Part shown: positions 1 to 64,000 of the stretch, piece by piece
Layout: every line of letters begins with the position of its first letter
Numbering within the stretch: position 1 is the first letter of the stretch
Source: Hyphomicrobiales bacterium
GTDB lineage: Bacteria > Pseudomonadota > Alphaproteobacteria > Rhizobiales > Rhizobiaceae
Length of the DNA: 64,000 nucleotides
Reading direction: 5' to 3'
Assembly (NCBI GenBank): GCA_900473045.1
Contig: UCKS01000015.1
Coordinates: 1 to 64,000 of the forward strand
Program-made: the position numbers and the translations under genes
The notes under the pieces: model-generated
Seen by the model: the letters and a program-made list of their open reading frames with translations, nothing else
Database searches by the model: none
What the model was told of the DNA's origin: nothing

Positions 1-395
1 CCGGGAATCTTCGAACAGAGCGTTCCGAGCGCTGCCCAGTTGGACACGTAGCCGGATGTAAACAACAGCGCCGATTCCTTGCCGTGCAAGTCGGCAAGCT
101 CGTGCTCGAGAAGAACATGATAGTGGTTGGTGCCCGAAATATTCCGGGTGCCTCCAGCACCCGCGCCACACTGGTCGATGGCGAGTTTCATCGCCTCGGT
201 GACTTTGGGGTGCTGGCCCATGCCAAGATAGTCGTTGGAACACCAGACTGTGACGTCCTGTTTCTCGCCGGCCGAATTGTAGCGGGTCGCCTTGGGGAAT
301 TGTCCGCTCTGGCGCTCCAGATCGGCAAAAACGCGGTAGCGGCCTTCCTGATGCAGGCCGTCCAACTCACCTTTAAAGAAACTCTCGAAATCCAT
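1..395 (-). CDS. hemA: 5-aminolevulinate synthase, N-terminal part (gene runs off the left edge)
   Basis: This encodes the first ~130 residues of the PLP-dependent enzyme that condenses glycine and succinyl-CoA to 5-aminolevulinate, the first step of heme synthesis in alphaproteobacteria. The reverse-strand protein begins MDFESFF and contains the highly conserved blocks [16 protein letters not shown] and [17 protein letters not shown], then [15 protein letters not shown]. Both are diagnostic of HemA rather than of other alpha-oxoamine synthases. A second ATG lies one codon upstream (398), and I chose the start that gives the usual MDFE. The perfect FNR/FixK palindrome just upstream implies induction at low oxygen, which fits heme demand for the cbb3 oxidase encoded next door. 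The C-terminal two thirds, including the PLP lysine, lie outside the window. Confidence 0.94.
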
Positions 396-449
396 CATTG
401 TCTCCAGGAACTCCCACTTCGAAATCTATCAGCGTGCCAAATAAGCCCG

Positions 450-463
450 TTGATCGAAATCAA
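450..463. promoter_or_regulatory. FNR/FixK anaerobox upstream of hemA
   Basis: The 14-bp perfect palindrome TTGATCGAAATCAA matches the FNR/FixK consensus TTGAT-N4-ATCAA. Its centre is about 60 bp upstream of the hemA start. With the usual -41.5 activator position, transcription would begin near 415 and leave a leader of about 20 nt. Confidence 0.88.
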
Positions 464-755
464 TTGAAAACAGGAATTCAGGTCCAGTACAGGGATCGCG
501 GATGTGTACAGCCGTCTTATCAGACAGACCTCGGCGCGTGACGGGCGCATAGACAGGCAGCTTGCCTTGCCGAGGCGCAGACGACCGTGAGTTTCCTCAC
601 CATTATCACAATCTTTAGATCAGTCGGTGCCAGTCTGTGGAAGACATGCACAGTAATTCTTCTCTGTCTTGCCCTGCGCACCATCGTTTGAGCGCCACGT
701 GCGATAGCGTAGATAAGATGTTTTCGCACTGCCAACTGCCTGTTGCCGACCCTGT

Positions 756-1587
756 TCAATGTATCATGAAAACCGGAACCGCGGATCCCTCGATCATCGA
801 GCGGGTCACACCGCCGAAGATCCGTTCGCGAATCCTCGAGTGTCCGTAGGCTCCCATGACGATCATATCCGCAGCCATATCGACCGCGTGCTGCTGAATG
901 ACCTCGGCTACGGGCCTCCCCATCGATGTAAGTCGATCGACACCGACCACCCTGGAGTGGCGGGCAAGATAGCAGGCGACATCCGCGCCGGGTTCCTGTC
1001 CACTCTGGCAACGTCGGCCTTGGGATCGACCAGCACTATCCGAACAATCTCGGCTTGGCTGATAAAATCCAGAGCAGCTCTGACGGCGAGCGCTGCCTCA
1101 AGACTTGAATCCCACGCGACAATGACATTCTTGGGCCGCAGCGACATCTTCCCTGTATTGGGTGCAAACAAGATGGGACGTGCCGAGTTGAAGAGACACC
1201 CGTCCACCGCTCTTGATTTGAGGTCGGGATCGAGTTTAAGTCCCGCTCCCATCAAGGTCAGGTCAGAATATCTGGCTCGTTTGCCAAGCTCGTCGCCTGC
1301 AATTGCGGTCTCTATAAATCTTCCCTCTAGTGAGTACGAGATACCAGTCGCCGAGAGCCGGGTGGCGACACCTGTTACATAGGCATCGAGCTTCGCCTGC
1401 TCATCCTGTCGTTCGTCGACCCAGACGGCAGCGACGATACCCGCATCGCCCATTGGCGGCGGAGGTGCCAGCTGGACCACGACGACGGACAGGTGGGCAT
1501 CGACCTCCCGGCAAAGTTCGATCGCATCTTGCAAATCGTTATCCTCTGCCCCACCCGGACGACGGCTAGAATTGATTTGTACGACAT
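756..1587 (-). pseudogene. Universal stress protein (tandem Usp) broken by two frameshifts
   Basis: The sequence encodes a ~275-residue tandem UspA-type protein, but in three frames. The N-terminus MSYKSILAVV starts at 1587. The reading must then shift near 1545-1556 to reach DLQDAIELCREVDAHLSVVVV, and shift again near 989 to reach GADVACYLARH and the conserved tail MGAYGHSRIRERIFGGVTR, ending at 756. Both breaks fit single-base deletions. The C-terminal G-x2-G-x9-G(S/T)-like ATP-binding segment is intact in the last frame. An FNR/FixK box lies upstream, as is common for rhizobial usp genes in fix clusters. Either the gene is decaying or these are sequencing errors. Raw reads would decide. 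Confidence 0.82.
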
Positions 1588-1654
1588 GTCGGCTCTCCCG
1601 TTTGGCGGACCTCTCGCCTGTGAAGCGACTATATCCAGCCGCGGATCTGGGTCG

Positions 1655-1668
1655 TTGATCTGTATCAA
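1655..1668. promoter_or_regulatory. FNR/FixK anaerobox upstream of usp
   Basis: TTGATCTGTATCAA is a perfect TTGAT-N4-ATCAA palindrome centred ~74 bp upstream of the usp start at 1587. The predicted -41.5 geometry puts the transcript start near 1620. Confidence 0.87.
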
Positions 1669-1744
1669 AGTGAATGCAGCGAGGCGCTGCTAACCGAAGA
1701 ATTGGCGCTCAGTCAGGCTCCACCGAGTGTCACACCGAATACAC

Positions 1745-1882
1745 TCAGTCATCAAGGAGCACACGCTCCGCGGCTCCGTCCAAATCCTCATACTGGCCCG
1801 AACGAAGCGCCCAAACAAAGGCTCCAAGACCGAGCCCGCCGAGTAGTAGGGCAATTGGCATGAGGTAAAGAAGCGTTTCCAT
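1745..1882 (-). CDS. fixS: cbb3-type cytochrome oxidase assembly protein FixS/CcoS
   Basis: This is a 45-residue single-span membrane protein that reads METLLYLMPIALLLGGLGLG at its start and then an acidic tail with GQYEDLDGAAERVLLDD. The layout, with a hydrophobic N-terminal helix followed by a WALRSGQ(Y/F)EDL-like stretch, is the hallmark of CcoS/FixS, which is needed for cofactor insertion into the cbb3 oxidase. The ATG overlaps the fixI stop codon (TGATG), so it is translationally coupled as the last gene of fixGHIS. It is a typical length for the family. Confidence 0.93.
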   Translation of the reverse strand: METLLYLMPIALLLGGLGLGAFVWALRSGQYEDLDGAAERVLLDD

Positions 1883-4146
1883 CAGACTTCCACCATTTTG
1901 CGTCGACGATAGACACTTCGGAACATGCTTTTCGTCCCTCCCTCCCCCGCGGTCAGTCTCATAGCGTTTCCGATGACCAGCAACGAAGATCCAGACATGG
2001 CGATTGCTGCGATGAGCGGGGTAACGTGTCCCGTGATCGCTATGGGAACGGCGACGAGATTGTAGCCGACTGCCAAAGCGAAGTTCTGCCTGACCAATCT
2101 CTCGGCATGCCTGGCCAAGTTGAGAGACAGCGGAACTGCGTTCAAGCTGTTCCGAAGGAAAATGAAGTCCGCGGCACTTCGCCCAATGTCAGCAGCGGAG
2201 GCGGGAGCCATCGAAACGTGGGCGGCCATCATGGCTGGCGCGTCGTTGATACCATCGCCGACCATCAGCGCCCGTGCTCCCATCGCTTTTAGGTGCTGAA
2301 GTCTTTTTACCTTGTCGATGGGCAGGACGCCAGCACTGAAGGCATGAATCGTCAGTCGCGATGCGACCTGCGCCACTGCCGACTTGTTGTCGCCGGACAG
2401 GATCTCCAGGCGAACGCCCTCACGGCGCAATCGATCAACAGCTTCGCCGGCGTCCTGCCTGAGCACATCGATGAAATCGAACGACACAACCGTGACGCCA
2501 TCCTTGGACAGCACTGTTCCGACCGTCGTGTGGTTCGGCTGAAAGGGGAATGTTGCCCAGGAAGCCCGACCCAACCTCCAAATGTGCCCTCCCGACTTTC
2601 CCTCGACGCCCAATCCGGGAAGTTCTTTCACCGCCTCGAGCCGAACGGCGTTTGACATGTGAGAATGTGCTTTTGCAATAGCGCGGGAAAAGGGATGCAG
2701 CGACGAGCGCGCGAGCGCGACTGCAACCGCCAAGTCGTCGCCTGTATCCGATACAGGCCTGAGAAGAGGATTTCCGGTCGTCAATGTTCCTGTCTTGTCA
2801 AAGACGATTGTATCGGTTTCGGCAAGTCGCTCAAGCGCGCCGCCGTCCTTCATCATAATGCCATTCTCAAAAAGTCTGCGGGCAGCGACGACTTGCACGA
2901 TGGGAACCGCAAGCCCAAGCGCGCAGGGACAAGTAATGATCAGGACAGCGGTGGCAACGGTGATTGCATGGTGCCAGTCACCCGTGGCAATCATCCAACC
3001 GACGAAGGTTACCAGTGCAGTGAGATGCACTACAGGCGAGTACATTGCGGACGCCCTATCAGCCATACGTCTGTAAGTCCCTCGTCCCTGTTCCGCGGCC
3101 TCCATGAGGCCAACCATCTCGGCAAGGAACGAATCTTTCGCCGCAACGGTTGCTCTGATGATCAGAAGCCCCGAAAGGTTGTGTGTGCCCGCCAGGATTT
3201 CTGCTCCAGGTGAAACGCCTCGCGCCACGCTTTCACCCGTTGCCAGCGAGCAGTCCAACTCGGATTCACCCTCGGTGACCACGGCGTTGACCGGGATTCT
3301 GTCACCTGCCGAAATCATGAGTTCCATCCCTGGCTCTATCTGACCGATCGGCACGTACTCGCGGCTTCCGTCCGCAATGATACGGACGGCTCCGCGGGGT
3401 GATAAGCGGACGAGCCCACTCACCGCTGCGCGCGCCTTGTCCCGCATGACGTGGTCCAAAGTCCTTCCGATCAACAGGAAAAAGAGCAGTGAAACCGAGG
3501 CGTCGAAGTAAGCATGCTCTCCATGTGTGATGGTCTCGTAAAGGCTTGTCGCGTAGGCAAGAGACACGCCGACCGCAATCGGCACGTCCATATTCATTCG
3601 ACCGTGTCGCAGGGCGTTCCATGCCGAGCGAAAGTAGATGCGCCCGGCAAACACGATGACCGGAATTGCGATGAAAGCGGAAACCCAGTGGAAGAGGTCG
3701 CGGGTCGCGCCCTCCGCACCTGACCAGACCGATACCGAAAGGAGCATGATATTGCCCGTGGCAAATCCGGCGATAGCAACTGCCAGCAAAAGCTCGGAAA
3801 GGGTCTTATCCTTATCGGAGACGAAATCGTCCGTCAGGTGCGTTGGATAGCCGAGAGCATCCAACTTTTCGATCATCGGCGGCGCATCGGGCCCCCTCCA
3901 CTTAACCGAGACCCTTTTGGTCGAGAGATTCACTCGTGCCGAAATCACATTTCCCAGCGAAACCAATCCTTTTTCGACCGTAGACATGCACGCTGCACAA
4001 TGCATCGAGGGAATGGATAAATCGGTCTGGAACGTCTCGTCCCCAAGCTTCTTCGCAGCGAACATAATCTCGTCAGTTGAAGGGCCAGCCATCTTCAGGG
4101 ATTCAATATCCATCGCCCCTTCGGCGGAGGTTGCGCAGCAACTCAT
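1882..4146 (-). CDS. fixI: Copper-transporting P1B-type ATPase FixI/CcoI
   Basis: This membrane ATPase exports Cu(I) toward the periplasm to metallate the cbb3 oxidase. The 754-residue protein has an N-terminal heavy-metal domain with the MHCAAC motif (Cys at about residues 50 and 53), several membrane helices and the transmembrane CPC motif (ITCPCALGLAVP, about residue 405). It also has the phosphorylation motif DKTGTLT and the hinge motif GDGINDAP. An additional CC near the N-terminus (MSCC) may be a further metal site. The start overlaps the end of fixH by four bases (ATGA), and the stop overlaps the start of fixS. Length and gene order are standard for rhizobial fixGHIS. Confidence 0.95.
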   Translation of the reverse strand: MSCCATSAEGAMDIESLKMAGPSTDEIMFAAKKLGDETFQTDLSIPSMHCAACMSTVEKGLVSLGNVISARVNLSTKRVSVKWRGPDAPPMIEKLDALGYPTHLTDDFVSDKDKTLSELLLAVAIAGFATGNIMLLSVSVWSGAEGATRDLFHWVSAFIAIPVIVFAGRIYFRSAWNALRHGRMNMDVPIAVGVSLAYATSLYETITHGEHAYFDASVSLLFFLLIGRTLDHVMRDKARAAVSGLVRLSPRGAVRIIADGSREYVPIGQIEPGMELMISAGDRIPVNAVVTEGESELDCSLATGESVARGVSPGAEILAGTHNLSGLLIIRATVAAKDSFLAEMVGLMEAAEQGRGTYRRMADRASAMYSPVVHLTALVTFVGWMIATGDWHHAITVATAVLIITCPCALGLAVPIVQVVAARRLFENGIMMKDGGALERLAETDTIVFDKTGTLTTGNPLLRPVSDTGDDLAVAVALARSSLHPFSRAIAKAHSHMSNAVRLEAVKELPGLGVEGKSGGHIWRLGRASWATFPFQPNHTTVGTVLSKDGVTVVSFDFIDVLRQDAGEAVDRLRREGVRLEILSGDNKSAVAQVASRLTIHAFSAGVLPIDKVKRLQHLKAMGARALMVGDGINDAPAMMAAHVSMAPASAADIGRSAADFIFLRNSLNAVPLSLNLARHAERLVRQNFALAVGYNLVAVPIAITGHVTPLIAAIAMSGSSLLVIGNAMRLTAGEGGTKSMFRSVYRRRKMVEV

Positions 4147-4637
4147 TGGAACTCTCCGTTGCGGATAGTAATCCTGCGGACGTCGCGATAGGGACGCGTT
4201 CGTCCCACTTCGCTGTCGATCTGCACATTCCAGGTACCATCGCGCGACGCATGGGAGGCTTCGAATGTGTCATTGGGCGCTGGCTGCAACTCCACATGCC
4301 AATCCGCAGCCTCATAGGAAGGGTGACGAAACTGGATCGAGACTGAAGCGGGAAGCACAGGTTTGCCATCGCGGTCGGTCAAGGCATACTGGATCGTACC
4401 ATCGACGACCTTCAGGCTCGCTTTCCATTGAAGAGCGACCTGCTCCCGGCTCTGTTTCAGCCTGCCGTTGAATTCCTGGCTGGCGACGTAGCTGTTTCCC
4501 ACGACTAACCCGCCGAAGGAAGACCCAGCCAGCTGCGCCATTCCCAAATTGACCGCGATGATGACCCCAAAGAAGCTGATCATGATCACAAGCATATGCC
4601 GCCCCGTGAACTCTTTTGCGTGTCGTTGCGTGCTCAC
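4143..4637 (-). CDS. fixH: FixH, cbb3 oxidase maturation membrane protein
   Basis: This is a 164-residue protein with one N-terminal membrane helix (about residues 14-36, HMLVIMISFFGVIIAVNLGM) and a periplasmic domain with the GNSYVASQEFNGRL motif typical of FixH. FixH acts with FixI in copper delivery and cbb3 assembly. It overlaps fixG upstream and fixI downstream by four bases each, so the three are probably translationally coupled. I see no internal disruption. Confidence 0.94.
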   Translation of the reverse strand: MSTQRHAKEFTGRHMLVIMISFFGVIIAVNLGMAQLAGSSFGGLVVGNSYVASQEFNGRLKQSREQVALQWKASLKVVDGTIQYALTDRDGKPVLPASVSIQFRHPSYEAADWHVELQPAPNDTFEASHASRDGTWNVQIDSEVGRTRPYRDVRRITIRNGEFQ

Positions 4638-6211
4638 TGCAGATTCTCCGGTGAGTTAAAAGTGGCTGTGTATTCGGCGCGCTCACCCGTAGTGGTATCG
4701 GTGACGACGAACGAAAATGCATTCGCGCCGGCGGAAAGCTGTTTAGGATCAGCTTTGATGAACACCTTGAGTGTCTTTAGCCTATCGGGTTCCAGCGCCA
4801 CTTCAGTGGAGACCAAGCTCATCCCCTCATCTCCCGCCACCGTCATTGTCGCTCCAGGAAGCTGGTTATCCAGCTGGAGAACCACTTTCCTCGGCTGGGG
4901 GACCATGTTCAGCACCTTGACAGTGTAGCCATTTCGAATTGTCCCATCGGAAAGACGAACGAACTGTGGGTTACGGTCGTGGAGAACGTTCAATTCGAGG
5001 CGATCCCGGGTAGCGAGCGCGAACGCGATCGAAACACCAACGGCACTCCATGCTCCAAAGTAGATGAACGTGCGCAGGCGAAGCAGTTTCCGGATATTAA
5101 AGTGCGCAAGCTTGTCGGAGAAAGTCCCGTCTGTGTTGCGGACTAATTCGGGGGTAATCGCAGATGCGCCAGATCGAGTGGCGACAGCCATATTTGCGTT
5201 ATAATCGTTCAGCGTCGAGTAGCTGATGAGACCCTGTTCCTTTCCGAGACGCCCCATCACATCGTCGCAGGCGTCAATGCAAAGCGCGCATGTGATGCAT
5301 TCGAGCTGCTGCCCGTCCCGGATGTCAATGCCCATGGGGCAGACCGCGACGCACGCGTTGCAATCAACGCAGTCTCCAACGCTTGTTCCGGAAGCTATCG
5401 CTTTTTTTACATGCCTCGCACGCGGCTCACCTCGCCAGTCATTGTAGGTGACGGTGAGTGACGTCTCATCCAACATGGCTGCCTGAATGCGGGGCCATGG
5501 GCACATGTAAGTGCAGACCTGCTCGCGCATGAGCCCGCCAAAGACGTATGTGGTGGCCGTCAGGATGGCGACAGTCGCGTAGGCAGTGGGAATGGCATTC
5601 CCGGCGAGCAAATCCTTGGCCAGCGTTGGTGCATCCGCAAAGTAGAATATCCACGCGCCTCCGGTCAGTACGGCGACGACAAGCCATGTTGCGTGTTTGA
5701 CGGCTCGTATACGCAGCTTCGTGAAAGACCACGGCGCGGCATCAAGTTTCATACGAGCATTTCTGTCCCCCTCGAAATATCGCTCGATAACGAGAAACAG
5801 ATCAACCCAAACTGTCTGCGGACAGGCGTAACCGCACCAGGCTCGGCCGACTGTCGAGGTCAGCAAGAACAGCCCGATCCCGGCCATTACAAGAAGTCCC
5901 GCGACGTAGATGAATTCCTGCGGCCAGATTTCGATGAAGAAGAAATAGAAGCGACGGCTCGAAAGATCGATGAGTACGGCTTGATCGGGCGCGAACGGCC
6001 CCCGATCCCAACGAATCCATGGGACGAGGTAATATATGCCAAGTGTAATCGCCATCACGATCCACTTGAACTGCCGGAATGCACCTGAGGCTCGCTTTGG
6101 AAAAATCTTCTTGCGGCGCGCATACAGCGGCTTGCGGTTGGCGGCCGAGTTGCTTGCAATGGCGTCCAGTCGGGTTACTTCTTGATTCTGCATGGGCCGC
6201 CGACCTTTCAT
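4634..6211 (-). CDS. fixG: FixG/CcoG, membrane iron-sulfur protein for cbb3 assembly
   Basis: This 525-residue polyferredoxin-like membrane protein is implicated in cupric reductase activity during cbb3 biogenesis. It has multiple hydrophobic helices, a GRAWCGYACPQTVW segment and the bacterial 4Fe-4S ferredoxin region CVDCNACVAVCPMGIDIRD followed by CITCALCIDACD. It ends in an Ig-like periplasmic domain. The start could be the ATG at 6211 (MKGRRPMQN) or that at 6193 (MQNQEV). Rhizobial homologues often begin near the latter. It is the first gene of fixGHIS, preceded by an FNR/FixK box at 6281-6294 and by the fixP terminator. Confidence 0.95.
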   Translation of the reverse strand: MKGRRPMQNQEVTRLDAIASNSAANRKPLYARRKKIFPKRASGAFRQFKWIVMAITLGIYYLVPWIRWDRGPFAPDQAVLIDLSSRRFYFFFIEIWPQEFIYVAGLLVMAGIGLFLLTSTVGRAWCGYACPQTVWVDLFLVIERYFEGDRNARMKLDAAPWSFTKLRIRAVKHATWLVVAVLTGGAWIFYFADAPTLAKDLLAGNAIPTAYATVAILTATTYVFGGLMREQVCTYMCPWPRIQAAMLDETSLTVTYNDWRGEPRARHVKKAIASGTSVGDCVDCNACVAVCPMGIDIRDGQQLECITCALCIDACDDVMGRLGKEQGLISYSTLNDYNANMAVATRSGASAITPELVRNTDGTFSDKLAHFNIRKLLRLRTFIYFGAWSAVGVSIAFALATRDRLELNVLHDRNPQFVRLSDGTIRNGYTVKVLNMVPQPRKVVLQLDNQLPGATMTVAGDEGMSLVSTEVALEPDRLKTLKVFIKADPKQLSAGANAFSFVVTDTTTGERAEYTATFNSPENLQ

Positions 6212-6230
6212 TTCTTCCGGCCACGCTTGA

Positions 6231-6263
6231 AAAAAAAAGCTGGCATGAATCGATCATGCCAGC
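6231..6263 (-). terminator. Rho-independent terminator of the fixNOQP operon
   Basis: A perfect 10-bp stem (gctggcatga at 6239-6248 and its complement at 6254-6263) with a 5-nt loop is followed, on the minus strand, by eight consecutive T residues (6238-6231). It begins ~37 bp after the fixP stop. It overlaps the predicted fixG transcription start. Confidence 0.9.
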
Positions 6264-6280
6264 CGAGGGGAAGTGTGAAC

Positions 6281-6294
6281 TTGATCAAGATCAA
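6281..6294. promoter_or_regulatory. FNR/FixK anaerobox upstream of fixG
   Basis: TTGATCAAGATCAA is a perfect palindrome in the short gap between fixP and fixG. With an activator at -41.5, transcription of fixGHIS would begin near 6246, inside the fixP terminator hairpin. Confidence 0.9.
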
Positions 6295-6299
6295 GCAAT

Positions 6300-7166
6300 C
6301 TATTTTTCGCCACCTCCGAGCGAATGGACGAACGCCGCGAGTTCCTTAACTGTGGTTTCTCCCAGACGCGCATCCCAGGCAGGCATCACGCCGACGTGGG
6401 GTGTGCGGATTTGCGCAGCTATAGCTTCCTCGCCTGGTCCATAGAGCCAGATCGCGTCCGTCAGGTCCGGTGCGCCCATCTCCTTATTGCCTTTGGCGTT
6501 ATCGCCGTGACAGGCGGCGCAATTCTCCGCAAAGACGGCCTTGCCAGGTTCAATAAGCGATGCATTTTCTACAGGGACGGACAGGCTTGCGACAAAAGTA
6601 CTCACCTGAGATATTTGGTCGCCGTTAAGCACGTCTGTGAACGGCGGCATGACTGAGTCTCTCGTCTCACCGTCCTGGGTGAACCGGATACCATGGGCGA
6701 CCGTCTGCTGGATCTGGTCAGCAGTTCCCCCCCAGAGCCAGTCGTCGTCATTGAGGTTAGGGAAGCCTTTGGAACCCTCCGCACCGGAACCGTGACATTG
6801 GACGCAATTCAGTTTAAAAGCGGCGCTACCTGCAGCAACGGCGACGGTGCGAAGTTGTTCGTCGGCAAGAATGTCGTCAATCGACTTCTCTTTAATTGCC
6901 GTCATGTATCCGCCTTTCGCCATGTCAGCTTCGGCAAGTTCCTTCCTGACTTCGCCCCGGCTCGAGTAGCCTAGCAAGCCTTTTGTCGATCCTGTCAGAA
7001 GCGGCCAGGCTGGATAGGCGATCGCGTACAACAGTGCCCAGACAATCGTGATGTAGAACGTCCACACCCACCAGCGCGGCATGGGGTTGTCCAGCTCGCG
7101 GATGCCGTCCCATTCATGCCCGGTCGTAGGTACGCCGGATACTTCATCAATGTGCTTATCGCTCAT
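6300..7166 (-). CDS. fixP: cbb3 oxidase diheme cytochrome c subunit FixP/CcoP
   Basis: This membrane-anchored diheme c-type cytochrome passes electrons to FixO/FixN. The 288-residue protein has one N-terminal membrane helix (WWVWTFYITIVWALLYAIAY) and two class I heme sites, CVQCH and CAACH, each followed by a distal Met-containing segment (SVMPPF; GVMPAW). The ATG at 7166 is preferred over the in-frame ATG at 7175, because the Shine-Dalgarno GAAGG abuts the upstream one but sits nine bases from MSDKHIDE. The start overlaps the end of fixQ by 11 bases. The gene ends just before the terminator at 6231-6263. Confidence 0.95.
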   Translation of the reverse strand: MSDKHIDEVSGVPTTGHEWDGIRELDNPMPRWWVWTFYITIVWALLYAIAYPAWPLLTGSTKGLLGYSSRGEVRKELAEADMAKGGYMTAIKEKSIDDILADEQLRTVAVAAGSAAFKLNCVQCHGSGAEGSKGFPNLNDDDWLWGGTADQIQQTVAHGIRFTQDGETRDSVMPPFTDVLNGDQISQVSTFVASLSVPVENASLIEPGKAVFAENCAACHGDNAKGNKEMGAPDLTDAIWLYGPGEEAIAAQIRTPHVGVMPAWDARLGETTVKELAAFVHSLGGGEK

Positions 7167-7317
7167 CGCGGTCATCCTTCAAGGGAATGAGGGCGGCTTC
7201 AGCGCTGGCGTCTCGGCTTCCAGGGCGGAAGACGAATGCAGACGCGGAAATAAAAAATAACAGCATCGCCAGAAGGCCCCAGCTATCGGCAAACGCTCGC
7301 ATCGTGTGATAGTCCAT
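7156..7317 (-). CDS. fixQ: cbb3 oxidase small subunit FixQ/CcoQ
   Basis: This is a 53-residue single-span protein beginning MDYHTMRAFADSWGLLAMLLF, the typical CcoQ N-terminus, with a charged cytoplasmic tail. CcoQ stabilises the interaction of FixP with the FixNO core. The start at 7317 is chosen because AGGAGA lies directly upstream. The longer open frame extending to 7353 has no homologous sequence in its extra 12 residues. It lies between fixO (10-bp gap) and fixP (11-bp overlap). Confidence 0.93.
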   Translation of the reverse strand: MDYHTMRAFADSWGLLAMLLFFISASAFVFRPGSRDASAEAALIPLKDDRDER

Positions 7318-7327
7318 GGTTTTCTCC

Positions 7328-8059
7328 TCAGCGGTCGCCACCGGTCTCGTCATAGGTTTTGAAATCCACCAGCGTGCCGAGCATCTGGAGATAAGCCACC
7401 AGCGCGTCCATCTCGGTCAGCGCTTGCGGATCACCATCGAAGTCACCGCTTTTCGCCTTCGGGTAGCGGGCATCGAGCGCAGACGTGTCTGCGTCTGGAG
7501 TAGACTGGGTCTTCGCGTCTTCGACTGCGGCGTCGATCATCTCCTGCGTATATGGAACTCCCACTCGAGCATTTGCGGTGAGGTGTGCCGACAAGTCGTT
7601 GACCGGCAAGGGAGACGACTTCAGAAAAGCGTAGCTGGGCATGATTGACTCGGGCACCACCGACTGCGGGTCAATCAGGTGCTGGGCATGCCATTCGTTC
7701 GAATACCTTTCGCCAACTCTCGCGAGGTCAGGCCCAGTCCGCTTTGACCCCCATTGAAAAGGGTGGTCGTACATGGATTCTGCCGCCAGGCTATAGTGCC
7801 CGTAGCGTTCGACCTCGTCCCGGAATGGCCTGATCATCTGGCTGTGACAGACATAGCACCCTTCCCGCACGTAGATGTTGCGCCCAGCAAGTTCCAAAGG
7901 GGTGTAAGGACGCATACCTTCCACCTTTTCGATGGTGTTCTGCAGGTAAAACAGCGGGGCGATTTCTACGATGCCGCCGATGGTGACTACGAGAAGCGAA
8001 CCGATGAGAAGAAGCGTCGCATTGCGCTCGATAATCGCGTGTTTGTCCATTAAGGCCAT
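7328..8059 (-). CDS. fixO: cbb3 oxidase monoheme cytochrome c subunit FixO/CcoO
   Basis: This 243-residue membrane-anchored cytochrome c of the cbb3 oxidase has an N-terminal helix (about residues 13-38) and the heme site [12 protein letters not shown]. The sequence [18 protein letters not shown] is characteristic of CcoO. The ATG at 8059 has AGGAGC six bases upstream. Another in-frame ATG three codons later is less well placed. It is nine bases downstream of fixN in the same operon. Confidence 0.95.
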
Positions 8060-8068
8060 GTCGGGCTC

Positions 8069-9679
8069 CTATTCGGCAGGCTGCAGGGAAGGAAGCGCTC
8101 CGCCGATCGGGGCTTCGTCGCGTTGATATCCAAGGATGGTCATTGTGATGTTGAAGGCCATCAGAAGCGCTCCCGCGAGGAACAGAGCACCACCGAGCGC
8201 ACGGATCAGATAGTAGGGGTGGAGAGCCGCCACGCTTTCGACGAACGAGTAGACGAGGAATCCTTGTTCATCATGTTCACGCCACATCAGGCCCTGCTGG
8301 ATCCCGGAAACCCACATGACTGCCGCGTAGACCACGATCCCAAGGGTCGCCAGCCACAGGTGCCAGCTCACCATGCGCAATGAGTAAAGGCGTTCCCGGT
8401 TCCAAAGTTTTGGAACCATGTAGTAGAGCGCGGCGAATGCGATCAGACCGTTCCAGCCGAGTGCACCCGAATGCACGTGCCCAATGGTCCAGTCCGTATA
8501 GTGCGACAGCGAGTTCACTGTCTTAATCGACATCATAGGCCCTTCAAAGGTCGACATGCCGTAGAAAGCGATTGCGGCCACCATCATGCGGATGATCGGG
8601 TCGGTGCGGAGTTTGTCCCAAGCGCCGGACAAAGTCATAAGACCATTGATCATGCCACCCCAGGAAGGCATCCACAGCATAATCGAAAATACCATACCGA
8701 GCGTCTGTGCCCAGTCCGGGAGTGCTGTGAAATGGAGGTGATGCGGGCCTGCCCAGATATAGAGAAAAATCAGCGCCCAAAAGTGGATAATGGACAGACG
8801 GTAGGAATAAACCGGGCGGTTGGCCTGCTTAGGCACAAAGTAATACATCATGCCAAGGAAACCCGCGGTCAGGAAAAATCCGACGGCGTTATGGCCATAC
8901 CACCACTGGGTTAGTGCATCCTGAACACCGGAGAACGCCGAATAGCTCTTCGAACCGAGGAACGACACAGGCATGCTGAGGTTATTGACGAGGTGTAGCA
9001 TCGCCACGGTGACGATGAAGGCAAGGTAGAACCAGTTGGCCACGTAGATGTGGGGTTCCTTGCGCTTGACGATGGTTCCAAGGAAGACGACGAGGTAGGC
9101 AACCCACACGATAGTCAACCAGATATCGACGTACCACTCTGGTTCAGCGTATTCGCGGCTCTCAGAAATACCTAGAAGATAACCCGTGGCGGCCATCACA
9201 ATGAAAAGCTGGTATCCCCAGAAGACGAACCAAGCCAAATCACCGCCAAATAAACGCGCTCGCGAGGTTCTCTGAACGACGTACAGCGACGTACAGATGA
9301 GAGCGTTTCCACAAAAGGCGAAGATGACGCCGGAAGTGTGTAGCGGCCGCATCCGACCAAAGTTAAACCACGGCTCAATGTTCAATTCGGGATAGGTAAG
9401 CTGCAGCGCGACGACGACGCCAACGAGCAGTCCTACAACCGCCCAAAACATTGTGGCGATCACACCAAAGCGTATAGGGCCGTCCATGTAGGCTGATTGA
9501 TCTATTGGAGCAGCACGCTGGAAGTTTTCCCGACGTAACAGGCCGATGACGAAAACCACCAATACGATGGCCAAAACCCACATGTGGTTGGCGAATGCCG
9601 TGTCGTGCGCGAAGGCCGCCGCAAGTACGGCGAGGAAGGCGAAGCCCCCCAGACTGACGATTGACGTTGCATGCCTCAT
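8069..9679 (-). CDS. fixN: cbb3-type cytochrome c oxidase catalytic subunit FixN/CcoN
   Basis: This is the catalytic heme-copper subunit of the high-affinity cbb3 oxidase, used to respire at very low oxygen. The 536-residue protein has about twelve membrane helices and conserved histidine segments: [15 protein letters not shown] (heme ligand), [17 protein letters not shown] (CuB region), [15 protein letters not shown] (CuB His pair) and [15 protein letters not shown] (heme ligands). The open frame extends 60 codons further upstream, but [13 protein letters not shown] at 9679 is the natural start and has GGGGAT just upstream. The extension would cross the promoter. It is the first gene of fixNOQP and is controlled by the anaerobox at 9737-9750. 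Confidence 0.96.
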
Positions 9680-9736
9680 GAAAAATCCCCGACTCTTTGA
9701 CTGTTGGAGATTTCCCTCATTCGGATCGGCTCGGCC

Positions 9737-9750
9737 TTGATCTATGTCAA
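9737..9750. promoter_or_regulatory. FNR/FixK anaerobox shared by fixN and a divergent hemerythrin gene
   Basis: TTGATCTATGTCAA matches the FNR/FixK motif (TTGAY-N4-RTCAA). It sits nearly symmetrically between fixN (start 9679, minus) and the hemerythrin-like gene (start 9807, plus). A -41.5 activator position predicts starts near 9702 and 9785, each leaving a leader of about 22 nt. Confidence 0.87.
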
Positions 9751-9806
9751 GGAAATCGCATTCGATATGAAGTATTCTTGGTGATCGAACAAACTGGAGC
9801 GGAACC

Positions 9807-10352
9807 ATGTCAGTTGGCCATGATGAAAGCGCAGCGCATTTGGGATCATGCGAGATCAAACGTTTGTCGAGTGAAGAGCTCGCAAAGCTAGATATGGTCC
9901 AGGGGATGACGCTGATTCACGACACGAAAATCGCTTTGTGCGATGAACTCGAAAATGTCGCCGATTGCCTGCCCTCGAACACAGATGTATTGAGCTGCCT
10001 CTCCCTGGCGGCCAAGCTTCTTCCAGTCCTTCGTTTGGCTCACGCCTACGAGGAAAGGGTGATCTTCCCAGCCTATGAGGTGGTCGTAGCAGGCACTGAC
10101 TACAGCATGTCCGTCGATCGATTGCGCGGCGAGCATATCTCCGACGATTGCTTCGCCGCGGATCTCACTGACGTCCTCTTGAAAATCGGTCACGGCGGAC
10201 ACGTCGGCCAGGCGGAGACATTTGGATACATGTTACGGGGATTTTTCGACAGCCTGCGTCGTCACGTTGCGTTCGAGAGCGAACACGTCGTGCCCGTCCT
10301 ACGTAATAGCCTCAACAGCCGGAGAAAGCTTTCAAACGGGTCCGGCTACTGA
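9807..10352 (+). CDS. Hemerythrin-like (HHE-type) protein, microaerobic
   Basis: This 181-residue alpha-helical protein has spaced His/Glu motifs of the hemerythrin HHE family: [36 protein letters not shown] and [15 protein letters not shown]. Such di-iron proteins bind oxygen or nitric oxide, or buffer iron. The exact ligand here is unknown. It is the only plus-strand gene in the fix cluster, is divergent from fixN and shares its anaerobox, so co-induction at low oxygen is inferred. Its 3' end overlaps the 3' end of fnrN by 41 bases, a convergent arrangement. Confidence 0.85.
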
Positions 10353-11040
10353 TGACGATATGCCGGCTTTGCTTGACCTGGATGACACCGTCCGCACGGA
10401 GCTTCGTAAGCTGACGGCTCACGGTCTCGATGGTCAGGCCGAGGAAGTCCGCAATCTCCAATCGCGACATCGGCAATTCAAATGCGACCAGGTTTGAGTC
10501 CGACTTGGCAGTTGGATAGATGTAGTTGGCGATGAGCAACAGATAGCTAGCGACCCTTTCAAGCGCATTTTTCCTGCCAAGTGTCAGCATCCAATCCCTA
10601 GCCTCGTCAAGTTCGCGCAAAGCCTGTTTCAGTAAGCTATGCTCAAGCTGTGGTGATTGCTTTATCAATGCCTCGACCGCCCTTTTCGGAAACGAGCATA
10701 AAACCACATTCGTGGCAGCTTGCGCGGAAATCACGCTTTCATCTTGAAAAGGACGCCCCAGGAAGTCCGGAGCAAACTGCAGGCCAACGATCTGTTCGCG
10801 GCCATCTGGCAAGCCTTTTATCAGTTTGACCACACCGGAAAGGATATTGGAGTACCCCTCGACAGTCTCCGCGTCTCCAACCAGCTCCGCGCCGGTCTCC
10901 AGCCGCCTTTTCGTCGAGGTCTTTGCTAGTGCCACGAGCTGGGCGGCATCGAGTGCACTGCATACGCCGCGATTTCGGGCCTCGCATGCAACGCAGAGAA
11001 CTGGAACATCCGAATTATACGCATCCGGTCGGTCGTTCAT
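10312..11040 (-). CDS. fnrN: FnrN, oxygen-sensing CRP/FNR-family regulator
   Basis: This 242-residue transcription activator has an N-terminal cysteine cluster, CVACEARNRGVC, in addition to a central cysteine (VVLCSF). That pattern supports the oxygen-labile 4Fe-4S cluster of FNR/FnrN rather than FixK. A cyclic-nucleotide-binding-like sensor domain is followed by an HTH_Crp domain whose recognition helix reads LGLTIETVSRQLTKL. The E--SR residues contact the TTGAT half-site. An anaerobox ~75 bp upstream indicates autoregulation. It is the likely oxygen sensor for this region, since fixL is absent from the window and fixJ is a relic. Confidence 0.93.
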   Translation of the reverse strand: MNDRPDAYNSDVPVLCVACEARNRGVCSALDAAQLVALAKTSTKRRLETGAELVGDAETVEGYSNILSGVVKLIKGLPDGREQIVGLQFAPDFLGRPFQDESVISAQAATNVVLCSFPKRAVEALIKQSPQLEHSLLKQALRELDEARDWMLTLGRKNALERVASYLLLIANYIYPTAKSDSNLVAFELPMSRLEIADFLGLTIETVSRQLTKLRADGVIQVKQSRHIVISSRTRLKAFSGC

Positions 11041-11108
11041 CGCAAGGCCATCCTGGTTTCATCGCTTGCTGGTAGGACGGCAATATTCACGAAATAGTTT
11101 TTTGCGAT

Positions 11109-11122
11109 TTGATCGAGATCAA
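11109..11122. promoter_or_regulatory. FNR/FixK anaerobox upstream of fnrN
   Basis: TTGATCGAGATCAA is a perfect palindrome centred ~75 bp before the fnrN start. The predicted transcription start is near 11074. This supports autoregulation or FixK control of fnrN. Confidence 0.88.
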
Positions 11123-11125
11123 TAA

Positions 11126-11371
11126 TTAGCTGAGTTCCAGCATTTCGCGCAGCCTTCCGTCGCGAATACCAAATTCATGCCGCGAAACTAGGTCTGAAAA
11201 AGCCCGTACAGCACGAAGGTCATGAAGGGCATGAAGGGCATGAAGGGCATGAAGGGCATGAAGGGCAATATGATGAGCTGCGCACCATTCGTCACATAAA
11301 GTCCGAAGCGGATGCGACGTCTCTATAAGCGACTGCGGCCATTTCACCCATTCTTCCGTATGTCGTGACAA
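11126..11371 (-). CDS. Small hypothetical protein with HAL tripeptide repeats
   Basis: This is an open frame of 81 codons between the BON gene and fnrN, on the same strand. It begins MSRHTEEWVKWPQSLIETSHPL and ends RHEFGIRDGRLREMLELS, an ordinary soluble composition. Its middle carries consecutive His-Ala-Leu tripeptides encoded by five exact 9-bp DNA repeats. I do not recognise a family, and no strong Shine-Dalgarno fixes the start. The ordinary flanks around the repeat make a real, slippage-expanded gene plausible but unproven. Confidence 0.4.
   Translation of the reverse strand: MSRHTEEWVKWPQSLIETSHPLRTLCDEWCAAHHIALHALHALHALHALHDLRAVRAFSDLVSRHEFGIRDGRLREMLELS
11212..11265. repeat. 9-bp tandem repeat (catgaaggg, five exact copies plus one degenerate)
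   Basis: Positions 11221-11265 contain five perfect head-to-tail copies of catgaaggg. They are preceded by a degenerate copy, cacgaaggt, at 11212-11220. The unit is a multiple of three, so copy-number change would keep the overlapping minus-strand frame open. Confidence 0.95.
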
Positions 11372-11493
11372 TACCTGCAGACCGCAATGAATCTGCAGAA
11401 GGCCACTGACAGGCCTTAATATGGCTAGAACTGAAATTGGGTGGCGATCTGGACGACTTTGCCACCGCGTGCATCGCCAACCGAGACGTTGCG

Positions 11494-11973
11494 TTATGCC
11501 GCGCTTTCAAGCGGGGTTTCTTTCATCTCCCTAGAGGACGACACCACTAGGTGGTTGTGGAACCCGGCACACCCACGGATAACCTTTGCAAATTGCTCAG
11601 CTCTGTCGACATCCTCTCGGCAGCCAACGTGCCCCGTGAGGGTGACCCATCTGTCCTCAACCCGCACCCGAACGTCTCTTTCAGGCTTCGAGATGTTCCA
11701 TTCGATCATCCGGATCAACCTGCTGGCGATTTCCTCGTCGGTGTCGAGGAATTCAACATCAGCGAACACATGTATCTTTTGAGCCAGTCCTCTAACCTCA
11801 GGAAGGTTCAGCACCGCAAATTCAATTATTGCCTTGTGACTCGCATCCCTCACATGACCTGTCAGTATGACAACACCTTGATGGACGGCGACGCCGATAT
11901 CAGAAGGGACAATAAGCGGCAAGCGCTCGAGCGTTGCCAGGACCAGTTTTCGCAGATTCAGATCGTTCATCAT
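11494..11973 (-). CDS. BON-domain protein (two BON domains)
   Basis: This 159-residue protein has two BON repeats, around residues 5-70 (GVAVHQGVVILTGHVRDASHK) and 78-145 (VRVRVEDRWVTLTGHVGCREDVDRAE). BON domains bind membranes or phospholipids and occur in osmotic or stress proteins. No signal peptide is evident. An FNR/FixK box ~70 bp upstream places it in the microaerobic regulon. Adjacent ATG codons at 11973 and 11970 are both possible starts. BON genes are often seen near usp and fixK genes in rhizobia. Confidence 0.86.
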   Translation of the reverse strand: MMNDLNLRKLVLATLERLPLIVPSDIGVAVHQGVVILTGHVRDASHKAIIEFAVLNLPEVRGLAQKIHVFADVEFLDTDEEIASRLIRMIEWNISKPERDVRVRVEDRWVTLTGHVGCREDVDRAEQFAKVIRGCAGFHNHLVVSSSREMKETPLESAA

Positions 11974-12035
11974 TACGCACCCCTCACACGCCTGTCGCGC
12001 TTACGTCAGATGATCAGAAATCAACGAGGTGGTCT

Positions 12036-12049
12036 TTGACAGGGATCAA
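12036..12049. promoter_or_regulatory. FNR/FixK anaerobox upstream of the BON gene
   Basis: TTGACAGGGATCAA fits TTGAY-N4-RTCAA, with one half-site TTGAC and the other ATCAA. Its centre is ~70 bp before the BON gene start, and the predicted start of transcription is near 12001. Confidence 0.82.
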
Positions 12050-12077
12050 ACACAAGTCTGAATTGCCTTGGCAAGCC

Positions 12078-12722
12078 TTATTTGCAAAGGAGTGCAAGCT
12101 TCGCGGGCTGGAGGATTTCCACCGACTTGGCACCGTGAAGTCGTAAAATTCCTTCGTCACGAAGCTTGGAAAAACTGCGGGACACGGTTTCAATAGTCAT
12201 GCCGAGATACTCGCCGATGTCGACCCGAGTCATCTGCAAATCGATGTGCTCCAGGTCACCCTGACGTTCCGCGACGTCCAGAAGAAACGCTCCAAGCTTT
12301 TCAATGGCACTTTGACGGCTGACCACCAGAATGTGTTCCTGAGCATGCAGCATACTCTGAAGGGCAAGTGTCATCAGTTCCTGCGTCACCACCTCTCCTG
12401 CAAAGCTTGAGAACCTTGCCAACCCAGTGTGCACGGTTGCTTCAGCAAAAAAACTATGCGTTCGGCCCGCCTCAAGTCCAAACGTCTCGCCGGCGAGATA
12501 GAATGCCACGATCTGGCGACGGCCATCTGTATGAAGGCGATAAACGCGCACCGCCCCGAACTCGACCCGGTAAAGGGCATCTGCGGTTTCGCCCTGTGCA
12601 TAGATCTCGCCGTCCGGTGCGAATAGGCTGATCGGCCTGACGCGCGAAAGGAATGGCACTGCGCCTGAGTTGATCGCGGGGCCGGAACGATGATGAGTTT
12701 GGGTGTGTGTGCCTGCGAACAT
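12078..12722 (-). CDS. fixK: FixK-type CRP/FNR-family regulator
   Basis: This 214-residue activator has a cyclic-nucleotide-binding-fold N-terminal domain (IYAQGETADALYRVEFGAVRVYR) and an HTH_Crp domain with GMTIETVSRSFSKL, the DNA-contact helix shared by FNR and FixK. It lacks the N-terminal cysteine cluster of FnrN, so it should not sense oxygen directly, as in FixK. The start at 12722 has GAAGGGGA just upstream. A FixJ-type site (12804-12811) lies ~80 bp upstream. Together with FnrN it is the likely activator of the six anaeroboxes. Confidence 0.9.
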   Translation of the reverse strand: MFAGTHTQTHHRSGPAINSGAVPFLSRVRPISLFAPDGEIYAQGETADALYRVEFGAVRVYRLHTDGRRQIVAFYLAGETFGLEAGRTHSFFAEATVHTGLARFSSFAGEVVTQELMTLALQSMLHAQEHILVVSRQSAIEKLGAFLLDVAERQGDLEHIDLQMTRVDIGEYLGMTIETVSRSFSKLRDEGILRLHGAKSVEILQPAKLALLCK

Positions 12723-12803
12723 TATCGTGTCCCCTTCTGTTTGTTGGGGAAACTATGGGGGAGATAGCGGATCGGCGAAATTCGTTTGTACCACTAAGGG
12801 TAT

Positions 12804-12811
12804 CTACGTAC
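12804..12811 (-). promoter_or_regulatory. FixJ-like binding site upstream of fixK
   Basis: On the minus strand the sequence GTACGTAG matches the FixJ site GTAMGTAG. It is followed by ATACCCTTAG, resembling the rhizobial fixK promoter, ~80 bp before the fixK start. It overlaps the 3' end of the receiver-like gene. The cognate fixJ in this window is a pseudogene. Confidence 0.6.
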
Positions 12812-13148
12812 GCACGCGCCGGAAATGGCTGACCCCCTCGACGATATCAGCGCCTTCCAGCGGCTTCGAAATTAGGCGGGCGCTAGCTGAGACGTTCGGT
12901 GACGGCATTCCGTCAGTAAGCATGACGATGCGGCTTGTCGGGTCCAACAATGAACGCCTTGCGTCCGGGTCCTTGCGGCAGATGTCTACATCCACAATCA
13001 CGCAGAGAGAAGCGGCCATCAATTCGCGAGCAGCCTGCCACGATCCGTAAGGGTGAACCAGGTACCCCTCCACGCCAAGCGCGAACTCCAGCGAACGCAG
13101 CAGGGCGTCGTCAGTTGCGATCGCGACGATGGTCTGAGGCATTTGCAA
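12804..13148 (-). CDS. Stand-alone receiver-like protein
   Basis: This is a 112-114 residue protein with a response-regulator receiver fold and no output domain. It has a strand-acidic start (IVAIATDDALLRSLEFAL), a probable phosphoacceptor in CVIVDVDIC, a switch Thr in IVMLTDG and the conserved Lys in LISKPLEGADIV. The phosphoacceptor region is unusual because loop residues after the Asp (RKDPDARRS) differ from canonical receivers. The start is TTG at 13148 or ATG at 13142. It lies between the fixJ relic and fixK. It could be a phosphate sink or anti-activator for the fix cascade, but this is inference. Confidence 0.72.
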   Translation of the reverse strand: MQMPQTIVAIATDDALLRSLEFALGVEGYLVHPYGSWQAARELMAASLCVIVDVDICRKDPDARRSLLDPTSRIVMLTDGMPSPNVSASARLISKPLEGADIVEGVSHFRRVRT

Positions 13149-13257
13149 GTCGATCTTCCGTTACCCGCAGCCGGGGAAGCCTGCTGCAAATAGTTAGGTT
13201 GCTCGCAACCAACGAAAGATGCCTTGTTTTAAATCAATTGAACTATCAAAAAAATCT

Positions 13258-13615
13258 TCATGCGGATCCAAATCCTGCTGCAAGCGCCATCCTGACGAGC
13301 CCGGGAAGACTTTTCGCCTTCATTTTTGCCATGACGTTCGACCGATGAACTTCGGCGGTCCGGGGGCTAATGTCGAGGTCATACGCGATCGACTTGTTCG
13401 GCAGCCCGGCAACGACGGCCGAAAGCACCTGAAGTCGCGGTCGCTCAACGTGGAAAGCCGCTCGCGCACATCCTCGACCGGATCGGTCGCCACTTTCTTG
13501 TCGTGGAGTTGATCGGCAGCGCGGCGTATAGCATCGATGATGACGGTATCTTCGAACGGCTTTTCAATAAAATCGATCGCTCCGGCCTTCATGGCTTCAA
13601 CGGCCATTGGAAACA
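13258..13615 (-). pseudogene. fixJ: fixJ remnant: N-terminus deleted and frameshifted
   Basis: The reading PMAVEAMKAGAIDFIEKPFED (start of homology near 13612) is the C-terminal half of a FixJ receiver domain, including the conserved Lys. It continues to RLSTLSDRDF. A single-base deletion near 13430 then breaks the frame. The next frame resumes with QVLSAVVAGLPNKSIAYDL and the LuxR-type HTH ending at 13258. About the first 70 residues, including the phosphoacceptor Asp, are missing and are replaced by the 3' end of the MscS-type gene. No fixL is present in the window. Confidence 0.87.
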
Positions 13616-15115
13616 TCATACTGACGAGAGGTGGAAGAACTGCCGAATTCTACCCGACAATACCGACGAATGTGCGCTCCCGTCGCCGTGTCCCTGCCCA
13701 TGCAGCGCTTGCTCTGCCTTCGACCTCGCAGATAGCAGTAGAGCTAACTCCTCCGCTATCATCGGGCGCTCCCTGAGGACAACGGCAAGTTGCTGCTTAG
13801 GTATCTCGTATATCACGACGGCCGTTAGAGCTCGTACATCGGCAAGCTCAAGCGCGCCCAAGAGAACGCCCCGCTCGCCAAAAAAGTCACCGGGTGCGAG
13901 CCTTCCTAGCTCGATATATCCGTCCGCGTTAGCCTCCTCCAACGCAACGACCCCGCTTCTGACGATCATGAGTGAGGTCAAGGCAGTTTCACGATGGGCG
14001 ATGATGTCGCCCTTTCTATAAGACAACTTTACCATGTTTGATGCGATGTCTTCCTTTTCGGTATCGGTTAGCCCCGCGAACAGAGCAATGGAATCCATTA
14101 GGCGGAGTGCAGAAGTCGGCCGTTTAGGTTTCCGGTCCTCGTCCGCCGCTTTGTCGGCGATAACCTGTACAGAGCCGGCGGCTCCCGAGAATTGCAGTCC
14201 TCCCGTCTCGACATGTCGATAAACCAAATCGAAAAGCTCATTTCGTGCTGAGCCAACTTTGGAGACATCGCTCACCCGGAAAGCCAATTCAAATTCGACC
14301 GCATCTCTGTCGACACTGACAATAGATGCAGACGGCGTGGGTATCTTCAGGACGGCATTACTGCTGAGCAAGGCCTTCTCCATCGCATCAAGGAGAGCTC
14401 TTGGGGGCCGTGTGGGGACCAACCGGACTCTAAGCGTCGCGCCGTGTGTGTCGTCTGGCCCGCTAAGATTTGTAATACGGCTCTTTGCCAGGAGGCTGTT
14501 TGGAACCACGATCAAATCATTCGTTGCGCTCAGAAGCTGCGTTGACCTCCAGTTGGTTTCAACAACACGGCCTTGGACATTGTCGTCTAAAAAAATCCAG
14601 TCTCCCACTGAGAGGGGCCGTCCAAGATTAAGGGCAATCCCGGAGAAGACGTCGTTTAAGGTACTCTGAAGCGCTAAACCGAGGACAATCGCGAAAACGC
14701 CGGAAGTCGCGATAATTGTCCCAACCGGAAGTCTGAAAACATACGCCACCACGCACAGTGCCGCGCTGAGATAGATCAGAGCAACGACCAGATCCTGAAG
14801 GAGCCTCCCCTCCCGCGGCTTCCGCTCGAATATGAGAAACATACGTACCGAGCTGGCGAGAACCATCGCTCCGCCTATCCACCAGATCGTCTTCAGTAGT
14901 CCTCGACTGACAACTTCTGACACGTCCGGTTGATTATCGTCGCGCAGGTACGGCGGGATGCCATGGTAAAAAAGCATCGCAGTCAGAGCGGAAAAAAAGA
15001 TAATATTGAAAATCAGACGACTGAGCCCACTCTCTGGGGACAATATCCTTGCTGCGGCCCGGAGGACCACAAGGGCTAGGAACTGCGTGAGAGGATCGGC
15101 AAGGATTTCACTCAC
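13616..15115 (-). CDS. MscS-type mechanosensitive channel with C-terminal cyclic-nucleotide-binding domain
   Basis: This 499-residue inner-membrane channel has about four hydrophobic helices in residues 1-150. It has the MscS pore/beta-domain signature GLALQSTLNDVFSGIALNLGRPLSVGDWI and the C-terminal alpha-beta region of MscS (about to residue 300). A cNMP-binding domain follows at about 345-450 (YRKGDIIAHRETALTSLMIVRSGVV ... GDFFGERGVLLG). The family is MscS-CNB-like, proposed to be ligand-gated. The stop codon lies exactly at the junction with the fixJ remnant, so its 3' end marks a rearrangement. Whether its own last residues were altered by that event is unclear. Confidence 0.9.
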   Translation of the reverse strand: MSEILADPLTQFLALVVLRAAARILSPESGLSRLIFNIIFFSALTAMLFYHGIPPYLRDDNQPDVSEVVSRGLLKTIWWIGGAMVLASSVRMFLIFERKPREGRLLQDLVVALIYLSAALCVVAYVFRLPVGTIIATSGVFAIVLGLALQSTLNDVFSGIALNLGRPLSVGDWIFLDDNVQGRVVETNWRSTQLLSATNDLIVVPNSLLAKSRITNLSGPDDTHGATLRVRLVPTRPPRALLDAMEKALLSSNAVLKIPTPSASIVSVDRDAVEFELAFRVSDVSKVGSARNELFDLVYRHVETGGLQFSGAAGSVQVIADKAADEDRKPKRPTSALRLMDSIALFAGLTDTEKEDIASNMVKLSYRKGDIIAHRETALTSLMIVRSGVVALEEANADGYIELGRLAPGDFFGERGVLLGALELADVRALTAVVIYEIPKQQLAVVLRERPMIAEELALLLSARSKAEQALHGQGHGDGSAHSSVLSGRIRQFFHLSSV

Positions 15116-15460
15116 GATTACGTCCTAAAGTTGGGCTTCCACGAGTGAGGCTTATCACTAACTCGGAACAACTATATAATATTTCGGTCGCCACAAGCGG
15201 CGGCAAGACTATGGCGTGGGATCACCAGCAACCAGGGCAGCCCGCGCCGCCTGAACGCTGAGCTCGATTTGCATTCCAAGCGCCCCGAAGCTGCTAGCCA
15301 GCAGGCAATCCCTTCTGGAAGAGGCGCTTATGGACTCCACGACCATGCTAACCTGCGGATAACGGCATTGACGTTTACAACTCTTCAGACGCCAGAAGCC
15401 CCTTTTAGACAATTAATCGGTGGTCCTATTCGCTATCAAAGTGCCAGCAAGGAGAACACG
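15116..15460. other. Intergenic stretch
   Basis: I see no convincing gene here. It should hold the divergent promoters of the MscS-type gene and the small gene at 15461. A TATAAT is present on the plus strand at 15175-15180, but without a good -35 partner. Confidence 0.5.
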
Positions 15461-15646
15461 ATGTACCGTTCGCACTTAACAATCGCCGAGCTTCTCGACG
15501 ACCCTCTTATCGCCCAGATGAATGCGTCGGACAACATCGACGCTGCAGGTTGGGAAGCTTTGGTGCTACGAACCGCCGAGATCCTGTCTACAGGCTTGGG
15601 GGCGAAATGCTCTGAGCCGGCGGAACCTGTCACAGCCAGAGTTTGA
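15461..15646 (+). CDS. Small conserved hypothetical protein
   Basis: This is a 61-residue protein beginning MYRSHLTIAELLDDPLIAQMN. It has a strong Shine-Dalgarno (AAGGAGAAC) seven bases before the ATG. The longer open frame starting at 15269 adds sequence with no supporting ribosome site. The N-terminal pattern (HLTI-ELL-DPLI) recalls a family of short rhizobial proteins of unknown function. The DUF983 gene follows 18 bases later, so the two are probably cotranscribed. Confidence 0.72.
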   Translation: MYRSHLTIAELLDDPLIAQMNASDNIDAAGWEALVLRTAEILSTGLGAKCSEPAEPVTARV

Positions 15647-15664
15647 TTCCAGGAGACAACCGAC

Positions 15665-16048
15665 ATGGCCACTGACTACCTACCGCTTGCGCCAATGAAA
15701 ACCGGGCTAAGAGGTCTGTGCCCACGATGTGGACAGGGTCACCTGTTCGATGGCTTTCTCACGTTGAAGAAATCATGTGAGGTCTGCAATCTGGACTATT
15801 CTTTTGCCGATCCAGCAGATGGCCCAGCTTTCTTCGTAATCTGCTTCGCCTGCGTGCCCAGTGTACTATTGGCTGTCTGGCTGGAAGTGGCGCACGAGGC
15901 TTCGATCTGGGCTCAGGTGTTTATCACAGGCCCCTTCATGCTTCTCACTTGCATCCCACCGCTGCGGCCCCTCAAAGGATGGCTTGTTGCAAGCCAATAT
16001 TTCTATAAGGCGCAAGAAGGCCAACTCGACACGAATGAAAAACCATAA
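15665..16048 (+). CDS. DUF983 membrane protein
   Basis: This 127-residue protein has an N-terminal zinc-ribbon-like motif CPRCGQGHLFDGFL and a second pair CEVCNLDYSFADPADGPAFF, followed by two hydrophobic helices (FFVICFACVPSVLLAVWL; FITGPFMLLTCIPPL). This is the layout of the DUF983 family, frequently encoded near aerobic oxidases, with unknown function. The Shine-Dalgarno AGGAGACAACCGAC precedes the ATG. Confidence 0.88.
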   Translation: MATDYLPLAPMKTGLRGLCPRCGQGHLFDGFLTLKKSCEVCNLDYSFADPADGPAFFVICFACVPSVLLAVWLEVAHEASIWAQVFITGPFMLLTCIPPLRPLKGWLVASQYFYKAQEGQLDTNEKP

Positions 16049-16262
16049 GGGTTGCCTTACTTCCCACTCAGCTCAAGCGGGAGATTTGCGGCATTAGGGA
16101 GCAGTTGCCACAAACCGGATTGCAGGTTCATGGCCCTTGAGGCGGGATAGGAAATGATATTGTGAATGATTGTTCTTAGCGACGTGTGTTGGCCGATTAA
16201 GCAAGGTCGATTATACTGACCACCTTGGCGATAATTTTGCAAAACTATGGATGTCGGATTAA

Positions 16263-16670
16263 TCAAACTTTGGTCGTTTTGAGCCGATCTGCTCGGACGG
16301 CGTCTGCTAGACCCTTTCTTATTTTTGAGAAGAAATCTTTGGGAATATTTCCGTAATCACAGCGAGAGGGATCGTTTGGTAGTGGCTTGATACGGTCTGA
16401 AGGCCACGCAAATCGGTTGACCTCACTCAATCGGACGTAGTTAATTTCCTCATCCAAACCCATCGCTTTGCAGACATCTTCGGGAACCTGCAACGATTGG
16501 TCTTCGTCCCCGATATCTGGGTACGAATGAGTAATAGGAACAACCGTGACCATACCTGTCCCACTTGAGGCCAAGACAATCGCGCACGGTCGTTCTTTCT
16601 TGAAGTGGTCTTTGTGCCAGGTGTAGTCAAACCGGATCACGAGACCCGGAGTAGGGTCAGGCAGTTTCAC
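16263..16670 (-). CDS. PemK/MazF-like toxin of a type II toxin-antitoxin pair
   Basis: This 135-residue protein has the family opening PGLVIRFDYTWHK and, after a short gap, ERPCAIVLASSG, then VTVVPITHS, which fits the PemK/MazF beta-barrel endoribonuclease fold. It starts at a GTG that overlaps the antitoxin stop codon (GTGA), a classical coupled toxin-antitoxin arrangement. RNA cleavage specificity cannot be deduced. It could also be an inactive relative, because MazF key residues are only loosely conserved. Confidence 0.75.
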   Translation of the reverse strand: MKLPDPTPGLVIRFDYTWHKDHFKKERPCAIVLASSGTGMVTVVPITHSYPDIGDEDQSLQVPEDVCKAMGLDEEINYVRLSEVNRFAWPSDRIKPLPNDPSRCDYGNIPKDFFSKIRKGLADAVRADRLKTTKV

Positions 16671-16921
16671 TTAGAGATTACGCCATACTCTGCGTTCTCA
16701 ATCTCAGCGAGTAGCTCGTCATCGATCTCGCTTACATGAAGCACCTGCACCTCACGTCGCTTGAGACGATTGAAATGTTCAAGCTCGTCTGCGCTGATGT
16801 AGGCACCCACGACACGGTTATGCGACGTGACCTCAATCACCCCAGCTTTATGTACCGCCTCGCGAACTCGTCCAAAGCGACGAGAGAAATCCGATGCGGA
16901 GATTTGAAGCGCTGCGCCCAT
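16667..16921 (-). CDS. Phd/YefM-like antitoxin
   Basis: This is an 84-residue protein whose N-terminus, MGAALQISASDFSRRFGRVREA, followed by VIEVTSHNRVVGAYISADE, matches the Phd/YefM antitoxin fold (sheet-helix DNA-binding domain, then a toxin-binding tail). The ATG at 16921 is chosen because AAGGAG sits nine bases upstream. Upstream in-frame codons would run into the promoter. It is immediately followed by the toxin gene. Autorepression is expected from the family. Confidence 0.78.
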   Translation of the reverse strand: MGAALQISASDFSRRFGRVREAVHKAGVIEVTSHNRVVGAYISADELEHFNRLKRREVQVLHVSEIDDELLAEIENAEYGVISK

Positions 16922-17002
16922 AATCAATCTCCTTATTGACATGCAAATTACGTATTTTGCGTAGATTGTCAATGCAAAGGATCATAGGTAGGTTCCAGAA
17001 TT

Positions 17003-17021
17003 ACCTGACCTGCAGTCAGGT
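17003..17021. other. Short hairpin between metallopeptidase and antitoxin genes
   Basis: The inverted repeat ACCTGAC-CTGCA-GTCAGGT is perfect over 7 bp. It lies ~95 bp beyond the metallopeptidase stop and ~80 bp before the antitoxin start. There is no T-run, so it may be an operator or weak terminator. Confidence 0.4.
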
Positions 17022-17113
17022 TTGTGGCAACTGCTCCATAATGCCGCAGATTTGGATAGGCCACCGAGGCCGAATTCAGGGTTTCGTGCCAAGACCGTCC
17101 AAGTATCGCGCGA

Positions 17114-17716
17114 TTAACGCCTGAATCGCACGCTTAGAGCCGAAAGCAGTTGGTCTGGGGATTTCGAGAAGTATGGCTTCAGGTCTTGCTCGCAAATTTG
17201 GGCAAACGGCAGGTCGGTATCTTCGCGCAATCGGCGAATACTCTGGCGCATGGTCTCGAGCCCTTCGCACATCACCAGATGCTCGACATGATCAAACGCG
17301 GCGCGATAGTCATCGCCAAGAGGTGGCAGGAAGTCGTGCTCCGGAAACTGGTCCTGAAAGTGTTCTCTTACAAGGTAGACCTGCGCGTGCTCGGCAAGTC
17401 CCTCCTCAAGCACCGTCGCCTGCTCGCTCGGAGGGCCATTAGGAGTCAGGCAGTGGACGAGCTCATGTGACAGGTTAATCAGTCGAGCGATTGGGTTATC
17501 TGCCTGATGTTGAGGGAGAAGGACAGCGACCGAATACTGGCTGTAAGGCTCAGGGTATACTGTAACGGGCGAGCGCTGATGATAGAAGTAGACTCCCTGG
17601 ATCACCACTTTGTTGTGGAAGCGACCGAAAATCTGGACGACGCGGGATTTAATGTATTCGACTTCGTCTGAAGCCATTTCTTCCAGACCTTCCAGATCGA
17701 AGTATTTTATCGTCAT
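17114..17716 (-). CDS. Putative zinc metallopeptidase (HEXXH)
   Basis: This 200-residue soluble protein has HELVH at about residues 84-88 and a downstream EEGLAEH at about 104-110. The spacing is consistent with a gluzincin-like zinc site whose third ligand is Glu. There are no signal peptide or membrane segments, so it is probably cytoplasmic. I do not recognise the family. GAGGGGAT directly before the ATG supports the start. It is upstream of the toxin-antitoxin pair on the same strand. Membership of that operon is uncertain because ~190 bp separates them. Confidence 0.65.
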   Translation of the reverse strand: MTIKYFDLEGLEEMASDEVEYIKSRVVQIFGRFHNKVVIQGVYFYHQRSPVTVYPEPYSQYSVAVLLPQHQADNPIARLINLSHELVHCLTPNGPPSEQATVLEEGLAEHAQVYLVREHFQDQFPEHDFLPPLGDDYRAAFDHVEHLVMCEGLETMRQSIRRLREDTDLPFAQICEQDLKPYFSKSPDQLLSALSVRFRR

Positions 17717-18070
17717 TTTATCCCCTCAGCTACATATGCCGAATCCTCTATCATCCATGATTATATGCCTTGCGTGGGGGCATCCATTAAATCTCTGCCG
17801 AAGGCGACTAGGACGCTAACTGGCGCTCTCGATATCCGGGATTACGAGCTAACAATCTCTCGCTCAGTCGTGCGCTCGCCCAGATGGCTGGGCGATGTTG
17901 TTCAGAGAACCTGCTTCCATCTCCACCGGGGCCGTCGGGTTTTACCCCGGCCGGGCTACCGCACTCCGCCCAACTGATTTCCCTCGTCACCCCTTATCAC
18001 CTTCCATGACACGTCAGAGAGCCTCGCAGGAAAAGAACGCGACAACACAGCTCCCCCCGTCGGCGGTCGT
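17717..18070. other. Intergenic stretch
   Basis: I see no supportable gene or RNA here. Short open frames on both strands lack ribosome sites and family-like sequence. Confidence 0.45.
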
Positions 18071-18901
18071 CTACGTATCGCGGACGAAATTCGTTGAATA
18101 ATGCTGAACTTCAAAGCCTAGCCGTTTGTAGTTGCGGAAGCTCGGCCCATCCGGATCGCTAGATTGGGCCGATCGTCCGGTCTCAGCCATCGCAAATATT
18201 ACGCCCCGTGCTGACGCATCGTGCAGCCGCCGCGCGATTATAGCTAGCTGAAGGCCCTTTCCCCTGTACGCCGGAATCGTCGTGTCCACTCCAAACCAAG
18301 CAGTTGCCCCAGATACAAACAGTGCTCCCGCAGCGCACGGTACTCCTTCGTCATAGGCAACGTAGCAGGTCCAGCCTTCGTGAAGAGGAAGATTGCGGAA
18401 CCACTCAAAGGTCGAGCGCGGGAACCCGAACCCTTGAATAATCAAACTCGCAAAGACATGTGATCCCTCCTCACCGTCAACGGCTCGAACTAGCGCATCG
18501 TTGGGCTTCCCTCGGGCGTTTACTCCGGTCGCCAATTTCACCCATCCCTGGAGCGACTGCGTAATACCATTCTGGCCGAGAACGTCAGCACTTGCTGCAA
18601 ACCGCTCTTCATCGACCTGTAACACCCAGCCGTCCGCAGCATGCTGCTGGAGCCAATGGATACCTTCGACAACCTGAGTGTGATCGGATGACCAACTGGG
18701 CCCAATTGCGAATGCACGATTGAATGGAACCGTAGGCACTTGGCGGCATGCGAGAAACGACGCGTCGGCCGTCCTGTAGGTCGCCATTCCGAGTTCTGTC
18801 CTCACACCTTTCGGCGCGGCAGAAAACATGCTTGTCCACGCCTCGGCTTCGACGGATCGTATTTTATCATGCATCGAATCAGCCGAGATCATTTGTGCTT
18901 C
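18071..18901 (-). CDS. GNAT-family N-acetyltransferase
   Basis: This is a ~277-residue protein with a C-terminal GNAT domain. DTTIPAYRGKGLQLAIIARRL contains the acetyl-CoA-binding R-G-x-G loop, and the end, GPSFRNYKRLGFEVQHYSTNF, is typical of beta6-beta7 of the fold. The N-terminal ~120 residues are less conserved and may form a second degenerate GNAT half. The start is uncertain: ATG at 18901 or at 18892, the latter with GGAAG upstream. The substrate is unknown. Confidence 0.8.
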   Translation of the reverse strand, partial: EAQMISADSMHDKIRSVEAEAWTSMFSAAPKGVRTELGMATYRTADASFLACRQVPTVPFNRAFAIGPSWSSDHTQVVEGIHWLQQHAADGWVLQVDEERFAASADVLGQNGITQSLQGWVKLATGVNARGKPNDALVRAVDGEEGSHVFASLIIQGFGFPRSTFEWFRNLPLHEGWTCYVAYDEGVPCAAGALFVSGATAWFGVDTTIPAYRGKGLQLAIIARRLHDASARGVIFAMAETGRSAQSSDPDGPSFRNYKRLGFEVQHYSTNFVRDT

Positions 18902-19324
18902 CATTTTTGGAACCGATCTTGGCCAATATTGGCGCGGCTCGGTAATGCAAACCACACCCGTGGTTCTGGCGTTACATCTCGCATCGGCACAGCGACAGTC
19001 TTGAACGATCCAGTCTTATGTCGGTCTTGCAGTGAGCCGTGCTGGCTGTTTCGGCTGCAAACGCTGTATCGACGTAGAAATATTGACCCCACTATGGGTC
19101 ACAAGCAGCGCCTCGGCCGATTTCGGACAAATCGTCTCGAAGATTGCCGATATGTCCATGTGACGAGCGCCTAAGGATTGCGGGAAGGGTCCCGCCTACG
19201 AATGCGACCAATTTCGCCAATTTCGGATTGGTCAGGCCTGATATGTCAAGTTGGACCTCCTTCGATCTTGCCTTCGAGTTGGAGGCTACCCAAATCGTCG
19301 GTACTGATATCGGAGAATGAAGTG
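18902..19324. other. Intergenic stretch
   Basis: Divergent promoters of the acetyltransferase and the aldehyde dehydrogenase genes must lie here. Open frames crossing it, including an in-frame extension of the dehydrogenase to 19178, show no family-like sequence. Confidence 0.45.
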
Positions 19325-20857
19325 ATGCATGTCAAAGGTGAGCTGTTAATTGGAGGCAAAAGCTATCCGGGCAAAGGCAAAGCCTTTTCTGCCATCAAAC
19401 CAAAAACAGGCGAACGTCTTGGAGAGCCTTTTCACAGCGCATTGTCGGATGACGTAGAACAGGCTTTGGTGCACTCATGGAATGCCTTCCATAGTTTTCG
19501 CGAGACATCGCTTGCGGAACGTGCCGAATTTCTTGATCGTATAGCCGAAAACATTCTGGACCTCGGAAGCGCACTGATTGACCGGGCGAGCGATGAAACC
19601 GGGCTTCCAAAAGCCCGAATCGAGGGTGAGAGAGCGCGAACGGTTTTCCAGCTTCGTCTATTCGCCGACGAGGTGCGCGAGGGGCGTTTTCAGGAACTGC
19701 GTTTGGATCCCGCAGACTCCGACCGAAAGCCTTTCGCAAAGCCTGATCTAAGGCTTCGCAACGTACCATTGGGTCCTGTCGCGGTGTTTGGCTCCTCTAA
19801 TTTTCCTTTGGCGTTCTCGGTCGCGGGTGGCGACACGGCGTCTGCTTTGGCGGCGGGGTGCCCCGTGATCGTGAAAGCTCACTCTGCACATCCGGGAACA
19901 TCCGAGTTGGTTGGGAGGGCATTGCAAAAGGCCGTTACGGGTTCAGGGCTCGCCCCAGGTGTGTTCAGCCTTCTGTTCGACGCCGGGTTCGAAATCGGGC
20001 AGGCCCTTGTTGCCGACAGCCGCATCCGGGCAGTAGGCTTCACAGGGTCCAGACGAGGTGGGCTTGCGCTCATGGAAATCGCAGCGCGACGCAAACAACC
20101 CGTTCCCGTTTTCGCGGAAATGAGCAGCGTGAACCCCGTCGTCATTTTCCCTAAGGCACTTTTGAACCGGGGTCCTGAGATAGCAAAGCAGTTCATTGGG
20201 TCGCTGACGCTCGGTGCCGGCCAATTCTGCACGAACCCAGGACTGGTTATCGTCGTCGATGGTCCAGGGCTTGACGCATTTCTGAAAGCCGCCTCCGAGA
20301 CCATTACGGATGCCGCAGCTCAAACGATGTTGACTGCCGGGATATGCGACGCCTTCAAGCGCGGGACAAGCAGGCTGGAATCTAAAGCGAGCGTTGACGT
20401 CGTAGGTCGTGGACGGCCAGGGACGGAACTTGAAGGCCAATCCATCCTATTTTCGACCACCGGATCCTCGCTATTAATCGATCCCGAGCTTCAGGAAGAA
20501 ATCTTTGGTGCGGCAAGCCTGGTGGTGCGCTGCAAAGACGCCGCCGAACTCGAAGCGGTCGTGAAGTCACTAGAGGGACAATTGACCATCGCTCTCCATC
20601 TCGATGATAGCGACATCGAAATAGCAAAACCCCTAATACCCACGCTGGAACTCTTGGCGGGCAGACTACTGGTGAATGGCTTCGGCACAGGTGTCGAAGT
20701 ATCTCCTGCGATGGTACACGGCGGGCCCTACCCTGCGACATCCGATGGAAGATCCACTTCGGTGGGAACCTTGGCCATCTATCGCTTTTTGCGACCTGTT
20801 TCCTACCAGGATTTTCCTGATGGCTTGCTGCCGTCGGTTCTCCGCGAGGGACAGTAG
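19325..20857 (+). CDS. Aldehyde dehydrogenase, alpha-ketoglutaric semialdehyde (2,5-dioxovalerate) type
   Basis: This ~510-residue NAD(P)-dependent dehydrogenase has the Rossmann segment [37 protein letters not shown], the general-base Glu in [11 protein letters not shown] and the nucleophile Cys in [11 protein letters not shown]. The AEMSS(V/I)NP and QFCTNPGL signatures are those of 2,5-dioxovalerate dehydrogenases, which end non-phosphorylative sugar-acid and hydroxyproline breakdown. The start [11 protein letters not shown] at 19325 follows GGAG, and upstream codons in frame are non-homologous. It is apparently a single gene and no sugar-acid dehydratase is adjacent. A different aldehyde substrate is possible. 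Confidence 0.87.
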
Positions 20858-20964
20858 GGCGATACCGGGGCGGCGAAGCAATGTTGCGTGCGGCCACCTT
20901 CCAAGTGGGCGGTTCGCCTCTCGTAGGATATCACGGCCAGATCAGGTGAAACACTGGTGCCGAG

Positions 20965-21591
20965 ATGTCTAACCCGTCATTCCTGGCAGAATTGAGCGAT
21001 CAATTTTGGAAAACCTTTGAAGCGCAACCGATGAACGTTTTTGACATTTTTGACGAGAATACTCGCCCCAAGGCACCGCCAATTCCGGGAGCCACGCCGG
21101 CTCATCGTGCGGCGGGTAAAAAATTGGCGATGATCCACGGCATGCATCTCTCTGCTCTCGACGAGACACAAGCGATGATGGAACGTGTCGTGGCTGGGGA
21201 ACACCAAGTCGGCGATTTGGCGGAGCAAATAAACTCAATGAAGTTGATGGGCAACTACAGACAGTTCGGCAACCTCTGTGGCCGGGAGTGCCAGTTTCTC
21301 GATTTCCACCATACCTCAGAAGACAACGAGATATTCCCAGTCATCTACGCAAACGGCGGCGAAGGCCTGAAGCGGGTCATCGCCCGCCTCGTCAAGGAGC
21401 ACTCGGTAGTCCACGAGCTACTGGAGCGCCTTGCAACGAATGTGTCGGATTTGTTGGCTCAGCCGGGGCCCGGCACCTTCGCCCGCACGCAGGAAACATT
21501 CACGCTGTTGTCCAGGGTCGTCCGCTCACACTTCGATTATGAACAGACAGAACTGGAAGAAGCTCTCGGTTTTTACGCAGTGCCATTCTAA
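20965..21591 (+). CDS. Hemerythrin-like domain protein
   Basis: This 208-residue protein has the HHE-type ligand pattern HHTSEDNEIFPVI, VKEHSVVHELLE and RSHFDYEQTELEEALGF, plus an early histidine in MIHGMHLSAL. That suggests a di-iron hemerythrin fold. An extra CGRECQFLDFHH segment with two cysteines precedes the first motif. It is distinct from the hemerythrin-like protein next to fixN and has no anaerobox upstream. A flavin reductase gene follows 62 bp downstream, so a shared redox function is possible but unproven. Confidence 0.84.
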   Translation: MSNPSFLAELSDQFWKTFEAQPMNVFDIFDENTRPKAPPIPGATPAHRAAGKKLAMIHGMHLSALDETQAMMERVVAGEHQVGDLAEQINSMKLMGNYRQFGNLCGRECQFLDFHHTSEDNEIFPVIYANGGEGLKRVIARLVKEHSVVHELLERLATNVSDLLAQPGPGTFARTQETFTLLSRVVRSHFDYEQTELEEALGFYAVPF

Positions 21592-21653
21592 TGCCGAGCG
21601 CGTTGCAACTTTCCACCCGATCACCGACCTCATAACATCAGAAAGGTATTCAG

Positions 21654-22229
21654 ATGGCTTTGAAACTGAACGTAATTATCGGAAGCACTCGTCCAGGGCG
21701 CGGCGGCCCAGCGGTCGCGCAGTGGGTATATGAATTCGCGAAGGGGTCCGAAAAGTTCGACGTCGAACTCGTGGATCTCGCGAATTTTGATTTGCCGCTT
21801 CTTGACGAGCCCGCCCACCCGTCCATGCGAAAATACGAGCATGAACATACCAAGCGCTGGAGCGAGAGTGTCGCTTCGGCCGATGCGTTTCTGTTCGTCA
21901 CGCCAGAGTATGATTATTTTGTCCCTGCATCCCTCGTGAACGCCATCCAGTACCTCTTCCACGAATGGACATATAAGCCAGCTGCCATCGTCAGCTATGG
22001 AGGCATTTCTGGGGGCCTCCGTGGGTCCCAAGAACTGAGACAGCTTCTCGGGAACAAGAACGTAATGGCAATCAATCAGCCGGTTCCAGCACCGTTCTAT
22101 AGCCAGTTCATCGGCGACGATGGCGTTTTCACTCCAAACGAAAGTATGGCCAACGGCACGGCAACACTGCTGTCCGAACTGCAAAAGTGGGCAGTGGCGC
22201 TCAAACCAATGCGCGAGCCTGTGAGTTAA
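21654..22229 (+). CDS. NADPH-dependent FMN reductase family protein
   Basis: This 191-residue flavodoxin-like protein has the FMN phosphate loop IIGSTRPGRGGPAVAQWV near the N-terminus, the segment FLFVTPEYDYFVPASLVNAIQYL and the active-region SYGGISGGLRGSQELRQLL. All three are typical of the NADPH-dependent FMN reductase (chromate/azo/quinone reductase) family. It is probably cytoplasmic. GAAAGG lies upstream of the ATG. It may be cotranscribed with the preceding hemerythrin-like gene. Confidence 0.88.
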   Translation: MALKLNVIIGSTRPGRGGPAVAQWVYEFAKGSEKFDVELVDLANFDLPLLDEPAHPSMRKYEHEHTKRWSESVASADAFLFVTPEYDYFVPASLVNAIQYLFHEWTYKPAAIVSYGGISGGLRGSQELRQLLGNKNVMAINQPVPAPFYSQFIGDDGVFTPNESMANGTATLLSELQKWAVALKPMREPVS

Positions 22230-22773
22230 CGTCAAGTCTCGGGCACACCGCGCTGCCACGAACGCCTGACGGAGCCTGCAAGTTGGTTCGTCGCCGCTTG
22301 TCTGTTGTGCCGACTAAACCACCTCGCGCGAAATCGTCGCGCCAGGTGGTATCGTCAGATCAGCGTGAAACTGTTTTCAATCCGGGTTTGCGGAAGGTCA
22401 CCAACGCCCCGTTTGCGACTTGGCGATTTGCCGAATTTGTCGCTAAGCTAGGAAACGCCCTCTAGCTTCACCGGCGTTGTGCTCCCTGCAAACGTCGATG
22501 GTTGAAATTTGCGGCCTTGGCGCTTTTGGCCCAGACCGTGGGTTGTTGGGTGATGCGATCGAGCATCGCACCGGTCCCGAAATCAATTGCTTCTCCGTAG
22601 CCTCGGACGCGCAGCGCGCGCAACTGGGCCCAATTCTTGAGTCCCCCTATCGATACAATACCGTCATATGGGCACGTTATGCTTCAGTAACATGCTGGAT
22701 TGGCGATTCATAACACTCGGGGCTCCGAGGGAAATTTCTAGCCGATCACGCGAAATCTAGGTGGGACCGACAA
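22230..22773. other. Intergenic stretch, possibly degenerate coding DNA
   Basis: I see no complete gene. On the minus strand, roughly 22690 to 22460 stays open for about 70 codons. It reads protein-like (for example GGLKNWAQLRALRVRGYGEA) but has no start codon before the internal Met, so it may be a gene fragment. I could not assign a family. Confidence 0.35.
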
Positions 22774-23016
22774 GTGCAAGAAAAGAAACTGCGTGAGATT
22801 GAGGCCATGGCTATCACGATCCGGGAACTCGCCGTTCCAGGGATGAGGCCCAAAGCACTGATAGATGCAGTCAAAGAGCGGCACCCGAAAGCCACAAAGA
22901 AGGAGATCGCACGAGCGGCTTTCCTTAGCGTCATTCACTCGGCCGAATACGATCCTGAGGACACGCAGGCGCTTCATGACCTTGCGCTCGATACCCGGGA
23001 CCATCCACATACCTGA
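22774..23016 (+). CDS. Small conserved-looking hypothetical protein
   Basis: This 80-residue basic/acidic helical protein is read from a GTG at 22774, with GGTGGGA about eight bases upstream. The sequence MAITIRELAVPGMRPKALID, then RHPKATKKEIARAAFLSVI, suggests a compact helical fold with a helix-turn-helix-like centre. The family is unknown. It lies upstream of the phage-type methylase gene, and both may derive from a mobile element. Confidence 0.5.
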   Translation: MQEKKLREIEAMAITIRELAVPGMRPKALIDAVKERHPKATKKEIARAAFLSVIHSAEYDPEDTQALHDLALDTRDHPHT

Positions 23017-23219
23017 TTGCCATTTGTTGTCACGGACGTCGAACACCGACATCGGCCGCAAGCTCAGCGAGTCCGCCCTGCGGCGAATATCTCCGACGCA
23101 TGGAGGACGTTGCAAAACCGGCAAGGCAGCGGTGACCAAATGCATTTATTTCGCCGGCGGAAACCGCGGCCCGCTTTTGCACCAGACAATCGACTCATTC
23201 AATATGAGATCGAATTCGC

Positions 23220-23864
23220 ATGGGCTACTGGGACAGCATTGGTAAATCCGATGAGTGGTATACTCCCAAGTATATATTCGAGGCCTTGAACTGCAGGTTT
23301 GACCAAGACGTAGCGTCTCCGGAAAATTGCCCTACCTTCGTTCCCGCAGATGAATTCATTACGCGTGACAGTCTTCAGAAAGACTGGAATGGCTTCGTGT
23401 GGATGAACCCTCCTTTCGGTGGGCGCAACGGAATAACGCCTTGGCTTGAGAAGTTCTTCGGACACGGAAATGGCATTGCGCTAACACCTGACCGGACGAG
23501 TGCGCCGTGGTTTCAAGAGGCATGGGAGGCGGCGGATGCGGTCCTGTTTACCCGAAAAATAAAATTCCTTCGGCCCGACGGGACTACGGGGAACTCGCCT
23601 TCCAACGGCACATCCTTGATGGCGGCGGGTCCATCGGGACGAGCCGCGCTGCATCGCGCCGCCCACAGCGGTCTTGGCATCCTCGCGACGCCGGCCAAAA
23701 TGCACCGGCGAGAAGACGCCGGCCGCGGTTCGCGTCAGGGGCAGACATCCATAGGGAGTGTGGCGATTTCGAAGGTTAAGCCGCTTCATTCGCCGGAATT
23801 TCGAGACAGGAGCGCTTCCCATGCTCCCGACACGCCGGAACATGGGAAGCTCACTGGCGCTTAG
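23220..23864 (+). CDS. Phage-type DNA N6-adenine methyltransferase (Dam-like, pfam Dam family)
   Basis: This 214-residue protein carries the amino-methyltransferase catalytic motif NPPFGGRNGITPWLEKF and the N-terminal segment EWYTPKYIFEAL typical of phage-encoded N6-adenine methylases. LFTRKIKFLRPDGTTGNSPSNGTSLMAAG is also a family block. Beyond about residue 165 the sequence no longer looks like the family and may be a shifted or replaced tail. No restriction enzyme gene is adjacent, so it is an orphan. It overlaps the convergent metallo-beta-lactamase-fold gene by 4 bp. Confidence 0.82.
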   Translation: MGYWDSIGKSDEWYTPKYIFEALNCRFDQDVASPENCPTFVPADEFITRDSLQKDWNGFVWMNPPFGGRNGITPWLEKFFGHGNGIALTPDRTSAPWFQEAWEAADAVLFTRKIKFLRPDGTTGNSPSNGTSLMAAGPSGRAALHRAAHSGLGILATPAKMHRREDAGRGSRQGQTSIGSVAISKVKPLHSPEFRDRSASHAPDTPEHGKLTGA

Positions 23865-24832
23865 ACGCCTTCATAAACCAGTTGGGTAAACAGACCAGGC
23901 GTGATCACAAACTGGCCCCAGTGCTTGTCGAAATCGGCCGTTGGACGGGCGGCGGCCACTTCACCGACCGACATCCCTTTTCCCTTTAACCTCGCGACAT
24001 TGCCGCGCACGGCAACCAACATATCGTGGAACGCCTTGAGCTCCGACTTGTTACTGACGGGAGCGCCATGTCCAGGTATTACGATCGTCTTGTTGTCCGC
24101 AATGGCAAGGCTCTTGGCGCAAGCCGCTATCTTGCCATCGATGCTGCCCCCCGTGGAATAATCGATGAAAGGATAGATGCCATTCCAGTATGTGTCGCCA
24201 GTGTGAAGGATGTTCTGGTCCACGAAATGAACACCGATATCGCTATCCGTGTGTGCGGCCTCATAGCAAACAAAATGTAGCTTGCAGCCTTCGTACTCGA
24301 CCTCTCGGTCTTCCGAAAATGTCTCGGTTGGTATCGCGCCCGCCGGAGACGGCGGGAAGGAGAAATCCCAGTCCTCGACACGTTGGGTCTCCATCAGCCG
24401 CTTCTTGGTGTTTTCGTGAGCGACGATCTTCGCGCCTGCTGCGTGAACCCATTCGTTTCCGTCGGCATGGTCAAAATGCCAGTGCGTGTTCACGAGGTGA
24501 GTTACGGGCTGTTTGCCGATCGCATTCAGCGCTTTCTCGATTTTCGGTCGTGTGGCGGTAATCCCGGCATCTATCATGACCTTTCCCTGTTGGCCCGCGA
24601 AAACTGCGATATTTCCGCCTGATCCCTCAAGGACGAAAACATTTCCACGGAGTTTATGGGTCGTGATGTTCGCTTTGGCCGCTGCGCCGCGGATCATGTT
24701 GACGAGCTGATGCGCTTCGGCGAATGCCTCCCTTGGGGAAAGCCATCCGCCAGCGACGCCGAGTGAAGCCACCCCGACGCAGCACAAGCAGAAGCCGCGA
24801 CGTGAAAGTTTTGGGACTGAAGTTTTGGGCAT
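23861..24832 (-). CDS. Tat-exported metallo-beta-lactamase-fold hydrolase
   Basis: This 323-residue protein has an N-terminal twin-arginine signal (LSRRGFCLCCVGVASLGVAGG) and the MBL zinc motif THWHFDHADG. Downstream zinc ligands lie in CYEAAHTDSDIGVHF and HTGDTYW, and there is a terminal VIPGHGAPVS. It therefore acts outside the cytoplasm. The ATG at 24832 has AAAGGAC nine bases upstream and places the RR motif at a normal distance. An earlier in-frame start at 24889 would bury the signal. The substrate is unknown. Relatives include periplasmic MBL proteins linked to quinoprotein oxidation. Divergent from the regulator at 25118. Confidence 0.87.
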   Translation of the reverse strand: MPKTSVPKLSRRGFCLCCVGVASLGVAGGWLSPREAFAEAHQLVNMIRGAAAKANITTHKLRGNVFVLEGSGGNIAVFAGQQGKVMIDAGITATRPKIEKALNAIGKQPVTHLVNTHWHFDHADGNEWVHAAGAKIVAHENTKKRLMETQRVEDWDFSFPPSPAGAIPTETFSEDREVEYEGCKLHFVCYEAAHTDSDIGVHFVDQNILHTGDTYWNGIYPFIDYSTGGSIDGKIAACAKSLAIADNKTIVIPGHGAPVSNKSELKAFHDMLVAVRGNVARLKGKGMSVGEVAAARPTADFDKHWGQFVITPGLFTQLVYEGV

Positions 24833-25117
24833 GAAGTGTCCTTTCGATGTAAATCTCTGACCAATAGACATGTCATGACGGAACTCCACGGCTTCGGTAT
24901 TGTAAGAAACAGGCGGCTTGATTGACGTGTGCGTGACGAACTCGACACTGTGTTACGTTGTTACGTTCAGTTCGCGTTTGAGCAGGCAGAATTTTCGAGT
25001 TTAAACCTGTCGGCTCGGGCTGAAACTCTTTGCCCCCTCCGAAACACACCAGATTTTACAATAGTTGCTTTGCCTCACGCCTTAAACTGTCTGCTTGTAT
25101 CCAAGGCGAGGCAGCTT

Positions 25118-25684
25118 ATGCGGTATGGTAACGGTATCGATTTCAAGCGGGATTTCACGAACTCGACCGTGATAATTGCCGACCCGTTTATAGAACAGGC
25201 CGCTGCAATAGGCGCTCGGCTCACAACAATGGGGCTTAGGGTCGTCCAGTCCGCCACACTAAACGACGCGGTGTCGAAGTGCCTCGATTTAAACCCTGCA
25301 TACGTGCTGACCGAACTGAGGTTTACCGACGGTTCCGGCCTGAATTTCGTTCGTTGGGTTTCAGCGCGTTTTCCTCTCGCAAAGACGGTTGTCCACACTT
25401 GGTTCGCCGATATCCCGACCGCCGTCGCGGCTACGAAGGCGGGAGCCCAAGACCTTGTCCCCAAACCGACCGACGAGGAATTTCTGATAAACATACTCCT
25501 TAGAGGCTCGGCCCAGATTCCAGCCGAATGCAGGATCGAAAAGCCAACGCGGATACAGCGGGAACATATCGAGCAGGTGATGAAGTTCAGCAAGTCGAAC
25601 GTGTCGATCGCCGCACGGAAGCTCCATCTCCACCGACGCTCGCTGCAGCGGATGCTCAACCGCTACAAAACCCAAACCCCGTGA
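25118..25684 (+). CDS. ActR/RegA-like response regulator with a degenerate receiver
   Basis: This ~188-residue protein has a receiver-like domain followed by a Fis-type HTH. The HTH reads REHIEQVMKFSKSNVSIAARKLHLHRRSLQRML and closely resembles the ActR/RegA/PrrA helix. In the receiver, the normal phosphoacceptor motif (V-D-L-R in RegA proteins) is TELRFTDGSGL, so Asp is replaced by Glu. One acidic-pocket residue is also lost (IIADPF). The conserved Lys remains in LVPKPTDEE. I chose the ATG at 25118 with AAGGCGAGG upstream. The open frame extends to 24929. It lies directly before the nitrile hydratase-like operon and is its likely regulator (inference). Confidence 0.8.
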   Translation: MRYGNGIDFKRDFTNSTVIIADPFIEQAAAIGARLTTMGLRVVQSATLNDAVSKCLDLNPAYVLTELRFTDGSGLNFVRWVSARFPLAKTVVHTWFADIPTAVAATKAGAQDLVPKPTDEEFLINILLRGSAQIPAECRIEKPTRIQREHIEQVMKFSKSNVSIAARKLHLHRRSLQRMLNRYKTQTP

Positions 25685-25885
25685 CTGCCATCGTTCCCGG
25701 CCAACACATCTACTTCGGCTTTTCCAGACGGCGATGGTTAGGCCTTGGCTGCTTCCTCAGCGTGATGACGATCCGAGGAGAAAAACGACAGCACATGCTC
25801 ATGCTCCCGCCGATGCTGAATATTACAATAAAGCGCAGTGGCAGGCGGGTTCTATTATTCTCATCATTTGCGATGGAGTAATACC

Positions 25886-26230
25886 TTGGAAGCAACACCC
25901 CAGCTCATCGACAGCGTTGTTCCCGCGCTAGGCGAACTACCTGTTTTTTTCGTCGGAGACGCCGTCAATATTTTGACCAGATCTCCGATCGGACACTACC
26001 GGATGCCGACCTATCTCAGAGGGAAGAGCGGCACTATCGAGAAAGTCATCGGCACGAAGGCCGTAGACAACGAGGAAGAGGGCTACGGACGCAACGCCGG
26101 CTCCAAGGGACACTACTACCGGGTTGCTATCCCAATGACCCAAATCTGGCCCGACTACATTGGATCACCCAATGACGGCCTGAGAATCGAAATCTTTGAG
26201 AACTGGCTGGAGAGAGCTTCCCATGTCTGA
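25886..26230 (+). CDS. Nitrile hydratase/thiocyanate hydrolase beta-type subunit, C-terminal-half protein
   Basis: This ~114-residue protein corresponds to the C-terminal half of the nitrile hydratase beta subunit (SH3-like barrel). Key blocks are FFVGDAVNILTRSPIGHYRMPTYLRGKSGTIEKV and GHYYRVAIPMTQIWPDY, then LRIEIFENWLE. A TTG start at 25886 is preferred because GGAGTAA sits six bases upstream and family similarity begins there. The open frame from 25838 adds unrelated residues. It overlaps the next gene by 8 bp. The split beta subunit recalls thiocyanate hydrolase and three-subunit nitrile hydratases. Confidence 0.85.
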   Translation: MEATPQLIDSVVPALGELPVFFVGDAVNILTRSPIGHYRMPTYLRGKSGTIEKVIGTKAVDNEEEGYGRNAGSKGHYYRVAIPMTQIWPDYIGSPNDGLRIEIFENWLERASHV

Positions 26231-26912
26231 CCACGACAGCAGTCACGACCATGATCATGATCATGATCACGACCACGACCACGATCACGATCACGATCAC
26301 CCTCATGCGCCAATAACCGCTGACGAGAAGCCGGGCTACTACGACGTGATGGAAACGGCGGTCCGAGAGCTTCTCGTTGAGCGCAAGCTGTTCGGCGCAG
26401 ACGAGATCAGGCGGCAGATTGAAGTCCTCGATTCCCGCACGCCCGCTCTGGGTGCGAAGGTGGTCGCACGGGCCTGGACGGACCCCGATTTCAAAAGCAG
26501 GCTTTTGGCGAACGGGCGATCAGGATGCGAAGAGATGGGGATCACTTTCTACGACGACACACAGTTGATCGTTCTCGAAAACACACCCGACGTCCATAAC
26601 CTGATCGTCTGTACGCTGTGCTCATGTTATCCCCGCCCTGTCCTTGGACTTCCACCGGACTGGTACAAACTCAAGCCCTATCGCGCCCGGGCGGTCTACG
26701 AGCCCCGCGCTGTCCTTGAAGAGTTCGGAACTCACATTCCGGATGACGTGGAAATTCGCGTGAGCGATTCGACAGCGGTCATTCGCTACCTAGTGCTGCC
26801 GATGCGGCCCAAAGGCACCGAGGCCCTCTCTGAGCAGCAGCTCGCGGACCTCGTTACACGCGACGCCATGATCGGCGTAATCCCTGTAAGCTATCTGAAG
26901 GAGGCTGCGTAA
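26223..26912 (+). CDS. Cobalt-type nitrile hydratase alpha / thiocyanate hydrolase gamma-like subunit with His-Asp tail
   Basis: This 229-residue catalytic subunit contains the metal-binding claw VCTLCSCYPRPVLGLPPDWYK. In CTLCSC two cysteines are normally oxidised and bind non-corrin Co(III). Thr at the second position favours cobalt over iron types. The N-terminus carries (HD)9, unusual and absent from classical alpha subunits, suggesting metal storage or loading. The start MSDHDSS at 26223 follows the ribosome site GGAGAG. Its stop overlaps the next start (TAATG). Substrate (nitrile, thiocyanate or other) cannot be told from sequence. Confidence 0.9.
   Translation: MSDHDSSHDHDHDHDHDHDHDHDHDHPHAPITADEKPGYYDVMETAVRELLVERKLFGADEIRRQIEVLDSRTPALGAKVVARAWTDPDFKSRLLANGRSGCEEMGITFYDDTQLIVLENTPDVHNLIVCTLCSCYPRPVLGLPPDWYKLKPYRARAVYEPRAVLEEFGTHIPDDVEIRVSDSTAVIRYLVLPMRPKGTEALSEQQLADLVTRDAMIGVIPVSYLKEAA
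26244..26300 (+). repeat. His-Asp codon repeat, nine HD units plus a final His
   Basis: The alternation of CAY and GAY codons is a 6-bp repeat with synonymous variation (CATGAT, CACGAC, CACGAT). The variation indicates the protein sequence, not just the DNA repeat, is preserved. It encodes a likely Co/Ni/Zn-binding tail. Confidence 0.95.
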
Positions 26913-27256
26913 TGGGGTCCGAAGCACTTGTAAGAAAGCTTCCGAACGACATCGGAGGCGATGCAGCAGGCAAGATCGAACGCGTCGAGCACGAGTTGTT
27001 GCCGTGGGAGAAGCGTTGCCATGCGCTTGCTGACGTCTTGGACTTTCACAAGATCATCAACACGGAAGAGAAGCGCCGCGGTGTCGAATCGCTCGGTTCA
27101 GAGATGATAGGCAAGCTTTCGTACTACGAACGCTGGATTGTGGCGTTCGCAAACATCCTTTTTCAAAAGGGTATTTTGACACCAGGTGAACTCGCCGTGA
27201 AGATGCAAGAAGTCGAAGCCAGGTACACCGCGCCCGAGACCTCCCATCATGGGTGA
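26912..27256 (+). CDS. Nitrile hydratase/thiocyanate hydrolase beta-type subunit, N-terminal-half protein
   Basis: This 114-residue helical protein resembles the N-terminal half of nitrile hydratase beta. The segments LLPWEKRCHALADVLDF and EMIGKLSYYERWIVAFANILFQKGILTPGELAVKMQEV match the (Y-x-RW)-(L/I)xAL-E-G-(I/L)-(I/L)T-x-EL block of the family. Proteins of this size also occur as nitrile hydratase activators, so an accessory role is possible. Together with the 25886 gene it would rebuild a full beta subunit, in reversed gene order. It overlaps the MIP gene by 8 bp. Confidence 0.83.
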   Translation: MGSEALVRKLPNDIGGDAAGKIERVEHELLPWEKRCHALADVLDFHKIINTEEKRRGVESLGSEMIGKLSYYERWIVAFANILFQKGILTPGELAVKMQEVEARYTAPETSHHG

Positions 27257-28025
27257 ATCTCCTGGCCATCCAGGTGTTGCGAGCTTTTTTGAGCTTGATG
27301 CGCGGCTTCCCGTGCTTCGACGGGCGTTTGTCGAGGCCGTCGGAACCGCGCTCCTGGTAGTGGCGATGGTGGGTGCGGGATTGGCCGCCGAGCCATATTC
27401 CAAAGACGCGCCCTTGGTGGCTTCCATCCTCGTGGCCTTCTCCATTGCAGGCGCGCTTGTCGGGTTGATCGTCGCATTAGGAAAAGTGTCCGGCGGACAT
27501 TTCAACCCGCTGATCACGATTTCACAGTGGCTGACGGGCGAGCGGGGTCTTGTGTGCGCCGTTTCTTACATCGTCGGCCAATTGTTGGGTGGCCTGATTG
27601 GCACCTTTGTCGCCATGCTGATGTTCTCTCAGGCTGGCCGAATACACCTATCGGGCTATCCGTCCACTGGCCTCGTAGTGAGTGAGGTCGTCGCATCCAT
27701 GGGACTTATGACAGTTGTGCTCGGCTGCGCTCGGAGCACCAAATGGGAGACAGGACCTTTTGCTGTCGGCGCTTGGCTGGTCGCCGCGATCATGGCCACG
27801 CCATCGGCATCGTACGCGAACCCGGCTGTCACGTTGGCGGCGGTCTTCGCCAGCGGCCTAGTGGCTCTATCTCCGCAGAACGCCGCGATTTTCGTGCTGG
27901 CGCAACTGGCGGGAATGCTGATGGCCGTCGGCATCAATATCGTAGTGTTCCATATGGGAAGCACTAACGGCAAGGGAGCGGGAATGACGGTCCCGGAACC
28001 AATCGTCGAAGTGCGACTGCAATAG
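27249..28025 (+). CDS. MIP-family (aquaporin/glycerol facilitator) channel
   Basis: This ~258-residue protein has six hydrophobic helices and two half-helix loops. The first loop is GGHFNPLITI (canonical NPA replaced by NPL) and the second is SYANPAVTL. The altered first motif changes the pore constriction and suggests a solute other than, or besides, water. The start at 27249 overlaps the end of the nitrile hydratase-like gene. Its position suggests movement of the enzyme's small neutral substrate or product (for example an amide or nitrile), which is inference. Confidence 0.86.
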   Translation: MGESPGHPGVASFFELDARLPVLRRAFVEAVGTALLVVAMVGAGLAAEPYSKDAPLVASILVAFSIAGALVGLIVALGKVSGGHFNPLITISQWLTGERGLVCAVSYIVGQLLGGLIGTFVAMLMFSQAGRIHLSGYPSTGLVVSEVVASMGLMTVVLGCARSTKWETGPFAVGAWLVAAIMATPSASYANPAVTLAAVFASGLVALSPQNAAIFVLAQLAGMLMAVGINIVVFHMGSTNGKGAGMTVPEPIVEVRLQ

Positions 28026-28230
28026 CGACCGGACTGGCAACCCTTCGAATGGTGGTTGACCCGTCCGGTGGGCTCGCCATTTTGCGCCGCCAGTGACCGA
28101 ATTGTGATGCCAGTGTTCGGCGGATACCCTTTCTCGTAAGAAGTCACGAAAGCAGACAAGTCGATATCGAGGGCATGGTTAGCCACGCGGTCGGCAGTGA
28201 AACCCGCTCAACCAGACAAGGAAACTAGAA
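28026..28230. other. Gap between MIP gene and cbtB, no riboswitch recognised
   Basis: cbtB genes are often preceded by a cobalamin riboswitch, so I looked for its core elements (the B12-box-like GCCAGGAGACC and the preceding CCGCAACTG-type motif). They are not visible. Only isolated GCCAGTG words occur. A promoter for cbtBA is possible here. Confidence 0.4.
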
Positions 28231-28416
28231 ATGAATAAAACACAGGTTCTCTATCCGAACTCGACCTCTACATCGAAACTATCCCGTGCCCTGTCGCTGT
28301 TGAGCGCGGGTTTTCTCGGCGTACTGGTTGTCGGCGGTGTCGGTTTCGCAGACATGCCTGCCGTCCATGACGCAGCGCATGATGTCCGCCATTCCCTCGC
28401 TTTCCCTTGCCATTGA
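28231..28416 (+). CDS. cbtB: CbtB, small subunit of a cobalt transporter
   Basis: This 61-residue single-span protein has a hydrophobic helix (LSLLSAGFLGVLVVGGVGFADM) and a histidine-rich tail, PAVHDAAHDVRHSLAFPCH, matching the CbtB family's C-terminal metal-binding motif. AAGGAAAC lies about eight bases before the ATG. CbtB works with CbtA in cobalt uptake. It is followed by cbtA eight bases later. Confidence 0.87.
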   Translation: MNKTQVLYPNSTSTSKLSRALSLLSAGFLGVLVVGGVGFADMPAVHDAAHDVRHSLAFPCH

Positions 28417-28424
28417 GGTTAGCC

Positions 28425-29177
28425 ATGAACCTGTTTCGCACACTGGTCTTTTCCGCAGTTTTCGCTGGCGGCCTCGTCGGTGCCTTGGCATCGGCAATGC
28501 ATATCGCGGTTACCGTTCCACTCATTCTCCAGGCCGAAACGTTCGAGAAGCCGGAGCCTGCGGCCAACGTTTCGGCGCACGAACATTCCGGCGCACAGGT
28601 GCATTCCCATGAGCCCGTTAAGGCTGCCGAATCTGGCGAGATTGAATTTGGCCGCAACGCCTTTACTGTTATAGCAATGATTCTCGCCTACATCGGGTTC
28701 GCGCTGCTGCTAAACGTAAGCGCTGAAATGACCGGGGGATTCGGCGATGTCAAAGCTGGTTCCGGCTGGGGCGTCGCGGGCTTCCTTGTGTTCAGTCTCG
28801 TGCCGGCACTGGGTTTGCCGCCTGAGTTGCCAGGGATGCCTGCTGCAGATCTTTTTTCTCGTCAGGCGTGGTGGATCGCAACAGTTGCCTGCACCGCCGG
28901 CTCGCTTTGGCTTGCATCTTCCACCAAGTTCGGCTGGCGCTGGCCGATCGCGGCCGTTGTTGTCGCTTTACCATTTGGTTTCGGTGCACCCCACCCCTTG
29001 AACACCGCAAGCGAGGTGCCGACTTCACTGCATTTCCAGTTTGTGGTGTCCACGCTCCTTGTAAGCTTCGTCTCGTGGCAGATCCTTGGTGTATCGCTCG
29101 GGTGGCTGCGCTCCAGATCGTGGAACGACACCGCTGGCCGAGAAGATGCCTCGGCACGAAGAACTACAGCCAGATAG
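28425..29177 (+). CDS. cbtA: CbtA, membrane subunit of a cobalt transporter
   Basis: This ~250-residue protein has about five or six hydrophobic helices and the family start MNLFRTLVFSAVFAGGLVGA. It has an extracytoplasmic histidine cluster (HEHSGAQVHSHEP) and the block VPALGLPPELPGMPAADLFSRQAWW, typical of CbtA. An ATG at 28407 is also in frame, but 28425 has GAGG upstream and starts the homologous sequence. Its location after a cobalt-type hydratase suggests it supplies that enzyme's metal. Confidence 0.87.
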   Translation: MNLFRTLVFSAVFAGGLVGALASAMHIAVTVPLILQAETFEKPEPAANVSAHEHSGAQVHSHEPVKAAESGEIEFGRNAFTVIAMILAYIGFALLLNVSAEMTGGFGDVKAGSGWGVAGFLVFSLVPALGLPPELPGMPAADLFSRQAWWIATVACTAGSLWLASSTKFGWRWPIAAVVVALPFGFGAPHPLNTASEVPTSLHFQFVVSTLLVSFVSWQILGVSLGWLRSRSWNDTAGREDASARRTTAR

Positions 29178-29528
29178 CATCGGGTTTTCGCGGTAGCTTT
29201 TGGGTGCCGTTTCTACGCGTAAAGATCATGCCGCCTTGCCAAGGAATGCCGAACGTCGGAAGTCCTAGTGACGAAAATTGACAAATCCCGTCAAAACCTT
29301 TTCTTATTGAAGTCGGACATCAAACGTGTCGTCAATCGAACTCTATCTGATGGCGGGAGTTGACATGAAGATTTTCGGACCATCGTACGCAAGCGGTCCA
29401 GTCGAGCGCTCGAACGCTGGCGGCGGCGGTGGCTACACCGCTGACGTTCACGCCCGGCTACTACCAGAAAGACCTACGACGAAGTTTTTGCAGAAGCAAA
29501 ACCCATCGACACTGATGAGGCACGCCCA
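29178..29528. other. Intergenic stretch
   Basis: A short open frame starts at 29365 (MKIFGPSYASGPVER) behind a GGGAG, but its glycine-rich continuation looks non-coding. No gene is supported. Confidence 0.4.
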
Positions 29529-29870
29529 ATGCAAATCGATTGCAATGAACTTTGGTTTATCGCATACGGCGTGATAGTCCCCTATGACTTCCGGTGGTTC
29601 CTCATGCAAATAGCATTGAGCGTTTCATTGAGCAGAGACAAGCTCTTCGCCAAAACCTCTCGAGCTCTTCGGAGGTTGGAGAAGGATGTAACTTACCCGA
29701 TTCCCATGCGGTCGTTACAGAATTGGCGCGAACGCGGCAGCGGCCTGAGCTATTTCTCCGTCGTGGAGTCTGAAGTGATCGGCTATCCCTCCTACAGCGG
29801 CCGGGACACGTGCATCTATTTCACCCAACCTCAAAAGGACGCGCTGATGAAGGCCACTGGCGTCTGCTGA
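29529..29870 (+). CDS. Hypothetical protein
   Basis: This is an open frame of 113 codons. Its C-terminal 80 residues read like a folded protein (SLSRDKLFAKTSRALRRLEKDVTYPIPMRSLQNWRERGSGL, then SGRDTCIYFTQPQKDAL). I recognise no family. The start is uncertain, and the in-frame ATG near 29604 (FLMQIALSV) would give a shorter protein. No ribosome site settles it. Confidence 0.35.
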   Translation: MQIDCNELWFIAYGVIVPYDFRWFLMQIALSVSLSRDKLFAKTSRALRRLEKDVTYPIPMRSLQNWRERGSGLSYFSVVESEVIGYPSYSGRDTCIYFTQPQKDALMKATGVC

Positions 29871-30008
29871 ACTAATCCTCTGCAACTTTCGCGCAGGTCC
29901 GTTCCTTTGGGGCGGAACGTTTGCGATTTTGTTTTCCGAGATCGGATGAGACATTTCATCCACTCCGGAGATGGACTCTCCGTACGTTTAAGACGAGGAG
30001 AACATAAA

Positions 30009-30470
30009 TTGCGCACCCTACTCAACTCGACCGCATCCCTCGCGGTCGCACTTGCCCTCATCGGCGCGACCCTCACCTTCCAGACCGTTGCTGCAGCGGA
30101 AGGAACCTCCCACCTCACCCCCGTCAAGATCATCGCCAATTGCACCACCGGCGGTACGAGCTGGGATGGCAAGCGTAAGGCTTGCGACTCGCCCCTCCAT
30201 GAATGGAAAGCGCCGGCGGGCCACGCCTTCGATCGCGAAAGTCTTGCAGGAGACTCGACGACGAAAAACGGCTCCGACTACGGGTGCCGTCTGAACTTCC
30301 TCGAACCGATTGAGGTTGTTCCTGGCCTCCAAGCGCCGACGAAGGTCACGCTCCAGGCATACGCTCGATCCCCAGGCGGGATGGACAACAGCGGTGCTCG
30401 GGGATGGGCAACGTGCGAATATACCCTCCGCCTTGTGCGACTGCCGCAGGAGAAGGCTTCCCTCAACTAG
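30009..30470 (+). CDS. Secreted protein of unknown function
   Basis: This 153-residue protein has a Sec signal peptide (RTLLNSTASLAVALALIGATLTFQTVAAAEG). Translation from TTG at 30009 is favoured because GAGGAG precedes it by about nine bases and places the signal at the N-terminus. The frame extends upstream to 29907 with unrelated charged sequence. The mature part has four cysteines (IIANCTTGG, RKACDSP, YGCRLNF, WATCEYT), likely two periplasmic disulfides. I do not know the family. Confidence 0.68.
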   Translation: MRTLLNSTASLAVALALIGATLTFQTVAAAEGTSHLTPVKIIANCTTGGTSWDGKRKACDSPLHEWKAPAGHAFDRESLAGDSTTKNGSDYGCRLNFLEPIEVVPGLQAPTKVTLQAYARSPGGMDNSGARGWATCEYTLRLVRLPQEKASLN

Positions 30471-30482
30471 TCTGGATATTCC

Positions 30483-30507
30483 GTCGGGGCGGGCATGCCG
30501 CCCCGAC
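30483..30507 (+). terminator. GC-rich hairpin after the secreted-protein gene
   Basis: The sequence has a perfect 10-bp stem (GTCGGGGCGG / CCGCCCCGAC) with loop GCATG, 13 bp after the stop codon. There is no T-run, so termination may be Rho-assisted or the element may serve mRNA stability. Confidence 0.6.
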
Positions 30508-30830
30508 AGTCAATCCGTGACCACACGGTCAAAGCCGCTGGTCAAGCCGGCTTAGCGTCGACGGTCGGCAGCCTCCAGTTTCCGGAAGTAGTTCCCCCAG
30601 CCTGGTAATCGGCGTGTCAGCAATGCGGGCATCCGTGTCGATACCCCTTTCTACGCCTAAGCGTCTGCTCCGACCACATTCGATAGTTAAATCGTTCGCT
30701 TCCGCCGTGATGTCATCGGTGATTTCGAAACCGCGGGCTGGGCTGGCGGTCGAGGACTGGCAGTCAGCACCCCATCATCGCAAGACGGCCTTCACCGGGG
30801 GCCTACGCCGAAACCGCCCCTCGTTCCACA
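30508..30830. other. Intergenic stretch
   Basis: Between the plus-strand secreted-protein gene and the minus-strand cio operon I see no supportable gene. Confidence 0.45.
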
Positions 30831-30941
30831 TCAGGGGGCCATTCCCGCCAGGCTCATGAGCGACCGGAACAGCAGAGCAATGATGCCAAGCGCGGCTACG
30901 CTTCCGGACCATATCGCGACGAGCCACGCTAGGCGTGTCAT
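30831..30941 (-). CDS. DUF2474-type mini-protein of the cyanide-insensitive oxidase
   Basis: This 36-residue single-helix membrane protein reads MTRLAWLVAIWSGSVAALGI and ends FRSLMSLAGMAP. DUF2474 proteins of this size and pattern are encoded directly after cioAB and probably play the role CydX plays in cytochrome bd. GGAGG precedes the ATG. It lies 29 bp after the cioB stop on the same strand. Confidence 0.82.
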   Translation of the reverse strand: MTRLAWLVAIWSGSVAALGIIALLFRSLMSLAGMAP

Positions 30942-30970
30942 CAGAGATCTTGGAGGTGAGGATCTCACCA

Positions 30971-31978
30971 TCAGTGATACCCCTCGCCCGCTCTGACTTT
31001 CCCGCGGAACACGTAATAAGACCAGGCGGTGTAGGCCATTATGAAGGGAATGATGAACAGCGCGCCGACCAAAGCAAATCCGAGGCTCTGAGGTGGCGAG
31101 GCCGCTTCCCAGATCGAGATGCCGGGCGGGACGATATTAGGCCACATGCTTATAGCCAGTCCGGAATATCCGAGGAAAAGGATCATGAGCGTAAGGACAA
31201 AAGGCAAGGCATGACTTTCACTCGACAACGTCTTTGAAAGAGCCCAAGTCGCTAGAACTACGAGGATCGGTACAGGCGCGAAGAAGACAAGGTTTGGGAA
31301 GGAGAACCACCGCTGCGCGATCGGGGGGTGAGAGAATGGCGTCCAGAGACTGACAATGAAGATAGCGACCAGCAATATGGGTACAAAGCGTAGAGAAATT
31401 TTCCTCATTTTACGCTGAAGATCTCCTTCCGTCTTCATCACCAGCCATGTCGCTCCAAGCAAGGCATATGCGAGGAGAAGGGCAATACCCGTGAAAACGC
31501 TGAAAGGCGAAAGCCAGTCGAGCAACCCTCCCGCGTACGCGCCGCCCTCAACCTTGAAGCCATCGATGAACGCGCCGAGAGAAACACCCTGACAGAAGGT
31601 CGCCGTGTAGGACCCGCAGGCGAAGGCCTTGTCCCACAACCCTTTATGCCCTTCGTCCGCCTTGAAGCGGAACTCGAACGCGACCCCTCTCCATATAAGT
31701 CCAACCAGCATCAAGATAAGGGGTAGGTATAAGGCGCTCAGGATCACCGAGTAGGCGATCGGAAAAGCGGCCAGCATCGCCGCACCTCCGAAAACGAGCC
31801 AGGTCTCGTTTCCGTCCCAGACGGGCGCGACGCTGTTCACCATGGTGTCCCGGTCGGCTCGGTCGGCGACGAAGGGGAACAGGATGCCGATACCGAGGTC
31901 GAAGCCATCCATTACGACGTACATCATCAAACCGACGCCTATGATGATCGCCCATAGAAGAGGAAGATCGATACCCAT
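30971..31978 (-). CDS. cioB: Cytochrome bd-type (CioB/CydB) quinol oxidase subunit II
   Basis: This 335-residue membrane protein has about eight or nine helices, starting MGIDLPLLWAIIIGVGLMMYVVMDGFDLGIGIL, the conserved CydB/CioB N-terminus. The blocks NSVAPVWDGNETWLV and GLIWRGVAFEFRFK are diagnostic. The start at 31978 has AAAGGAC upstream. The longer open frame to 32014 overlaps cioA. The oxidase reduces oxygen with quinol and resists cyanide in the Cio subtype. Confidence 0.93.
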   Translation of the reverse strand: MGIDLPLLWAIIIGVGLMMYVVMDGFDLGIGILFPFVADRADRDTMVNSVAPVWDGNETWLVFGGAAMLAAFPIAYSVILSALYLPLILMLVGLIWRGVAFEFRFKADEGHKGLWDKAFACGSYTATFCQGVSLGAFIDGFKVEGGAYAGGLLDWLSPFSVFTGIALLLAYALLGATWLVMKTEGDLQRKMRKISLRFVPILLVAIFIVSLWTPFSHPPIAQRWFSFPNLVFFAPVPILVVLATWALSKTLSSESHALPFVLTLMILFLGYSGLAISMWPNIVPPGISIWEAASPPQSLGFALVGALFIIPFIMAYTAWSYYVFRGKVRAGEGYH

Positions 31979-31979
31979 G

Positions 31980-33407
31980 TCACTTGTCCTTTCGGCCCGG
32001 GATCGGGTCCACATTGTCGGGGGCGGCCGAAAGCGGTCGGGAGGGTCTTGGCGACTGTCCCTGCTCCCGAGGGGTGGCGGTGTGGTCTGTCTCCAACGGC
32101 CCCTTCCCGACCAGCTTCAGCATGTAGCTCACACCGAGACCGAAGACGCTGAAGTAGACGACAACGAAGATTACCAGGGTGAGCGACAAGGCCAGAGCGG
32201 AATGGTTCGAGACAGCGTCCTCCGTGCGCATAACGCCGTACACGACCCAAGGCTGTCGTCCGATCTCGGTTGTGTACCAGCCCGCTAGAAGCGCGATAAG
32301 ACCGGAGGGTCCCATGACCGCAGCGAAGCGGAGGAAAATCCGGTTTTCAAACAATTGCCCGCGCCACCGGAGAAAAAGGCCCAAAGCGCCCAGAAGCAGC
32401 ATAAGCATTCCCAACCCCACCATGACGCGGAATGACCAGAACAGGACAAGCGAGTTGGGACGGTCGCGCCTGTCGAATTCGGCAAGACCCTTAAACTGGC
32501 CACTTAGGCTGTGGGTCAGGATGATGCTGCCAAGGCGCGGTATCTCTATGGAATAACGGGTCTGTTCCGTTTCCATGTCGGGTACGCCGAACAGGATGAG
32601 AGGAACGCCTTCTCCTGGCTTATTGCGCCAATGTCCCTCCATCGCGGCGATTTTCGCGGGCTGGTGCTCCAGGGTGTTCAGCCCGTGAGCGTCTCCTACG
32701 ACGATCTGCACCGGGGCAACGGCCAGCACCATCCACATGGCCATCGAAAACATCTTCCTGGTACGTTTATTGTCGTTCCCCCGGAGCAGGTGCCAGGCTC
32801 CCGATGCCCCTACGAAGAGAGCGGTACTGAGGAAGGCGGCGATCGTCATATGAGCGAAGCGGTACGGAAACGATGGGTTGAATATGACCTTGAGCCAGTC
32901 GACAGGGACTACCCTGCCGTCGACAATCTCGAACCCCTGCGGGGTCTGCATCCAGCTGTTCGAAGCGAGGATCCATGTCGTGGATATAAGGGTTCCTAGC
33001 GCGACCATAGTTGTTGCGAAAAAGTGAAGACCGGGGCCCACCTTGTTCCATCCAAATAGTGCAACACCGAGAAAACCCGCTTCCAGAAAGAACGCGGTCA
33101 GCACTTCATATGCGAGCAGGGGACCTGTAATCGGACCTGCGAATGCCGAGAAAAAGCTCCAGTTAGTTCCAAATTCGTAGGCCATAACAAGACCGGACAC
33201 CACGCCCATCGCGAAATTGACGGCGAAGATCGTTGACCAGAAGTGATAGAGGTCCCGATAGACGGGGTCTTTTCTCGTAAGCCATAAACCCTCCAGTACG
33301 ACGAGATAACTTGCGAGCCCGATAGTTATCGCGGGGAATACGATGTGAAACGAAACGGTAAACCCGAACTGGATCCTAGCTAGCTCGAGCGCGGTTAAAC
33401 CGAACAT
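31980..33407 (-). CDS. cioA: Cytochrome bd-type (CioA/CydA) quinol oxidase subunit I
   Basis: This 475-residue subunit carries heme ligands, with conserved blocks ALELARIQFGFTVSFHIVFPAI, AYEFGTNWSFFSAFAGPITGPLLAYE and SNSWMQTPQGFEI. GRQPWVVYGVMRTEDAVS is typical of CioA. The quinol-binding Q-loop is short, as in cyanide-insensitive members rather than E. coli CydA. The start at 33407 (MFGLTALELAR) has AGGAG upstream. The stop is one base from the cioB start. No anaerobox is visible upstream, so regulation differs from that of the cbb3 genes. Confidence 0.93.
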   Translation of the reverse strand: MFGLTALELARIQFGFTVSFHIVFPAITIGLASYLVVLEGLWLTRKDPVYRDLYHFWSTIFAVNFAMGVVSGLVMAYEFGTNWSFFSAFAGPITGPLLAYEVLTAFFLEAGFLGVALFGWNKVGPGLHFFATTMVALGTLISTTWILASNSWMQTPQGFEIVDGRVVPVDWLKVIFNPSFPYRFAHMTIAAFLSTALFVGASGAWHLLRGNDNKRTRKMFSMAMWMVLAVAPVQIVVGDAHGLNTLEHQPAKIAAMEGHWRNKPGEGVPLILFGVPDMETEQTRYSIEIPRLGSIILTHSLSGQFKGLAEFDRRDRPNSLVLFWSFRVMVGLGMLMLLLGALGLFLRWRGQLFENRIFLRFAAVMGPSGLIALLAGWYTTEIGRQPWVVYGVMRTEDAVSNHSALALSLTLVIFVVVYFSVFGLGVSYMLKLVGKGPLETDHTATPREQGQSPRPSRPLSAAPDNVDPIPGRKDK

Positions 33408-34009
33408 GTCTATGTCTCCTGACGACGCTCGGAATCCAGAGCCGGACACCGTGTGCAAAGAACGAAGGTGGGCGCACCTTTCGACCACGTCGCACCATTT
33501 GGCTAAGCCCGCTCCGGGGTCTTGTAAGAATCGGCTCCCGGCAAGACCTTCCGCAACGCCTGTCCCCGGCGTTGGACCCGATGCGGGTTTCCTTTGAGAT
33601 CGTGGAGTTTGTAACAGCGGGGTATCCGGTGAGGACTCCGCTGAAGTGCGCGCTGCCGCCAGCCATGAGATCCAGCCTCATTTCGAACGTCCTGATGGAT
33701 CGACCGACCCTTGTCTCTTCTCCGATAAGACAATAGTCAGGTGGGAACCGCTCGGCCGCCAGCGTCTCCGTAGGACTTTAGTCCGAAGAGATTTTGAGAG
33801 TTTCAAACTCTCTTGACAATACCCTGAATGAACTGTCCTACGAGGTCGTGCAGCATCTCGAAGTCTGCAGTCGCCTCGCCCAGCGCGACCGCTGGGTCAC
33901 AAAGCCGACCGCACTTAGCGCGTTCGGTGTCGATTTACCGACGGCCGGGTGTTGCAGGAAGTTTGCTGACGATGGTTAAGTCGGTTTGGAAATCTCACGG
34001 CGATGATAA
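33408..34009. other. Intergenic stretch with a possible gene relic
   Basis: On the minus strand from about 33777 to 33500 a frame stays open and reads protein-like (ETLAAERFPPDYCLIG, then GGSAHFSGVLTGYPAVTN), but it lacks a start codon before an internal Met at 33681. A palindrome GAGAGTTT-C-AAACTCTC lies at 33796-33812, followed by TTGACA. I can assign no function. Confidence 0.4.
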
Positions 34010-34396
34010 CTAAAGTCGTCCGTTGTCTGGGGTTTTCCCGCGCGTTCTTGCGTCGATCACACATCGGATAAGCTCATCAGGGTCAATGGGTTTGTTGAGG
34101 AAATAAACCGCTCCATTTTCGAGAGCGCGTTTTCTTGTCACCTCGTCGTCCTGAGATGTCACAAAGACGATCGGAAGCGAGCAGTTTTTGACCTTGAGAT
34201 AAGATTGCAGTTCAAGACCAGTCCAGCCCGGCAGACGTTGATCCAGAACCAGGCATTCCACAACATTTTGGCATCCTGACGAGATGAACAGCTCGGCCGA
34301 ACTAAACGCGCGTACCTCAAAGCCATAGGACAACATCAGGTCCGCATAAGCGACCCGGATCCCGTCGTCGTCTTCCACTATCGCGATCGTCAGCAA
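34010..34396 (-). CDS. Single-domain response regulator
   Basis: This 128-residue receiver domain has no output domain. The acidic pocket is IAIVEDDDGIR, the phosphoacceptor Asp is in CLVLDQRLPGWTGLEL, the switch Thr is in IVFVTSQDD and the Lys is in FLNKPIDPDEL. All key residues are present, so it should be phosphorylatable. It is close in sequence to FixJ/NodW-type receivers. No kinase is adjacent. The HWE kinase at 46893 is the only kinase in the window. Confidence 0.9.
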   Translation of the reverse strand: MLTIAIVEDDDGIRVAYADLMLSYGFEVRAFSSAELFISSGCQNVVECLVLDQRLPGWTGLELQSYLKVKNCSLPIVFVTSQDDEVTRKRALENGAVYFLNKPIDPDELIRCVIDARTRGKTPDNGRL

Positions 34397-34823
34397 ATCG
34401 AGTGGCCCCGAAAGCCCTTTTGGGGTGAGCCTTGATGGTCCTCAGCCATGGACTTGAGGACTTGCGTTTGCGGCTTTTGAACTGGCATGCTTACGACAAT
34501 CTTTCAGCAAACAAAGCCGATCGCCATTCGCGGGTTTGGTATTCACCGACGACGATCGAGATCTTCGGCCAACACGACAACCTTGATGCAAATACCGCAT
34601 CAAGATTCCACGACCATTCTCAAGCTTATCAGACACCAGCACTGCGTCCACCTAGCTCTAGGTATAGACTGCCGGTTGATCTCCCCCAAAAACTCCGTGT
34701 GCCCGATCATACAATAACGACTCCTGCCCTCAGCGTAGTCTAACGCTCGATGACAGCTTCGGGCCGCCACAAGCGGGCCAGACAACGCGCGCCAACTGGA
34801 TTGGCCCGCTGAAGGAGATCCAC
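34397..34823. other. Intergenic stretch
   Basis: This holds divergent promoters for the receiver gene and the aldo/keto reductase gene. I see no supportable gene. Confidence 0.45.
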
Positions 34824-35690
34824 GTGACAGAGACCGAAACGGCTACCGCATCCGAATCCGGAACCTTTAGAATCGGGACATTCGTTGTAAACCGCCTCGG
34901 CTTCGGTTCGATGCGGTTGACCGGACGCGGTGTCTGGGGTGCTCCCGAGGATCGCGAGCAGGCTTTGGATACATTGCGCCGCGCGCCTGAACTCGGTGTG
35001 AACTTCATTGACACCGCCGACTCCTACGGTCCCGACGTGGCCGAGCAGCTCATCGGCGACGCGTTGAGGGGATACCCTGGCCTGCTGATCGCAACGAAGG
35101 CAGGTCTGACCCGGCCCGGTCCTGATCAATGGATGCCAAATGGTCGGCCCGAGTACCTGATCGAGCGGGCCAAAGGCAGCCTAAAGAGACTGGGCGTCGA
35201 ACAGATCGGCCTTTGGCAGTTGCACCGGATCGATCCTCGCGTCCCCATGCAAGACCAGTTTGCCGCTATCAAACAGTTGCTGGATGATGGCGTGATCGCG
35301 AACGCAGGTCTAAGCGAAGTCTCCATCGAGGAGATCGAGGCAGCTTCCCAATACTTCAAAGTCGCCACTGTCCAGAATCGCTACAACCTTGTTGATCGCG
35401 GAAGCGAAGATGTCCTCGACTACTGCGAAAGCAACTCGATCGGTTTCATTCCCTGGTTTCCGCTCGCCGCAGGTGACCTCGCCCGCCCCGGTGGCGTTCT
35501 CGATTCCATCGCTAAACGCCACGACGCGACACCTGGTCAGATTGCGTTGGCTTGGATGCTAAAACGCAGCCCCATCATGCTTCCGATCCCGGGGACATCC
35601 AAGGTCAAGCACCTCGAGCAGAATGTCGCCGCGGCGCGCATCAGACTTACGGACGACGAATTCGACGAACTGAACCAGCGCGTTCGGTAA
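34824..35690 (+). CDS. Aldo/keto reductase
   Basis: This 288-residue TIM-barrel oxidoreductase has the family block [22 protein letters not shown] (catalytic Asp and Tyr), the lysine in LLIATKAGL and the histidine in LWQLHRIDP. The cofactor-binding end is [16 protein letters not shown]. It starts with GTG at 34824, with AAGGAG eight bases upstream. The substrate is unknown. It lies before an alpha/beta hydrolase and a conserved unknown gene on the same strand, with gaps of 177 and 26 bp. Confidence 0.92.
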
Positions 35691-35867
35691 ACCGCACAGT
35701 CCCAAGGCTCCGCGGTCATCCCCCGTGCTGCGCAGTTGCGGCTGCAATCCTTCTGCGCTCGGAGGCATTCGATCAGTCGGACCTTCGGGTTCGACTAATC
35801 GGCCATCGACCGTTCGCCCAGCGGCGACAAAACCACAGCACCTGCAATAACAATGAGGAATGCCATA

Positions 35868-36695
35868 ATGACGACACTTGAAACCGCAGTGACAGAATAT
35901 GTCGATGTTCCCGGTGCCAGACTTGCATACCGCCGGATTGGTCCTGTCACGGCAAGGCCGCTAGTTCTCCTCCAGCATTTTACCGGGACCATGGACGCTT
36001 GGGACCCGGCGGTCGTGAACGGACTGGCGAAGGACCGACAGGTCATCGTCTTCAACAACGCGGGTGTCGGCAGTTCCGGCGGAACAACGCCGGACAACAT
36101 CGAGGATATGGCTTCGTATACAGAGCGCCTTGTCGAAGCCCTTGGCTTTCCGGAGGTAGACCTGCTCGGCTTCTCGCTCGGCGGATTCATCGCGCAAATT
36201 ATGGCCGAACGCAAAAAGGTGGCGATCGGCAAGATGGTGGTAGCCGGAAGCGCTCCGATGGGCGGCGAGGAACATCTTCTGGAAGTTGTTGGGTCCGCAT
36301 TCGCTAATCAGGCCGCCGACATTCGCCTTCCATTGTTCTTCACACCATCTGGTACTGGTCAGGCCGCTGCTGAGGCATTTGTCGAAAGAGCCTCGGCGCG
36401 AACTCAGGATCGCGATCCGGACAAGGGAGACGTCGTCAGCGATCCACAGGCCAAAGCCATCATTGAATGGTGCGCGCGCGTCGATCCGGATCATGGCTCT
36501 CTCAAGAAACTGAAGCTCCCGACGCTCATCGTACACGGTAGCGATGACACGATGTTCCCCTCTGACAATGCCTACGTGATGTTCAAGAATATGCCTGATG
36601 CCACCTTGATCCTCTACCCGGACTCTGGCCACGGCGCTCTCTTCCAGCGGCCCGAAACATTCGTGGCCCATGTCAGAACCTTTCTCGATTTTTAG
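35868..36695 (+). CDS. Alpha/beta hydrolase
   Basis: This ~275-residue protein has the nucleophile elbow GFSLGGFIAQ, the acid in HGSDDTMFPSD and the catalytic His in DSGHGALFQ. The oxyanion strand is LLQHFTGTMDAWDP. The start MTTLETAVTEYVDVPG at 35868 follows GAGGAAT. An in-frame ATG at 35853 is less likely. It resembles non-heme haloperoxidase or lactonase-like members. It is followed 26 bp later by the 36722 gene, so the two are probably cotranscribed. Confidence 0.9.
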   Translation: MTTLETAVTEYVDVPGARLAYRRIGPVTARPLVLLQHFTGTMDAWDPAVVNGLAKDRQVIVFNNAGVGSSGGTTPDNIEDMASYTERLVEALGFPEVDLLGFSLGGFIAQIMAERKKVAIGKMVVAGSAPMGGEEHLLEVVGSAFANQAADIRLPLFFTPSGTGQAAAEAFVERASARTQDRDPDKGDVVSDPQAKAIIEWCARVDPDHGSLKKLKLPTLIVHGSDDTMFPSDNAYVMFKNMPDATLILYPDSGHGALFQRPETFVAHVRTFLDF

Positions 36696-36721
36696 AAACA
36701 AGCAACTCGAAGGATGCAGCA

Positions 36722-37441
36722 ATGAGGTCTCTTGCAAACAAGATCATCGACGCCCACGGCGGCCTCGAACGGTGGAGGAAATTCTCACGCCTCAAGGCAA
36801 AACTTGCTCAGGGTGGGGCCCTGTGGACATTGAAAGGGCAACCGACCACTCTTTCTGACACCAGCGTGACAGTCGATCTCGTCCGCGAATGGGCGTCTCA
36901 TTCCCCGTTTGGGCCGGAAGCGAAGATTTCAAGCTTCGAGCGCGACAGGGTAGCGCTGACCGATTCCAATGGCGTGGCTCTGGAGGAATTGCAGGACCCC
37001 CGCGCCTCTTTCGCTGGCCACACCCTTGAAACACCATGGACTGAACTTCAACTGGCATACTTCGCGGGCATCGCGATGTGGACCTACCTGAACATGCCGT
37101 TTCTACTTGCGCATCCGGGCGTGACCACCGAAGAACTGGCAGACTGGACCGAGAACGGTGAAACCTGGCACAGGCTAAAGGTCACGTTCCCCGCCGAAAT
37201 TGCGACCCATAGCACGGTCCAGACGCTTTATGTGGACGACCAGGGGCTCCTCAAACGACACGACTACGACGTCGAGATCGCCGGCAACACGCCGGGGGCC
37301 CATTACGTTGGCGGATATGTCGACGTTCAAGGCATCAAAATTCCGACCAGCCGCCGGATTTTCCCAAGGCAGCCGGACGGAAAACCCATGGCCGAACCGC
37401 TTGTCGTATCGATCGATCTTTCGGAAATTCAGCTTAGCTAG
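36722..37441 (+). CDS. Conserved-looking protein of unknown function
   Basis: This 239-residue soluble protein without a signal peptide begins MRSLANKIIDAHGGLERWRK. The HGGLE(R/A)W opening and later blocks such as YVDDQGLLKRHDYDVEIAGN and VQGIKIPTSRRIFPR are self-consistent with a beta-rich lipid- or ligand-binding fold. I do not know its function. AAGGATG lies upstream of the ATG, and it directly follows the hydrolase gene. Confidence 0.72.
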   Translation: MRSLANKIIDAHGGLERWRKFSRLKAKLAQGGALWTLKGQPTTLSDTSVTVDLVREWASHSPFGPEAKISSFERDRVALTDSNGVALEELQDPRASFAGHTLETPWTELQLAYFAGIAMWTYLNMPFLLAHPGVTTEELADWTENGETWHRLKVTFPAEIATHSTVQTLYVDDQGLLKRHDYDVEIAGNTPGAHYVGGYVDVQGIKIPTSRRIFPRQPDGKPMAEPLVVSIDLSEIQLS

Positions 37442-37449
37442 GACGACAG

Positions 37450-37478
37450 CCCCGGTGGTCGGATAAACACCGCCGGGG
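37450..37478 (+). terminator. Terminator-like hairpin after the 36722 gene
   Basis: This is a 10-bp stem CCCCGGTGGT / ACCGCCGGGG (one G-T wobble) with a 9-nt loop, eight bases beyond the stop. It lacks a T-run. Confidence 0.6.
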
Positions 37479-38097
37479 AAAAGGCCGATATCCGGTGCCA
37501 TTACCAGTGCATCTCCAATCGATAAAATGGCGCACCATGTGAAAACGAAGATTGGCGGCCCAAGCCGCCAGTTTTGTTCGAAAGCTAACGCCAATTTCCA
37601 ATTAGGTGAGAGTATCCCGGATACTCATTTTATGCTCCATTTTCGTACCTCCAAGAGGTTTCATTACGTAGATTCTGCCCGTCTTGCCCTGAATCAATAC
37701 GTTGGCGCACGTATAATGAACGTTCAACCGAACAATCGGTACATCAGTCCCGGAGAGCCGACGTTTGCCAACGCGAACGATCGCATGAGGCCGGAGCGTC
37801 GAAGCATCGTTTTCATCGCAGCCACGACCGCCCCGCGGCAAGTCGGGGTGTGGGCGGCGGTAGCCAATCTTCGCCCCTTTGATTGTCCGTTGGGCTCCGA
37901 CACAGCTAGCGACTCAACGGACGCGCCCTGTCTTTAGGGATAGGTCCTGCCAAACCACAGTACAATTGTTCCACGTCACAAGTCGTATATCGATTTCATA
38001 GGGCAAATGACAAACCGTTGCCCGTTGTTTCGGTCCTGATCAGATTTCCGGTGTCCAAAAAAACCGGAGGGATCTGACTAACGGTTGCAGGTGGACA
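37479..38097. other. Intergenic stretch
   Basis: Over 600 bp have no supportable gene. Open frames on both strands read as random sequence. The promoter of the STAND regulator at 38098 should lie near its right end. Confidence 0.45.
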
Positions 38098-39597
38098 ATG
38101 AAGATACTTCACTTCGAAGAGTTCGAGATGGACCTGCAAGGTCGGAGCCTCAAAAAATCTGGCGAGTACATACGTATCGGTTCCCGCGCTTTTGACCTCC
38201 TTTGTGCCTTGGCCTCCCGGGCCGGGGAGGTTCTGTCGAAGGTCGAACTCACTGCTGCCGCCTGGCCCGAAACCCACGTCGAGGAGAGCTCGCTTAGGGT
38301 GAACATTGTCGCTCTTCGTAAGGCTCTTGATGACGACCGTAGCCGCCGACTGATTGAGAATGTCGCCGGCCGCGGTTACACATTCACCGCGCCTGTTCGT
38401 AGGTCCGATAGCTGGCGGTCCCAGACGCCGTCGCCCGCCGTCCAGCAAGTCGATTTCGTACCAGTAGGCCTCTCAAGGCTTATAGGACGCGACCAGCTTA
38501 TCGATCACTGGGCGAGCGAGATTGGCCAAGGGATTACCACCATCGTCGGTCAAGGCGGCATCGGCAAAACATCGGTGGCGATCCAGATCGCTGGCGACGT
38601 TCAAAGTGCGTTCGAAGAGGTGCATTTCTTGGATGTCGCCGACGGCTCCCAAGTCAACACCTCGCCACTCGCAATCGCTCTTCGGGGCGACGATGCCGCA
38701 GCTGCGGATGCCTTTCAGAGCGCCGTCAACAGCTTCTCAGGCAAGGCTGTTCTGATCATACTCGACGGATGTGAAGTCTCGATCGACAGGTGCGCTCAGG
38801 TCGTGGAGGCGATGGCCGATCGAAACCCCAAAATAGTGATCCTCGCGACAAGCCGTGAGCCTCTTGGAATTATGGGAGAGAGAGTCCGCCATCTCCATGG
38901 ACTGACTATACCGTCTCCAAATCAATCCGTCGCTGATATCTCTGCCTTCACGGGGATGGAACTCTTCGCGGATCGACTTTCGAACGTAGCGGAAGATTGC
39001 GGAATCGACACTCCACACGGCATGGCTTTGGCCGCAGAGATCGTTAGGAAAACCGACGGAAACCCGCTTGCGATCGAACTTGCCGCCTCCCGTGTTACAG
39101 ACCTCGGGCTTGAGAACCTCATTGCTTCGCTGGATCGTCCCTTGCGGACGCTGCGCCGTGGCAGTCGAACTTCACACCCGCGTCAACGGACTTTGAGAGC
39201 GAACATCGACTGGAGCTACGATCTGCTCAATGAGGACGAAAAGAGTCTTCTTGCCCACCTTTCAGTCTTCGAAGATAACTTCACCAGGGAAGATGCGTGG
39301 AACATGATTGGACCGCATCTCGAAATCGGCGGGTTCGAGACGTCATTTGATAGGTTAGTTGTGAAATCGCTGATAGTGAGAGATCCGACGCTCGGAACGC
39401 ACGTCCTGCCCCGTCTGATAGGGGAATACGCCCGCGAAAAGCTGAACTCTTTCGAAACTGTTGAACGCGATCTCGACATCATGGACACGGTTGCGATCCT
39501 CCGTGAGCCCAAATGCCAGCGCATGTTCAACTCTAGGCCCAACTCCATAAAGGCGACACCTCTGTCTTCCCGAGTGATAGGCACCAGGGCTGCATAA
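38098..39597 (+). CDS. Winged-helix/STAND ATPase regulator, C-terminally truncated paralogue
   Basis: This is a 499-residue protein with an OmpR/PhoB-type winged helix (residues 1-100, with SSLRVNIVALRKAL and IENVAGRGYTF). It is followed by a STAND/NB-ARC-like NTPase with Walker A GQGGIGKT (about 151-158), Walker B VLIILDGCE, sensor ATSREPLG and the GNPLAIELAASR block. The two paralogues at 40846 and 55683 are ~915 residues and carry a long C-terminal helical-repeat region that is missing here. The sequence loses similarity near residue 460 and ends one base before the stop of the convergent response regulator gene. It is probably truncated by rearrangement. Confidence 0.85.
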   Translation: MKILHFEEFEMDLQGRSLKKSGEYIRIGSRAFDLLCALASRAGEVLSKVELTAAAWPETHVEESSLRVNIVALRKALDDDRSRRLIENVAGRGYTFTAPVRRSDSWRSQTPSPAVQQVDFVPVGLSRLIGRDQLIDHWASEIGQGITTIVGQGGIGKTSVAIQIAGDVQSAFEEVHFLDVADGSQVNTSPLAIALRGDDAAAADAFQSAVNSFSGKAVLIILDGCEVSIDRCAQVVEAMADRNPKIVILATSREPLGIMGERVRHLHGLTIPSPNQSVADISAFTGMELFADRLSNVAEDCGIDTPHGMALAAEIVRKTDGNPLAIELAASRVTDLGLENLIASLDRPLRTLRRGSRTSHPRQRTLRANIDWSYDLLNEDEKSLLAHLSVFEDNFTREDAWNMIGPHLEIGGFETSFDRLVVKSLIVRDPTLGTHVLPRLIGEYAREKLNSFETVERDLDIMDTVAILREPKCQRMFNSRPNSIKATPLSSRVIGTRAA

Positions 39598-40227
39598 TTA
39601 TGCGTTCCTTTGAGCGAGTGCCTCCGCCTTTTTCACGAGGTCGGCGACCGAGCGGACCTGCATCTTTTTCATAACGTTTGACCTGTGAAGCTTCACTGTC
39701 ACCATACTAATCCCAAGTTGGCCCGCTATCTGCTTGTTCATCAGACCGTTCACTACTGCCGCCATGACTTCAACTTCCCTCGGCGTGAGGGTGGCCCGGA
39801 GCTTCTCGATGTCAGACTTGCCTTGTGTCTCGGACCGAATGATTTCGTCTTTTTTGATAGCGCCTGTCACCGCGTCGATTAAATCTTGCTCACGGAAAGG
39901 TTTTGTAAGGAAATCGACAGCTCCTGCCTTCATCGCCCTCACGCTCATGGGTATATCGCCGTGTCCAGTCATCACAATAACTGGCATCCGGTTGCCGGCC
40001 TTTTGGAGATCTGCCTGGAAATCGAGGCCACTCGTTCCCGAAAACCTCACGTCGAGCACGATGCAGCCCGGTGTGTCGAGATTGTCTGATTGGAGTAGAG
40101 CCTTCGGGGAATCATAGGAAACCGCGTCAATGTCGATCGACTTGAAGAGATCGAGGAGCGACAGCCGCACCGACTCGTCGTCGTCCACAACGCGAACCCG
40201 TGGAGTTGAGGGAGAATGGTTTTCCAA
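39598..40227 (-). CDS. FixJ/NarL-type response regulator
   Basis: This 209-residue two-domain regulator has a receiver with VRVVDDDESVR, phosphoacceptor Asp in CIVLDVRFSGTSGLDF, Thr in IVMTGHGDIPMSVRAMKAG and Lys in FLTKPF. It has a LuxR-type HTH (LTPREVEVMAAVVNGLMNKQIAGQLGISMVTVKLHRSNVMKKM). It resembles FixJ but is intact, unlike the fixJ relic at 13258. Whether it can act on the FixJ-like site upstream of fixK is untested. It is convergent with the truncated STAND regulator, with no gap. Confidence 0.92.
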   Translation of the reverse strand: MENHSPSTPRVRVVDDDESVRLSLLDLFKSIDIDAVSYDSPKALLQSDNLDTPGCIVLDVRFSGTSGLDFQADLQKAGNRMPVIVMTGHGDIPMSVRAMKAGAVDFLTKPFREQDLIDAVTGAIKKDEIIRSETQGKSDIEKLRATLTPREVEVMAAVVNGLMNKQIAGQLGISMVTVKLHRSNVMKKMQVRSVADLVKKAEALAQRNA

Positions 40228-40845
40228 GGTCAGTCCTTAAAACACATATTCGCCGCCATCAGGCGGATTCGGACATTATGAGGCTAATGGCGGCACTACG
40301 AGTTTTAGCCCGGGAGCAAGAATGTTGCAATTCGGCATATACGATCTTGCGGTTGGAACATTGACTCTTTGGAGACAGAACCCACGCTTTACCGTCACAG
40401 CCACCTAGAGAATACCCGTAACGCTTGCGTCCAGGCTACTGTTTCTACAATCGAATATCGAGGTGGAGCCGGAAAACTTAACAACTTTTCACAGGCAATC
40501 ACTGAGCTTTTGAGCGATCCTGCTTCACGGTCAGACCGAATGAATTGCTCGGCAACTGCCGCTTAGAGTGTTCTAATGTACGGGCAGAGTTTGAGGAAAA
40601 AATTGATAATCGGTCCTGCTGCAATGCGTTCGCTACTCGGATTTCTGGTGCTCGTCGCCAGCGAGGGCTTTAAAGCGGAGGAAGGGTTTCATCGTGCGTA
40701 GCGCATTTTTCCGCAGCGCGGACACTGACAACAATCTGGATCGGAGAAATCCATTCGGCGTGTCCCTGTCGAAATCCGTATCGGTGGGAGAGCGTCCTGA
40801 GGCAGTTTCCCGACAATCCGTTGCCATGGATATCACGAGCGCGCC
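40228..40845. other. Intergenic stretch
   Basis: This lies between the response regulator gene and the second STAND regulator. I see no supportable gene. Promoters of both divergent genes should lie here. Confidence 0.45.
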
Positions 40846-43593
40846 ATGACCCTTTTGCAGTTTGATGAGTATGAGGTGGACCTCGACCACAGGCGATTGA
40901 CCGAAAGCGGCCGGCCTTTGCGTCTTGGCGGGCGTGCCTTCGACATTCTATCCGCGCTCATTTCGCGGGCAGGTGTAGTCGTGACCAAAGAGGAGTTGAT
41001 TGACCTCGTGTGGCCGACGACCACGGTAGACGAAGGGTCTCTCAGGGTACATCTGGTCGCACTTAGGAAAACTCTGGGGGATCAGGCGAAGCACTACATT
41101 GAGACAATACCGGGCCGCGGATACCTTTTTGCTGGAATTGTCCGGCAATCGGTACGCGGCGGAATGACTTTGCAGCAGGAGGTCAGCTTAGACTCTGATG
41201 TTCCTTTGTCCCTGCCCCGCGTTCCCAAGCGGCTCATCGGCCGGGATGATTTTATCCGTTCCAGCCTAGATCTGCTTAAAACGGCGCGCCTGCTCACGTT
41301 CGTTGGTCCCGGTGGGATTGGAAAGACGTCGGTAGCGGTGGTGTGCGCTCAAAATCTAGCTCTGCGCAAGCGGGTCGCATTCATAGACCTGGCGGCCATC
41401 TCAGAAGGTGACAAACTCCTTCCGACCTTGGCTGCGCAACTAGGCCTCAACGCCTTCGGAGAAGACGTCCTGCCCGGTATTTTGGTGGAGCTGTCCAAGA
41501 CAGAGACGCTTCTGGTCCTCGACAGCTGCGAGCGCATCGTCGATGCAGTGGCTAATTCGTCCGAGGCGCTTCTCCGCGGCTCGCCTACAACGCAAATCCT
41601 GGCTACCAGCAGAGAGCCGCTAAGGTCTTCAATGGAAAGGGTCCGACAACTCCCGCCGCTTGAATTCCCGCGTGACGGTGAAGAGATTTCGGGGACCGAT
41701 GCTTATCCGGCCGTCGAATTGTTCGCCTCGCTTGCCGCTCTCTCAGGCGAGAACATCGACATGACCGAAAGGAGCAGCTTGGAGCTTGCTGCAGACATCG
41801 TGAGAAGGCTCGATGGGATACCACTCGCGATCGAGCTCGCTGCCGCCCGAACGTTCGACATGGACCTCCAGACCCTTCATCGCTCCGTAGCAGATCCTAT
41901 TTCCTTGCTTCGCCGCGGTCGACGGACCGCGCCTCCCCGGCAGCAGACGCTCCGCGCGACGCTCGACTGGAGCTTTGCGACATTATCGGAGCTCGAAAAG
42001 GAAATCCTGCTTCGTCTTTCTGTATTTGCAGGTTCATTTTCGCCTGAGGCCGCCATGGCCGTAGCAGGCGTTGGTCTGCCGGAGGAAAGCTTCCACGAGG
42101 CTTTCGACGGCCTTTTCCTCAAATCTTTAGTTGTTGTCACCCGCCATGGTGGAAGCTTTCGGCTCTTGGGCACGACACGTGACTATGCAGGGCAAAAACT
42201 AAAAGTCGCCGAGTTTGCCCGCGCCTGTAAGCGCGCACATGCGCTCTACTGCAACAAACGACTGGAGGAGACTTCGCGGGAATGGCCAACGACGGAACCC
42301 TCCAAATGGCGGGCGGACAATGAGGGCATTCTCAACGATCTGCGTAGTGCTTTGATCTGGGCCTTCGGTGAAGACGGCGACGAAATGCTCGGCATCGAGC
42401 TTTCGGCAAGTTCGAACACTCTTTGGGTGCAGCTTGGCCTGATCGCCGAACAGCTTGAGATATCTGAGCGCGCCCTCAGGTTGTTTGAGCGTCGGAGTGT
42501 AAGAAACCCGGACCTGGAGATGAAACTCCGCATGTCATATGGGAGCGCATTATACCACACCGAAACCTTCGAACGAAACGTGGAAGTCATGTCGGAGTAC
42601 CGTCGGGTTCTCCAGCTCGCCAAAGATGTCGCAAATACGAACAAGGTAATGAGAGCCATCGTCGGGATCGCGGCCATCCATACATCGAATGGCGACTATC
42701 AGGATGCGATTGACCTTGTTCACAGCTTCGACGAAGAGTTCGATGCATGCATGCCGCAAGCTAGAAGCCGGATTTTGAATCATAATTACCATTATATCGG
42801 CGATTTCAACAACGCGATGCATCACGCATCTATCGCTCTGAGCCCGCAACCGGGTCTCGGAGTTACTCCGCCCAACAGCGGAAGCAGTTACGATCCCAGA
42901 GTAAGCGCCCTATGCACCGTCGTTAAGACCCTTTGGATACAGGGGAGATATTCCGACGCTAAAACAGCGCTCATCGAAACGCTGGACGAAGCCCTCGCGC
43001 AGGACCATGCGATATCTACCTGCCTGTATCTGGCAGTTTCCGCATGTCCCACGGCTTTCGGTATGGGCGATTTTGCACTGGGCGGCCGACTTCTGGAAAT
43101 CCTCGGCGAGGTCTCGACGAAAAACTCGTTGCTGCGGTGGAGTGAGTGGAGCTCCTGCTATGCTACCGTATTACGAGCGGTCGAGACAGACGACGCCTTA
43201 TTATTCGACCGGGTGGTCGGCAAGGCGAAAGGCACGCTCTTCGAGAATTGCCTGATTATCGATGGACGGCTCGCGAATGCCGAAACGCTCGACCGGGTAA
43301 TACCTGAGGGCAACTGGTGTGGCGCGGAAGTTCTCCGCCTTCGAGGCGAGCTCATGATGAATAACTCGCCTTTAGAAGGCGAAGCGCTTCTGCTCAGGGG
43401 GTACGAACTCGCCGGCAGGCAATCGGCAGCGACATTCCAGCTTCGATGCGCCGCCAGTCTTCTGAGCAATTCCTCCCCGAACCAGGTCACTTTATCGCTA
43501 GCCAGGCTTTCGCAAGCGCTCGGCTCAGTGGAACAGGACGAGAGCGTGGAAGATATCGCTGTCGCCAATGCCCTGCTAAAGCGGTTTTCATAA
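40846..43593 (+). CDS. Winged-helix/STAND ATPase transcriptional regulator with helical-repeat C-terminus
   Basis: This 915-residue protein has an OmpR-type winged helix at residues 1-100 (RAFDILSALISRAG, GSLRVHLVALRKTLGD, IPGRGYLFAG). A STAND NTPase at about 125-420 has Walker A GPGGIGKTS (153-161), Walker B LLVLDSCE, ATSREPL and GIPLAIELAAAR. About 500 residues of helical, TPR-like repeats follow. No DNA-binding LuxR domain is present, so the N-terminal wing is the output. Such proteins use the repeat region to sense a ligand or partner and ATP to switch state. It is similar along its length to the 55683 protein. Confidence 0.9.
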   Translation: MTLLQFDEYEVDLDHRRLTESGRPLRLGGRAFDILSALISRAGVVVTKEELIDLVWPTTTVDEGSLRVHLVALRKTLGDQAKHYIETIPGRGYLFAGIVRQSVRGGMTLQQEVSLDSDVPLSLPRVPKRLIGRDDFIRSSLDLLKTARLLTFVGPGGIGKTSVAVVCAQNLALRKRVAFIDLAAISEGDKLLPTLAAQLGLNAFGEDVLPGILVELSKTETLLVLDSCERIVDAVANSSEALLRGSPTTQILATSREPLRSSMERVRQLPPLEFPRDGEEISGTDAYPAVELFASLAALSGENIDMTERSSLELAADIVRRLDGIPLAIELAAARTFDMDLQTLHRSVADPISLLRRGRRTAPPRQQTLRATLDWSFATLSELEKEILLRLSVFAGSFSPEAAMAVAGVGLPEESFHEAFDGLFLKSLVVVTRHGGSFRLLGTTRDYAGQKLKVAEFARACKRAHALYCNKRLEETSREWPTTEPSKWRADNEGILNDLRSALIWAFGEDGDEMLGIELSASSNTLWVQLGLIAEQLEISERALRLFERRSVRNPDLEMKLRMSYGSALYHTETFERNVEVMSEYRRVLQLAKDVANTNKVMRAIVGIAAIHTSNGDYQDAIDLVHSFDEEFDACMPQARSRILNHNYHYIGDFNNAMHHASIALSPQPGLGVTPPNSGSSYDPRVSALCTVVKTLWIQGRYSDAKTALIETLDEALAQDHAISTCLYLAVSACPTAFGMGDFALGGRLLEILGEVSTKNSLLRWSEWSSCYATVLRAVETDDALLFDRVVGKAKGTLFENCLIIDGRLANAETLDRVIPEGNWCGAEVLRLRGELMMNNSPLEGEALLLRGYELAGRQSAATFQLRCAASLLSNSSPNQVTLSLARLSQALGSVEQDESVEDIAVANALLKRFS

Positions 43594-43707
43594 CCGGAGT
43601 AGCTTGCTGCCAGTAAGCTGTTCTTCAGAGTTGGAGATACGTAGAGCCGGACCGAAGCGAATTTGTCGTACTCCGCGCAAGGTCCGGCGCTCTCGATCTA
43701 TCGGGTC

Positions 43708-44301
43708 TCAAGTACCGCGATTTGTCTCGAAAAGGAACCAAATGCGACCCTCCGCTTCATCGATCCAGTTCTCCAACAAACTGGTCGAGGCAAAATCCCG
43801 ATGTTCTGAAGTGAGTTCGTGAACCTCCCGCATAATCCGGACAAGCTGCTCGTTGTCGCTTTTGAGCTCTGCCATCATGTCGTCCGGTGTAACAAAATCA
43901 GCGTCATTGTCTAAAAGCCTCTGCAGCCGACTGATGTGGCTGATTGATCGAAGTGTGGTGCCGCCAACCTTCCGGGCACGTTCGCCAATGGCATCAGTCA
44001 TGGCGATGATCTGCTCACCCTGGTCGTCGAGCATGAGATGGAAGTCACGGAAGTGCGGACCTGAAAGGTGCCAATGGAAATTCTTCGTCTTGAGATACAA
44101 CGCGAAAACGTCCGCCAACAGGGCCGTCAGCGCTCCGGCGATCTCGGCACGGGCGTTGCCGCCCAAGTCGGTCGGCGTTGCCAGGGGTGCCTTGCGAAGG
44201 GTCCAGGCAGTGGCTTCGTCCATTTTGTACTCCATCGGTTCATCGGATTTCGTGTGCGGCGTCGACGACGCTACGGTTCCGCGACTGTGGAGGGTTGTCA
44301 T
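43708..44301 (-). CDS. Dps-family ferritin-like protein
   Basis: This 197-residue protein has the ferroxidase region LKTKNFHWHLSGPHFRDFHLMLDDQGEQI typical of Dps, with His and Asp/Glu ligands shared between subunits. DAIGERARKVGGTTLRSI and the C-terminal DEAEGRIWFLFE are also typical. The family protects DNA against oxidative stress by storing iron. The N-terminus is longer than usual. An internal start at 44235 (MEYKMDEATAW) is possible, giving 175 residues. It is convergent with the STAND gene. Confidence 0.92.
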   Translation of the reverse strand: MTTLHSRGTVASSTPHTKSDEPMEYKMDEATAWTLRKAPLATPTDLGGNARAEIAGALTALLADVFALYLKTKNFHWHLSGPHFRDFHLMLDDQGEQIIAMTDAIGERARKVGGTTLRSISHISRLQRLLDNDADFVTPDDMMAELKSDNEQLVRIMREVHELTSEHRDFASTSLLENWIDEAEGRIWFLFETNRGT

Positions 44302-44418
44302 GGCAAATTCTTGGATGATCGGGCAGTTAAACCAACATGGCCACTGCGAAGGCTAATTGGTATTCGCGGTCGCATAGTGCACGAGCATGCAGAACTTCAG
44401 CCGACGAGCTTTTGGTAT

Positions 44419-45283
44419 CTACTGCGCGACCGAAACCGTTTCACGAACCTGCCTGACAGCATTGAAGACCTCTCCAGGCATGCCGAACCCTGGAGCGCCA
44501 TAGAGTAAACGAAGCTCTTCGCTATGACGGTCGGGGTCGAGCAGGACCTCCGCCAAATGATCGAAGCGTCGCAGTTCCTCGGCGCTGATCTCCGCGTCTG
44601 GGGATGGCATCGCCCCCCAGTCGTCCCACGGCAGCATCTCGACCTTGTTCAGGCTGGCGAGGTCACGGATCATATTTGAGGCGATGAACCAGAAGCCGCC
44701 TCCATCGAAGATGCCAAAGCGGTTGGGGTCGTCCTCGCCACGCCGGCAGAGTTGCCAGGCCTGGGCGGCCAGCAGGAACTCACCCGACGGCAAGTCGAGA
44801 GTGTCGAATACCAGCCCCAGTTCAACGCTGAAAGTCATCGATCTGAAAATCGACCATCCGCCAGCGATCACCGTTCCAGACCTCCACCACCCAGTGGTCG
44901 ATCGCCTTATCGGGAGCGAAATAAGTGCCGAAACCGCACCGCGACCTGGTCGCACAGCCGTTCGCTCGCAAGGCCGACACCGCGAGCAGCGAGAAATGGC
45001 TGCAGACACCAACCGCGCGACCCGCAGCAGGGCGTGGTGAATCGCCCCCCGCAAGGACGCCGTCCAGCACGGCGTCCACCGATCTCCTTTGCGAGAGTTC
45101 ACGGCGCTCCGGGGTCAGCTCTTCGCCATATCTCGACGCCCAGTGTTCGTGAAGCATTCTTCCGTGAATCCAGGCGGCTAGGTCGGCGATGTCCGTTGGA
45201 GCGCCTGCCAGTCCGACCTTATCCTTCTTTGCCGTGGAATGCGGGCCTGGTTCTCGGAAGTAGTCCAGCGTAACCATGTCCAT
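44419..45283 (-). pseudogene. Transglutaminase-like protein with one frameshift
   Basis: The first frame starts MDMVTLDYFREPGP at 45283, with GGAGG eight bases upstream. It carries the Cys-His-Asp triad region (VGVCSHFSLLAVSALRANG, DHWVVEVWNGDRWRMVDFQID) of transglutaminase-core proteins. It runs into a stop at 44822. A shift near 44835 restores FSVELGLVFDTLDLPSGEFLLAAQAWQL, continuing to VRETVSVAQ at 44419. The C-terminal part is well formed, so the break is recent, a sequencing error or, less likely, programmed. Confidence 0.8.
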
Positions 45284-45425
45284 GAGTATCCTCCAAGGCC
45301 GGATGATCCAGCGAGGGCGCATTGGTGTCAAGCGCACGGCGAACGCCCGCTTCGGCCGACGACAGACTTCTGCCTTGTATTCGTAGCGGCCGCCGAAAAC
45401 CGGCGGCCGCATTTACGTTCCTGCG

Positions 45426-46799
45426 TTACTTCACATTGCCAAACAGCATGTTGAGGCCTTCGGTGATCGTCGGGTGGGCGAAGATACCGTCCCTGATGGC
45501 TGTGAACGGAACCTTCCCAAGCATAGCCATCTGAACGACGCTCATGACTTCACCCGCGTATACGCCGAGCATGCTAAAGCCGAGGATCTCGTCGGTATCC
45601 TTTGCAACCAAGGCTTTCATGAAGCCCTGTCTTTGAGAAAGTGTCCGCGCGCGGGGAACCACATCCATTGGCAGCCTCGCTGTGCGATACTCAATTTTCC
45701 TAAGGCCGGCTTCCGTTTCGTTCAGTCCGACACGGGCGAACTCCGGATCGATGAAGACGCAGTACGGTATGATGCGTCCCTTGGTCGATCGGTCGCCGCC
45801 CTTCAGTTGACTTGCTACGACCCGGTAGTCATCGAGAGACGCGTGCGTGAACATCGGAGTGCCGGCGACCTCGCCCATCGCCCACACGCCGTCTGCAGTT
45901 GTGCGAAGGTGCTCATCGACCTTGATGAAACCGCGAGTGTCCAGCTCCACTCCTGCGCTCTCCATTCCGATGTCCGCAGTTCGCGGACGCCTTCCCGCTG
46001 CGACCAGAAGGTGCGACCCCTCGAAAATGCGGCCGTCAGAAGTCTTGATCGAAACCGACTGCCCAGATCGGCCCGCAACCGTCGCGCCAGCACAATTGAA
46101 AGCGACATTTACTCCTTCTCGCTGCAAGACTTCGAGTAGCGCCGAGCTAACGTCTTCGTCCTCCCTCGCTCCGAGCCTCGAACCCGTCTCGATAATCGTG
46201 ACTTCGGACCCAAGCCTCCGGAAGGCCTGGCCGAGCTCCATGCCGATATAGCCACCTCCGAGAACCAGTAGGTGGCTCGGCATGTCGCCCAGCTGGAGAG
46301 CCTCGACGTGAGTGATGGGATTCGCCGCCAAGAGCCCAGGCATATCCGGCACAGCGGCCGTCGTTCCCAGGTTGATGTAGACTTTGTCTGCCTTCAGGGT
46401 GCGTATACCGTTCCCGGTGTCGACCGCGATCGTTCTCGGAGCCACGAACTTGCCCCAGCCGATGACGAGATCGAAGCCGCTCGCGTCAAATCCGGCCTGG
46501 TTGAAGGCGACCATCTCGGCGACGACGCTGGCTGTTCGGTTGCGGACCAAGTCGAGGCTCGTGCGGACGTTGTCGACCTCAGTTCCGAATTCTGAGGCCC
46601 TACGGGTGGCGTGCGCCACCTCCGCGCTCCGGATCAGGGTCTTGCTCGGGATGCAGGCTATGTTGATACACGAGCCTCCGATCAGCCCGGCTTCAACCAC
46701 CGCAACGCGTTTGCCAGCCTTCGCTTGCTCTATCGCCAGAGTCTTTCCCGCTTTCCCGCCTCCGAAAACTAGAATATCGAACGTTTCAACTTGCGCCAC
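45426..46799 (-). CDS. FAD-dependent pyridine nucleotide-disulfide oxidoreductase (RclA/mercuric-reductase-like)
   Basis: This 457-residue flavoprotein has the FAD fold VFGGGKAGKTLAIEQAKAG, a redox-active disulfide CINIACIPSKT (Cys pair four residues apart) and an NAD(P) domain LLVLGGGYIGMELGQAFRRLG. The dimer-interface end contains HPTITEGL with the catalytic His. The GKAGKT opening resembles RclA, a reductase linked to reactive-chlorine and copper stress. No heavy-metal domain or C-terminal Cys pair is present, so it is not a classical MerA. The start at 46799 follows GGAGACC. Confidence 0.9.
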   Translation of the reverse strand: MAQVETFDILVFGGGKAGKTLAIEQAKAGKRVAVVEAGLIGGSCINIACIPSKTLIRSAEVAHATRRASEFGTEVDNVRTSLDLVRNRTASVVAEMVAFNQAGFDASGFDLVIGWGKFVAPRTIAVDTGNGIRTLKADKVYINLGTTAAVPDMPGLLAANPITHVEALQLGDMPSHLLVLGGGYIGMELGQAFRRLGSEVTIIETGSRLGAREDEDVSSALLEVLQREGVNVAFNCAGATVAGRSGQSVSIKTSDGRIFEGSHLLVAAGRRPRTADIGMESAGVELDTRGFIKVDEHLRTTADGVWAMGEVAGTPMFTHASLDDYRVVASQLKGGDRSTKGRIIPYCVFIDPEFARVGLNETEAGLRKIEYRTARLPMDVVPRARTLSQRQGFMKALVAKDTDEILGFSMLGVYAGEVMSVVQMAMLGKVPFTAIRDGIFAHPTITEGLNMLFGNVK

Positions 46800-46892
46800 T
46801 TGAGGTCTCCTTGAATATAATCTTCATCCAAGACCAAAGCACTTTCGCCTCTCCCGCGATTGTAAAATCGGGCGACCGTCCGTGACGCAAAT

Positions 46893-47951
46893 TCAGTCAA
46901 GCGGCACGATGGTCGATAGGTAAAGCCCTGTGGGCGTTAGCCGCTGCGCCATCTTTCCGCGGAGCTGGCCCTCGATGATCGCACGGAGCAGCTTGGACCC
47001 TTCGCTGGGTGCTTGGGGAACAATGACAGTCGGTCCGCCGATTTCCCTCCACCAGAGGCTAAGCTCGCCTTCGCAGATCGACCATTGTACCACGACGACA
47101 CCCGTGGGGACTGACAAAGAGCCGTGTTTCAGGGCATTGGTCGCAAGCTCGTTTGCAAAGAGACCGACTGCCGCCGCGGTAGAAGCGCTTAGCTCAACGT
47201 CAGGACCGTCGACCATGACCCGAGACAAGTCGTCAGCCTGATACGGAGATAGCACTGCCGTTAACACGTCTTTGAGCAAAACCGTGCACGACCCCTGGCA
47301 GCCTTGGTCAAGAAAGTCATGCACCTTCGCTAACGTCGAAAGCCTTCCCGCAAAGGCTGCCGAATGCGCTGTCGGCAGAGAAAGCCGGGCGAGACCGATG
47401 GCAGCCGCGTACGCGTTCTTCAGACGGTGTCGGACTTCGTCGCGTTCCAGTTCCAGCCGAATGTTCGTCTCGGATATCGCGGCGAGGTCGCGGCACCTAA
47501 GGATCGCCGCAGAAGCGGCCTGCGCGAGGGTGCGAGCTGCGTTCATCTCATTTGGATCCGGCCGATGCGCTACGTCTTGGGTTACGGCAGGTGGCAAAGA
47601 GTTCCGTGGCATCTTTGCGGCTACCAGCACTGTCATGGCATTTTGCAATCCGGGCCCAACCGGCCGCACGTCCACAGCCGGAACTGTTTCGGAAGCTGAC
47701 AGGCACGATAGCGATCCCGACTGGAAAGGTAGTCGTGACGGTGCGTCGCGCTCCGGACCGGAAGATCTCTCTACTCCGGACATCAAAGGCGAGCGGTCCT
47801 CGCCTGAGTCTTCAATGGCAATTCCGTCACCGGCGAGAATATTCCGCCCGGCTGCCCGAGCAATTTCGGAAATCTGATCGCGATCGTTTGACGCGGCTAT
47901 CTGGATCAGCGCTTCGATAAGTATGGAGTGAGTTTTTGACATTTGGGGCAC
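46893..47951 (-). CDS. HWE/HisKA2-type sensor histidine kinase
   Basis: This is a 352-residue soluble kinase. A poorly conserved GAF-like N-terminal half (about residues 10-160) precedes the phosphoacceptor helix DEVRHRLKNAYAAAIGLARL (His in RHRLKN) and an HATPase region with NELATNALKHGSL. It has the compact form of HWE kinases common in rhizobia, without a membrane segment, so it senses a cytoplasmic cue. No regulator gene is adjacent. Stand-alone receivers at 34010 and 12804 are possible partners, but that is speculative. The start is 47951 or the Met at 47942. Confidence 0.87.
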   Translation of the reverse strand: MPQMSKTHSILIEALIQIAASNDRDQISEIARAAGRNILAGDGIAIEDSGEDRSPLMSGVERSSGPERDAPSRLPFQSGSLSCLSASETVPAVDVRPVGPGLQNAMTVLVAAKMPRNSLPPAVTQDVAHRPDPNEMNAARTLAQAASAAILRCRDLAAISETNIRLELERDEVRHRLKNAYAAAIGLARLSLPTAHSAAFAGRLSTLAKVHDFLDQGCQGSCTVLLKDVLTAVLSPYQADDLSRVMVDGPDVELSASTAAAVGLFANELATNALKHGSLSVPTGVVVVQWSICEGELSLWWREIGGPTVIVPQAPSEGSKLLRAIIEGQLRGKMAQRLTPTGLYLSTIVPLD

Positions 47952-48268
47952 CGAATCTCGGAACGTCGCCGTAGCAACTTGGAATGTTCCAATGGCTACG
48001 GCCTGGGCACGCCGTCGAATAGGATAATTCGGCCTTGAGATTTCATCGTGATGGACCGGATAAGCAGAACTCGGGTTCGCGCGGTTTGAATTGATCTCAA
48101 GCGCCGTCGGCGCACCGAATAACTCCTCGATTGTGCAAGATCGAGAGAACTCGCCCGCTTAATAATTTCGATAGGCCGTCGCAATCGCATGACACTGGGA
48201 TTCATTATGACAACTATCTCATCGTCAAAGCTGAGAGGCCTCGGCACATTCGAACACTTGTTCGCCGC
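47952..48268. other. Intergenic stretch
   Basis: I see no supportable gene between the kinase and the IS remnant. Confidence 0.4.
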
Positions 48269-48337
48269 TATGGCAAATCCCATCAAGCGTCTCAACGGCA
48301 AGATCAAACGACGCACCGAAGCGGTCGGCATCTTTCC
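48269..48337 (+). mobile_element. Remnant of an IS256-family transposase
   Basis: The frame reads MANPIKRLNGKIKRRTEAVG followed by IFP, closely resembling the conserved NPLERLNGEIKRRTDVVGIFPN segment near the C-terminus of IS256-family (mutator) transposases. It is lost on both sides and stops at 48374. No terminal inverted repeats are visible, so it is a fossil rather than an active element. Confidence 0.75.
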
Positions 48338-48389
48338 CAAACCGACGTTCGTTCTTGAATTGTTCTGTTTGTAGGACTATCGTGCGCAA

Positions 48390-48791
48390 ATGATGAAAGA
48401 GAAATTCCTTCGCGGCGAGTATGACCGGATAATTGCTTCCGGCGAGTTCATGTATTCTGCCTGGCGTGATAATTTCGAGGTCTTCTGCAACGATCTTTGG
48501 GACATGACACCCAACTACCGATCCCATCGGCTCGTGGCTATGGTTGACAAAAGCCTGGGATTTTCGCCTGGAAACATCGAATTTCACTTTGAGCAACCTC
48601 GTGCGCGAAATGTTCTCCGCAAACAAAAGCCAAAGGTGAAGACGCAAAAAACAACGAAGAAAACTGTGCGTGCTGTACCGAAGGATCAGAGAAAAGCTCT
48701 TGAAGCAGCGGCTAGGGAGGCACGGCGAAAGCAACTTGCTGAAGAGTTCAAGCGGTGGGAACAGCGTCGATCCGTTTCGTCTTCAGGGTAG
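48390..48791 (+). CDS. Hypothetical protein with a basic C-terminal tail
   Basis: This 133-residue protein has an N-terminal globular part (MMKEKFLRGEYDRIIASGEF, then WDMTPNYRSHRLVAMVDKSLGFSPGNIEFHF). Its tail is rich in Lys and Arg (KTQKTTKKTVRAVPKDQRKALEAAAREARRKQ). The tail would form a basic helix, possibly DNA- or RNA-binding. I do not recognise a family. The gene follows the IS remnant, so recent transfer is possible. Confidence 0.55.
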   Translation: MMKEKFLRGEYDRIIASGEFMYSAWRDNFEVFCNDLWDMTPNYRSHRLVAMVDKSLGFSPGNIEFHFEQPRARNVLRKQKPKVKTQKTTKKTVRAVPKDQRKALEAAAREARRKQLAEEFKRWEQRRSVSSSG

Positions 48792-49212
48792 CCACGACGT
48801 CTGGTCTGAGTATGCGGTCTCAGGTGGGATGTAGACACATGGCTGGACTGCAAAATCAGTTGTTGCGAAACTGGCATCCACGGACTATTTCCCATCCCCA
48901 CGCGGACGGCCTGCTGATCATTCAGCGTTTGCCGTCAGTACGCAACACACGGGCGCTCCCCAATCGGGTCGAGCGCCCGTTGTGCTTTCCACGTATACGA
49001 TAATATCCCTTGAAAATCGGCTGTTCGCTATCCCCTACGACGGGGACGTATACCGGATCGACAGTCAATTAAATGAAAACTCTATCCGGACGGCTCACCT
49101 TGGAATGAGTGGTTAGCTCGATCAAGCCAGTGGTCTGGTTCCCTCGGCCCCCGCTCCTCAATCGAGAAGGCCGTTTTGGCTTTCGTTGGAAAGCACCCTG
49201 GAGAACTACATA
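48792..49212. other. Intergenic stretch
   Basis: I see no supportable gene. Upstream of 49213 there is no obvious promoter motif. Confidence 0.4.
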
Positions 49213-49845
49213 ATGCAATACGCGGTGATAGACATTGGTTCACCGAGGCAAGGTAATCTCGGATGGTGGATCACCGGCCCCTCCATTGAGGACGGCGGCA
49301 CTGGCCCTGAAGATATGATCGCGAAATTGACTAAAGCCGTTCAAGCTGGCCCAGTGGTTCTTGGCTTTGAGGCTCCAATGTACGTGCCCGCCAAGCGCGA
49401 CATACGGGCCACCATCCAGCAGCGTCCTGGTGAAGCAGGCAGACCTTGGAGCGCCGGAGCCGGTGCGAGTGTCACAGCAATGGCTCTCGCCCTCGTTCCT
49501 GCGATTTTTGATCGTCTCGCATTCAATGTCCCCGGCATCACGGCTTGGCAAGACTGGGCGCGTAAGCCGGAGAAAGCTGGCGAGATTCTGGTTTTCGAGG
49601 CGTTCGTGACAACGGGTGTATCCAATGGTCATGCCGAAGATGCGAAGCTCGCGGCTTATGCGGTTCGGGAGCTTCTGGGTCAGGCGAACACAGAGAGTGC
49701 GCTTGGAAAGGAACCGTGCATTAGCATGCTTGGAGCCGCACTGCTTCATGCTGGGATGTCAGACGACATCGAAGAACTGCACCGCCAATGTCTGGTGGTG
49801 AAGCTTTCGAAGACGAAAAACGACCCGCTAAACATCAAGCCATAA
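49213..49845 (+). CDS. Conserved hypothetical protein, possibly RNase H-like
   Basis: This ~210-residue protein begins MQYAVIDIGSPRQGNLGWW. The Asp-containing opening strand, then VVLGFEAPMYVPAK and later SNGHAEDAKLAAYAVRELL with an acidic pair, suggest an RNase H-like fold of the DUF429 kind. This is a guess from pattern, not recognition. An upstream in-frame ATG at 49186 is also possible. It lies end-to-end (12-bp gap, convergent) with the exonuclease gene. Confidence 0.6.
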   Translation: MQYAVIDIGSPRQGNLGWWITGPSIEDGGTGPEDMIAKLTKAVQAGPVVLGFEAPMYVPAKRDIRATIQQRPGEAGRPWSAGAGASVTAMALALVPAIFDRLAFNVPGITAWQDWARKPEKAGEILVFEAFVTTGVSNGHAEDAKLAAYAVRELLGQANTESALGKEPCISMLGAALLHAGMSDDIEELHRQCLVVKLSKTKNDPLNIKP

Positions 49846-49857
49846 AGCGTGGTCGAC

Positions 49858-50625
49858 TTAGAGAAGGCTGGCTTGAGCTGGCTCGTCGTCAACAGGAGGA
49901 GGACCTTCGCCCCTGCGAGCTAATTCCGTTTCGGCAGAATATCGAATATCCCTGTCTCGATCTCCAAGGAGCTTTCGGAGGACAGCTATGTCCACCTGCT
50001 CCCAAGACTTGCCGCGCTCCGGTCCGGCTGGGATGCGAGGTAGAAGCGCCGGTTCGGCACTCCAGGCTAGCAACTGATCCAGCGAAGCATCATTGAGCAT
50101 GTCTCTGAGATGATGAGCGGTCACGTATGCATCGGGCATAGCCCGATGTGCGGGCAACCCGAACTCGTGGATTAGCCCCTCCGGCATACGCTGATAGCGC
50201 AGCATCTGGTTAGAAAAGCGCGGCAGGTGTGGCCAAAGCCTCAATGCACATTTCCAAGTGCAAATCCATTCTGCGCCTCCGGTGAGACGTGGTGAGCAGT
50301 AGCGCTGCTCAAATGCAGCTCGGTGCGCAGCTAACGCACGGATTGGTCGGTCGGGCTGTAATACCGACGCCGCGATTTCTTTCCATAAAGGTGCTCCGGT
50401 CACCTCGCGGTCAAGAATATGGTGGACAGCCATGGTTTCAGGCGAAATCGGTCGACCTGGATTGACCATCAGCGAACCGCGCTCGGTATCAACTTCCCAT
50501 CGTCCTTCCCTACCCTGGATTACATCCTGCCAGCCAATCTCGCAGACATCTTGCGGCCCATTACCAGCGGTCTCCAGATCGATCACGCGGACGAGTTTGA
50601 TTGTTGTCGGATCGCCAGACGCCAT
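49858..50625 (-). CDS. DEDDh-type 3'-5' exonuclease
   Basis: This 255-residue protein has the ExoI motif VIDLETAGNGP (catalytic Asp and Glu), an ExoII-like region AHRAAFEQRY (usually N/H-x3-D, here with Glu) and ExoIII motif HRAMPDAYVTAHHL (H and D). This is the DnaQ/DEDDh family, acting on DNA or RNA ends. The C-terminal 80 residues are outside the domain. It is not DNA polymerase III epsilon itself. Its role is unknown, and the convergent neighbour at 49213 could be a partner. Confidence 0.82.
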   Translation of the reverse strand: MASGDPTTIKLVRVIDLETAGNGPQDVCEIGWQDVIQGREGRWEVDTERGSLMVNPGRPISPETMAVHHILDREVTGAPLWKEIAASVLQPDRPIRALAAHRAAFEQRYCSPRLTGGAEWICTWKCALRLWPHLPRFSNQMLRYQRMPEGLIHEFGLPAHRAMPDAYVTAHHLRDMLNDASLDQLLAWSAEPALLPRIPAGPERGKSWEQVDIAVLRKLLGDRDRDIRYSAETELARRGEGPPPVDDEPAQASLL

Positions 50626-51045
50626 GAAAACTCCTACGACCTACTTCTCCCGGGATACTGGTACTCGCCGTTGAGATTGGGTCGCTGGCTTAAAAGCTGT
50701 TTTAAGGAAACTAGGGGTGTCTGAGGCGTGTGCAAGCCCTAAAGTCGACTCCCGGGCACACTGAAACTACGACGACCAATAAGGCAAGATTATCATGCAA
50801 GAGGCGTAAGAGATGTAATCACAGGGCTCGGTGGCTGTCGTTTTTCGAATGCGGCTGCTGCAGGCAATCATGGCCCACTGTCGCATGTGCCCGACCGCTC
50901 AAGAGAGGTGGATTTCAAACGGTTTGACAAAACGGTGTCCGACCAGGGATCTCGTTCTCGATTGCCTGCGAATCTTACTCTGTCGGTGGCAAGCAGAGCT
51001 CCAGTACTCCAAGCTGCGACACGCCCACAAACCGCGCGATGGCGC
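50626..51045. other. Intergenic stretch
   Basis: Nothing is supported here apart from the likely exonuclease promoter at its left end. Confidence 0.45.
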
Positions 51046-53199
51046 TCAAGCCCCGGCTTGGGCTAGGGGGAGAGAACGGACCCGCCTTCCTGTCGCGGAA
51101 AATATGGCATTAGCCAGAGCCGCCGCTGCCCCAGCCGTCGCAGCCTCGCCAACGCCGCCTGGCTTTTCCCCGTTGTTGATTTGATAGACCTCAATCTTCG
51201 GCGCTTCGTTAATGCGCAGAATCCTGTAGGTGTCAAAATTGGTCTGATCTACGGCCCCATTAGTGATCGTGATCTCGTTGAACATCGCCGACCCCAGGCC
51301 GAAGATCACCCCGCCCTCCATCTGAGCCCGTACCGTGTCAGGATTGATTGTTATTCCGCAGTCCACCGCGATAACGGATCGCAACAGCTTCACTTGCTTG
51401 GATGGCAACATTTCAATTTCCAGGATGTGCGCCAGGTAGCTTTCGAAGGCGAACTGGAGGCTTATTCCACGTCCCCTGCCCTTCGGCAGGCTTTCATGCC
51501 ATCCGGCTTTCTCTGCGGCGAGGTTCAAAACAGCTAGCGCGCGCGGGTTCTTCCTTAGCATTCTCTGCCGAAACTCAAGTGGGTCCTGTCCAGTGGCATG
51601 GGCCATTTCGTCAACGAAGCTTTCGATGACAAAAACATTATGTGTCGCGCCCACCCCGCGCCACCAGCTCGTGGTGACCCCGTCCGGCTCTTGGCGAACA
51701 TAATCAGCCAGTACTGCATCCTCGTCGTATGGCGTCTCAGCGGCGCAGTCGACCGCATCGGGGTCCACGCCGTTGATAAACGCGCCAGGAGCCCACCTTG
51801 CGAACACGGATGACCCGGTCACGCGGTGGGTTCGCCCGATCAAGCGCCCGCTCGCGTCAAGTCCGGCTGCGACGCGATCGTAGTAGTATGGACGGTAGAA
51901 ATCGTGAGTCATGTCCTGTTCTCGCGTCCATACGAGCTTGACCGGATACCTTATATCCTTGAGCAGTCTGGCCGCAATTTCGATGGAGTCGATGTCCAGA
52001 CGGCGTCCGAAAGCGCCACCCATAAGCTGGTTGTTGACCGTTACGTTCTCGGGCGCAAGCCCTGTCGCCTCGGCGACCGCTTTCTGCGCACGAACGGGGA
52101 CCTGGGTCCCCACCCATATTTCGGCCCGGTCATTCTCGATATGAATGGTACAGTTCAGCGGCTCAAGCGCCGAGTGCGAAAGGAATGGAGAGTGGTAGAT
52201 GGCGTCGAGCTTCGTTTTAGCTCGAGTTATAGCTTCTTCCGCGCCGTTCTGGTCGCGTATCACGACACCTTGCTTTAGCGAAGCCTCCTGCATCGCAAGC
52301 ACGATGGTTTCGGTGGAAACCGAAGCATTCGCGCCGCCGTCCCATTCGAGTTTGAGGGCGTCGATACCTTGTTTGGCTGCCCACATATGGTCGGCGATGA
52401 CAGCTATCGCCTCGTCACCCGCAGTCACAACGTCTCTAACACCGCGAACCGTCCTGGCAGCCTCTTCGTCGAATGACGCTATCTTCCCGCCTTTTACCGG
52501 AGCCATGACGAGCGTGGCGAACTTCATCCCCGGCAGACGGACGTCGATGCCGTAAATCTGCGAGCCATTTACCTTTGAGGGCGTGTCGATACGCTTTGCC
52601 TTCGTGCCGATCAACCTGAAGTGCGCCGGATCCTTGAGCGGAACATCCTCGGGAACCGGTCGCCCGGCGGCGTCAGCGGCTACTTCAACATACCGCAAGG
52701 CCCTGTTCGTGGCGTCGTGATTGATCACGCCTTTCTCGACGCGACACTCTTCCGGCTTAACACCCCATCGTTCGGCCGCCGCGCCGATCAACATCACCCT
52801 CGCGGCTGCGCCAGCCTGCCTAAGCCGCATCCAGTCGGAGCGCGTGGAGGAAGATCCGCCGGTCGCCTGGTCATGCAGGATCGGATCCATGTATTTCGAC
52901 CTGTCGGGCGGAGCAGCTTCTACCCTTACCTGATCGAGTTCGACCTCCAGCTCTTCCGCCATCAACATGGCGCTTGAGGTGTAGATGCCCTGTCCAACCT
53001 CTGTGTGAGGCATTATCAGCGTGATGCCCTCAAGATCGACTTTCACGAATGCGTTCGGCACGAAGATGGGCGAGCCGTCCGATGCGGCCGCAGCTGCGCG
53101 GCGGAGGCTCCCTGGAAGTTGAACCGCAAGAACAAGCCCTGCGGTAGCGAGTGCCGTCCCTTTTAAGAACGCTCTGCGAGACTGCAGATTCTCGATCAT
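51046..53199 (-). CDS. Molybdenum hydroxylase large subunit, isoquinoline 1-oxidoreductase beta-like (copy 1)
   Basis: This 717-residue xanthine-oxidase-family protein has a twin-arginine signal (SRRAFLKGTALATAGLVLA), so it is exported folded with its cofactor. It has molybdopterin-binding blocks MGGAFGRRLDIDSIEIAA and TTSWWRGVGATHNVFVIESFVDEMA, and the catalytic Glu in KPGGVGEAATAGAAAALANA. The substrate class is aldehydes or N-heteroaromatics. The 2Fe-2S partner gene lies 10 bp upstream. There is no FAD subunit, consistent with periplasmic IorAB-type enzymes. Confidence 0.9.
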   Translation of the reverse strand: MIENLQSRRAFLKGTALATAGLVLAVQLPGSLRRAAAAASDGSPIFVPNAFVKVDLEGITLIMPHTEVGQGIYTSSAMLMAEELEVELDQVRVEAAPPDRSKYMDPILHDQATGGSSSTRSDWMRLRQAGAAARVMLIGAAAERWGVKPEECRVEKGVINHDATNRALRYVEVAADAAGRPVPEDVPLKDPAHFRLIGTKAKRIDTPSKVNGSQIYGIDVRLPGMKFATLVMAPVKGGKIASFDEEAARTVRGVRDVVTAGDEAIAVIADHMWAAKQGIDALKLEWDGGANASVSTETIVLAMQEASLKQGVVIRDQNGAEEAITRAKTKLDAIYHSPFLSHSALEPLNCTIHIENDRAEIWVGTQVPVRAQKAVAEATGLAPENVTVNNQLMGGAFGRRLDIDSIEIAARLLKDIRYPVKLVWTREQDMTHDFYRPYYYDRVAAGLDASGRLIGRTHRVTGSSVFARWAPGAFINGVDPDAVDCAAETPYDEDAVLADYVRQEPDGVTTSWWRGVGATHNVFVIESFVDEMAHATGQDPLEFRQRMLRKNPRALAVLNLAAEKAGWHESLPKGRGRGISLQFAFESYLAHILEIEMLPSKQVKLLRSVIAVDCGITINPDTVRAQMEGGVIFGLGSAMFNEITITNGAVDQTNFDTYRILRINEAPKIEVYQINNGEKPGGVGEAATAGAAAALANAIFSATGRRVRSLPLAQAGA

Positions 53200-53209
53200 G
53201 TGTCCGTCC

Positions 53210-53659
53210 TCACAACGAAATAGAGTGAATCGCTTCGCGAATTCTCACGTAGGTTCCACAACGGCAGATGTTTCCCGCCATGGCATCATCGATATCCGTG
53301 TCGGATGGCCTTGAGTTTTCGCTCAGAAGCGCCGCGGCGGACATGATCTGCCCGGACTGACAGTAGCCGCACTGAACGACCTCCTTTTCCAACCACGCTG
53401 CCTGGACTTTCGCGCCGACCGCGGTATCGCCGATGCCTTCGATCGTTGTGATCTTCTGACCGTCGACGGCGTCTACGGTCGTCTGGCAGGACCTGACCGC
53501 AACGCCGTCCAAATGAACGGTGCAAGCACCGCACTGGGCGATGCCGCATCCATACTTCGTTCCGGTCATCCCCAGGACGTCTCGCAGAACCCAAAGCAGG
53601 GGCATGTCGTCAGGAATATCGAGATTGTATTCGCTTCCGTTGATTGTCAGCTGCTTCAC
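53210..53659 (-). CDS. 2Fe-2S subunit of molybdenum hydroxylase, IorA-like (copy 1)
   Basis: This 149-residue two-cluster ferredoxin subunit has the plant-type motif [15 protein letters not shown] ... SCQTT and the C-terminal motif [10 protein letters not shown] ... [12 protein letters not shown]. It carries electrons from the molybdenum centre. A GTG start at 53659 ([18 protein letters not shown]) with AAGGGG upstream is preferred. The frame upstream to 53713 is unrelated. There is no signal peptide, so it probably travels with the Tat-tagged large subunit. Confidence 0.9.
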
Positions 53660-53900
53660 ATCGTATCCCCTTGTCCAAAGCCCCTGAGTTGGCGACAGCC
53701 ACCTAATGCCCAAACACTCTCAGGCTCGTGGATGCCCAACCGGTCGTCAGGGTATACTTAGCCGTAAGACTGGATTGTTACCTTCTTTTCCGACGCCGAA
53801 ATTGGATAATCCTGCACCTGCGAACAGGCCGCGACGTGTACACTTCGAGAGCGCGAACGCGCGTCCTCGGTAACATTCCATAGTCCCTTGGGAAGCGCTC

Positions 53901-54470
53901 TCAGATGGCAGGGACGGCAGAGAACCCTTGGGAGATCCGGCGGGCACCTGCCGCCAGATACTCCCACTGCGCAGCCCGACCCACCGTCGAGTTACGCCGC
54001 CATTTCAGAGGCGTGGTACCGACGATACGCTTGAAGACTTTGGAAAGGTGCGCCTGATCGCTCAAGCCGCACGCGTGTGCGATCTGGCTGAGAGGCTCCT
54101 CGGTGGAAGCAATCAGATACTTGGCCGCTTCAATTCGTCTCGAAAGGACATAGTCATAAGGCGGCCGCCCGAACGTCACGTTGAAGCCCTTGGAAAATCT
54201 GCTTACACTCAATCGGACCTGCTCGCTGAGGTTGACGATCCTGAGTTTGGCGTCGATATGCGCGTCAATGTACCGTGCGATCTTCTTTGTCTGCCAATCG
54301 CTGAGGCCAGCAGTAGACCTCTGTCTTCGTTCAACTTGGGGGACGGCGAAATCGATCAGGAGCGGTGTCTCTACCCCAGTATCGATCATTCTATCGTCCG
54401 GATTGATTACCCAAACCCGTGAGCCTTTGACGCTGTCTTGGATTGGAATGAAGGAAACCGTCTTGTTCAT
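53901..54470 (-). CDS. AraC-family transcriptional regulator
   Basis: This 189-residue protein has a C-terminal AraC/XylS HTH pair: LSVSRFSKGFNVTFGRPPYDYVLSRRIEAAKYLI and LSQIAHACGLSDQAHLSKVFKRIVGTTPLKWR. The N-terminal ligand region is short (about 60 residues). It lies upstream of the IorA/IorB copy 1 pair, ~240 bp away on the same strand, and so is its likely regulator (inference). Confidence 0.89.
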   Translation of the reverse strand: MNKTVSFIPIQDSVKGSRVWVINPDDRMIDTGVETPLLIDFAVPQVERRQRSTAGLSDWQTKKIARYIDAHIDAKLRIVNLSEQVRLSVSRFSKGFNVTFGRPPYDYVLSRRIEAAKYLIASTEEPLSQIAHACGLSDQAHLSKVFKRIVGTTPLKWRRNSTVGRAAQWEYLAAGARRISQGFSAVPAI

Positions 54471-54662
54471 TGGGAGGTCCTCGCTGCTTCGATGCAGTGA
54501 AGGTGCGGCATTAAGGACGGTGAAATCGAGTTATTGAATGTAAAAAGAAGTTAAGGGGAAGCGTGTCGCCTTAACATTCATAACGACCGCATTTTACAAT
54601 ACGGTGGCTTGGTAGGCAGATAATTCTCGGAAGGTTTCCGCTTTCAAAACAGCTAGATAGCG

Positions 54663-55472
54663 GTGATGATTTTGCCAACGCAAGCGAGACGAGGCACCCC
54701 ATTGGACGCGGTGGAACAAAACACAGATCGAACTACTCCCCGTCGAGTCGCACTCGTCACGCATGCAGACAGCGGTATCGGCGCTGCGACGGCATTGGCT
54801 TTCGCAGAAAGCGGCGCGGATTTGGCATTGACGCTAGATAACGAGGCTGATTCCTACTTCCTCGACACGCTGAGAGCGTATGGAGGACGCGTCGTCTGTT
54901 TTCCCTTTAGTCGCCATCCCAATGGCCTTGAAGCAACTCATCTCGTACGGGCGATATTGGCGGCCTTCGGTCGCATAAATGTCTTAGTGGCTAACGCAGA
55001 ATACCGCGTAGAAGGACAAATCGACGACGACGACGTGGACGAGGAGGCGCTTGAGGAGCAGATCGCGGTCAACTTCAAAGGCGTAATCGCATTGATCAAG
55101 GCCGCCTCTAAAGTCATGACAGACGGCGGACGGATTATAGCTCTCGGTGCGAGCATCGCCGACCGCGTTGGAACGCCCGGTCTGGCGGAGTTCGCTGCAA
55201 CCCGTGCTGCTATCGCGGCGTTCTGCAAAGGTGCGGCCCACGACCTCGGCCCGCGTGGGATCACGATCAACGTTATTCAAGTCGGCGCTATGGAAGTTGA
55301 GAGCGGTAGAACTCTTTCGAAGGAAATGATGGCTGCCGAGCGTGAATCGAACGTGCTGAAAAGACTCGGGCGACCGACGGAAGTCGCTAACGCAATCATG
55401 TTTCTCGCTGGGTCAGGGGCGACGTTCATAACGGGAAGCATCTTGAACGTTGATGGCGGTTACAACGCCTAA
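54663..55472 (+). CDS. Short-chain dehydrogenase-like protein lacking catalytic residues
   Basis: This 269-residue SDR fold has glycine-rich loop THADSGIGAATALAFAE (canonical TGxxxGIG, first Gly replaced by His) and ANAE in place of NNAG. The catalytic Y-x3-K segment is replaced by F-A-A-T-R (AEFAATRAAIAAF). The NAD-binding end DLGPRGITINVIQVGAM and the terminal FITGSILNVDGGYNA are kept. It is therefore probably a non-catalytic or ligand-binding paralogue. It lies ~210 bp upstream of the third STAND regulator on the same strand. Confidence 0.85.
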   Translation: MMILPTQARRGTPLDAVEQNTDRTTPRRVALVTHADSGIGAATALAFAESGADLALTLDNEADSYFLDTLRAYGGRVVCFPFSRHPNGLEATHLVRAILAAFGRINVLVANAEYRVEGQIDDDDVDEEALEEQIAVNFKGVIALIKAASKVMTDGGRIIALGASIADRVGTPGLAEFAATRAAIAAFCKGAAHDLGPRGITINVIQVGAMEVESGRTLSKEMMAAERESNVLKRLGRPTEVANAIMFLAGSGATFITGSILNVDGGYNA

Positions 55473-55682
55473 GCGTTGTAGGTTGGCTCGATTGCGCGGT
55501 TTCCAGATCGATACCCGCAGCGTCACGGAGCTCTTCAGAATTCTAATATGTGACCATGATCCAAATCGTCGTAGGAAAGCGTTGTCAAAATGGGCTCAAA
55601 CAATTCGTGATTTGTTGCAAGTCGTTGCCTGAGATGCGATATCGACAACACTATTATGTTAGCGGGATCTGCGGCGAACACG

Positions 55683-58412
55683 ATGACTGTTATCAAATTC
55701 GGGACGTTTCAACTGGATTTGACCGACAAAAAGTTAACCGAATCGGGAAAACCATTCCAACTCGGCAAGAAATCGCTCGATATTTTGACCCTTTTGGTGA
55801 GCCGGGCCGGTGAGGTGGTATCGAAAGATGAACTTCTGAAGTTCGCCTGGCCTTCCAGTACAGTGGACGAGGGAGCGTTACGCGTTCATCTCGTTACGCT
55901 CCGAAAGGCTCTCGGTGACCATGGTGGACACCGCCATATCGAAAATGTGGCTGGTCGCGGATATGTTTTTGTTGCTCCCGTAGAGAGGTTGGACGCGGCG
56001 TCGCCAGTTTGGCTGAATATCTCGGATAGTAATCTCCCGCACCGTCCCGGCAGGCTGATTGGCCGCGAGAGTTTCGTTGCCTCCAGCCTTGAAATGATCA
56101 GCTCCGTGAGACTGCTGACGATATCGGGGGCGGGCGGCGTCGGAAAGACCGCTGTTGCCCTCGAGATTGCTGAGCGTATCGCTTCCTCCCGTCAGGTCGT
56201 CTTCATCGACCTTGCTGTACTGAGCGATGAAAAACTGCTGATGCCTACCCTAGCATCCGCTTTAGGATTGGTCGTTTTTACAAACGACTACCTTCAAGCG
56301 GTATTGAATGCCCTAACGGGAAGCCATGCATTGCTTTTTTTCGATAACTGCGAGCACCTCATCGATGCAGTGGCCATCGCTGCAGATCATATCCTCAAAG
56401 CGACCGCTAACGTGACCCTGCTTACGACTAGCAGAGAGGCTCTTCGTGTCGCAGGCGAGAGAGTAAGGCAGCTTCCGTCGCTGCCAGTTCCTGAAATCGA
56501 TGTGCCCACGGACCAGTTGTTAGCGTTTCCCTCTGTCGAGTTATTTGTAGAGCATGTTCGTTTCGCTTCCGACATACGCGATTTCGAAGACGCTAACAGC
56601 TTGACTGCTGCCGCAGCTATTGTCCGCAGTCTCGACGGAATACCTTTGGCCATTGAACTCGCAGCCTCTCGGGTTAGCAATCTCGGTATGGCCAGCGTGA
56701 TAGATTCGCTGGACGACCCTTTAGCGATCCTTAGAAGAGGGCGACGGACCGCTCCTCCACGCCACCAAACCTTGCGCGCTACACTCGATTGGAGTTACGC
56801 CAGCCTGACGGGCGACGAGCAAGTGCTCTTTGCTCTGATAGCGGTGTTTCCGGGGACTTTTTCTGACGAGGCCGCAGCGTCGGTGGCAAAAAGCTGGTTT
56901 GAGGGTGAGGCATTCGACGACGCGTTCGATGGTTTGCTTCTGAAATCTCTCCTGTCAGTATCGAACAGAGACGGAAGATATAGGCTACTTGATACGACTA
57001 GAAGATATGCGGTCGAGAAGCTGACCGAAAGCCCGTTGCAGGCCGACTACCGCCAGGCCCACGCGCTTTTCTGCCGCAGCGAACTTCTGCAGGCAGAATT
57101 CGATTGGAGCGTATTGCCGACAAACGACTGGATGCATCGTTACGCGGGGCTGATCAACGACCTAAGGAGCTCGATCAACTGGGCTTATTCGGCCGAAGGC
57201 CAAGTCGACCTTGCCATCGAACTCATCGCGATATCGAACGTTCTATGGGTTCAGCTGGGCTTGATGAACGAACAACTCGTCGCCGTGGAAAAAGCCCTTG
57301 GACATCTTGCCGCATCGAACTTGGTGGGCACGGACATCGAGTTTCAGCTAAGGACTTCGCGGGCTAGCGGCCTCTACCACATTAAGGGTTTCAAGAGCGA
57401 CGATCAGGCAATCGTCGAATTCGAGCGAGCGGCGGTGATCGCCGACAGTCTCGGAAATCCAAACAAAATTATGCGGGCGTATGGTGGAAAAGCCAATATC
57501 GAGAGTGGAAACGGCCAATACCTAAGCTCTGTCCAGACGGCAAAGTCGCTTCAGGAGAGATTTCCGACGGCCACCAGCTTTAGCAGAATGCTGGAACACA
57601 ATTACCTATTCCACGGCGACTTTTCTTCCGCGCGGGAACAGGCCGAAATTTCTCTGGCTGAGGCCGGCCGCGCGGTCAGGACGACCCTAAACAGCGGAAC
57701 GGGGTACGATCAGGGCATCATTGCCAAGACCGTTTTGGCGATGATTGATTTCCTCGAAGGCAAGGTGGACCGGAGTTTTGCAGCTGTAGACGACCTCATC
57801 CTCGCGGCGCGTCACCTTGGACATTCCATATCGAGTTGCCTGACGCTCTGCCTGACGGCGATCCCCGTAGCGGTCATGGCGGGAGACATACAAGACGCGC
57901 GGAAGAGGTTGGAAGAGGTCAAGCGTTTAAGTGGCAAAGACATGCTCGTGCGGTGGCAGGAATGGGTTGATGCATACAGCATGATCCTTCCCGAGGCGTC
58001 CCAAAGCAATGAAGGTCAAAGCTCGCTCCAAAAGGGTCTGGTTGACGCAGTAGGAATGCGTTTGGAATACATGACAATTCTAGCTGGGTCCCGCGCGCCG
58101 CTGGAAGCCGTCGAGAAAGCGCTTTCCGGCGATGCCGGATGGTGTCGTCCGGAATTGCTTAGGTTAAAGTCCGTGGCAACGGTTCGGGAAGACCGCAAGC
58201 AGGCAATGAAGCTTCTTACCGAAGGGCTGGGTTTGGGGCGGTCCATTGGAGCGGCTCTGTGGGAGCTGCGATGCGCTATCTGCATCCTGCGGCTGGCACC
58301 AGCAAGTGGACGCAGCGCAGCGAGAGACGACGTGGGTCTTGCGTTGAGCAAGTTCGAAAGTAGTCGTCCGATAGCCGACATCGCGATGGCACGGACGCTA
58401 CTTTCAAAATAG
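55683..58412 (+). CDS. Winged-helix/STAND ATPase transcriptional regulator (third paralogue)
   Basis: This 909-residue protein (open frame from 55656) has an OmpR-type winged helix at residues 1-100 (LDILTLLVSRAGEVVSKDEL, GALRVHLVTLRKALGD, VAGRGYVFVAP). A STAND NTPase has Walker A GAGGVGKTA (149-157), Walker B LLFFDNCEHLIDA, TTSREALR and GIPLAIELAASR. About 480 residues of helical repeats follow. It is similar throughout to the 40846 protein, including RRGRRTAPPRHQTLRATLDWSY. The start MTVIKFGTFQLDL at 55683 aligns with the paralogues. Confidence 0.9.
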   Translation: MTVIKFGTFQLDLTDKKLTESGKPFQLGKKSLDILTLLVSRAGEVVSKDELLKFAWPSSTVDEGALRVHLVTLRKALGDHGGHRHIENVAGRGYVFVAPVERLDAASPVWLNISDSNLPHRPGRLIGRESFVASSLEMISSVRLLTISGAGGVGKTAVALEIAERIASSRQVVFIDLAVLSDEKLLMPTLASALGLVVFTNDYLQAVLNALTGSHALLFFDNCEHLIDAVAIAADHILKATANVTLLTTSREALRVAGERVRQLPSLPVPEIDVPTDQLLAFPSVELFVEHVRFASDIRDFEDANSLTAAAAIVRSLDGIPLAIELAASRVSNLGMASVIDSLDDPLAILRRGRRTAPPRHQTLRATLDWSYASLTGDEQVLFALIAVFPGTFSDEAAASVAKSWFEGEAFDDAFDGLLLKSLLSVSNRDGRYRLLDTTRRYAVEKLTESPLQADYRQAHALFCRSELLQAEFDWSVLPTNDWMHRYAGLINDLRSSINWAYSAEGQVDLAIELIAISNVLWVQLGLMNEQLVAVEKALGHLAASNLVGTDIEFQLRTSRASGLYHIKGFKSDDQAIVEFERAAVIADSLGNPNKIMRAYGGKANIESGNGQYLSSVQTAKSLQERFPTATSFSRMLEHNYLFHGDFSSAREQAEISLAEAGRAVRTTLNSGTGYDQGIIAKTVLAMIDFLEGKVDRSFAAVDDLILAARHLGHSISSCLTLCLTAIPVAVMAGDIQDARKRLEEVKRLSGKDMLVRWQEWVDAYSMILPEASQSNEGQSSLQKGLVDAVGMRLEYMTILAGSRAPLEAVEKALSGDAGWCRPELLRLKSVATVREDRKQAMKLLTEGLGLGRSIGAALWELRCAICILRLAPASGRSAARDDVGLALSKFESSRPIADIAMARTLLSK

Positions 58413-58533
58413 GCGTCCAATCTAGGACAGACGCCTAACCGGACCTCGTCGGAACCGCATGCCTAACACGTAACTCTCCATGAGATTCTATGGAAGCGAC
58501 CAAGAACTTGCCGCTTCCATAGATCGAGTAGCG

Positions 58534-59292
58534 TTAGACCGGGATCGGGTCGGCCACCATGACTTCATTGAACTGGAAGAAGAACTCGTGCTCGTTAGAA
58601 CCGGGGTTGTCGCGTAGGGACTTGATCGCGTCCACGTAAATTTCCTCGCTGTCCGTCGCCAACTTTTCCATGGTCTCCTTCACGAAGACATCAAGCGGCA
58701 TGGCACGTGGGTCACCGCTTTTCTTGACCAGATCCGTATCGACCCATGGCGGTGCGATTTCTTGAACCTTCACCGACGTGTCACGGAGGGCGAAGCGCTG
58801 GGACATCGTGAAGGAATGAAGCGCTGCCTTTGTAGCTGAATAGACGGCGTTGTAGGCAAGTGGCACGTAAGCCAGTACGGAAGTGTTGTTGATGATGACG
58901 GACGAAGGCTGAGCCTTCAGATGATCGATCAAGGCTGACGTCATCCGGATAGGACCCAACAAGTTCGTGGTCACGACGTCCCCGATCGTCTTCTCGTCGA
59001 TTGGCTTTGCCGCGTCATCGAAAGGCATGATCCCGGCATTGTTGAAAAGGACGTTTAAGGCCGGATAGTCGGCGATGATCTTTCTCGTGACCGATTTGAT
59101 ACTTTCCGGATCGGTAATATCCAGCTCGTAGGCGGCCATGCCGGGATTTGCCTTGATGGTCTCATCCAGGTTGGCCTTCCGTCTGCCGGAAATGATCACC
59201 TGGTTGCCCAGTTTATGGAACGCCTCGGCGATGCCGCGGCCGATACCAGAGCCGCCGCCGGTGATGAAAATGGTGTTGCCTGTGAGTTTCAT
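58534..59292 (-). CDS. Short-chain dehydrogenase/reductase (DltE-like)
   Basis: This 252-residue SDR has intact motifs: FITGGGSGIGRGIAEAF, LFNNAGIMPF and the catalytic Y-x3-K in AVYSATKAALHSF, with Ser in NNTSVLAY. The start MKLTGNTIF at 59292 has AAGGAG upstream. The open frame extends 32 codons further with basic, unrelated sequence. It lies 52 bp after the MFS gene and is probably cotranscribed with it. Substrate unknown. Confidence 0.91.
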   Translation of the reverse strand: MKLTGNTIFITGGGSGIGRGIAEAFHKLGNQVIISGRRKANLDETIKANPGMAAYELDITDPESIKSVTRKIIADYPALNVLFNNAGIMPFDDAAKPIDEKTIGDVVTTNLLGPIRMTSALIDHLKAQPSSVIINNTSVLAYVPLAYNAVYSATKAALHSFTMSQRFALRDTSVKVQEIAPPWVDTDLVKKSGDPRAMPLDVFVKETMEKLATDSEEIYVDAIKSLRDNPGSNEHEFFFQFNEVMVADPIPV

Positions 59293-59344
59293 GGTCTTAC
59301 TCCTTGGGTTGAATTTTCTTGGTTTCATCGCTCGCAGAGAGGGT

Positions 59345-60559
59345 TCAGCGCGCGGGCGATGTGTTCTGCGTGGAGGCTTTTGCGGCAAAGCCGTAGAGGA
59401 GAGCTATGCCGATCGCTTCAGCAAGCGCCGCGGCAAGCCCGAGGTCGGCCACCTGTCCGTGCGCCACCACGAAGGACCCGATGGCGCTTCCGATGGAGAA
59501 GCCGCCGTACATGAACGAGGTATTCAACGAGAGAACGATGGGTGCCGATGCATGGCCGCCCGTGTGGATAAGGTGGGAAATCTGCGCGGGGAAAAAGCCC
59601 CAGACGGTCACGCCCCACACGGCGACGGCGATCACGATAGGCACCAACGCCTGAGATGGCGTTAGGTAAAACGCCGTGAATGAAAGGACGAGAAAGGACA
59701 GCGCGAGCAGAAAAAGGCTCGTACCCATGACCGTCTTCGCACCGAACCTGTCACTGAGGGAGCCACCGCTAAAAACACCGACCGCCGACCCGATACCCCA
59801 TAAGCAGACGATCAAGCTGATGCCGTTAGGACCAAGATTTGCGACGGTAGTGAGATATGGCGCGATGTACGTCCAAACAGTGTACGCCCCGATGGCCCAG
59901 AAAAGAGTGACCGCGAGCCCGATGAGAACGGAAGGCCGCCTAGCGACAGCCAGTCGATCGGAGAGGCTCGGTACCGAGATGTGCGCGCCCGCGGTTCTGT
60001 CGAGGCCGAAAGTCAGCCCCACGACCGCGATGGCTGCAAGAATCCCCACACCAAGGAACGTTACGCGCCATCCGAGAGCGTGTCCCACGAGGGACCCGAT
60101 TGGCAGGCCCAGGGCAATGGCGATGGTCATACCGCCGTTTACGATAGCCAACCCCCGCCCCCTTTTTTCAGGAGCTATCATTGCTGCGATCAGAGCGTTG
60201 GCATTGGGCGTGTAAAGGCCGGCGGCAAGAGCGAGAAGCACACGCGCGCCGAAAATTCCCCAGTAGCCGCTAGACCGCCACGCGACCAAATTGGCAAGGG
60301 CGAAAAACACCATCGTAGCGATGAGCAAAAGCCTGCGGTTTACGTTGCCGAATAATGTTGTCAGCACCGGGGAACTGAAGGCCAGTGTCAGGGTGAATAC
60401 GGTGATCAATGTTCCGACCAGCGAGATCGGAAGCGCTAGATCCTCTGCCATTTGGGGAAGAAGCGGAACGATCATGAAACCTTCTGTTCCGATTGCGAAC
60501 GTCCCAAGGGCCATAACCCAAGCTGGAGTGAGATTATGCGTTTGTGTATTCGCCGCCAT
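59345..60559 (-). CDS. MFS transporter, DHA1 family
   Basis: This 404-residue protein has 12 predicted membrane helices and begins TPAWVMALGTFAIGTEGFMIVPLLPQMAEDL, characteristic of sugar/drug-efflux MFS proteins. GGMTIAIALGLPIGSLVGHALGWR is motif C-like, and SDRFGAK is motif A-like. The proposed role is efflux of a toxic compound under control of the divergent TetR regulator. Confidence 0.9.
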   Translation of the reverse strand: MAANTQTHNLTPAWVMALGTFAIGTEGFMIVPLLPQMAEDLALPISLVGTLITVFTLTLAFSSPVLTTLFGNVNRRLLLIATMVFFALANLVAWRSSGYWGIFGARVLLALAAGLYTPNANALIAAMIAPEKRGRGLAIVNGGMTIAIALGLPIGSLVGHALGWRVTFLGVGILAAIAVVGLTFGLDRTAGAHISVPSLSDRLAVARRPSVLIGLAVTLFWAIGAYTVWTYIAPYLTTVANLGPNGISLIVCLWGIGSAVGVFSGGSLSDRFGAKTVMGTSLFLLALSFLVLSFTAFYLTPSQALVPIVIAVAVWGVTVWGFFPAQISHLIHTGGHASAPIVLSLNTSFMYGGFSIGSAIGSFVVAHGQVADLGLAAALAEAIGIALLYGFAAKASTQNTSPAR

Positions 60560-60589
60560 CGGAAGACGCTCCGTTTTGTGTTGCGATTA

Positions 60590-60607
60590 AATACGACCAG
60601 TCGTATT
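60590..60607. promoter_or_regulatory. Palindromic operator between MFS and TetR genes
   Basis: The 18-bp inverted repeat AATACGAC-CA-GTCGTATT is perfect. It lies ~30 bp upstream of the MFS start and ~95 bp upstream of the TetR start, in the position expected for the TetR repressor. Confidence 0.82.
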
Positions 60608-60701
60608 ATTCTGTCAATCGCGTTTATTTTCTTCGCCGAAAGGCGATTGCACTTGAATTCGAATGAGCCCGTTCATATCCCGGAGATCGAAGGAGAACGT
60701 T

Positions 60702-61271
60702 ATGGCGTCACCCACTAGAGCGAAGATCGTCGCTGCGGCTCAGGATCGCTTTCACGCGCTTGGCTACAGCGCGTGCGGCATTCAGGAAATCGTTGATACC
60801 GCTGGCGTTCCTAAGGGCAGTTTCTACAACTATTTCAAAACCAAGGAGTCACTCGCGCTTGAGGTGCTGGGGAACTACGTCGCATCCTCCAAGCGGGAAA
60901 TATTGTCTAATCCGTCCATTTCGCCGCAATCCAGAATTCAGGAACACTTCAGCTTCTTCATCTCGCGGTACGAGCGTAACGGTTACGATAAGGGCTGCCT
61001 CATAGGGAATCTTTCGGCCGAAAGCTCTGCAAGCGTTCCGATACTTAAAGAGGCGCTTGTTGAATCCCTTGCGAGCTGGACAGACCAGATCGCTTCGGTC
61101 ATCGCGGAGGGGCAGACTATGGGCGAAATGAAGCCAGGTTTAGACCCCGTTCAGGTCGCCCGTTTTCTGATAAACAGTTGGGAAGGCGCGGTACTTAGAA
61201 TGAAAGTTACCGGAGACCGGCGTCCATTGGACGACTTTCTATCCATCGCGATGCATCTTCTTGAGAAATGA
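60702..61271 (+). CDS. TetR-family transcriptional repressor
   Basis: This 189-residue protein has an N-terminal HTH ARFHALGYSACGIQEIVDTAGVPKGSFYNYFKTKESLALEVL-like block (short form: GIQEIVDTAGVPKGSFYNYF). Its C-terminal ligand domain is of the TetR_C type (KGCLIGNLSAESS). The start MASPTRAKIV at 60702 follows AAGGAGAACGTT. An upstream frame to 60663 is unlikely. It is divergent from the MFS-SDR pair and probably autorepresses through the shared operator. Confidence 0.9.
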   Translation: MASPTRAKIVAAAQDRFHALGYSACGIQEIVDTAGVPKGSFYNYFKTKESLALEVLGNYVASSKREILSNPSISPQSRIQEHFSFFISRYERNGYDKGCLIGNLSAESSASVPILKEALVESLASWTDQIASVIAEGQTMGEMKPGLDPVQVARFLINSWEGAVLRMKVTGDRRPLDDFLSIAMHLLEK

Positions 61272-61358
61272 AGACTTTGAACGCGGTCCAGCCATACAGA
61301 CTGTGCGAGATGCCGAGCGCAAGCCGATACCGAAGCGAGTCCCCTGGATTCGATGCGT

Positions 61359-63515
61359 CTAGCTCGTAATGAGACCATTGATCGGAAGGTTCGTGACGCG
61401 CGCCCCTGTAAGTCTTCGCCACGCATTGGCCACCGCGGGGCCGATAGGCGGCACGCTTGGCTCTCCAACCCCCTTTGGGGGTGCAGCCGACTTGATGATC
61501 GCGACCTCGATGTCGGGCATCTCGTTAATTCGTAGCGATCTGTAATCATTGAAGTTCGATTGCACGACAGCACCACCCTCCCCTAGAGTTATAGCGTTGA
61601 ACAAGATCGCGCCGAGCCCATAGCCTATCCCGCCCTCCATCTGGGCTGTGATGACGTTGGGGTTGATAGCCACCCCGCAGTCGACTGCGCACCAAACTTT
61701 ATGAACCACGGGGCCACCGGATGGTCCACGCGAAACCTCGGCTATCTGGGCGACATATGTCCCGAAGCTTTTCACCAAAGCTACGCCACGCTCCCGGCCG
61801 GCTGCCGGCGGTTTCCCCCATGAAGCAATTTCTGCCGCCCTAGCCAGAACGGCTGCATAGCGTTGGTCTTCTTTGAGTAAGGCAAGCCGTCCCTGGACGG
61901 GGTCTGCTCCAACCATTTCGAGCAGTTCGTCGACGAACGTCTCAACTGTGAAGCCGGTATGGCTATGCCCAACCGAGCGCCACCAGAGCGGGGGTACCGC
62001 CAGCTTCGTATTGTGCGCAGTCACTTTCAGATTGGGAATCTCATAGGGGAGTTCGGCCGCGCCTTCCACAGAGGTCTCGTCCAATCCCGCTTTGCCCATG
62101 ACGGATTGTCCTACGATGGAATGATCCCAGTCGATAATACGCCCGGCCTTGCTGATAGATCCGCTAACCCGGTGCAGATACAACGGTCGATACCAGCCTC
62201 CCCGAATGTCGTCTTCCCTCGTCCACATGTGTTTTACAGGTCGCGTGCGGTCGGTTGCGGCGAAGACCGCTGCCGCCTCCTGCATGTAAGGCGATCCGAA
62301 TTGAGCCTTTCGGCCAAAACTTCCCCCGGCTATTTGGGTGTTTAGTCGCACCCTTTCGGGATCGATCCCGATCACCTTTGCCGCTGTCTTTCTGTCCATG
62401 TCGGGAAACTGCGCACCGGTGTAAATATCTAGGATGCCATCGCTGGAGGGAACGAATACTGCGTCGAGAGGCTCCATCGGAGCGTGAGCGAGAAAGGGGA
62501 ATAACAACTCCCTTTCAAGTTTGAGGAGATCATCGCCGGATTTATTCCGCTGGAGGTCTCCGCTTTCCGCTGCTTGGAGCCCTGGCTGCGTGACGATGGT
62601 TCTATAGTAGGCAGCGATTTCATCGCTAGAACGGATTTCCGCCTCGCTAAGGTCCCATTCCACATCGACGGCATTTCGACCTTTGAGGGCTGCGAATGTG
62701 TTGGAAGCGTATACCGCAACCCCCTGCGGCACCGCCTTCACGTCGACCACACCTTCTATTTTTCGGGCCTCGGTATCATCGAACCGCTTGATTTTCGCCC
62801 CAAAATGGGAGGGCCTTGCAACGAGTGCGACCAGCAGGTCATCAGGAATGACGTCGATCGTAAATATCGCCGTTCCGTCCGTTTTGGAGACGGTATCAAG
62901 CTTCGGCAATTGCTGGCCAATCAAGACGAACTTTTCCGGGTCCTTCAGCTTAACGTCGGCAGGCGGCGTAATCAGCGCCGCCATTGCCGCGAATTGGCCA
63001 AAACCAGCCTCCCTTCCCGAACCCATATGCAGTATCCGGCCCTTCTCTACAAAGACTTCGTCTGTCGGGACGCCCCAGGCGGACGCAGCAGCGGAGACAA
63101 GCATTGCCCGAGCAGTCGCACCCGCAGTTCTGAACTGCAGATAGGAGTTGGCGATCGATGATGAGCTTCCGGTACCCTGTATGCCGAATTGAAGATTGGC
63201 GTAAATCTTGTCGTCTGCCGGCGAGTGGACCGCACGCATCTGCGCCCAGTCCGCGTCGAGCTCCTCCGCAACTATTGTCGCAAGGCCAGTAAACGGCCCC
63301 TGACCGAACTCGATGTGTTTGGACAGGATCGTGACTGTGTCGTCCGGGGCGATTTTCACAAACGCGTTCAACTGAGCCAGATTGGACCCACCTCCTGCTA
63401 CGGCTCCGTCAACAGCGGCGAATGCTCTCATCCTTGGGGCAACAAGGAGGCCGAGAACTAAACCTGCTCCGGTGAGGAACGATCGCCTCGTGACATGTGT
63501 GAGAACATGGGTCAT
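61359..63515 (-). CDS. Molybdenum hydroxylase large subunit, isoquinoline 1-oxidoreductase beta-like (copy 2)
   Basis: This 718-residue protein is paralogous to the 51046 product. It has a Tat signal (TRRSFLTGAGLVLGLLVAP), molybdopterin blocks AGGSFGRKAQFGSPYMQEAA and PPLWWRSVGHSHTGFTVETF, and catalytic Glu in PPKGVGEPSVPPIGPAVANA. It begins three bases after the 2Fe-2S gene stop. The sequence differs clearly from copy 1, so this is not a recent duplication. Confidence 0.9.
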   Translation of the reverse strand: MTHVLTHVTRRSFLTGAGLVLGLLVAPRMRAFAAVDGAVAGGGSNLAQLNAFVKIAPDDTVTILSKHIEFGQGPFTGLATIVAEELDADWAQMRAVHSPADDKIYANLQFGIQGTGSSSSIANSYLQFRTAGATARAMLVSAAASAWGVPTDEVFVEKGRILHMGSGREAGFGQFAAMAALITPPADVKLKDPEKFVLIGQQLPKLDTVSKTDGTAIFTIDVIPDDLLVALVARPSHFGAKIKRFDDTEARKIEGVVDVKAVPQGVAVYASNTFAALKGRNAVDVEWDLSEAEIRSSDEIAAYYRTIVTQPGLQAAESGDLQRNKSGDDLLKLERELLFPFLAHAPMEPLDAVFVPSSDGILDIYTGAQFPDMDRKTAAKVIGIDPERVRLNTQIAGGSFGRKAQFGSPYMQEAAAVFAATDRTRPVKHMWTREDDIRGGWYRPLYLHRVSGSISKAGRIIDWDHSIVGQSVMGKAGLDETSVEGAAELPYEIPNLKVTAHNTKLAVPPLWWRSVGHSHTGFTVETFVDELLEMVGADPVQGRLALLKEDQRYAAVLARAAEIASWGKPPAAGRERGVALVKSFGTYVAQIAEVSRGPSGGPVVHKVWCAVDCGVAINPNVITAQMEGGIGYGLGAILFNAITLGEGGAVVQSNFNDYRSLRINEMPDIEVAIIKSAAPPKGVGEPSVPPIGPAVANAWRRLTGARVTNLPINGLITS

Positions 63516-63518
63516 CGA

Positions 63519-63977
63519 CTATCCTTCCATCGAGGTGGCAGCGTTATGGATAGCCTGCCTTATTCGGTGATAGGTGGCACAACGGCAGATGTTACCCGAC
63601 ATCGCCGCGTCGATGTCTTTGTCGTCTGGTGTGCGAGTACTCTGAAGTAATGCGATCGCAGACATGATCTGCCCAGATTGACAGTAGCCGCACTGGGGCA
63701 CGTCGATCGCGACCCACGCAGCTTTCACTGCGGTAGCCTCCTCGCCAGAGACACCCTCGATCGTCGTAACGCTCGCACCTTCTAAGGCACCGATAGGAGT
63801 GACGCAGGAACGGATAGGAACTCCATCGAGGTGGACCGTACAGGCACCACACTGTGCAATACCGCAGCCGAATTTTGTCCCGGTCAGTTTCTCGAAGTCT
63901 CTGATGACCCACAAAAGCGGAGTTTCCCCATCGCCGTCGAAGTTTTTCGGCTCGCGATTAAGCATGAACTTGACCAT
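63519..63977 (-). CDS. 2Fe-2S subunit of molybdenum hydroxylase, IorA-like (copy 2)
   Basis: This 152-residue protein has motifs [30 protein letters not shown] and [12 protein letters not shown], holding two 2Fe-2S clusters. It begins [23 protein letters not shown] at 63977. The regulatory region lies outside the window. It pairs with the large subunit at 61359. Confidence 0.9.
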
Positions 63978-64000
63978 TTATGTCTCCGACTGATGCCTGC

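Follow-up and report, generated by a model that had tools for sequence, protein, structure and literature searches.

Gene content and organization of the locus

Positions 25886-29177 of the window (the whole 64,000-nucleotide stretch analysed, from a soil bacterium) carry, in this order, the genes for the C-terminal half of a nitrile hydratase (NHase) beta subunit (betaC), the alpha subunit, the N-terminal half of beta (betaN), a MIP (aquaporin-fold) channel, and the cobalt transporter subunits CbtB and CbtA. The betaC/alpha, alpha/betaN and betaN/MIP gene pairs overlap by 8, 1 and 8 bases, respectively, and a gap of 205 bp separates the MIP gene from cbtB. A sequence-only reading of the same DNA had already located each of these genes correctly, including the TTG start of betaC, the CTLCSC alpha subunit, the NPL-type channel and the cbtB-cbtA pair beyond the gap; the His-Asp run that it described as a tail of alpha is indeed present, but lies at the N-terminus. 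The features of the locus are as follows:

23861..24889, minus strand: metallo-beta-lactamase-fold hydrolase, N-terminus of the twin-arginine type (SRRGFCLCC), oriented away from the operon (PF00753)
25118..25684, plus strand: ActR-like regulator, Glu in the phosphoacceptor position (NF033791, 102.3 bits; cut-off 250)
25886..26230, plus strand: betaC, NHase beta C-terminal half as a separate gene, TTG start with GGAG ahead (PF02211, 3.3e-16)
26223..26912, plus strand: alpha, with the claw CTLCSC followed by YPR (PF02979, 1.5e-79)
26912..27256, plus strand: betaN, NHase beta N-terminal half (PF21006, 3.2e-16)
27249..28025, plus strand: MIP channel with NPL and NPAV motifs (PF00230, 1.4e-21)
28231..28416, plus strand: CbtB cobalt transporter subunit (PF09489; TIGR02459, 75.9 bits, cut-off 64.4)
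28425..29177, plus strand: CbtA cobalt transporter subunit (PF09490; TIGR02458, 209.5 bits, cut-off 182.9)
30971-33488: bd-type quinol oxidase, 1.8 kb from the module; its DNA matches three records, one annotated as cyanide-insensitive cioB

The same gene set is clustered on named Rhizobium and Agrobacterium plasmids, and the grouping thus goes beyond chance. Some of the sixteen plasmid records that cover 80% of alpha were examined, close duplicates (H5 and H8-H10 among them) being omitted; both beta halves are mostly annotated there as 'SH3-like domain-containing protein', a name that hides their nature as enzyme subunits. No alpha relatives were found in viral contigs.

Family assignment of the enzyme subunits

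All three enzyme subunits score well above the gathering thresholds of their families (alpha, 266.1 bits vs 27.2; betaN, 59.9 vs 21.5; betaC, 59.9 vs 27.7), and the two beta halves are separate genes flanking alpha rather than the one-piece beta of a two-subunit NHase. Against the NHase alpha profile TIGR01323, the alpha subunit is a near miss, about 3 bits under the cut-off (246.7 vs 249.85); among three relatives scanned, a Streptomyces member passes (267.5) and two fall short (249.6 and 248.4). With the profile for the gamma subunit of thiocyanate hydrolase (SCNase), TIGR03887, alpha reaches 220.7 of the 291.45 bits required and, judged by family, the enzyme is not an SCNase. Alpha is identical to the cobalt NHase of Pseudomonas putida at 96/173 residues and to SCNase gamma at 80/180. 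For betaC, the PDB matches comprise NHase beta C-halves together with SCNase alpha (2dd4_A), and the best PDB match of betaN is SCNase beta (2dd4_B); a betaN search of the host genome returned one place.

The alpha clade

A total of 163 loci with an alpha match were gathered; removal of 38 whose alpha ends were identical left 125. A script sorted these into 26 loci of the window's clade, 60 other "split" loci, 7 SCNase-like loci and 32 "fused" loci. These labels are approximate: 53 of the "split" rows have both halves as separate frames, 4 have betaN only and 3 have neither, and seven (L025, L031, L080 and L160-L163) sit on the fused-row branch of the tree, while 18 of the "fused" rows have both halves in one frame and 14 were placed there as only betaC was recognised beside alpha. 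At one locus (L090), alpha is interrupted by an insertion element and was too short for the tree.

The alpha clade comprises 25 tree rows, including 2 from Streptomyces, on one side of a branch with support 99/41; its 23 non-Streptomyces rows are supported at 100/98. It stands apart both from the two-subunit NHases and from SCNase, whose group (8 rows including 2dd4_C; support 100/100) lies elsewhere in the tree with the window alpha outside it. Since the clade was gathered by similarity, a count of 26/26 does not represent 26 independent events. A search of 240 genomes of the class with the SCNase gamma profile TIGR03887 at E 1e-80 gave no match, and no control matched either.

The sequence-only reading had named, as evidence against itself, an alpha subunit grouping with two-subunit NHases and relatives devoid of linked MIP or Cbt genes; instead, alpha forms a separate clade in which a MIP gene is near in 20/26 loci and a cobalt importer in 18/26. 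Its split beta subunit is likewise confirmed here, but not the rarity it ascribed to such splitting, given that sorting placed 60 further rows among the split ones and that 53 of these have the two halves in separate frames.

Residues of the claw and pocket

The CTLCSC claw, the beta-91 Arg and the Arg of the betaC GHxRxP motif are each present in 26/26 loci, and a Cys-His pair in betaN is invariant across the clade. At the place of SCNase gamma-136, all 26 loci have Arg (in the YPR that follows the claw), and at the place of SCNase beta-90 all 26 have Lys, a residue found there in 0/80 other rows. Arg at both places characterizes the SCNase relatives (7/7) and one other split row (L028). The gamma-136 place is Trp in 31/32 fused-beta loci, and 3vyg_C differs from SCNase 2dd4_C in having Trp for Arg136; the two arginines of the SCNase pocket are reportedly the subject of a published study. 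However, 57/60 other split rows share a basic residue (Arg or Lys) at gamma-136, which on its own is no mark of thiocyanate.

An activator profile matches a single frame, betaN, in each of the 26 loci, and detects no separate activator gene at the locus in any of them.

The linked channel

The MIP gene product (PF00230, 77.7 bits vs a gathering threshold of 25) yields a predicted model that superimposes on the aquaporin 3ne2_C with Z 25.1 and rmsd 2.5 over 214 residues. The window channel departs from the usual pair of NPA motifs, the second followed by Arg: its first motif is NPL and its second is NPA followed by Val, leaving it without the usual filter Arg. Among the 18 non-Streptomyces rows of the alignment, NPL is found in 16 and NPAV in 17; the corresponding motifs of the 2 Streptomyces rows are NPA and NPAR, and the window and Streptomyces channels are 27% identical.

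Linkage was counted at loci with enough flank (26/26 clade, 28-30/60 split, 5/7 SCNase-like, 19-20/32 fused). The association of hydratase and channel proposed from the window does recur, with a MIP gene within 5 kb of alpha in 20/26 clade loci and absent in 6. The corresponding counts are 0/28 for other split, 0/5 for SCNase-like and 0/19 for fused loci, as detected with MIP and importer profiles that were built from the clade's own genes and whose reach to distant homologues in the other groups had no control. Among the 40 plasmid matches listed, of 82 records, 8 channels at 48% identity or more are all at the module locus, and the other 32 are below 40%.

The linked cobalt importer

CbtA, HoxN or CbiM lies within 3.5 kb in 18/26 clade loci and is missing in 8; with the same profiles, an importer was detected within 3.5 kb in 0/30 other split, 0/5 SCNase-like and 2/20 fused loci. 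Thus, linkage of a cobalt importer, as first proposed, stands. The emphasis placed on a Cbt rather than an NhlF-type importer has to be qualified: CbtA (8 loci), HoxN/NiCoT (5) and CbiM (5) replace one another. Nor is Cbt linkage unique to the clade, as CbtB is also present at L076, an SCNase-like locus whose short length kept it out of the count, and a locus with one-piece beta (L049) has CbtBA about 5.5 kb off.

The known regulation of CbtAB is by a cobalamin riboswitch in front. Another cbtBA pair in the host genome (CbtA on contig C83) has such a riboswitch directly ahead of its cbtB, and the window CbtA is 37% identical to this riboswitch-linked CbtA. No Rfam match was obtained in the window or at seven relatives with CbtBA. 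Because L049 and L076, meant as controls, also have no riboswitch beside CbtB, the contrast rests on the host genome. The one Rfam match in the control scan was an ar35 sRNA in L138. With the second cbtBA linked to a riboswitch and the module copy free of one, the module genes suggest a dedicated cobalt supply for the enzyme; a B12 role for the linked Cbt genes is lowered in probability.

Other neighbours

Comparison of the ActR-like regulator with a FixJ-like receiver encoded at 39598-40227 of the window sets TELRFTDGSGL against LDVRFSGTSGL around the phosphoacceptor and bears out the reported change of Asp to Glu. Its proposed membership in the unit fared less well: 25 relatives gave only matches of 22-28 bits, in 5 of them, and the regulator was rejected as a conserved part of the module and is regarded as a neighbour. 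A more frequent partner, overlooked earlier, is the Tat-type metallo-beta-lactamase-fold hydrolase, present within 5 kb in 13/26 loci; a DUF302 gene, also overlooked, is near in 11/26. The top row for the hydrolase fold is chlorothalonil dehalogenase 6uxu_A (Z 25.6, rmsd 2.7, 262 residues, 17% identity), but lactamases, alkylsulfatases and chlorothalonil dehalogenase all match the fold, which therefore does not single out a function. Relatives of the hydrolase occur in 234 plasmid records, 111 of them from Sinorhizobium, and any alpha match was found in 5 Sinorhizobium records; being so widespread, it is regarded as an optional partner.

Searches for further neighbour families used between one and three seeds per family. 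Each seed for amidase, sulfite oxidase, hemerythrin, bd oxidase, cupin, chlorite-dismutase-like and alpha/beta-hydrolase genes found 0-4/26 loci. No amidase of the seed's family lies within 5.5 kb in any of the 26 loci, a weak contrast given that one is present in just 4/19 fused loci; L084 has an amidase about 7 kb away, beyond that limit. None of the 25 relatives gave a bd oxidase match close to alpha.

A candidate module for hydrolysis of small C-N substrates

From these genes, their order and recurrence, the alpha clade and its residues, we infer a self-contained cobalt hydratase or hydrolase module of the nitrile hydratase superfamily acting on a small, probably anionic C-N substrate, thiocyanate foremost, and assign this reading a probability of roughly 0.6. 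CbtBA would import Co2+ for the enzyme; alpha would hold the cobalt in its CTLCSC claw, two cysteines of which, going by the family, would be oxidised; and the pocket would be lined by the half that betaN and betaC jointly make up. BetaN may also help load the metal, as it is the only activator-like gene at a locus that has no separate activator. Water activated by Co(III) would then attack the C-N triple bond. A small anion appears the likeliest substrate because the pocket is basic at both places where SCNase has Arg, with thiocyanate, yielding COS and ammonia, as the first candidate, followed by cyanate, cyanide or a carboxylated nitrile. The channel may pass a small solute of the reaction, whether the substrate, ammonia or another product; MIP channels generally conduct neutral solutes, which speaks against an anionic cargo.

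A more specific and distinctly tentative version envisages a pseudohalide unit in which the MIP represents a distinct subfamily and lets through thiocyanate, a similar small anion or its product, and betaN doubles as a cobalt-loading chaperone. If this version is true, one operon would supply the metal, load it, pass the substrate and hydrolyse it, and thiocyanate-type hydrolysis would have had an independent origin inside the nitrile hydratase family. We know of no description of a MIP channel assigned to thiocyanate-type hydrolysis.

Several alternatives compete with the small-anion reading. The locus possibly, if doubtfully, encodes a small-nitrile hydratase with split beta, in which a neutral nitrile is the substrate, nitrile or amide moves through the channel, and the role of the basic residues in the pocket is structural. 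An alpha closer to cobalt NHase than to SCNase gamma, the 3-bit shortfall against TIGR01323 with its passing Streptomyces member, and a MIP filter without Arg, suited to small neutral solutes, all accord with such an enzyme; the Arg in 26/26 loci where 31/32 fused loci have Trp, the equally constant beta-90 Lys, and the failure to find an amidase of the seed's family up to 5.5 kb away do not. Small neutral solutes would also fit the pore if HCN or H2NCN entered through the channel and was hydrated to formamide or urea. The nearby bd-type oxidase, with cioB among its three matching records, is in keeping with cyanide or cyanamide detoxification of this kind, yet no such oxidase turned up beside alpha in the 25 relatives and HCN permeates membranes unaided, which makes this explanation unlikely.

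We consider it very improbable that the genes are chance neighbours, the MIP and Cbt proteins serving osmotic and B12 functions and merely lying adjacent. The 6 loci without MIP and the 8 without importer would agree with this, but genes overlap, linkage recurs with three importer families and with MIP types as dissimilar as those of the window and Streptomyces, and the host keeps its separate riboswitch-linked cbtBA. Least credible is a true SCNase ortholog with rearranged genes: although it would account for the three subunits, the His-rich alpha N-terminus, the two basic pocket places and the best betaN match, alpha scores some way under the TIGR03887 cut-off and outside the fully supported SCNase group, the order is betaC-alpha-betaN, and the locus has no separate activator-like gene.

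Under the preferred reading of a cobalt module for a small C-N substrate, the recurring gene set brings together a non-corrin cobalt enzyme, a channel and a source of cobalt. Three questions thereby become open to experiment: the contribution of a MIP channel to a hydratase, the ability of one half of a split beta to substitute for an activator when cobalt is loaded, and the possibility that a pair of basic residues in the pocket steers the nitrile hydratase scaffold to small anions.

Comparison with known systems

Elements of the module have counterparts in characterized enzymes. The toyocamycin nitrile hydratase ToyJKL, which functions in antibiotic synthesis, is also encoded by three genes with a split beta, a likeness drawn from its description rather than its sequence. 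Rhodococcus rhodochrous NHase shares a linked cobalt importer, but is a two-subunit cobalt enzyme and its importer, NhlF, is of the NiCoT type. The cobalt NHase of P. putida (PDB 3qxe) has the same alpha fold, claw and conserved beta arginine, with the 96/173 alpha identities noted above, and differs in its undivided beta, in Trp and Phe at the gamma-136 and beta-90 places, respectively, and in a separate P14K activator (PMC3511329).

Our literature searches found no work joining thiocyanate hydrolase, nitrile hydratase and aquaporin, or describing a thiocyanate hydrolase gene cluster in rhizobia; the passages of PMC3557214 consulted make no link between nitrile hydratase and aquaporin genes, and PMC9297474 does not give the SCNase pocket residues sought. 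A published SCNase tree (PMC10098168) is rich in Alphaproteobacteria and was built from matches of at least 50% identity to the Thiobacillus thioparus query. The T. thioparus SCNase (PDB 2dd4) resembles the module in dividing beta between two chains and in its CTLCSC claw, N-terminal His richness, gamma-136 Arg and basic beta-90 residue. It differs in having Arg at beta-90 where the module has Lys, in belonging to another clade (80/180 alpha residues identical), and in its gene order, which is alpha-beta-gamma-activator according to PMC7193024 and betaC-alpha-betaN without an activator here, with the MIP channel and the importer as additions of the module.

Genes of the module and their family

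The sequence-only reading had described a split-subunit operon with a channel and a cobalt transporter, and this was borne out: all six genes score above the Pfam gathering thresholds, CbtB and CbtA also above the NCBIfam cut-off.

25886-26230, C-half of nitrile hydratase beta (betaC), overlapping the next gene
26223-26912, alpha subunit, overlapping its neighbours
26912-27256, N-half of beta (betaN), overlapping its neighbours
27249-28025, MIP channel, overlapping betaN
28231-28416, CbtB, 205 bp after MIP
28425-29177, CbtA, after CbtB
23861-24889, metallo-beta-lactamase-fold hydrolase (MBL) with a twin-arginine start, divergent from the operon

Assignment of the module to the nitrile hydratase superfamily is secure. 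The window alpha scores 246.7 bits against the nitrile hydratase alpha profile (under its cut-off of 249.85) and 220.7 against the thiocyanate hydrolase (SCNase) gamma profile (under 291.45); among three relatives scanned, that from Streptomyces passes the former at 267.5, and two fall narrowly under it (249.6 and 248.4). The closest solved structures are cobalt nitrile hydratases for alpha and betaC and SCNase beta for betaN (2dd4_B, 7.3e-9). The same genome encodes a second nitrile hydratase alpha, of CYPW type (L142, contig C47), which the tree places with ordinary enzymes.

Distribution, gene order and phylogeny

Alpha matches occur in 178 plasmid records, in 16 of which a single place covers at least 80% of alpha. 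Twelve loci from plasmid records were inspected, one of them (Planktothrix) falling outside the clade; a second Streptomyces locus (L036) and 13 loci from genomes of the same order were added, giving 26 with the window. The order is betaC-alpha-betaN in 23 and betaN-betaC-alpha in two; in the remaining locus (L090, Rhizobium sp. C104), betaN lies beyond an insertion, an IS21 element within the alpha gene (region 7950-11100), MIP and DUF302 follow, and CbtBA was not found in the stretch. A single row of betaC-alpha-betaN-MIP-(DUF302)-CbtB-CbtA is present in Agrobacterium tumefaciens, A. pusense and Rhizobium WYJ-E13 (without DUF302) and AB2/73. CbtBA is divergent, with cytochrome P460 behind, in R. 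ruizarguesonis and in R. leguminosarum, the latter without MIP; Azospirillum, Microvirga and Polymorphobacter loci carry a HoxN/NiCoT importer, and Streptomyces NBC_01176 has betaN-betaC-alpha-MIP-unknown-HoxN. Between MIP and HoxN, both Streptomyces loci encode a conserved protein (146 aa in L093, 9493-9930; L036, 7588-7980), for which no Pfam match was found in L093. The Planktothrix locus, which does not belong to the clade, has no more than the three subunits.

The module occurs in two phyla. An alpha search at E 1e-75 across 346 genomes from the family found it in six, its own included; a betaN search of 26 genomes of the genus returned its own copy and two matches at 31% identity. This patchy occurrence, together with the many plasmid copies, suggests horizontal spread. 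No description of the module was found in the literature searched.

In an alpha tree of 128 rows, 25 including the window share one side of a branch (support 99/41; 100/98 without the two Streptomyces rows). SCNase gamma forms a 100/100 group with L066, L070, L071, L072, L076, L077 and L081; five of these seven rows are mycobacterial. In these SCNase relatives betaN and betaC form one frame, an activator-like gene lies behind alpha, and the claw is invariably CALCSC (7/7). Rows sorted as having a one-piece beta lie on a separate branch (91/85), together with seven split-sorted rows and the reference enzymes from P. putida, Bacillus and Pseudonocardia. Since the remaining split rows are scattered across several branches, a split beta is, as judged from the tree, common and no mark of SCNase.

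Channel, cobalt supply and neighbouring genes

Among loci with enough flank, MIP lies within 5 kb of alpha in 20/26 clade loci, against 0/28 other split, 0/5 SCNase-like and 0/19 fused-beta loci; the corresponding counts for an importer within 3.5 kb are 18/26, 0/30, 0/5 and 2/20 (both CbiM). The 18 clade importers comprise eight CbtA, five HoxN and five CbiM, the last named from a Pfam match in one locus (L138). That the place is filled by three importer families speaks for conservation of cobalt supply as such, and not of one particular protein. Cbt linkage is not unique to the clade, since an SCNase-like locus too short for the linkage count (L076) carries CbtB; the one-piece-beta locus L049 has CbtBA about 5.5 kb away, which also counts against uniqueness.

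The window's genome has two CbtA genes whose proteins share 37%; the second lies on contig C83 (40395-41129), after a cbtB-like frame that itself comes immediately after a cobalamin riboswitch (39698-39966). No Rfam match was found in the window or in seven relatives with CbtBA, and no riboswitch-linked Cbt was seen outside this genome as a control. The linked Cbt likely serves the enzyme, and not B12 synthesis, as a dedicated cobalt supply. The interpretation given by the sequence-only reading holds in its main part.

The MIP model has an aquaporin fold (mean pLDDT 77.6; against 3ne2_C, Z 25.1, rmsd 2.5 over 214 residues). Of 18 non-Streptomyces rows, 16 read NPL at the first motif; the aligned position following the second NPA, which holds Arg in AqpZ, has Val in 17 rows and Leu in one. 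Among 40 listed of 82 matching plasmid records, the eight at 48% or more all sit at a module locus. In the two Streptomyces rows these motifs read NPA and NPAR, at 27% identity to the window MIP. The nearest other plasmid matches of the Streptomyces channel reach 38% among 15 listed of 39, so a channel may have been recruited separately there.

MBL lies near alpha in 13/26 clade loci and DUF302 in 11/26, and MBL relatives are far more widespread than alpha. Of 13 aligned MBL sequences, 12 retain the twin-arginine start, and the His and Asp residues of the metal site are invariant. The MBL model (mean pLDDT 78.7) comes closest to chlorothalonil dehalogenase, at 17% identity with Z 25.6 and an rmsd of 2.7 across 262 residues; next come a Burkholderia superfamily member, beta-lactamases and alkylsulfatases. 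MBL may act on the module's substrate outside the cytoplasm. A frame with a phage-type Dam methylase domain (PF05869; 23220-23864, +) ends against the MBL gene.

Other neighbours include cydAB-type bd quinol oxidase genes (30971-33488, -), 1.8 kb from cbtA; at the DNA level these match three records, of which one carries the annotation cyanide-insensitive cioB, and bd oxidase was not seen near alpha in module relatives. Two molybdenum-hydroxylase large subunits (51049-53244 and 61362-63518, -) have relatives (34-49%) in four loci (L133, L134, L136, L141), where these lie some 3.4 kb upstream of alpha. Mutually related large regulator-like proteins are repeated at 38098-39597, 40846-43593 and 55611-58409, and their homologs lie some 7 kb upstream of alpha in L083, L137, L138 and L139 and, in the case of two of the three, also in L090.

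Maturation, pocket residues and substrate

Activators are required by many cobalt nitrile hydratases (PMC3511329). A profile built from the activator-like genes beside the seven SCNase relatives matches, in at-locus searches, the betaN frame alone in each of the 26 loci. Because betaN shares a D-x-G-G start with SCNase beta, absent from the seven activator-like proteins, and has a Cys-His pair that is invariant, the structural half is its most likely role; it may also load cobalt. An activator may lie elsewhere in the genome.

The residues gamma-136 and beta-90 (SCNase numbering) reportedly line the SCNase pocket and set its selectivity. Gamma-136, Arg in SCNase and Trp in the solved variant 3vyg_C, is Arg in 50, Lys in seven and another residue in three of 60 other split rows, and Trp in 31 and Val in one of 32 fused rows; by itself it is not specific. 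Beta-90 is Leu in 43, His in two, Arg in one and Lys in none of 57 other split rows, the single Arg row (L028) also having Arg at gamma-136; among the 16 fused rows in which betaN was matched, it is His in two and never Lys or Arg. At the neighbouring beta-91, every one of the 106 rows counted retains Arg. We favour a small anion as substrate, giving a thiocyanate-like one about four chances in ten, mainly because of the residue pair: all 26 clade members carry Arg at gamma-136, as does SCNase, and all 26 carry Lys at beta-90, where SCNase and its relatives (7/7) have Arg.
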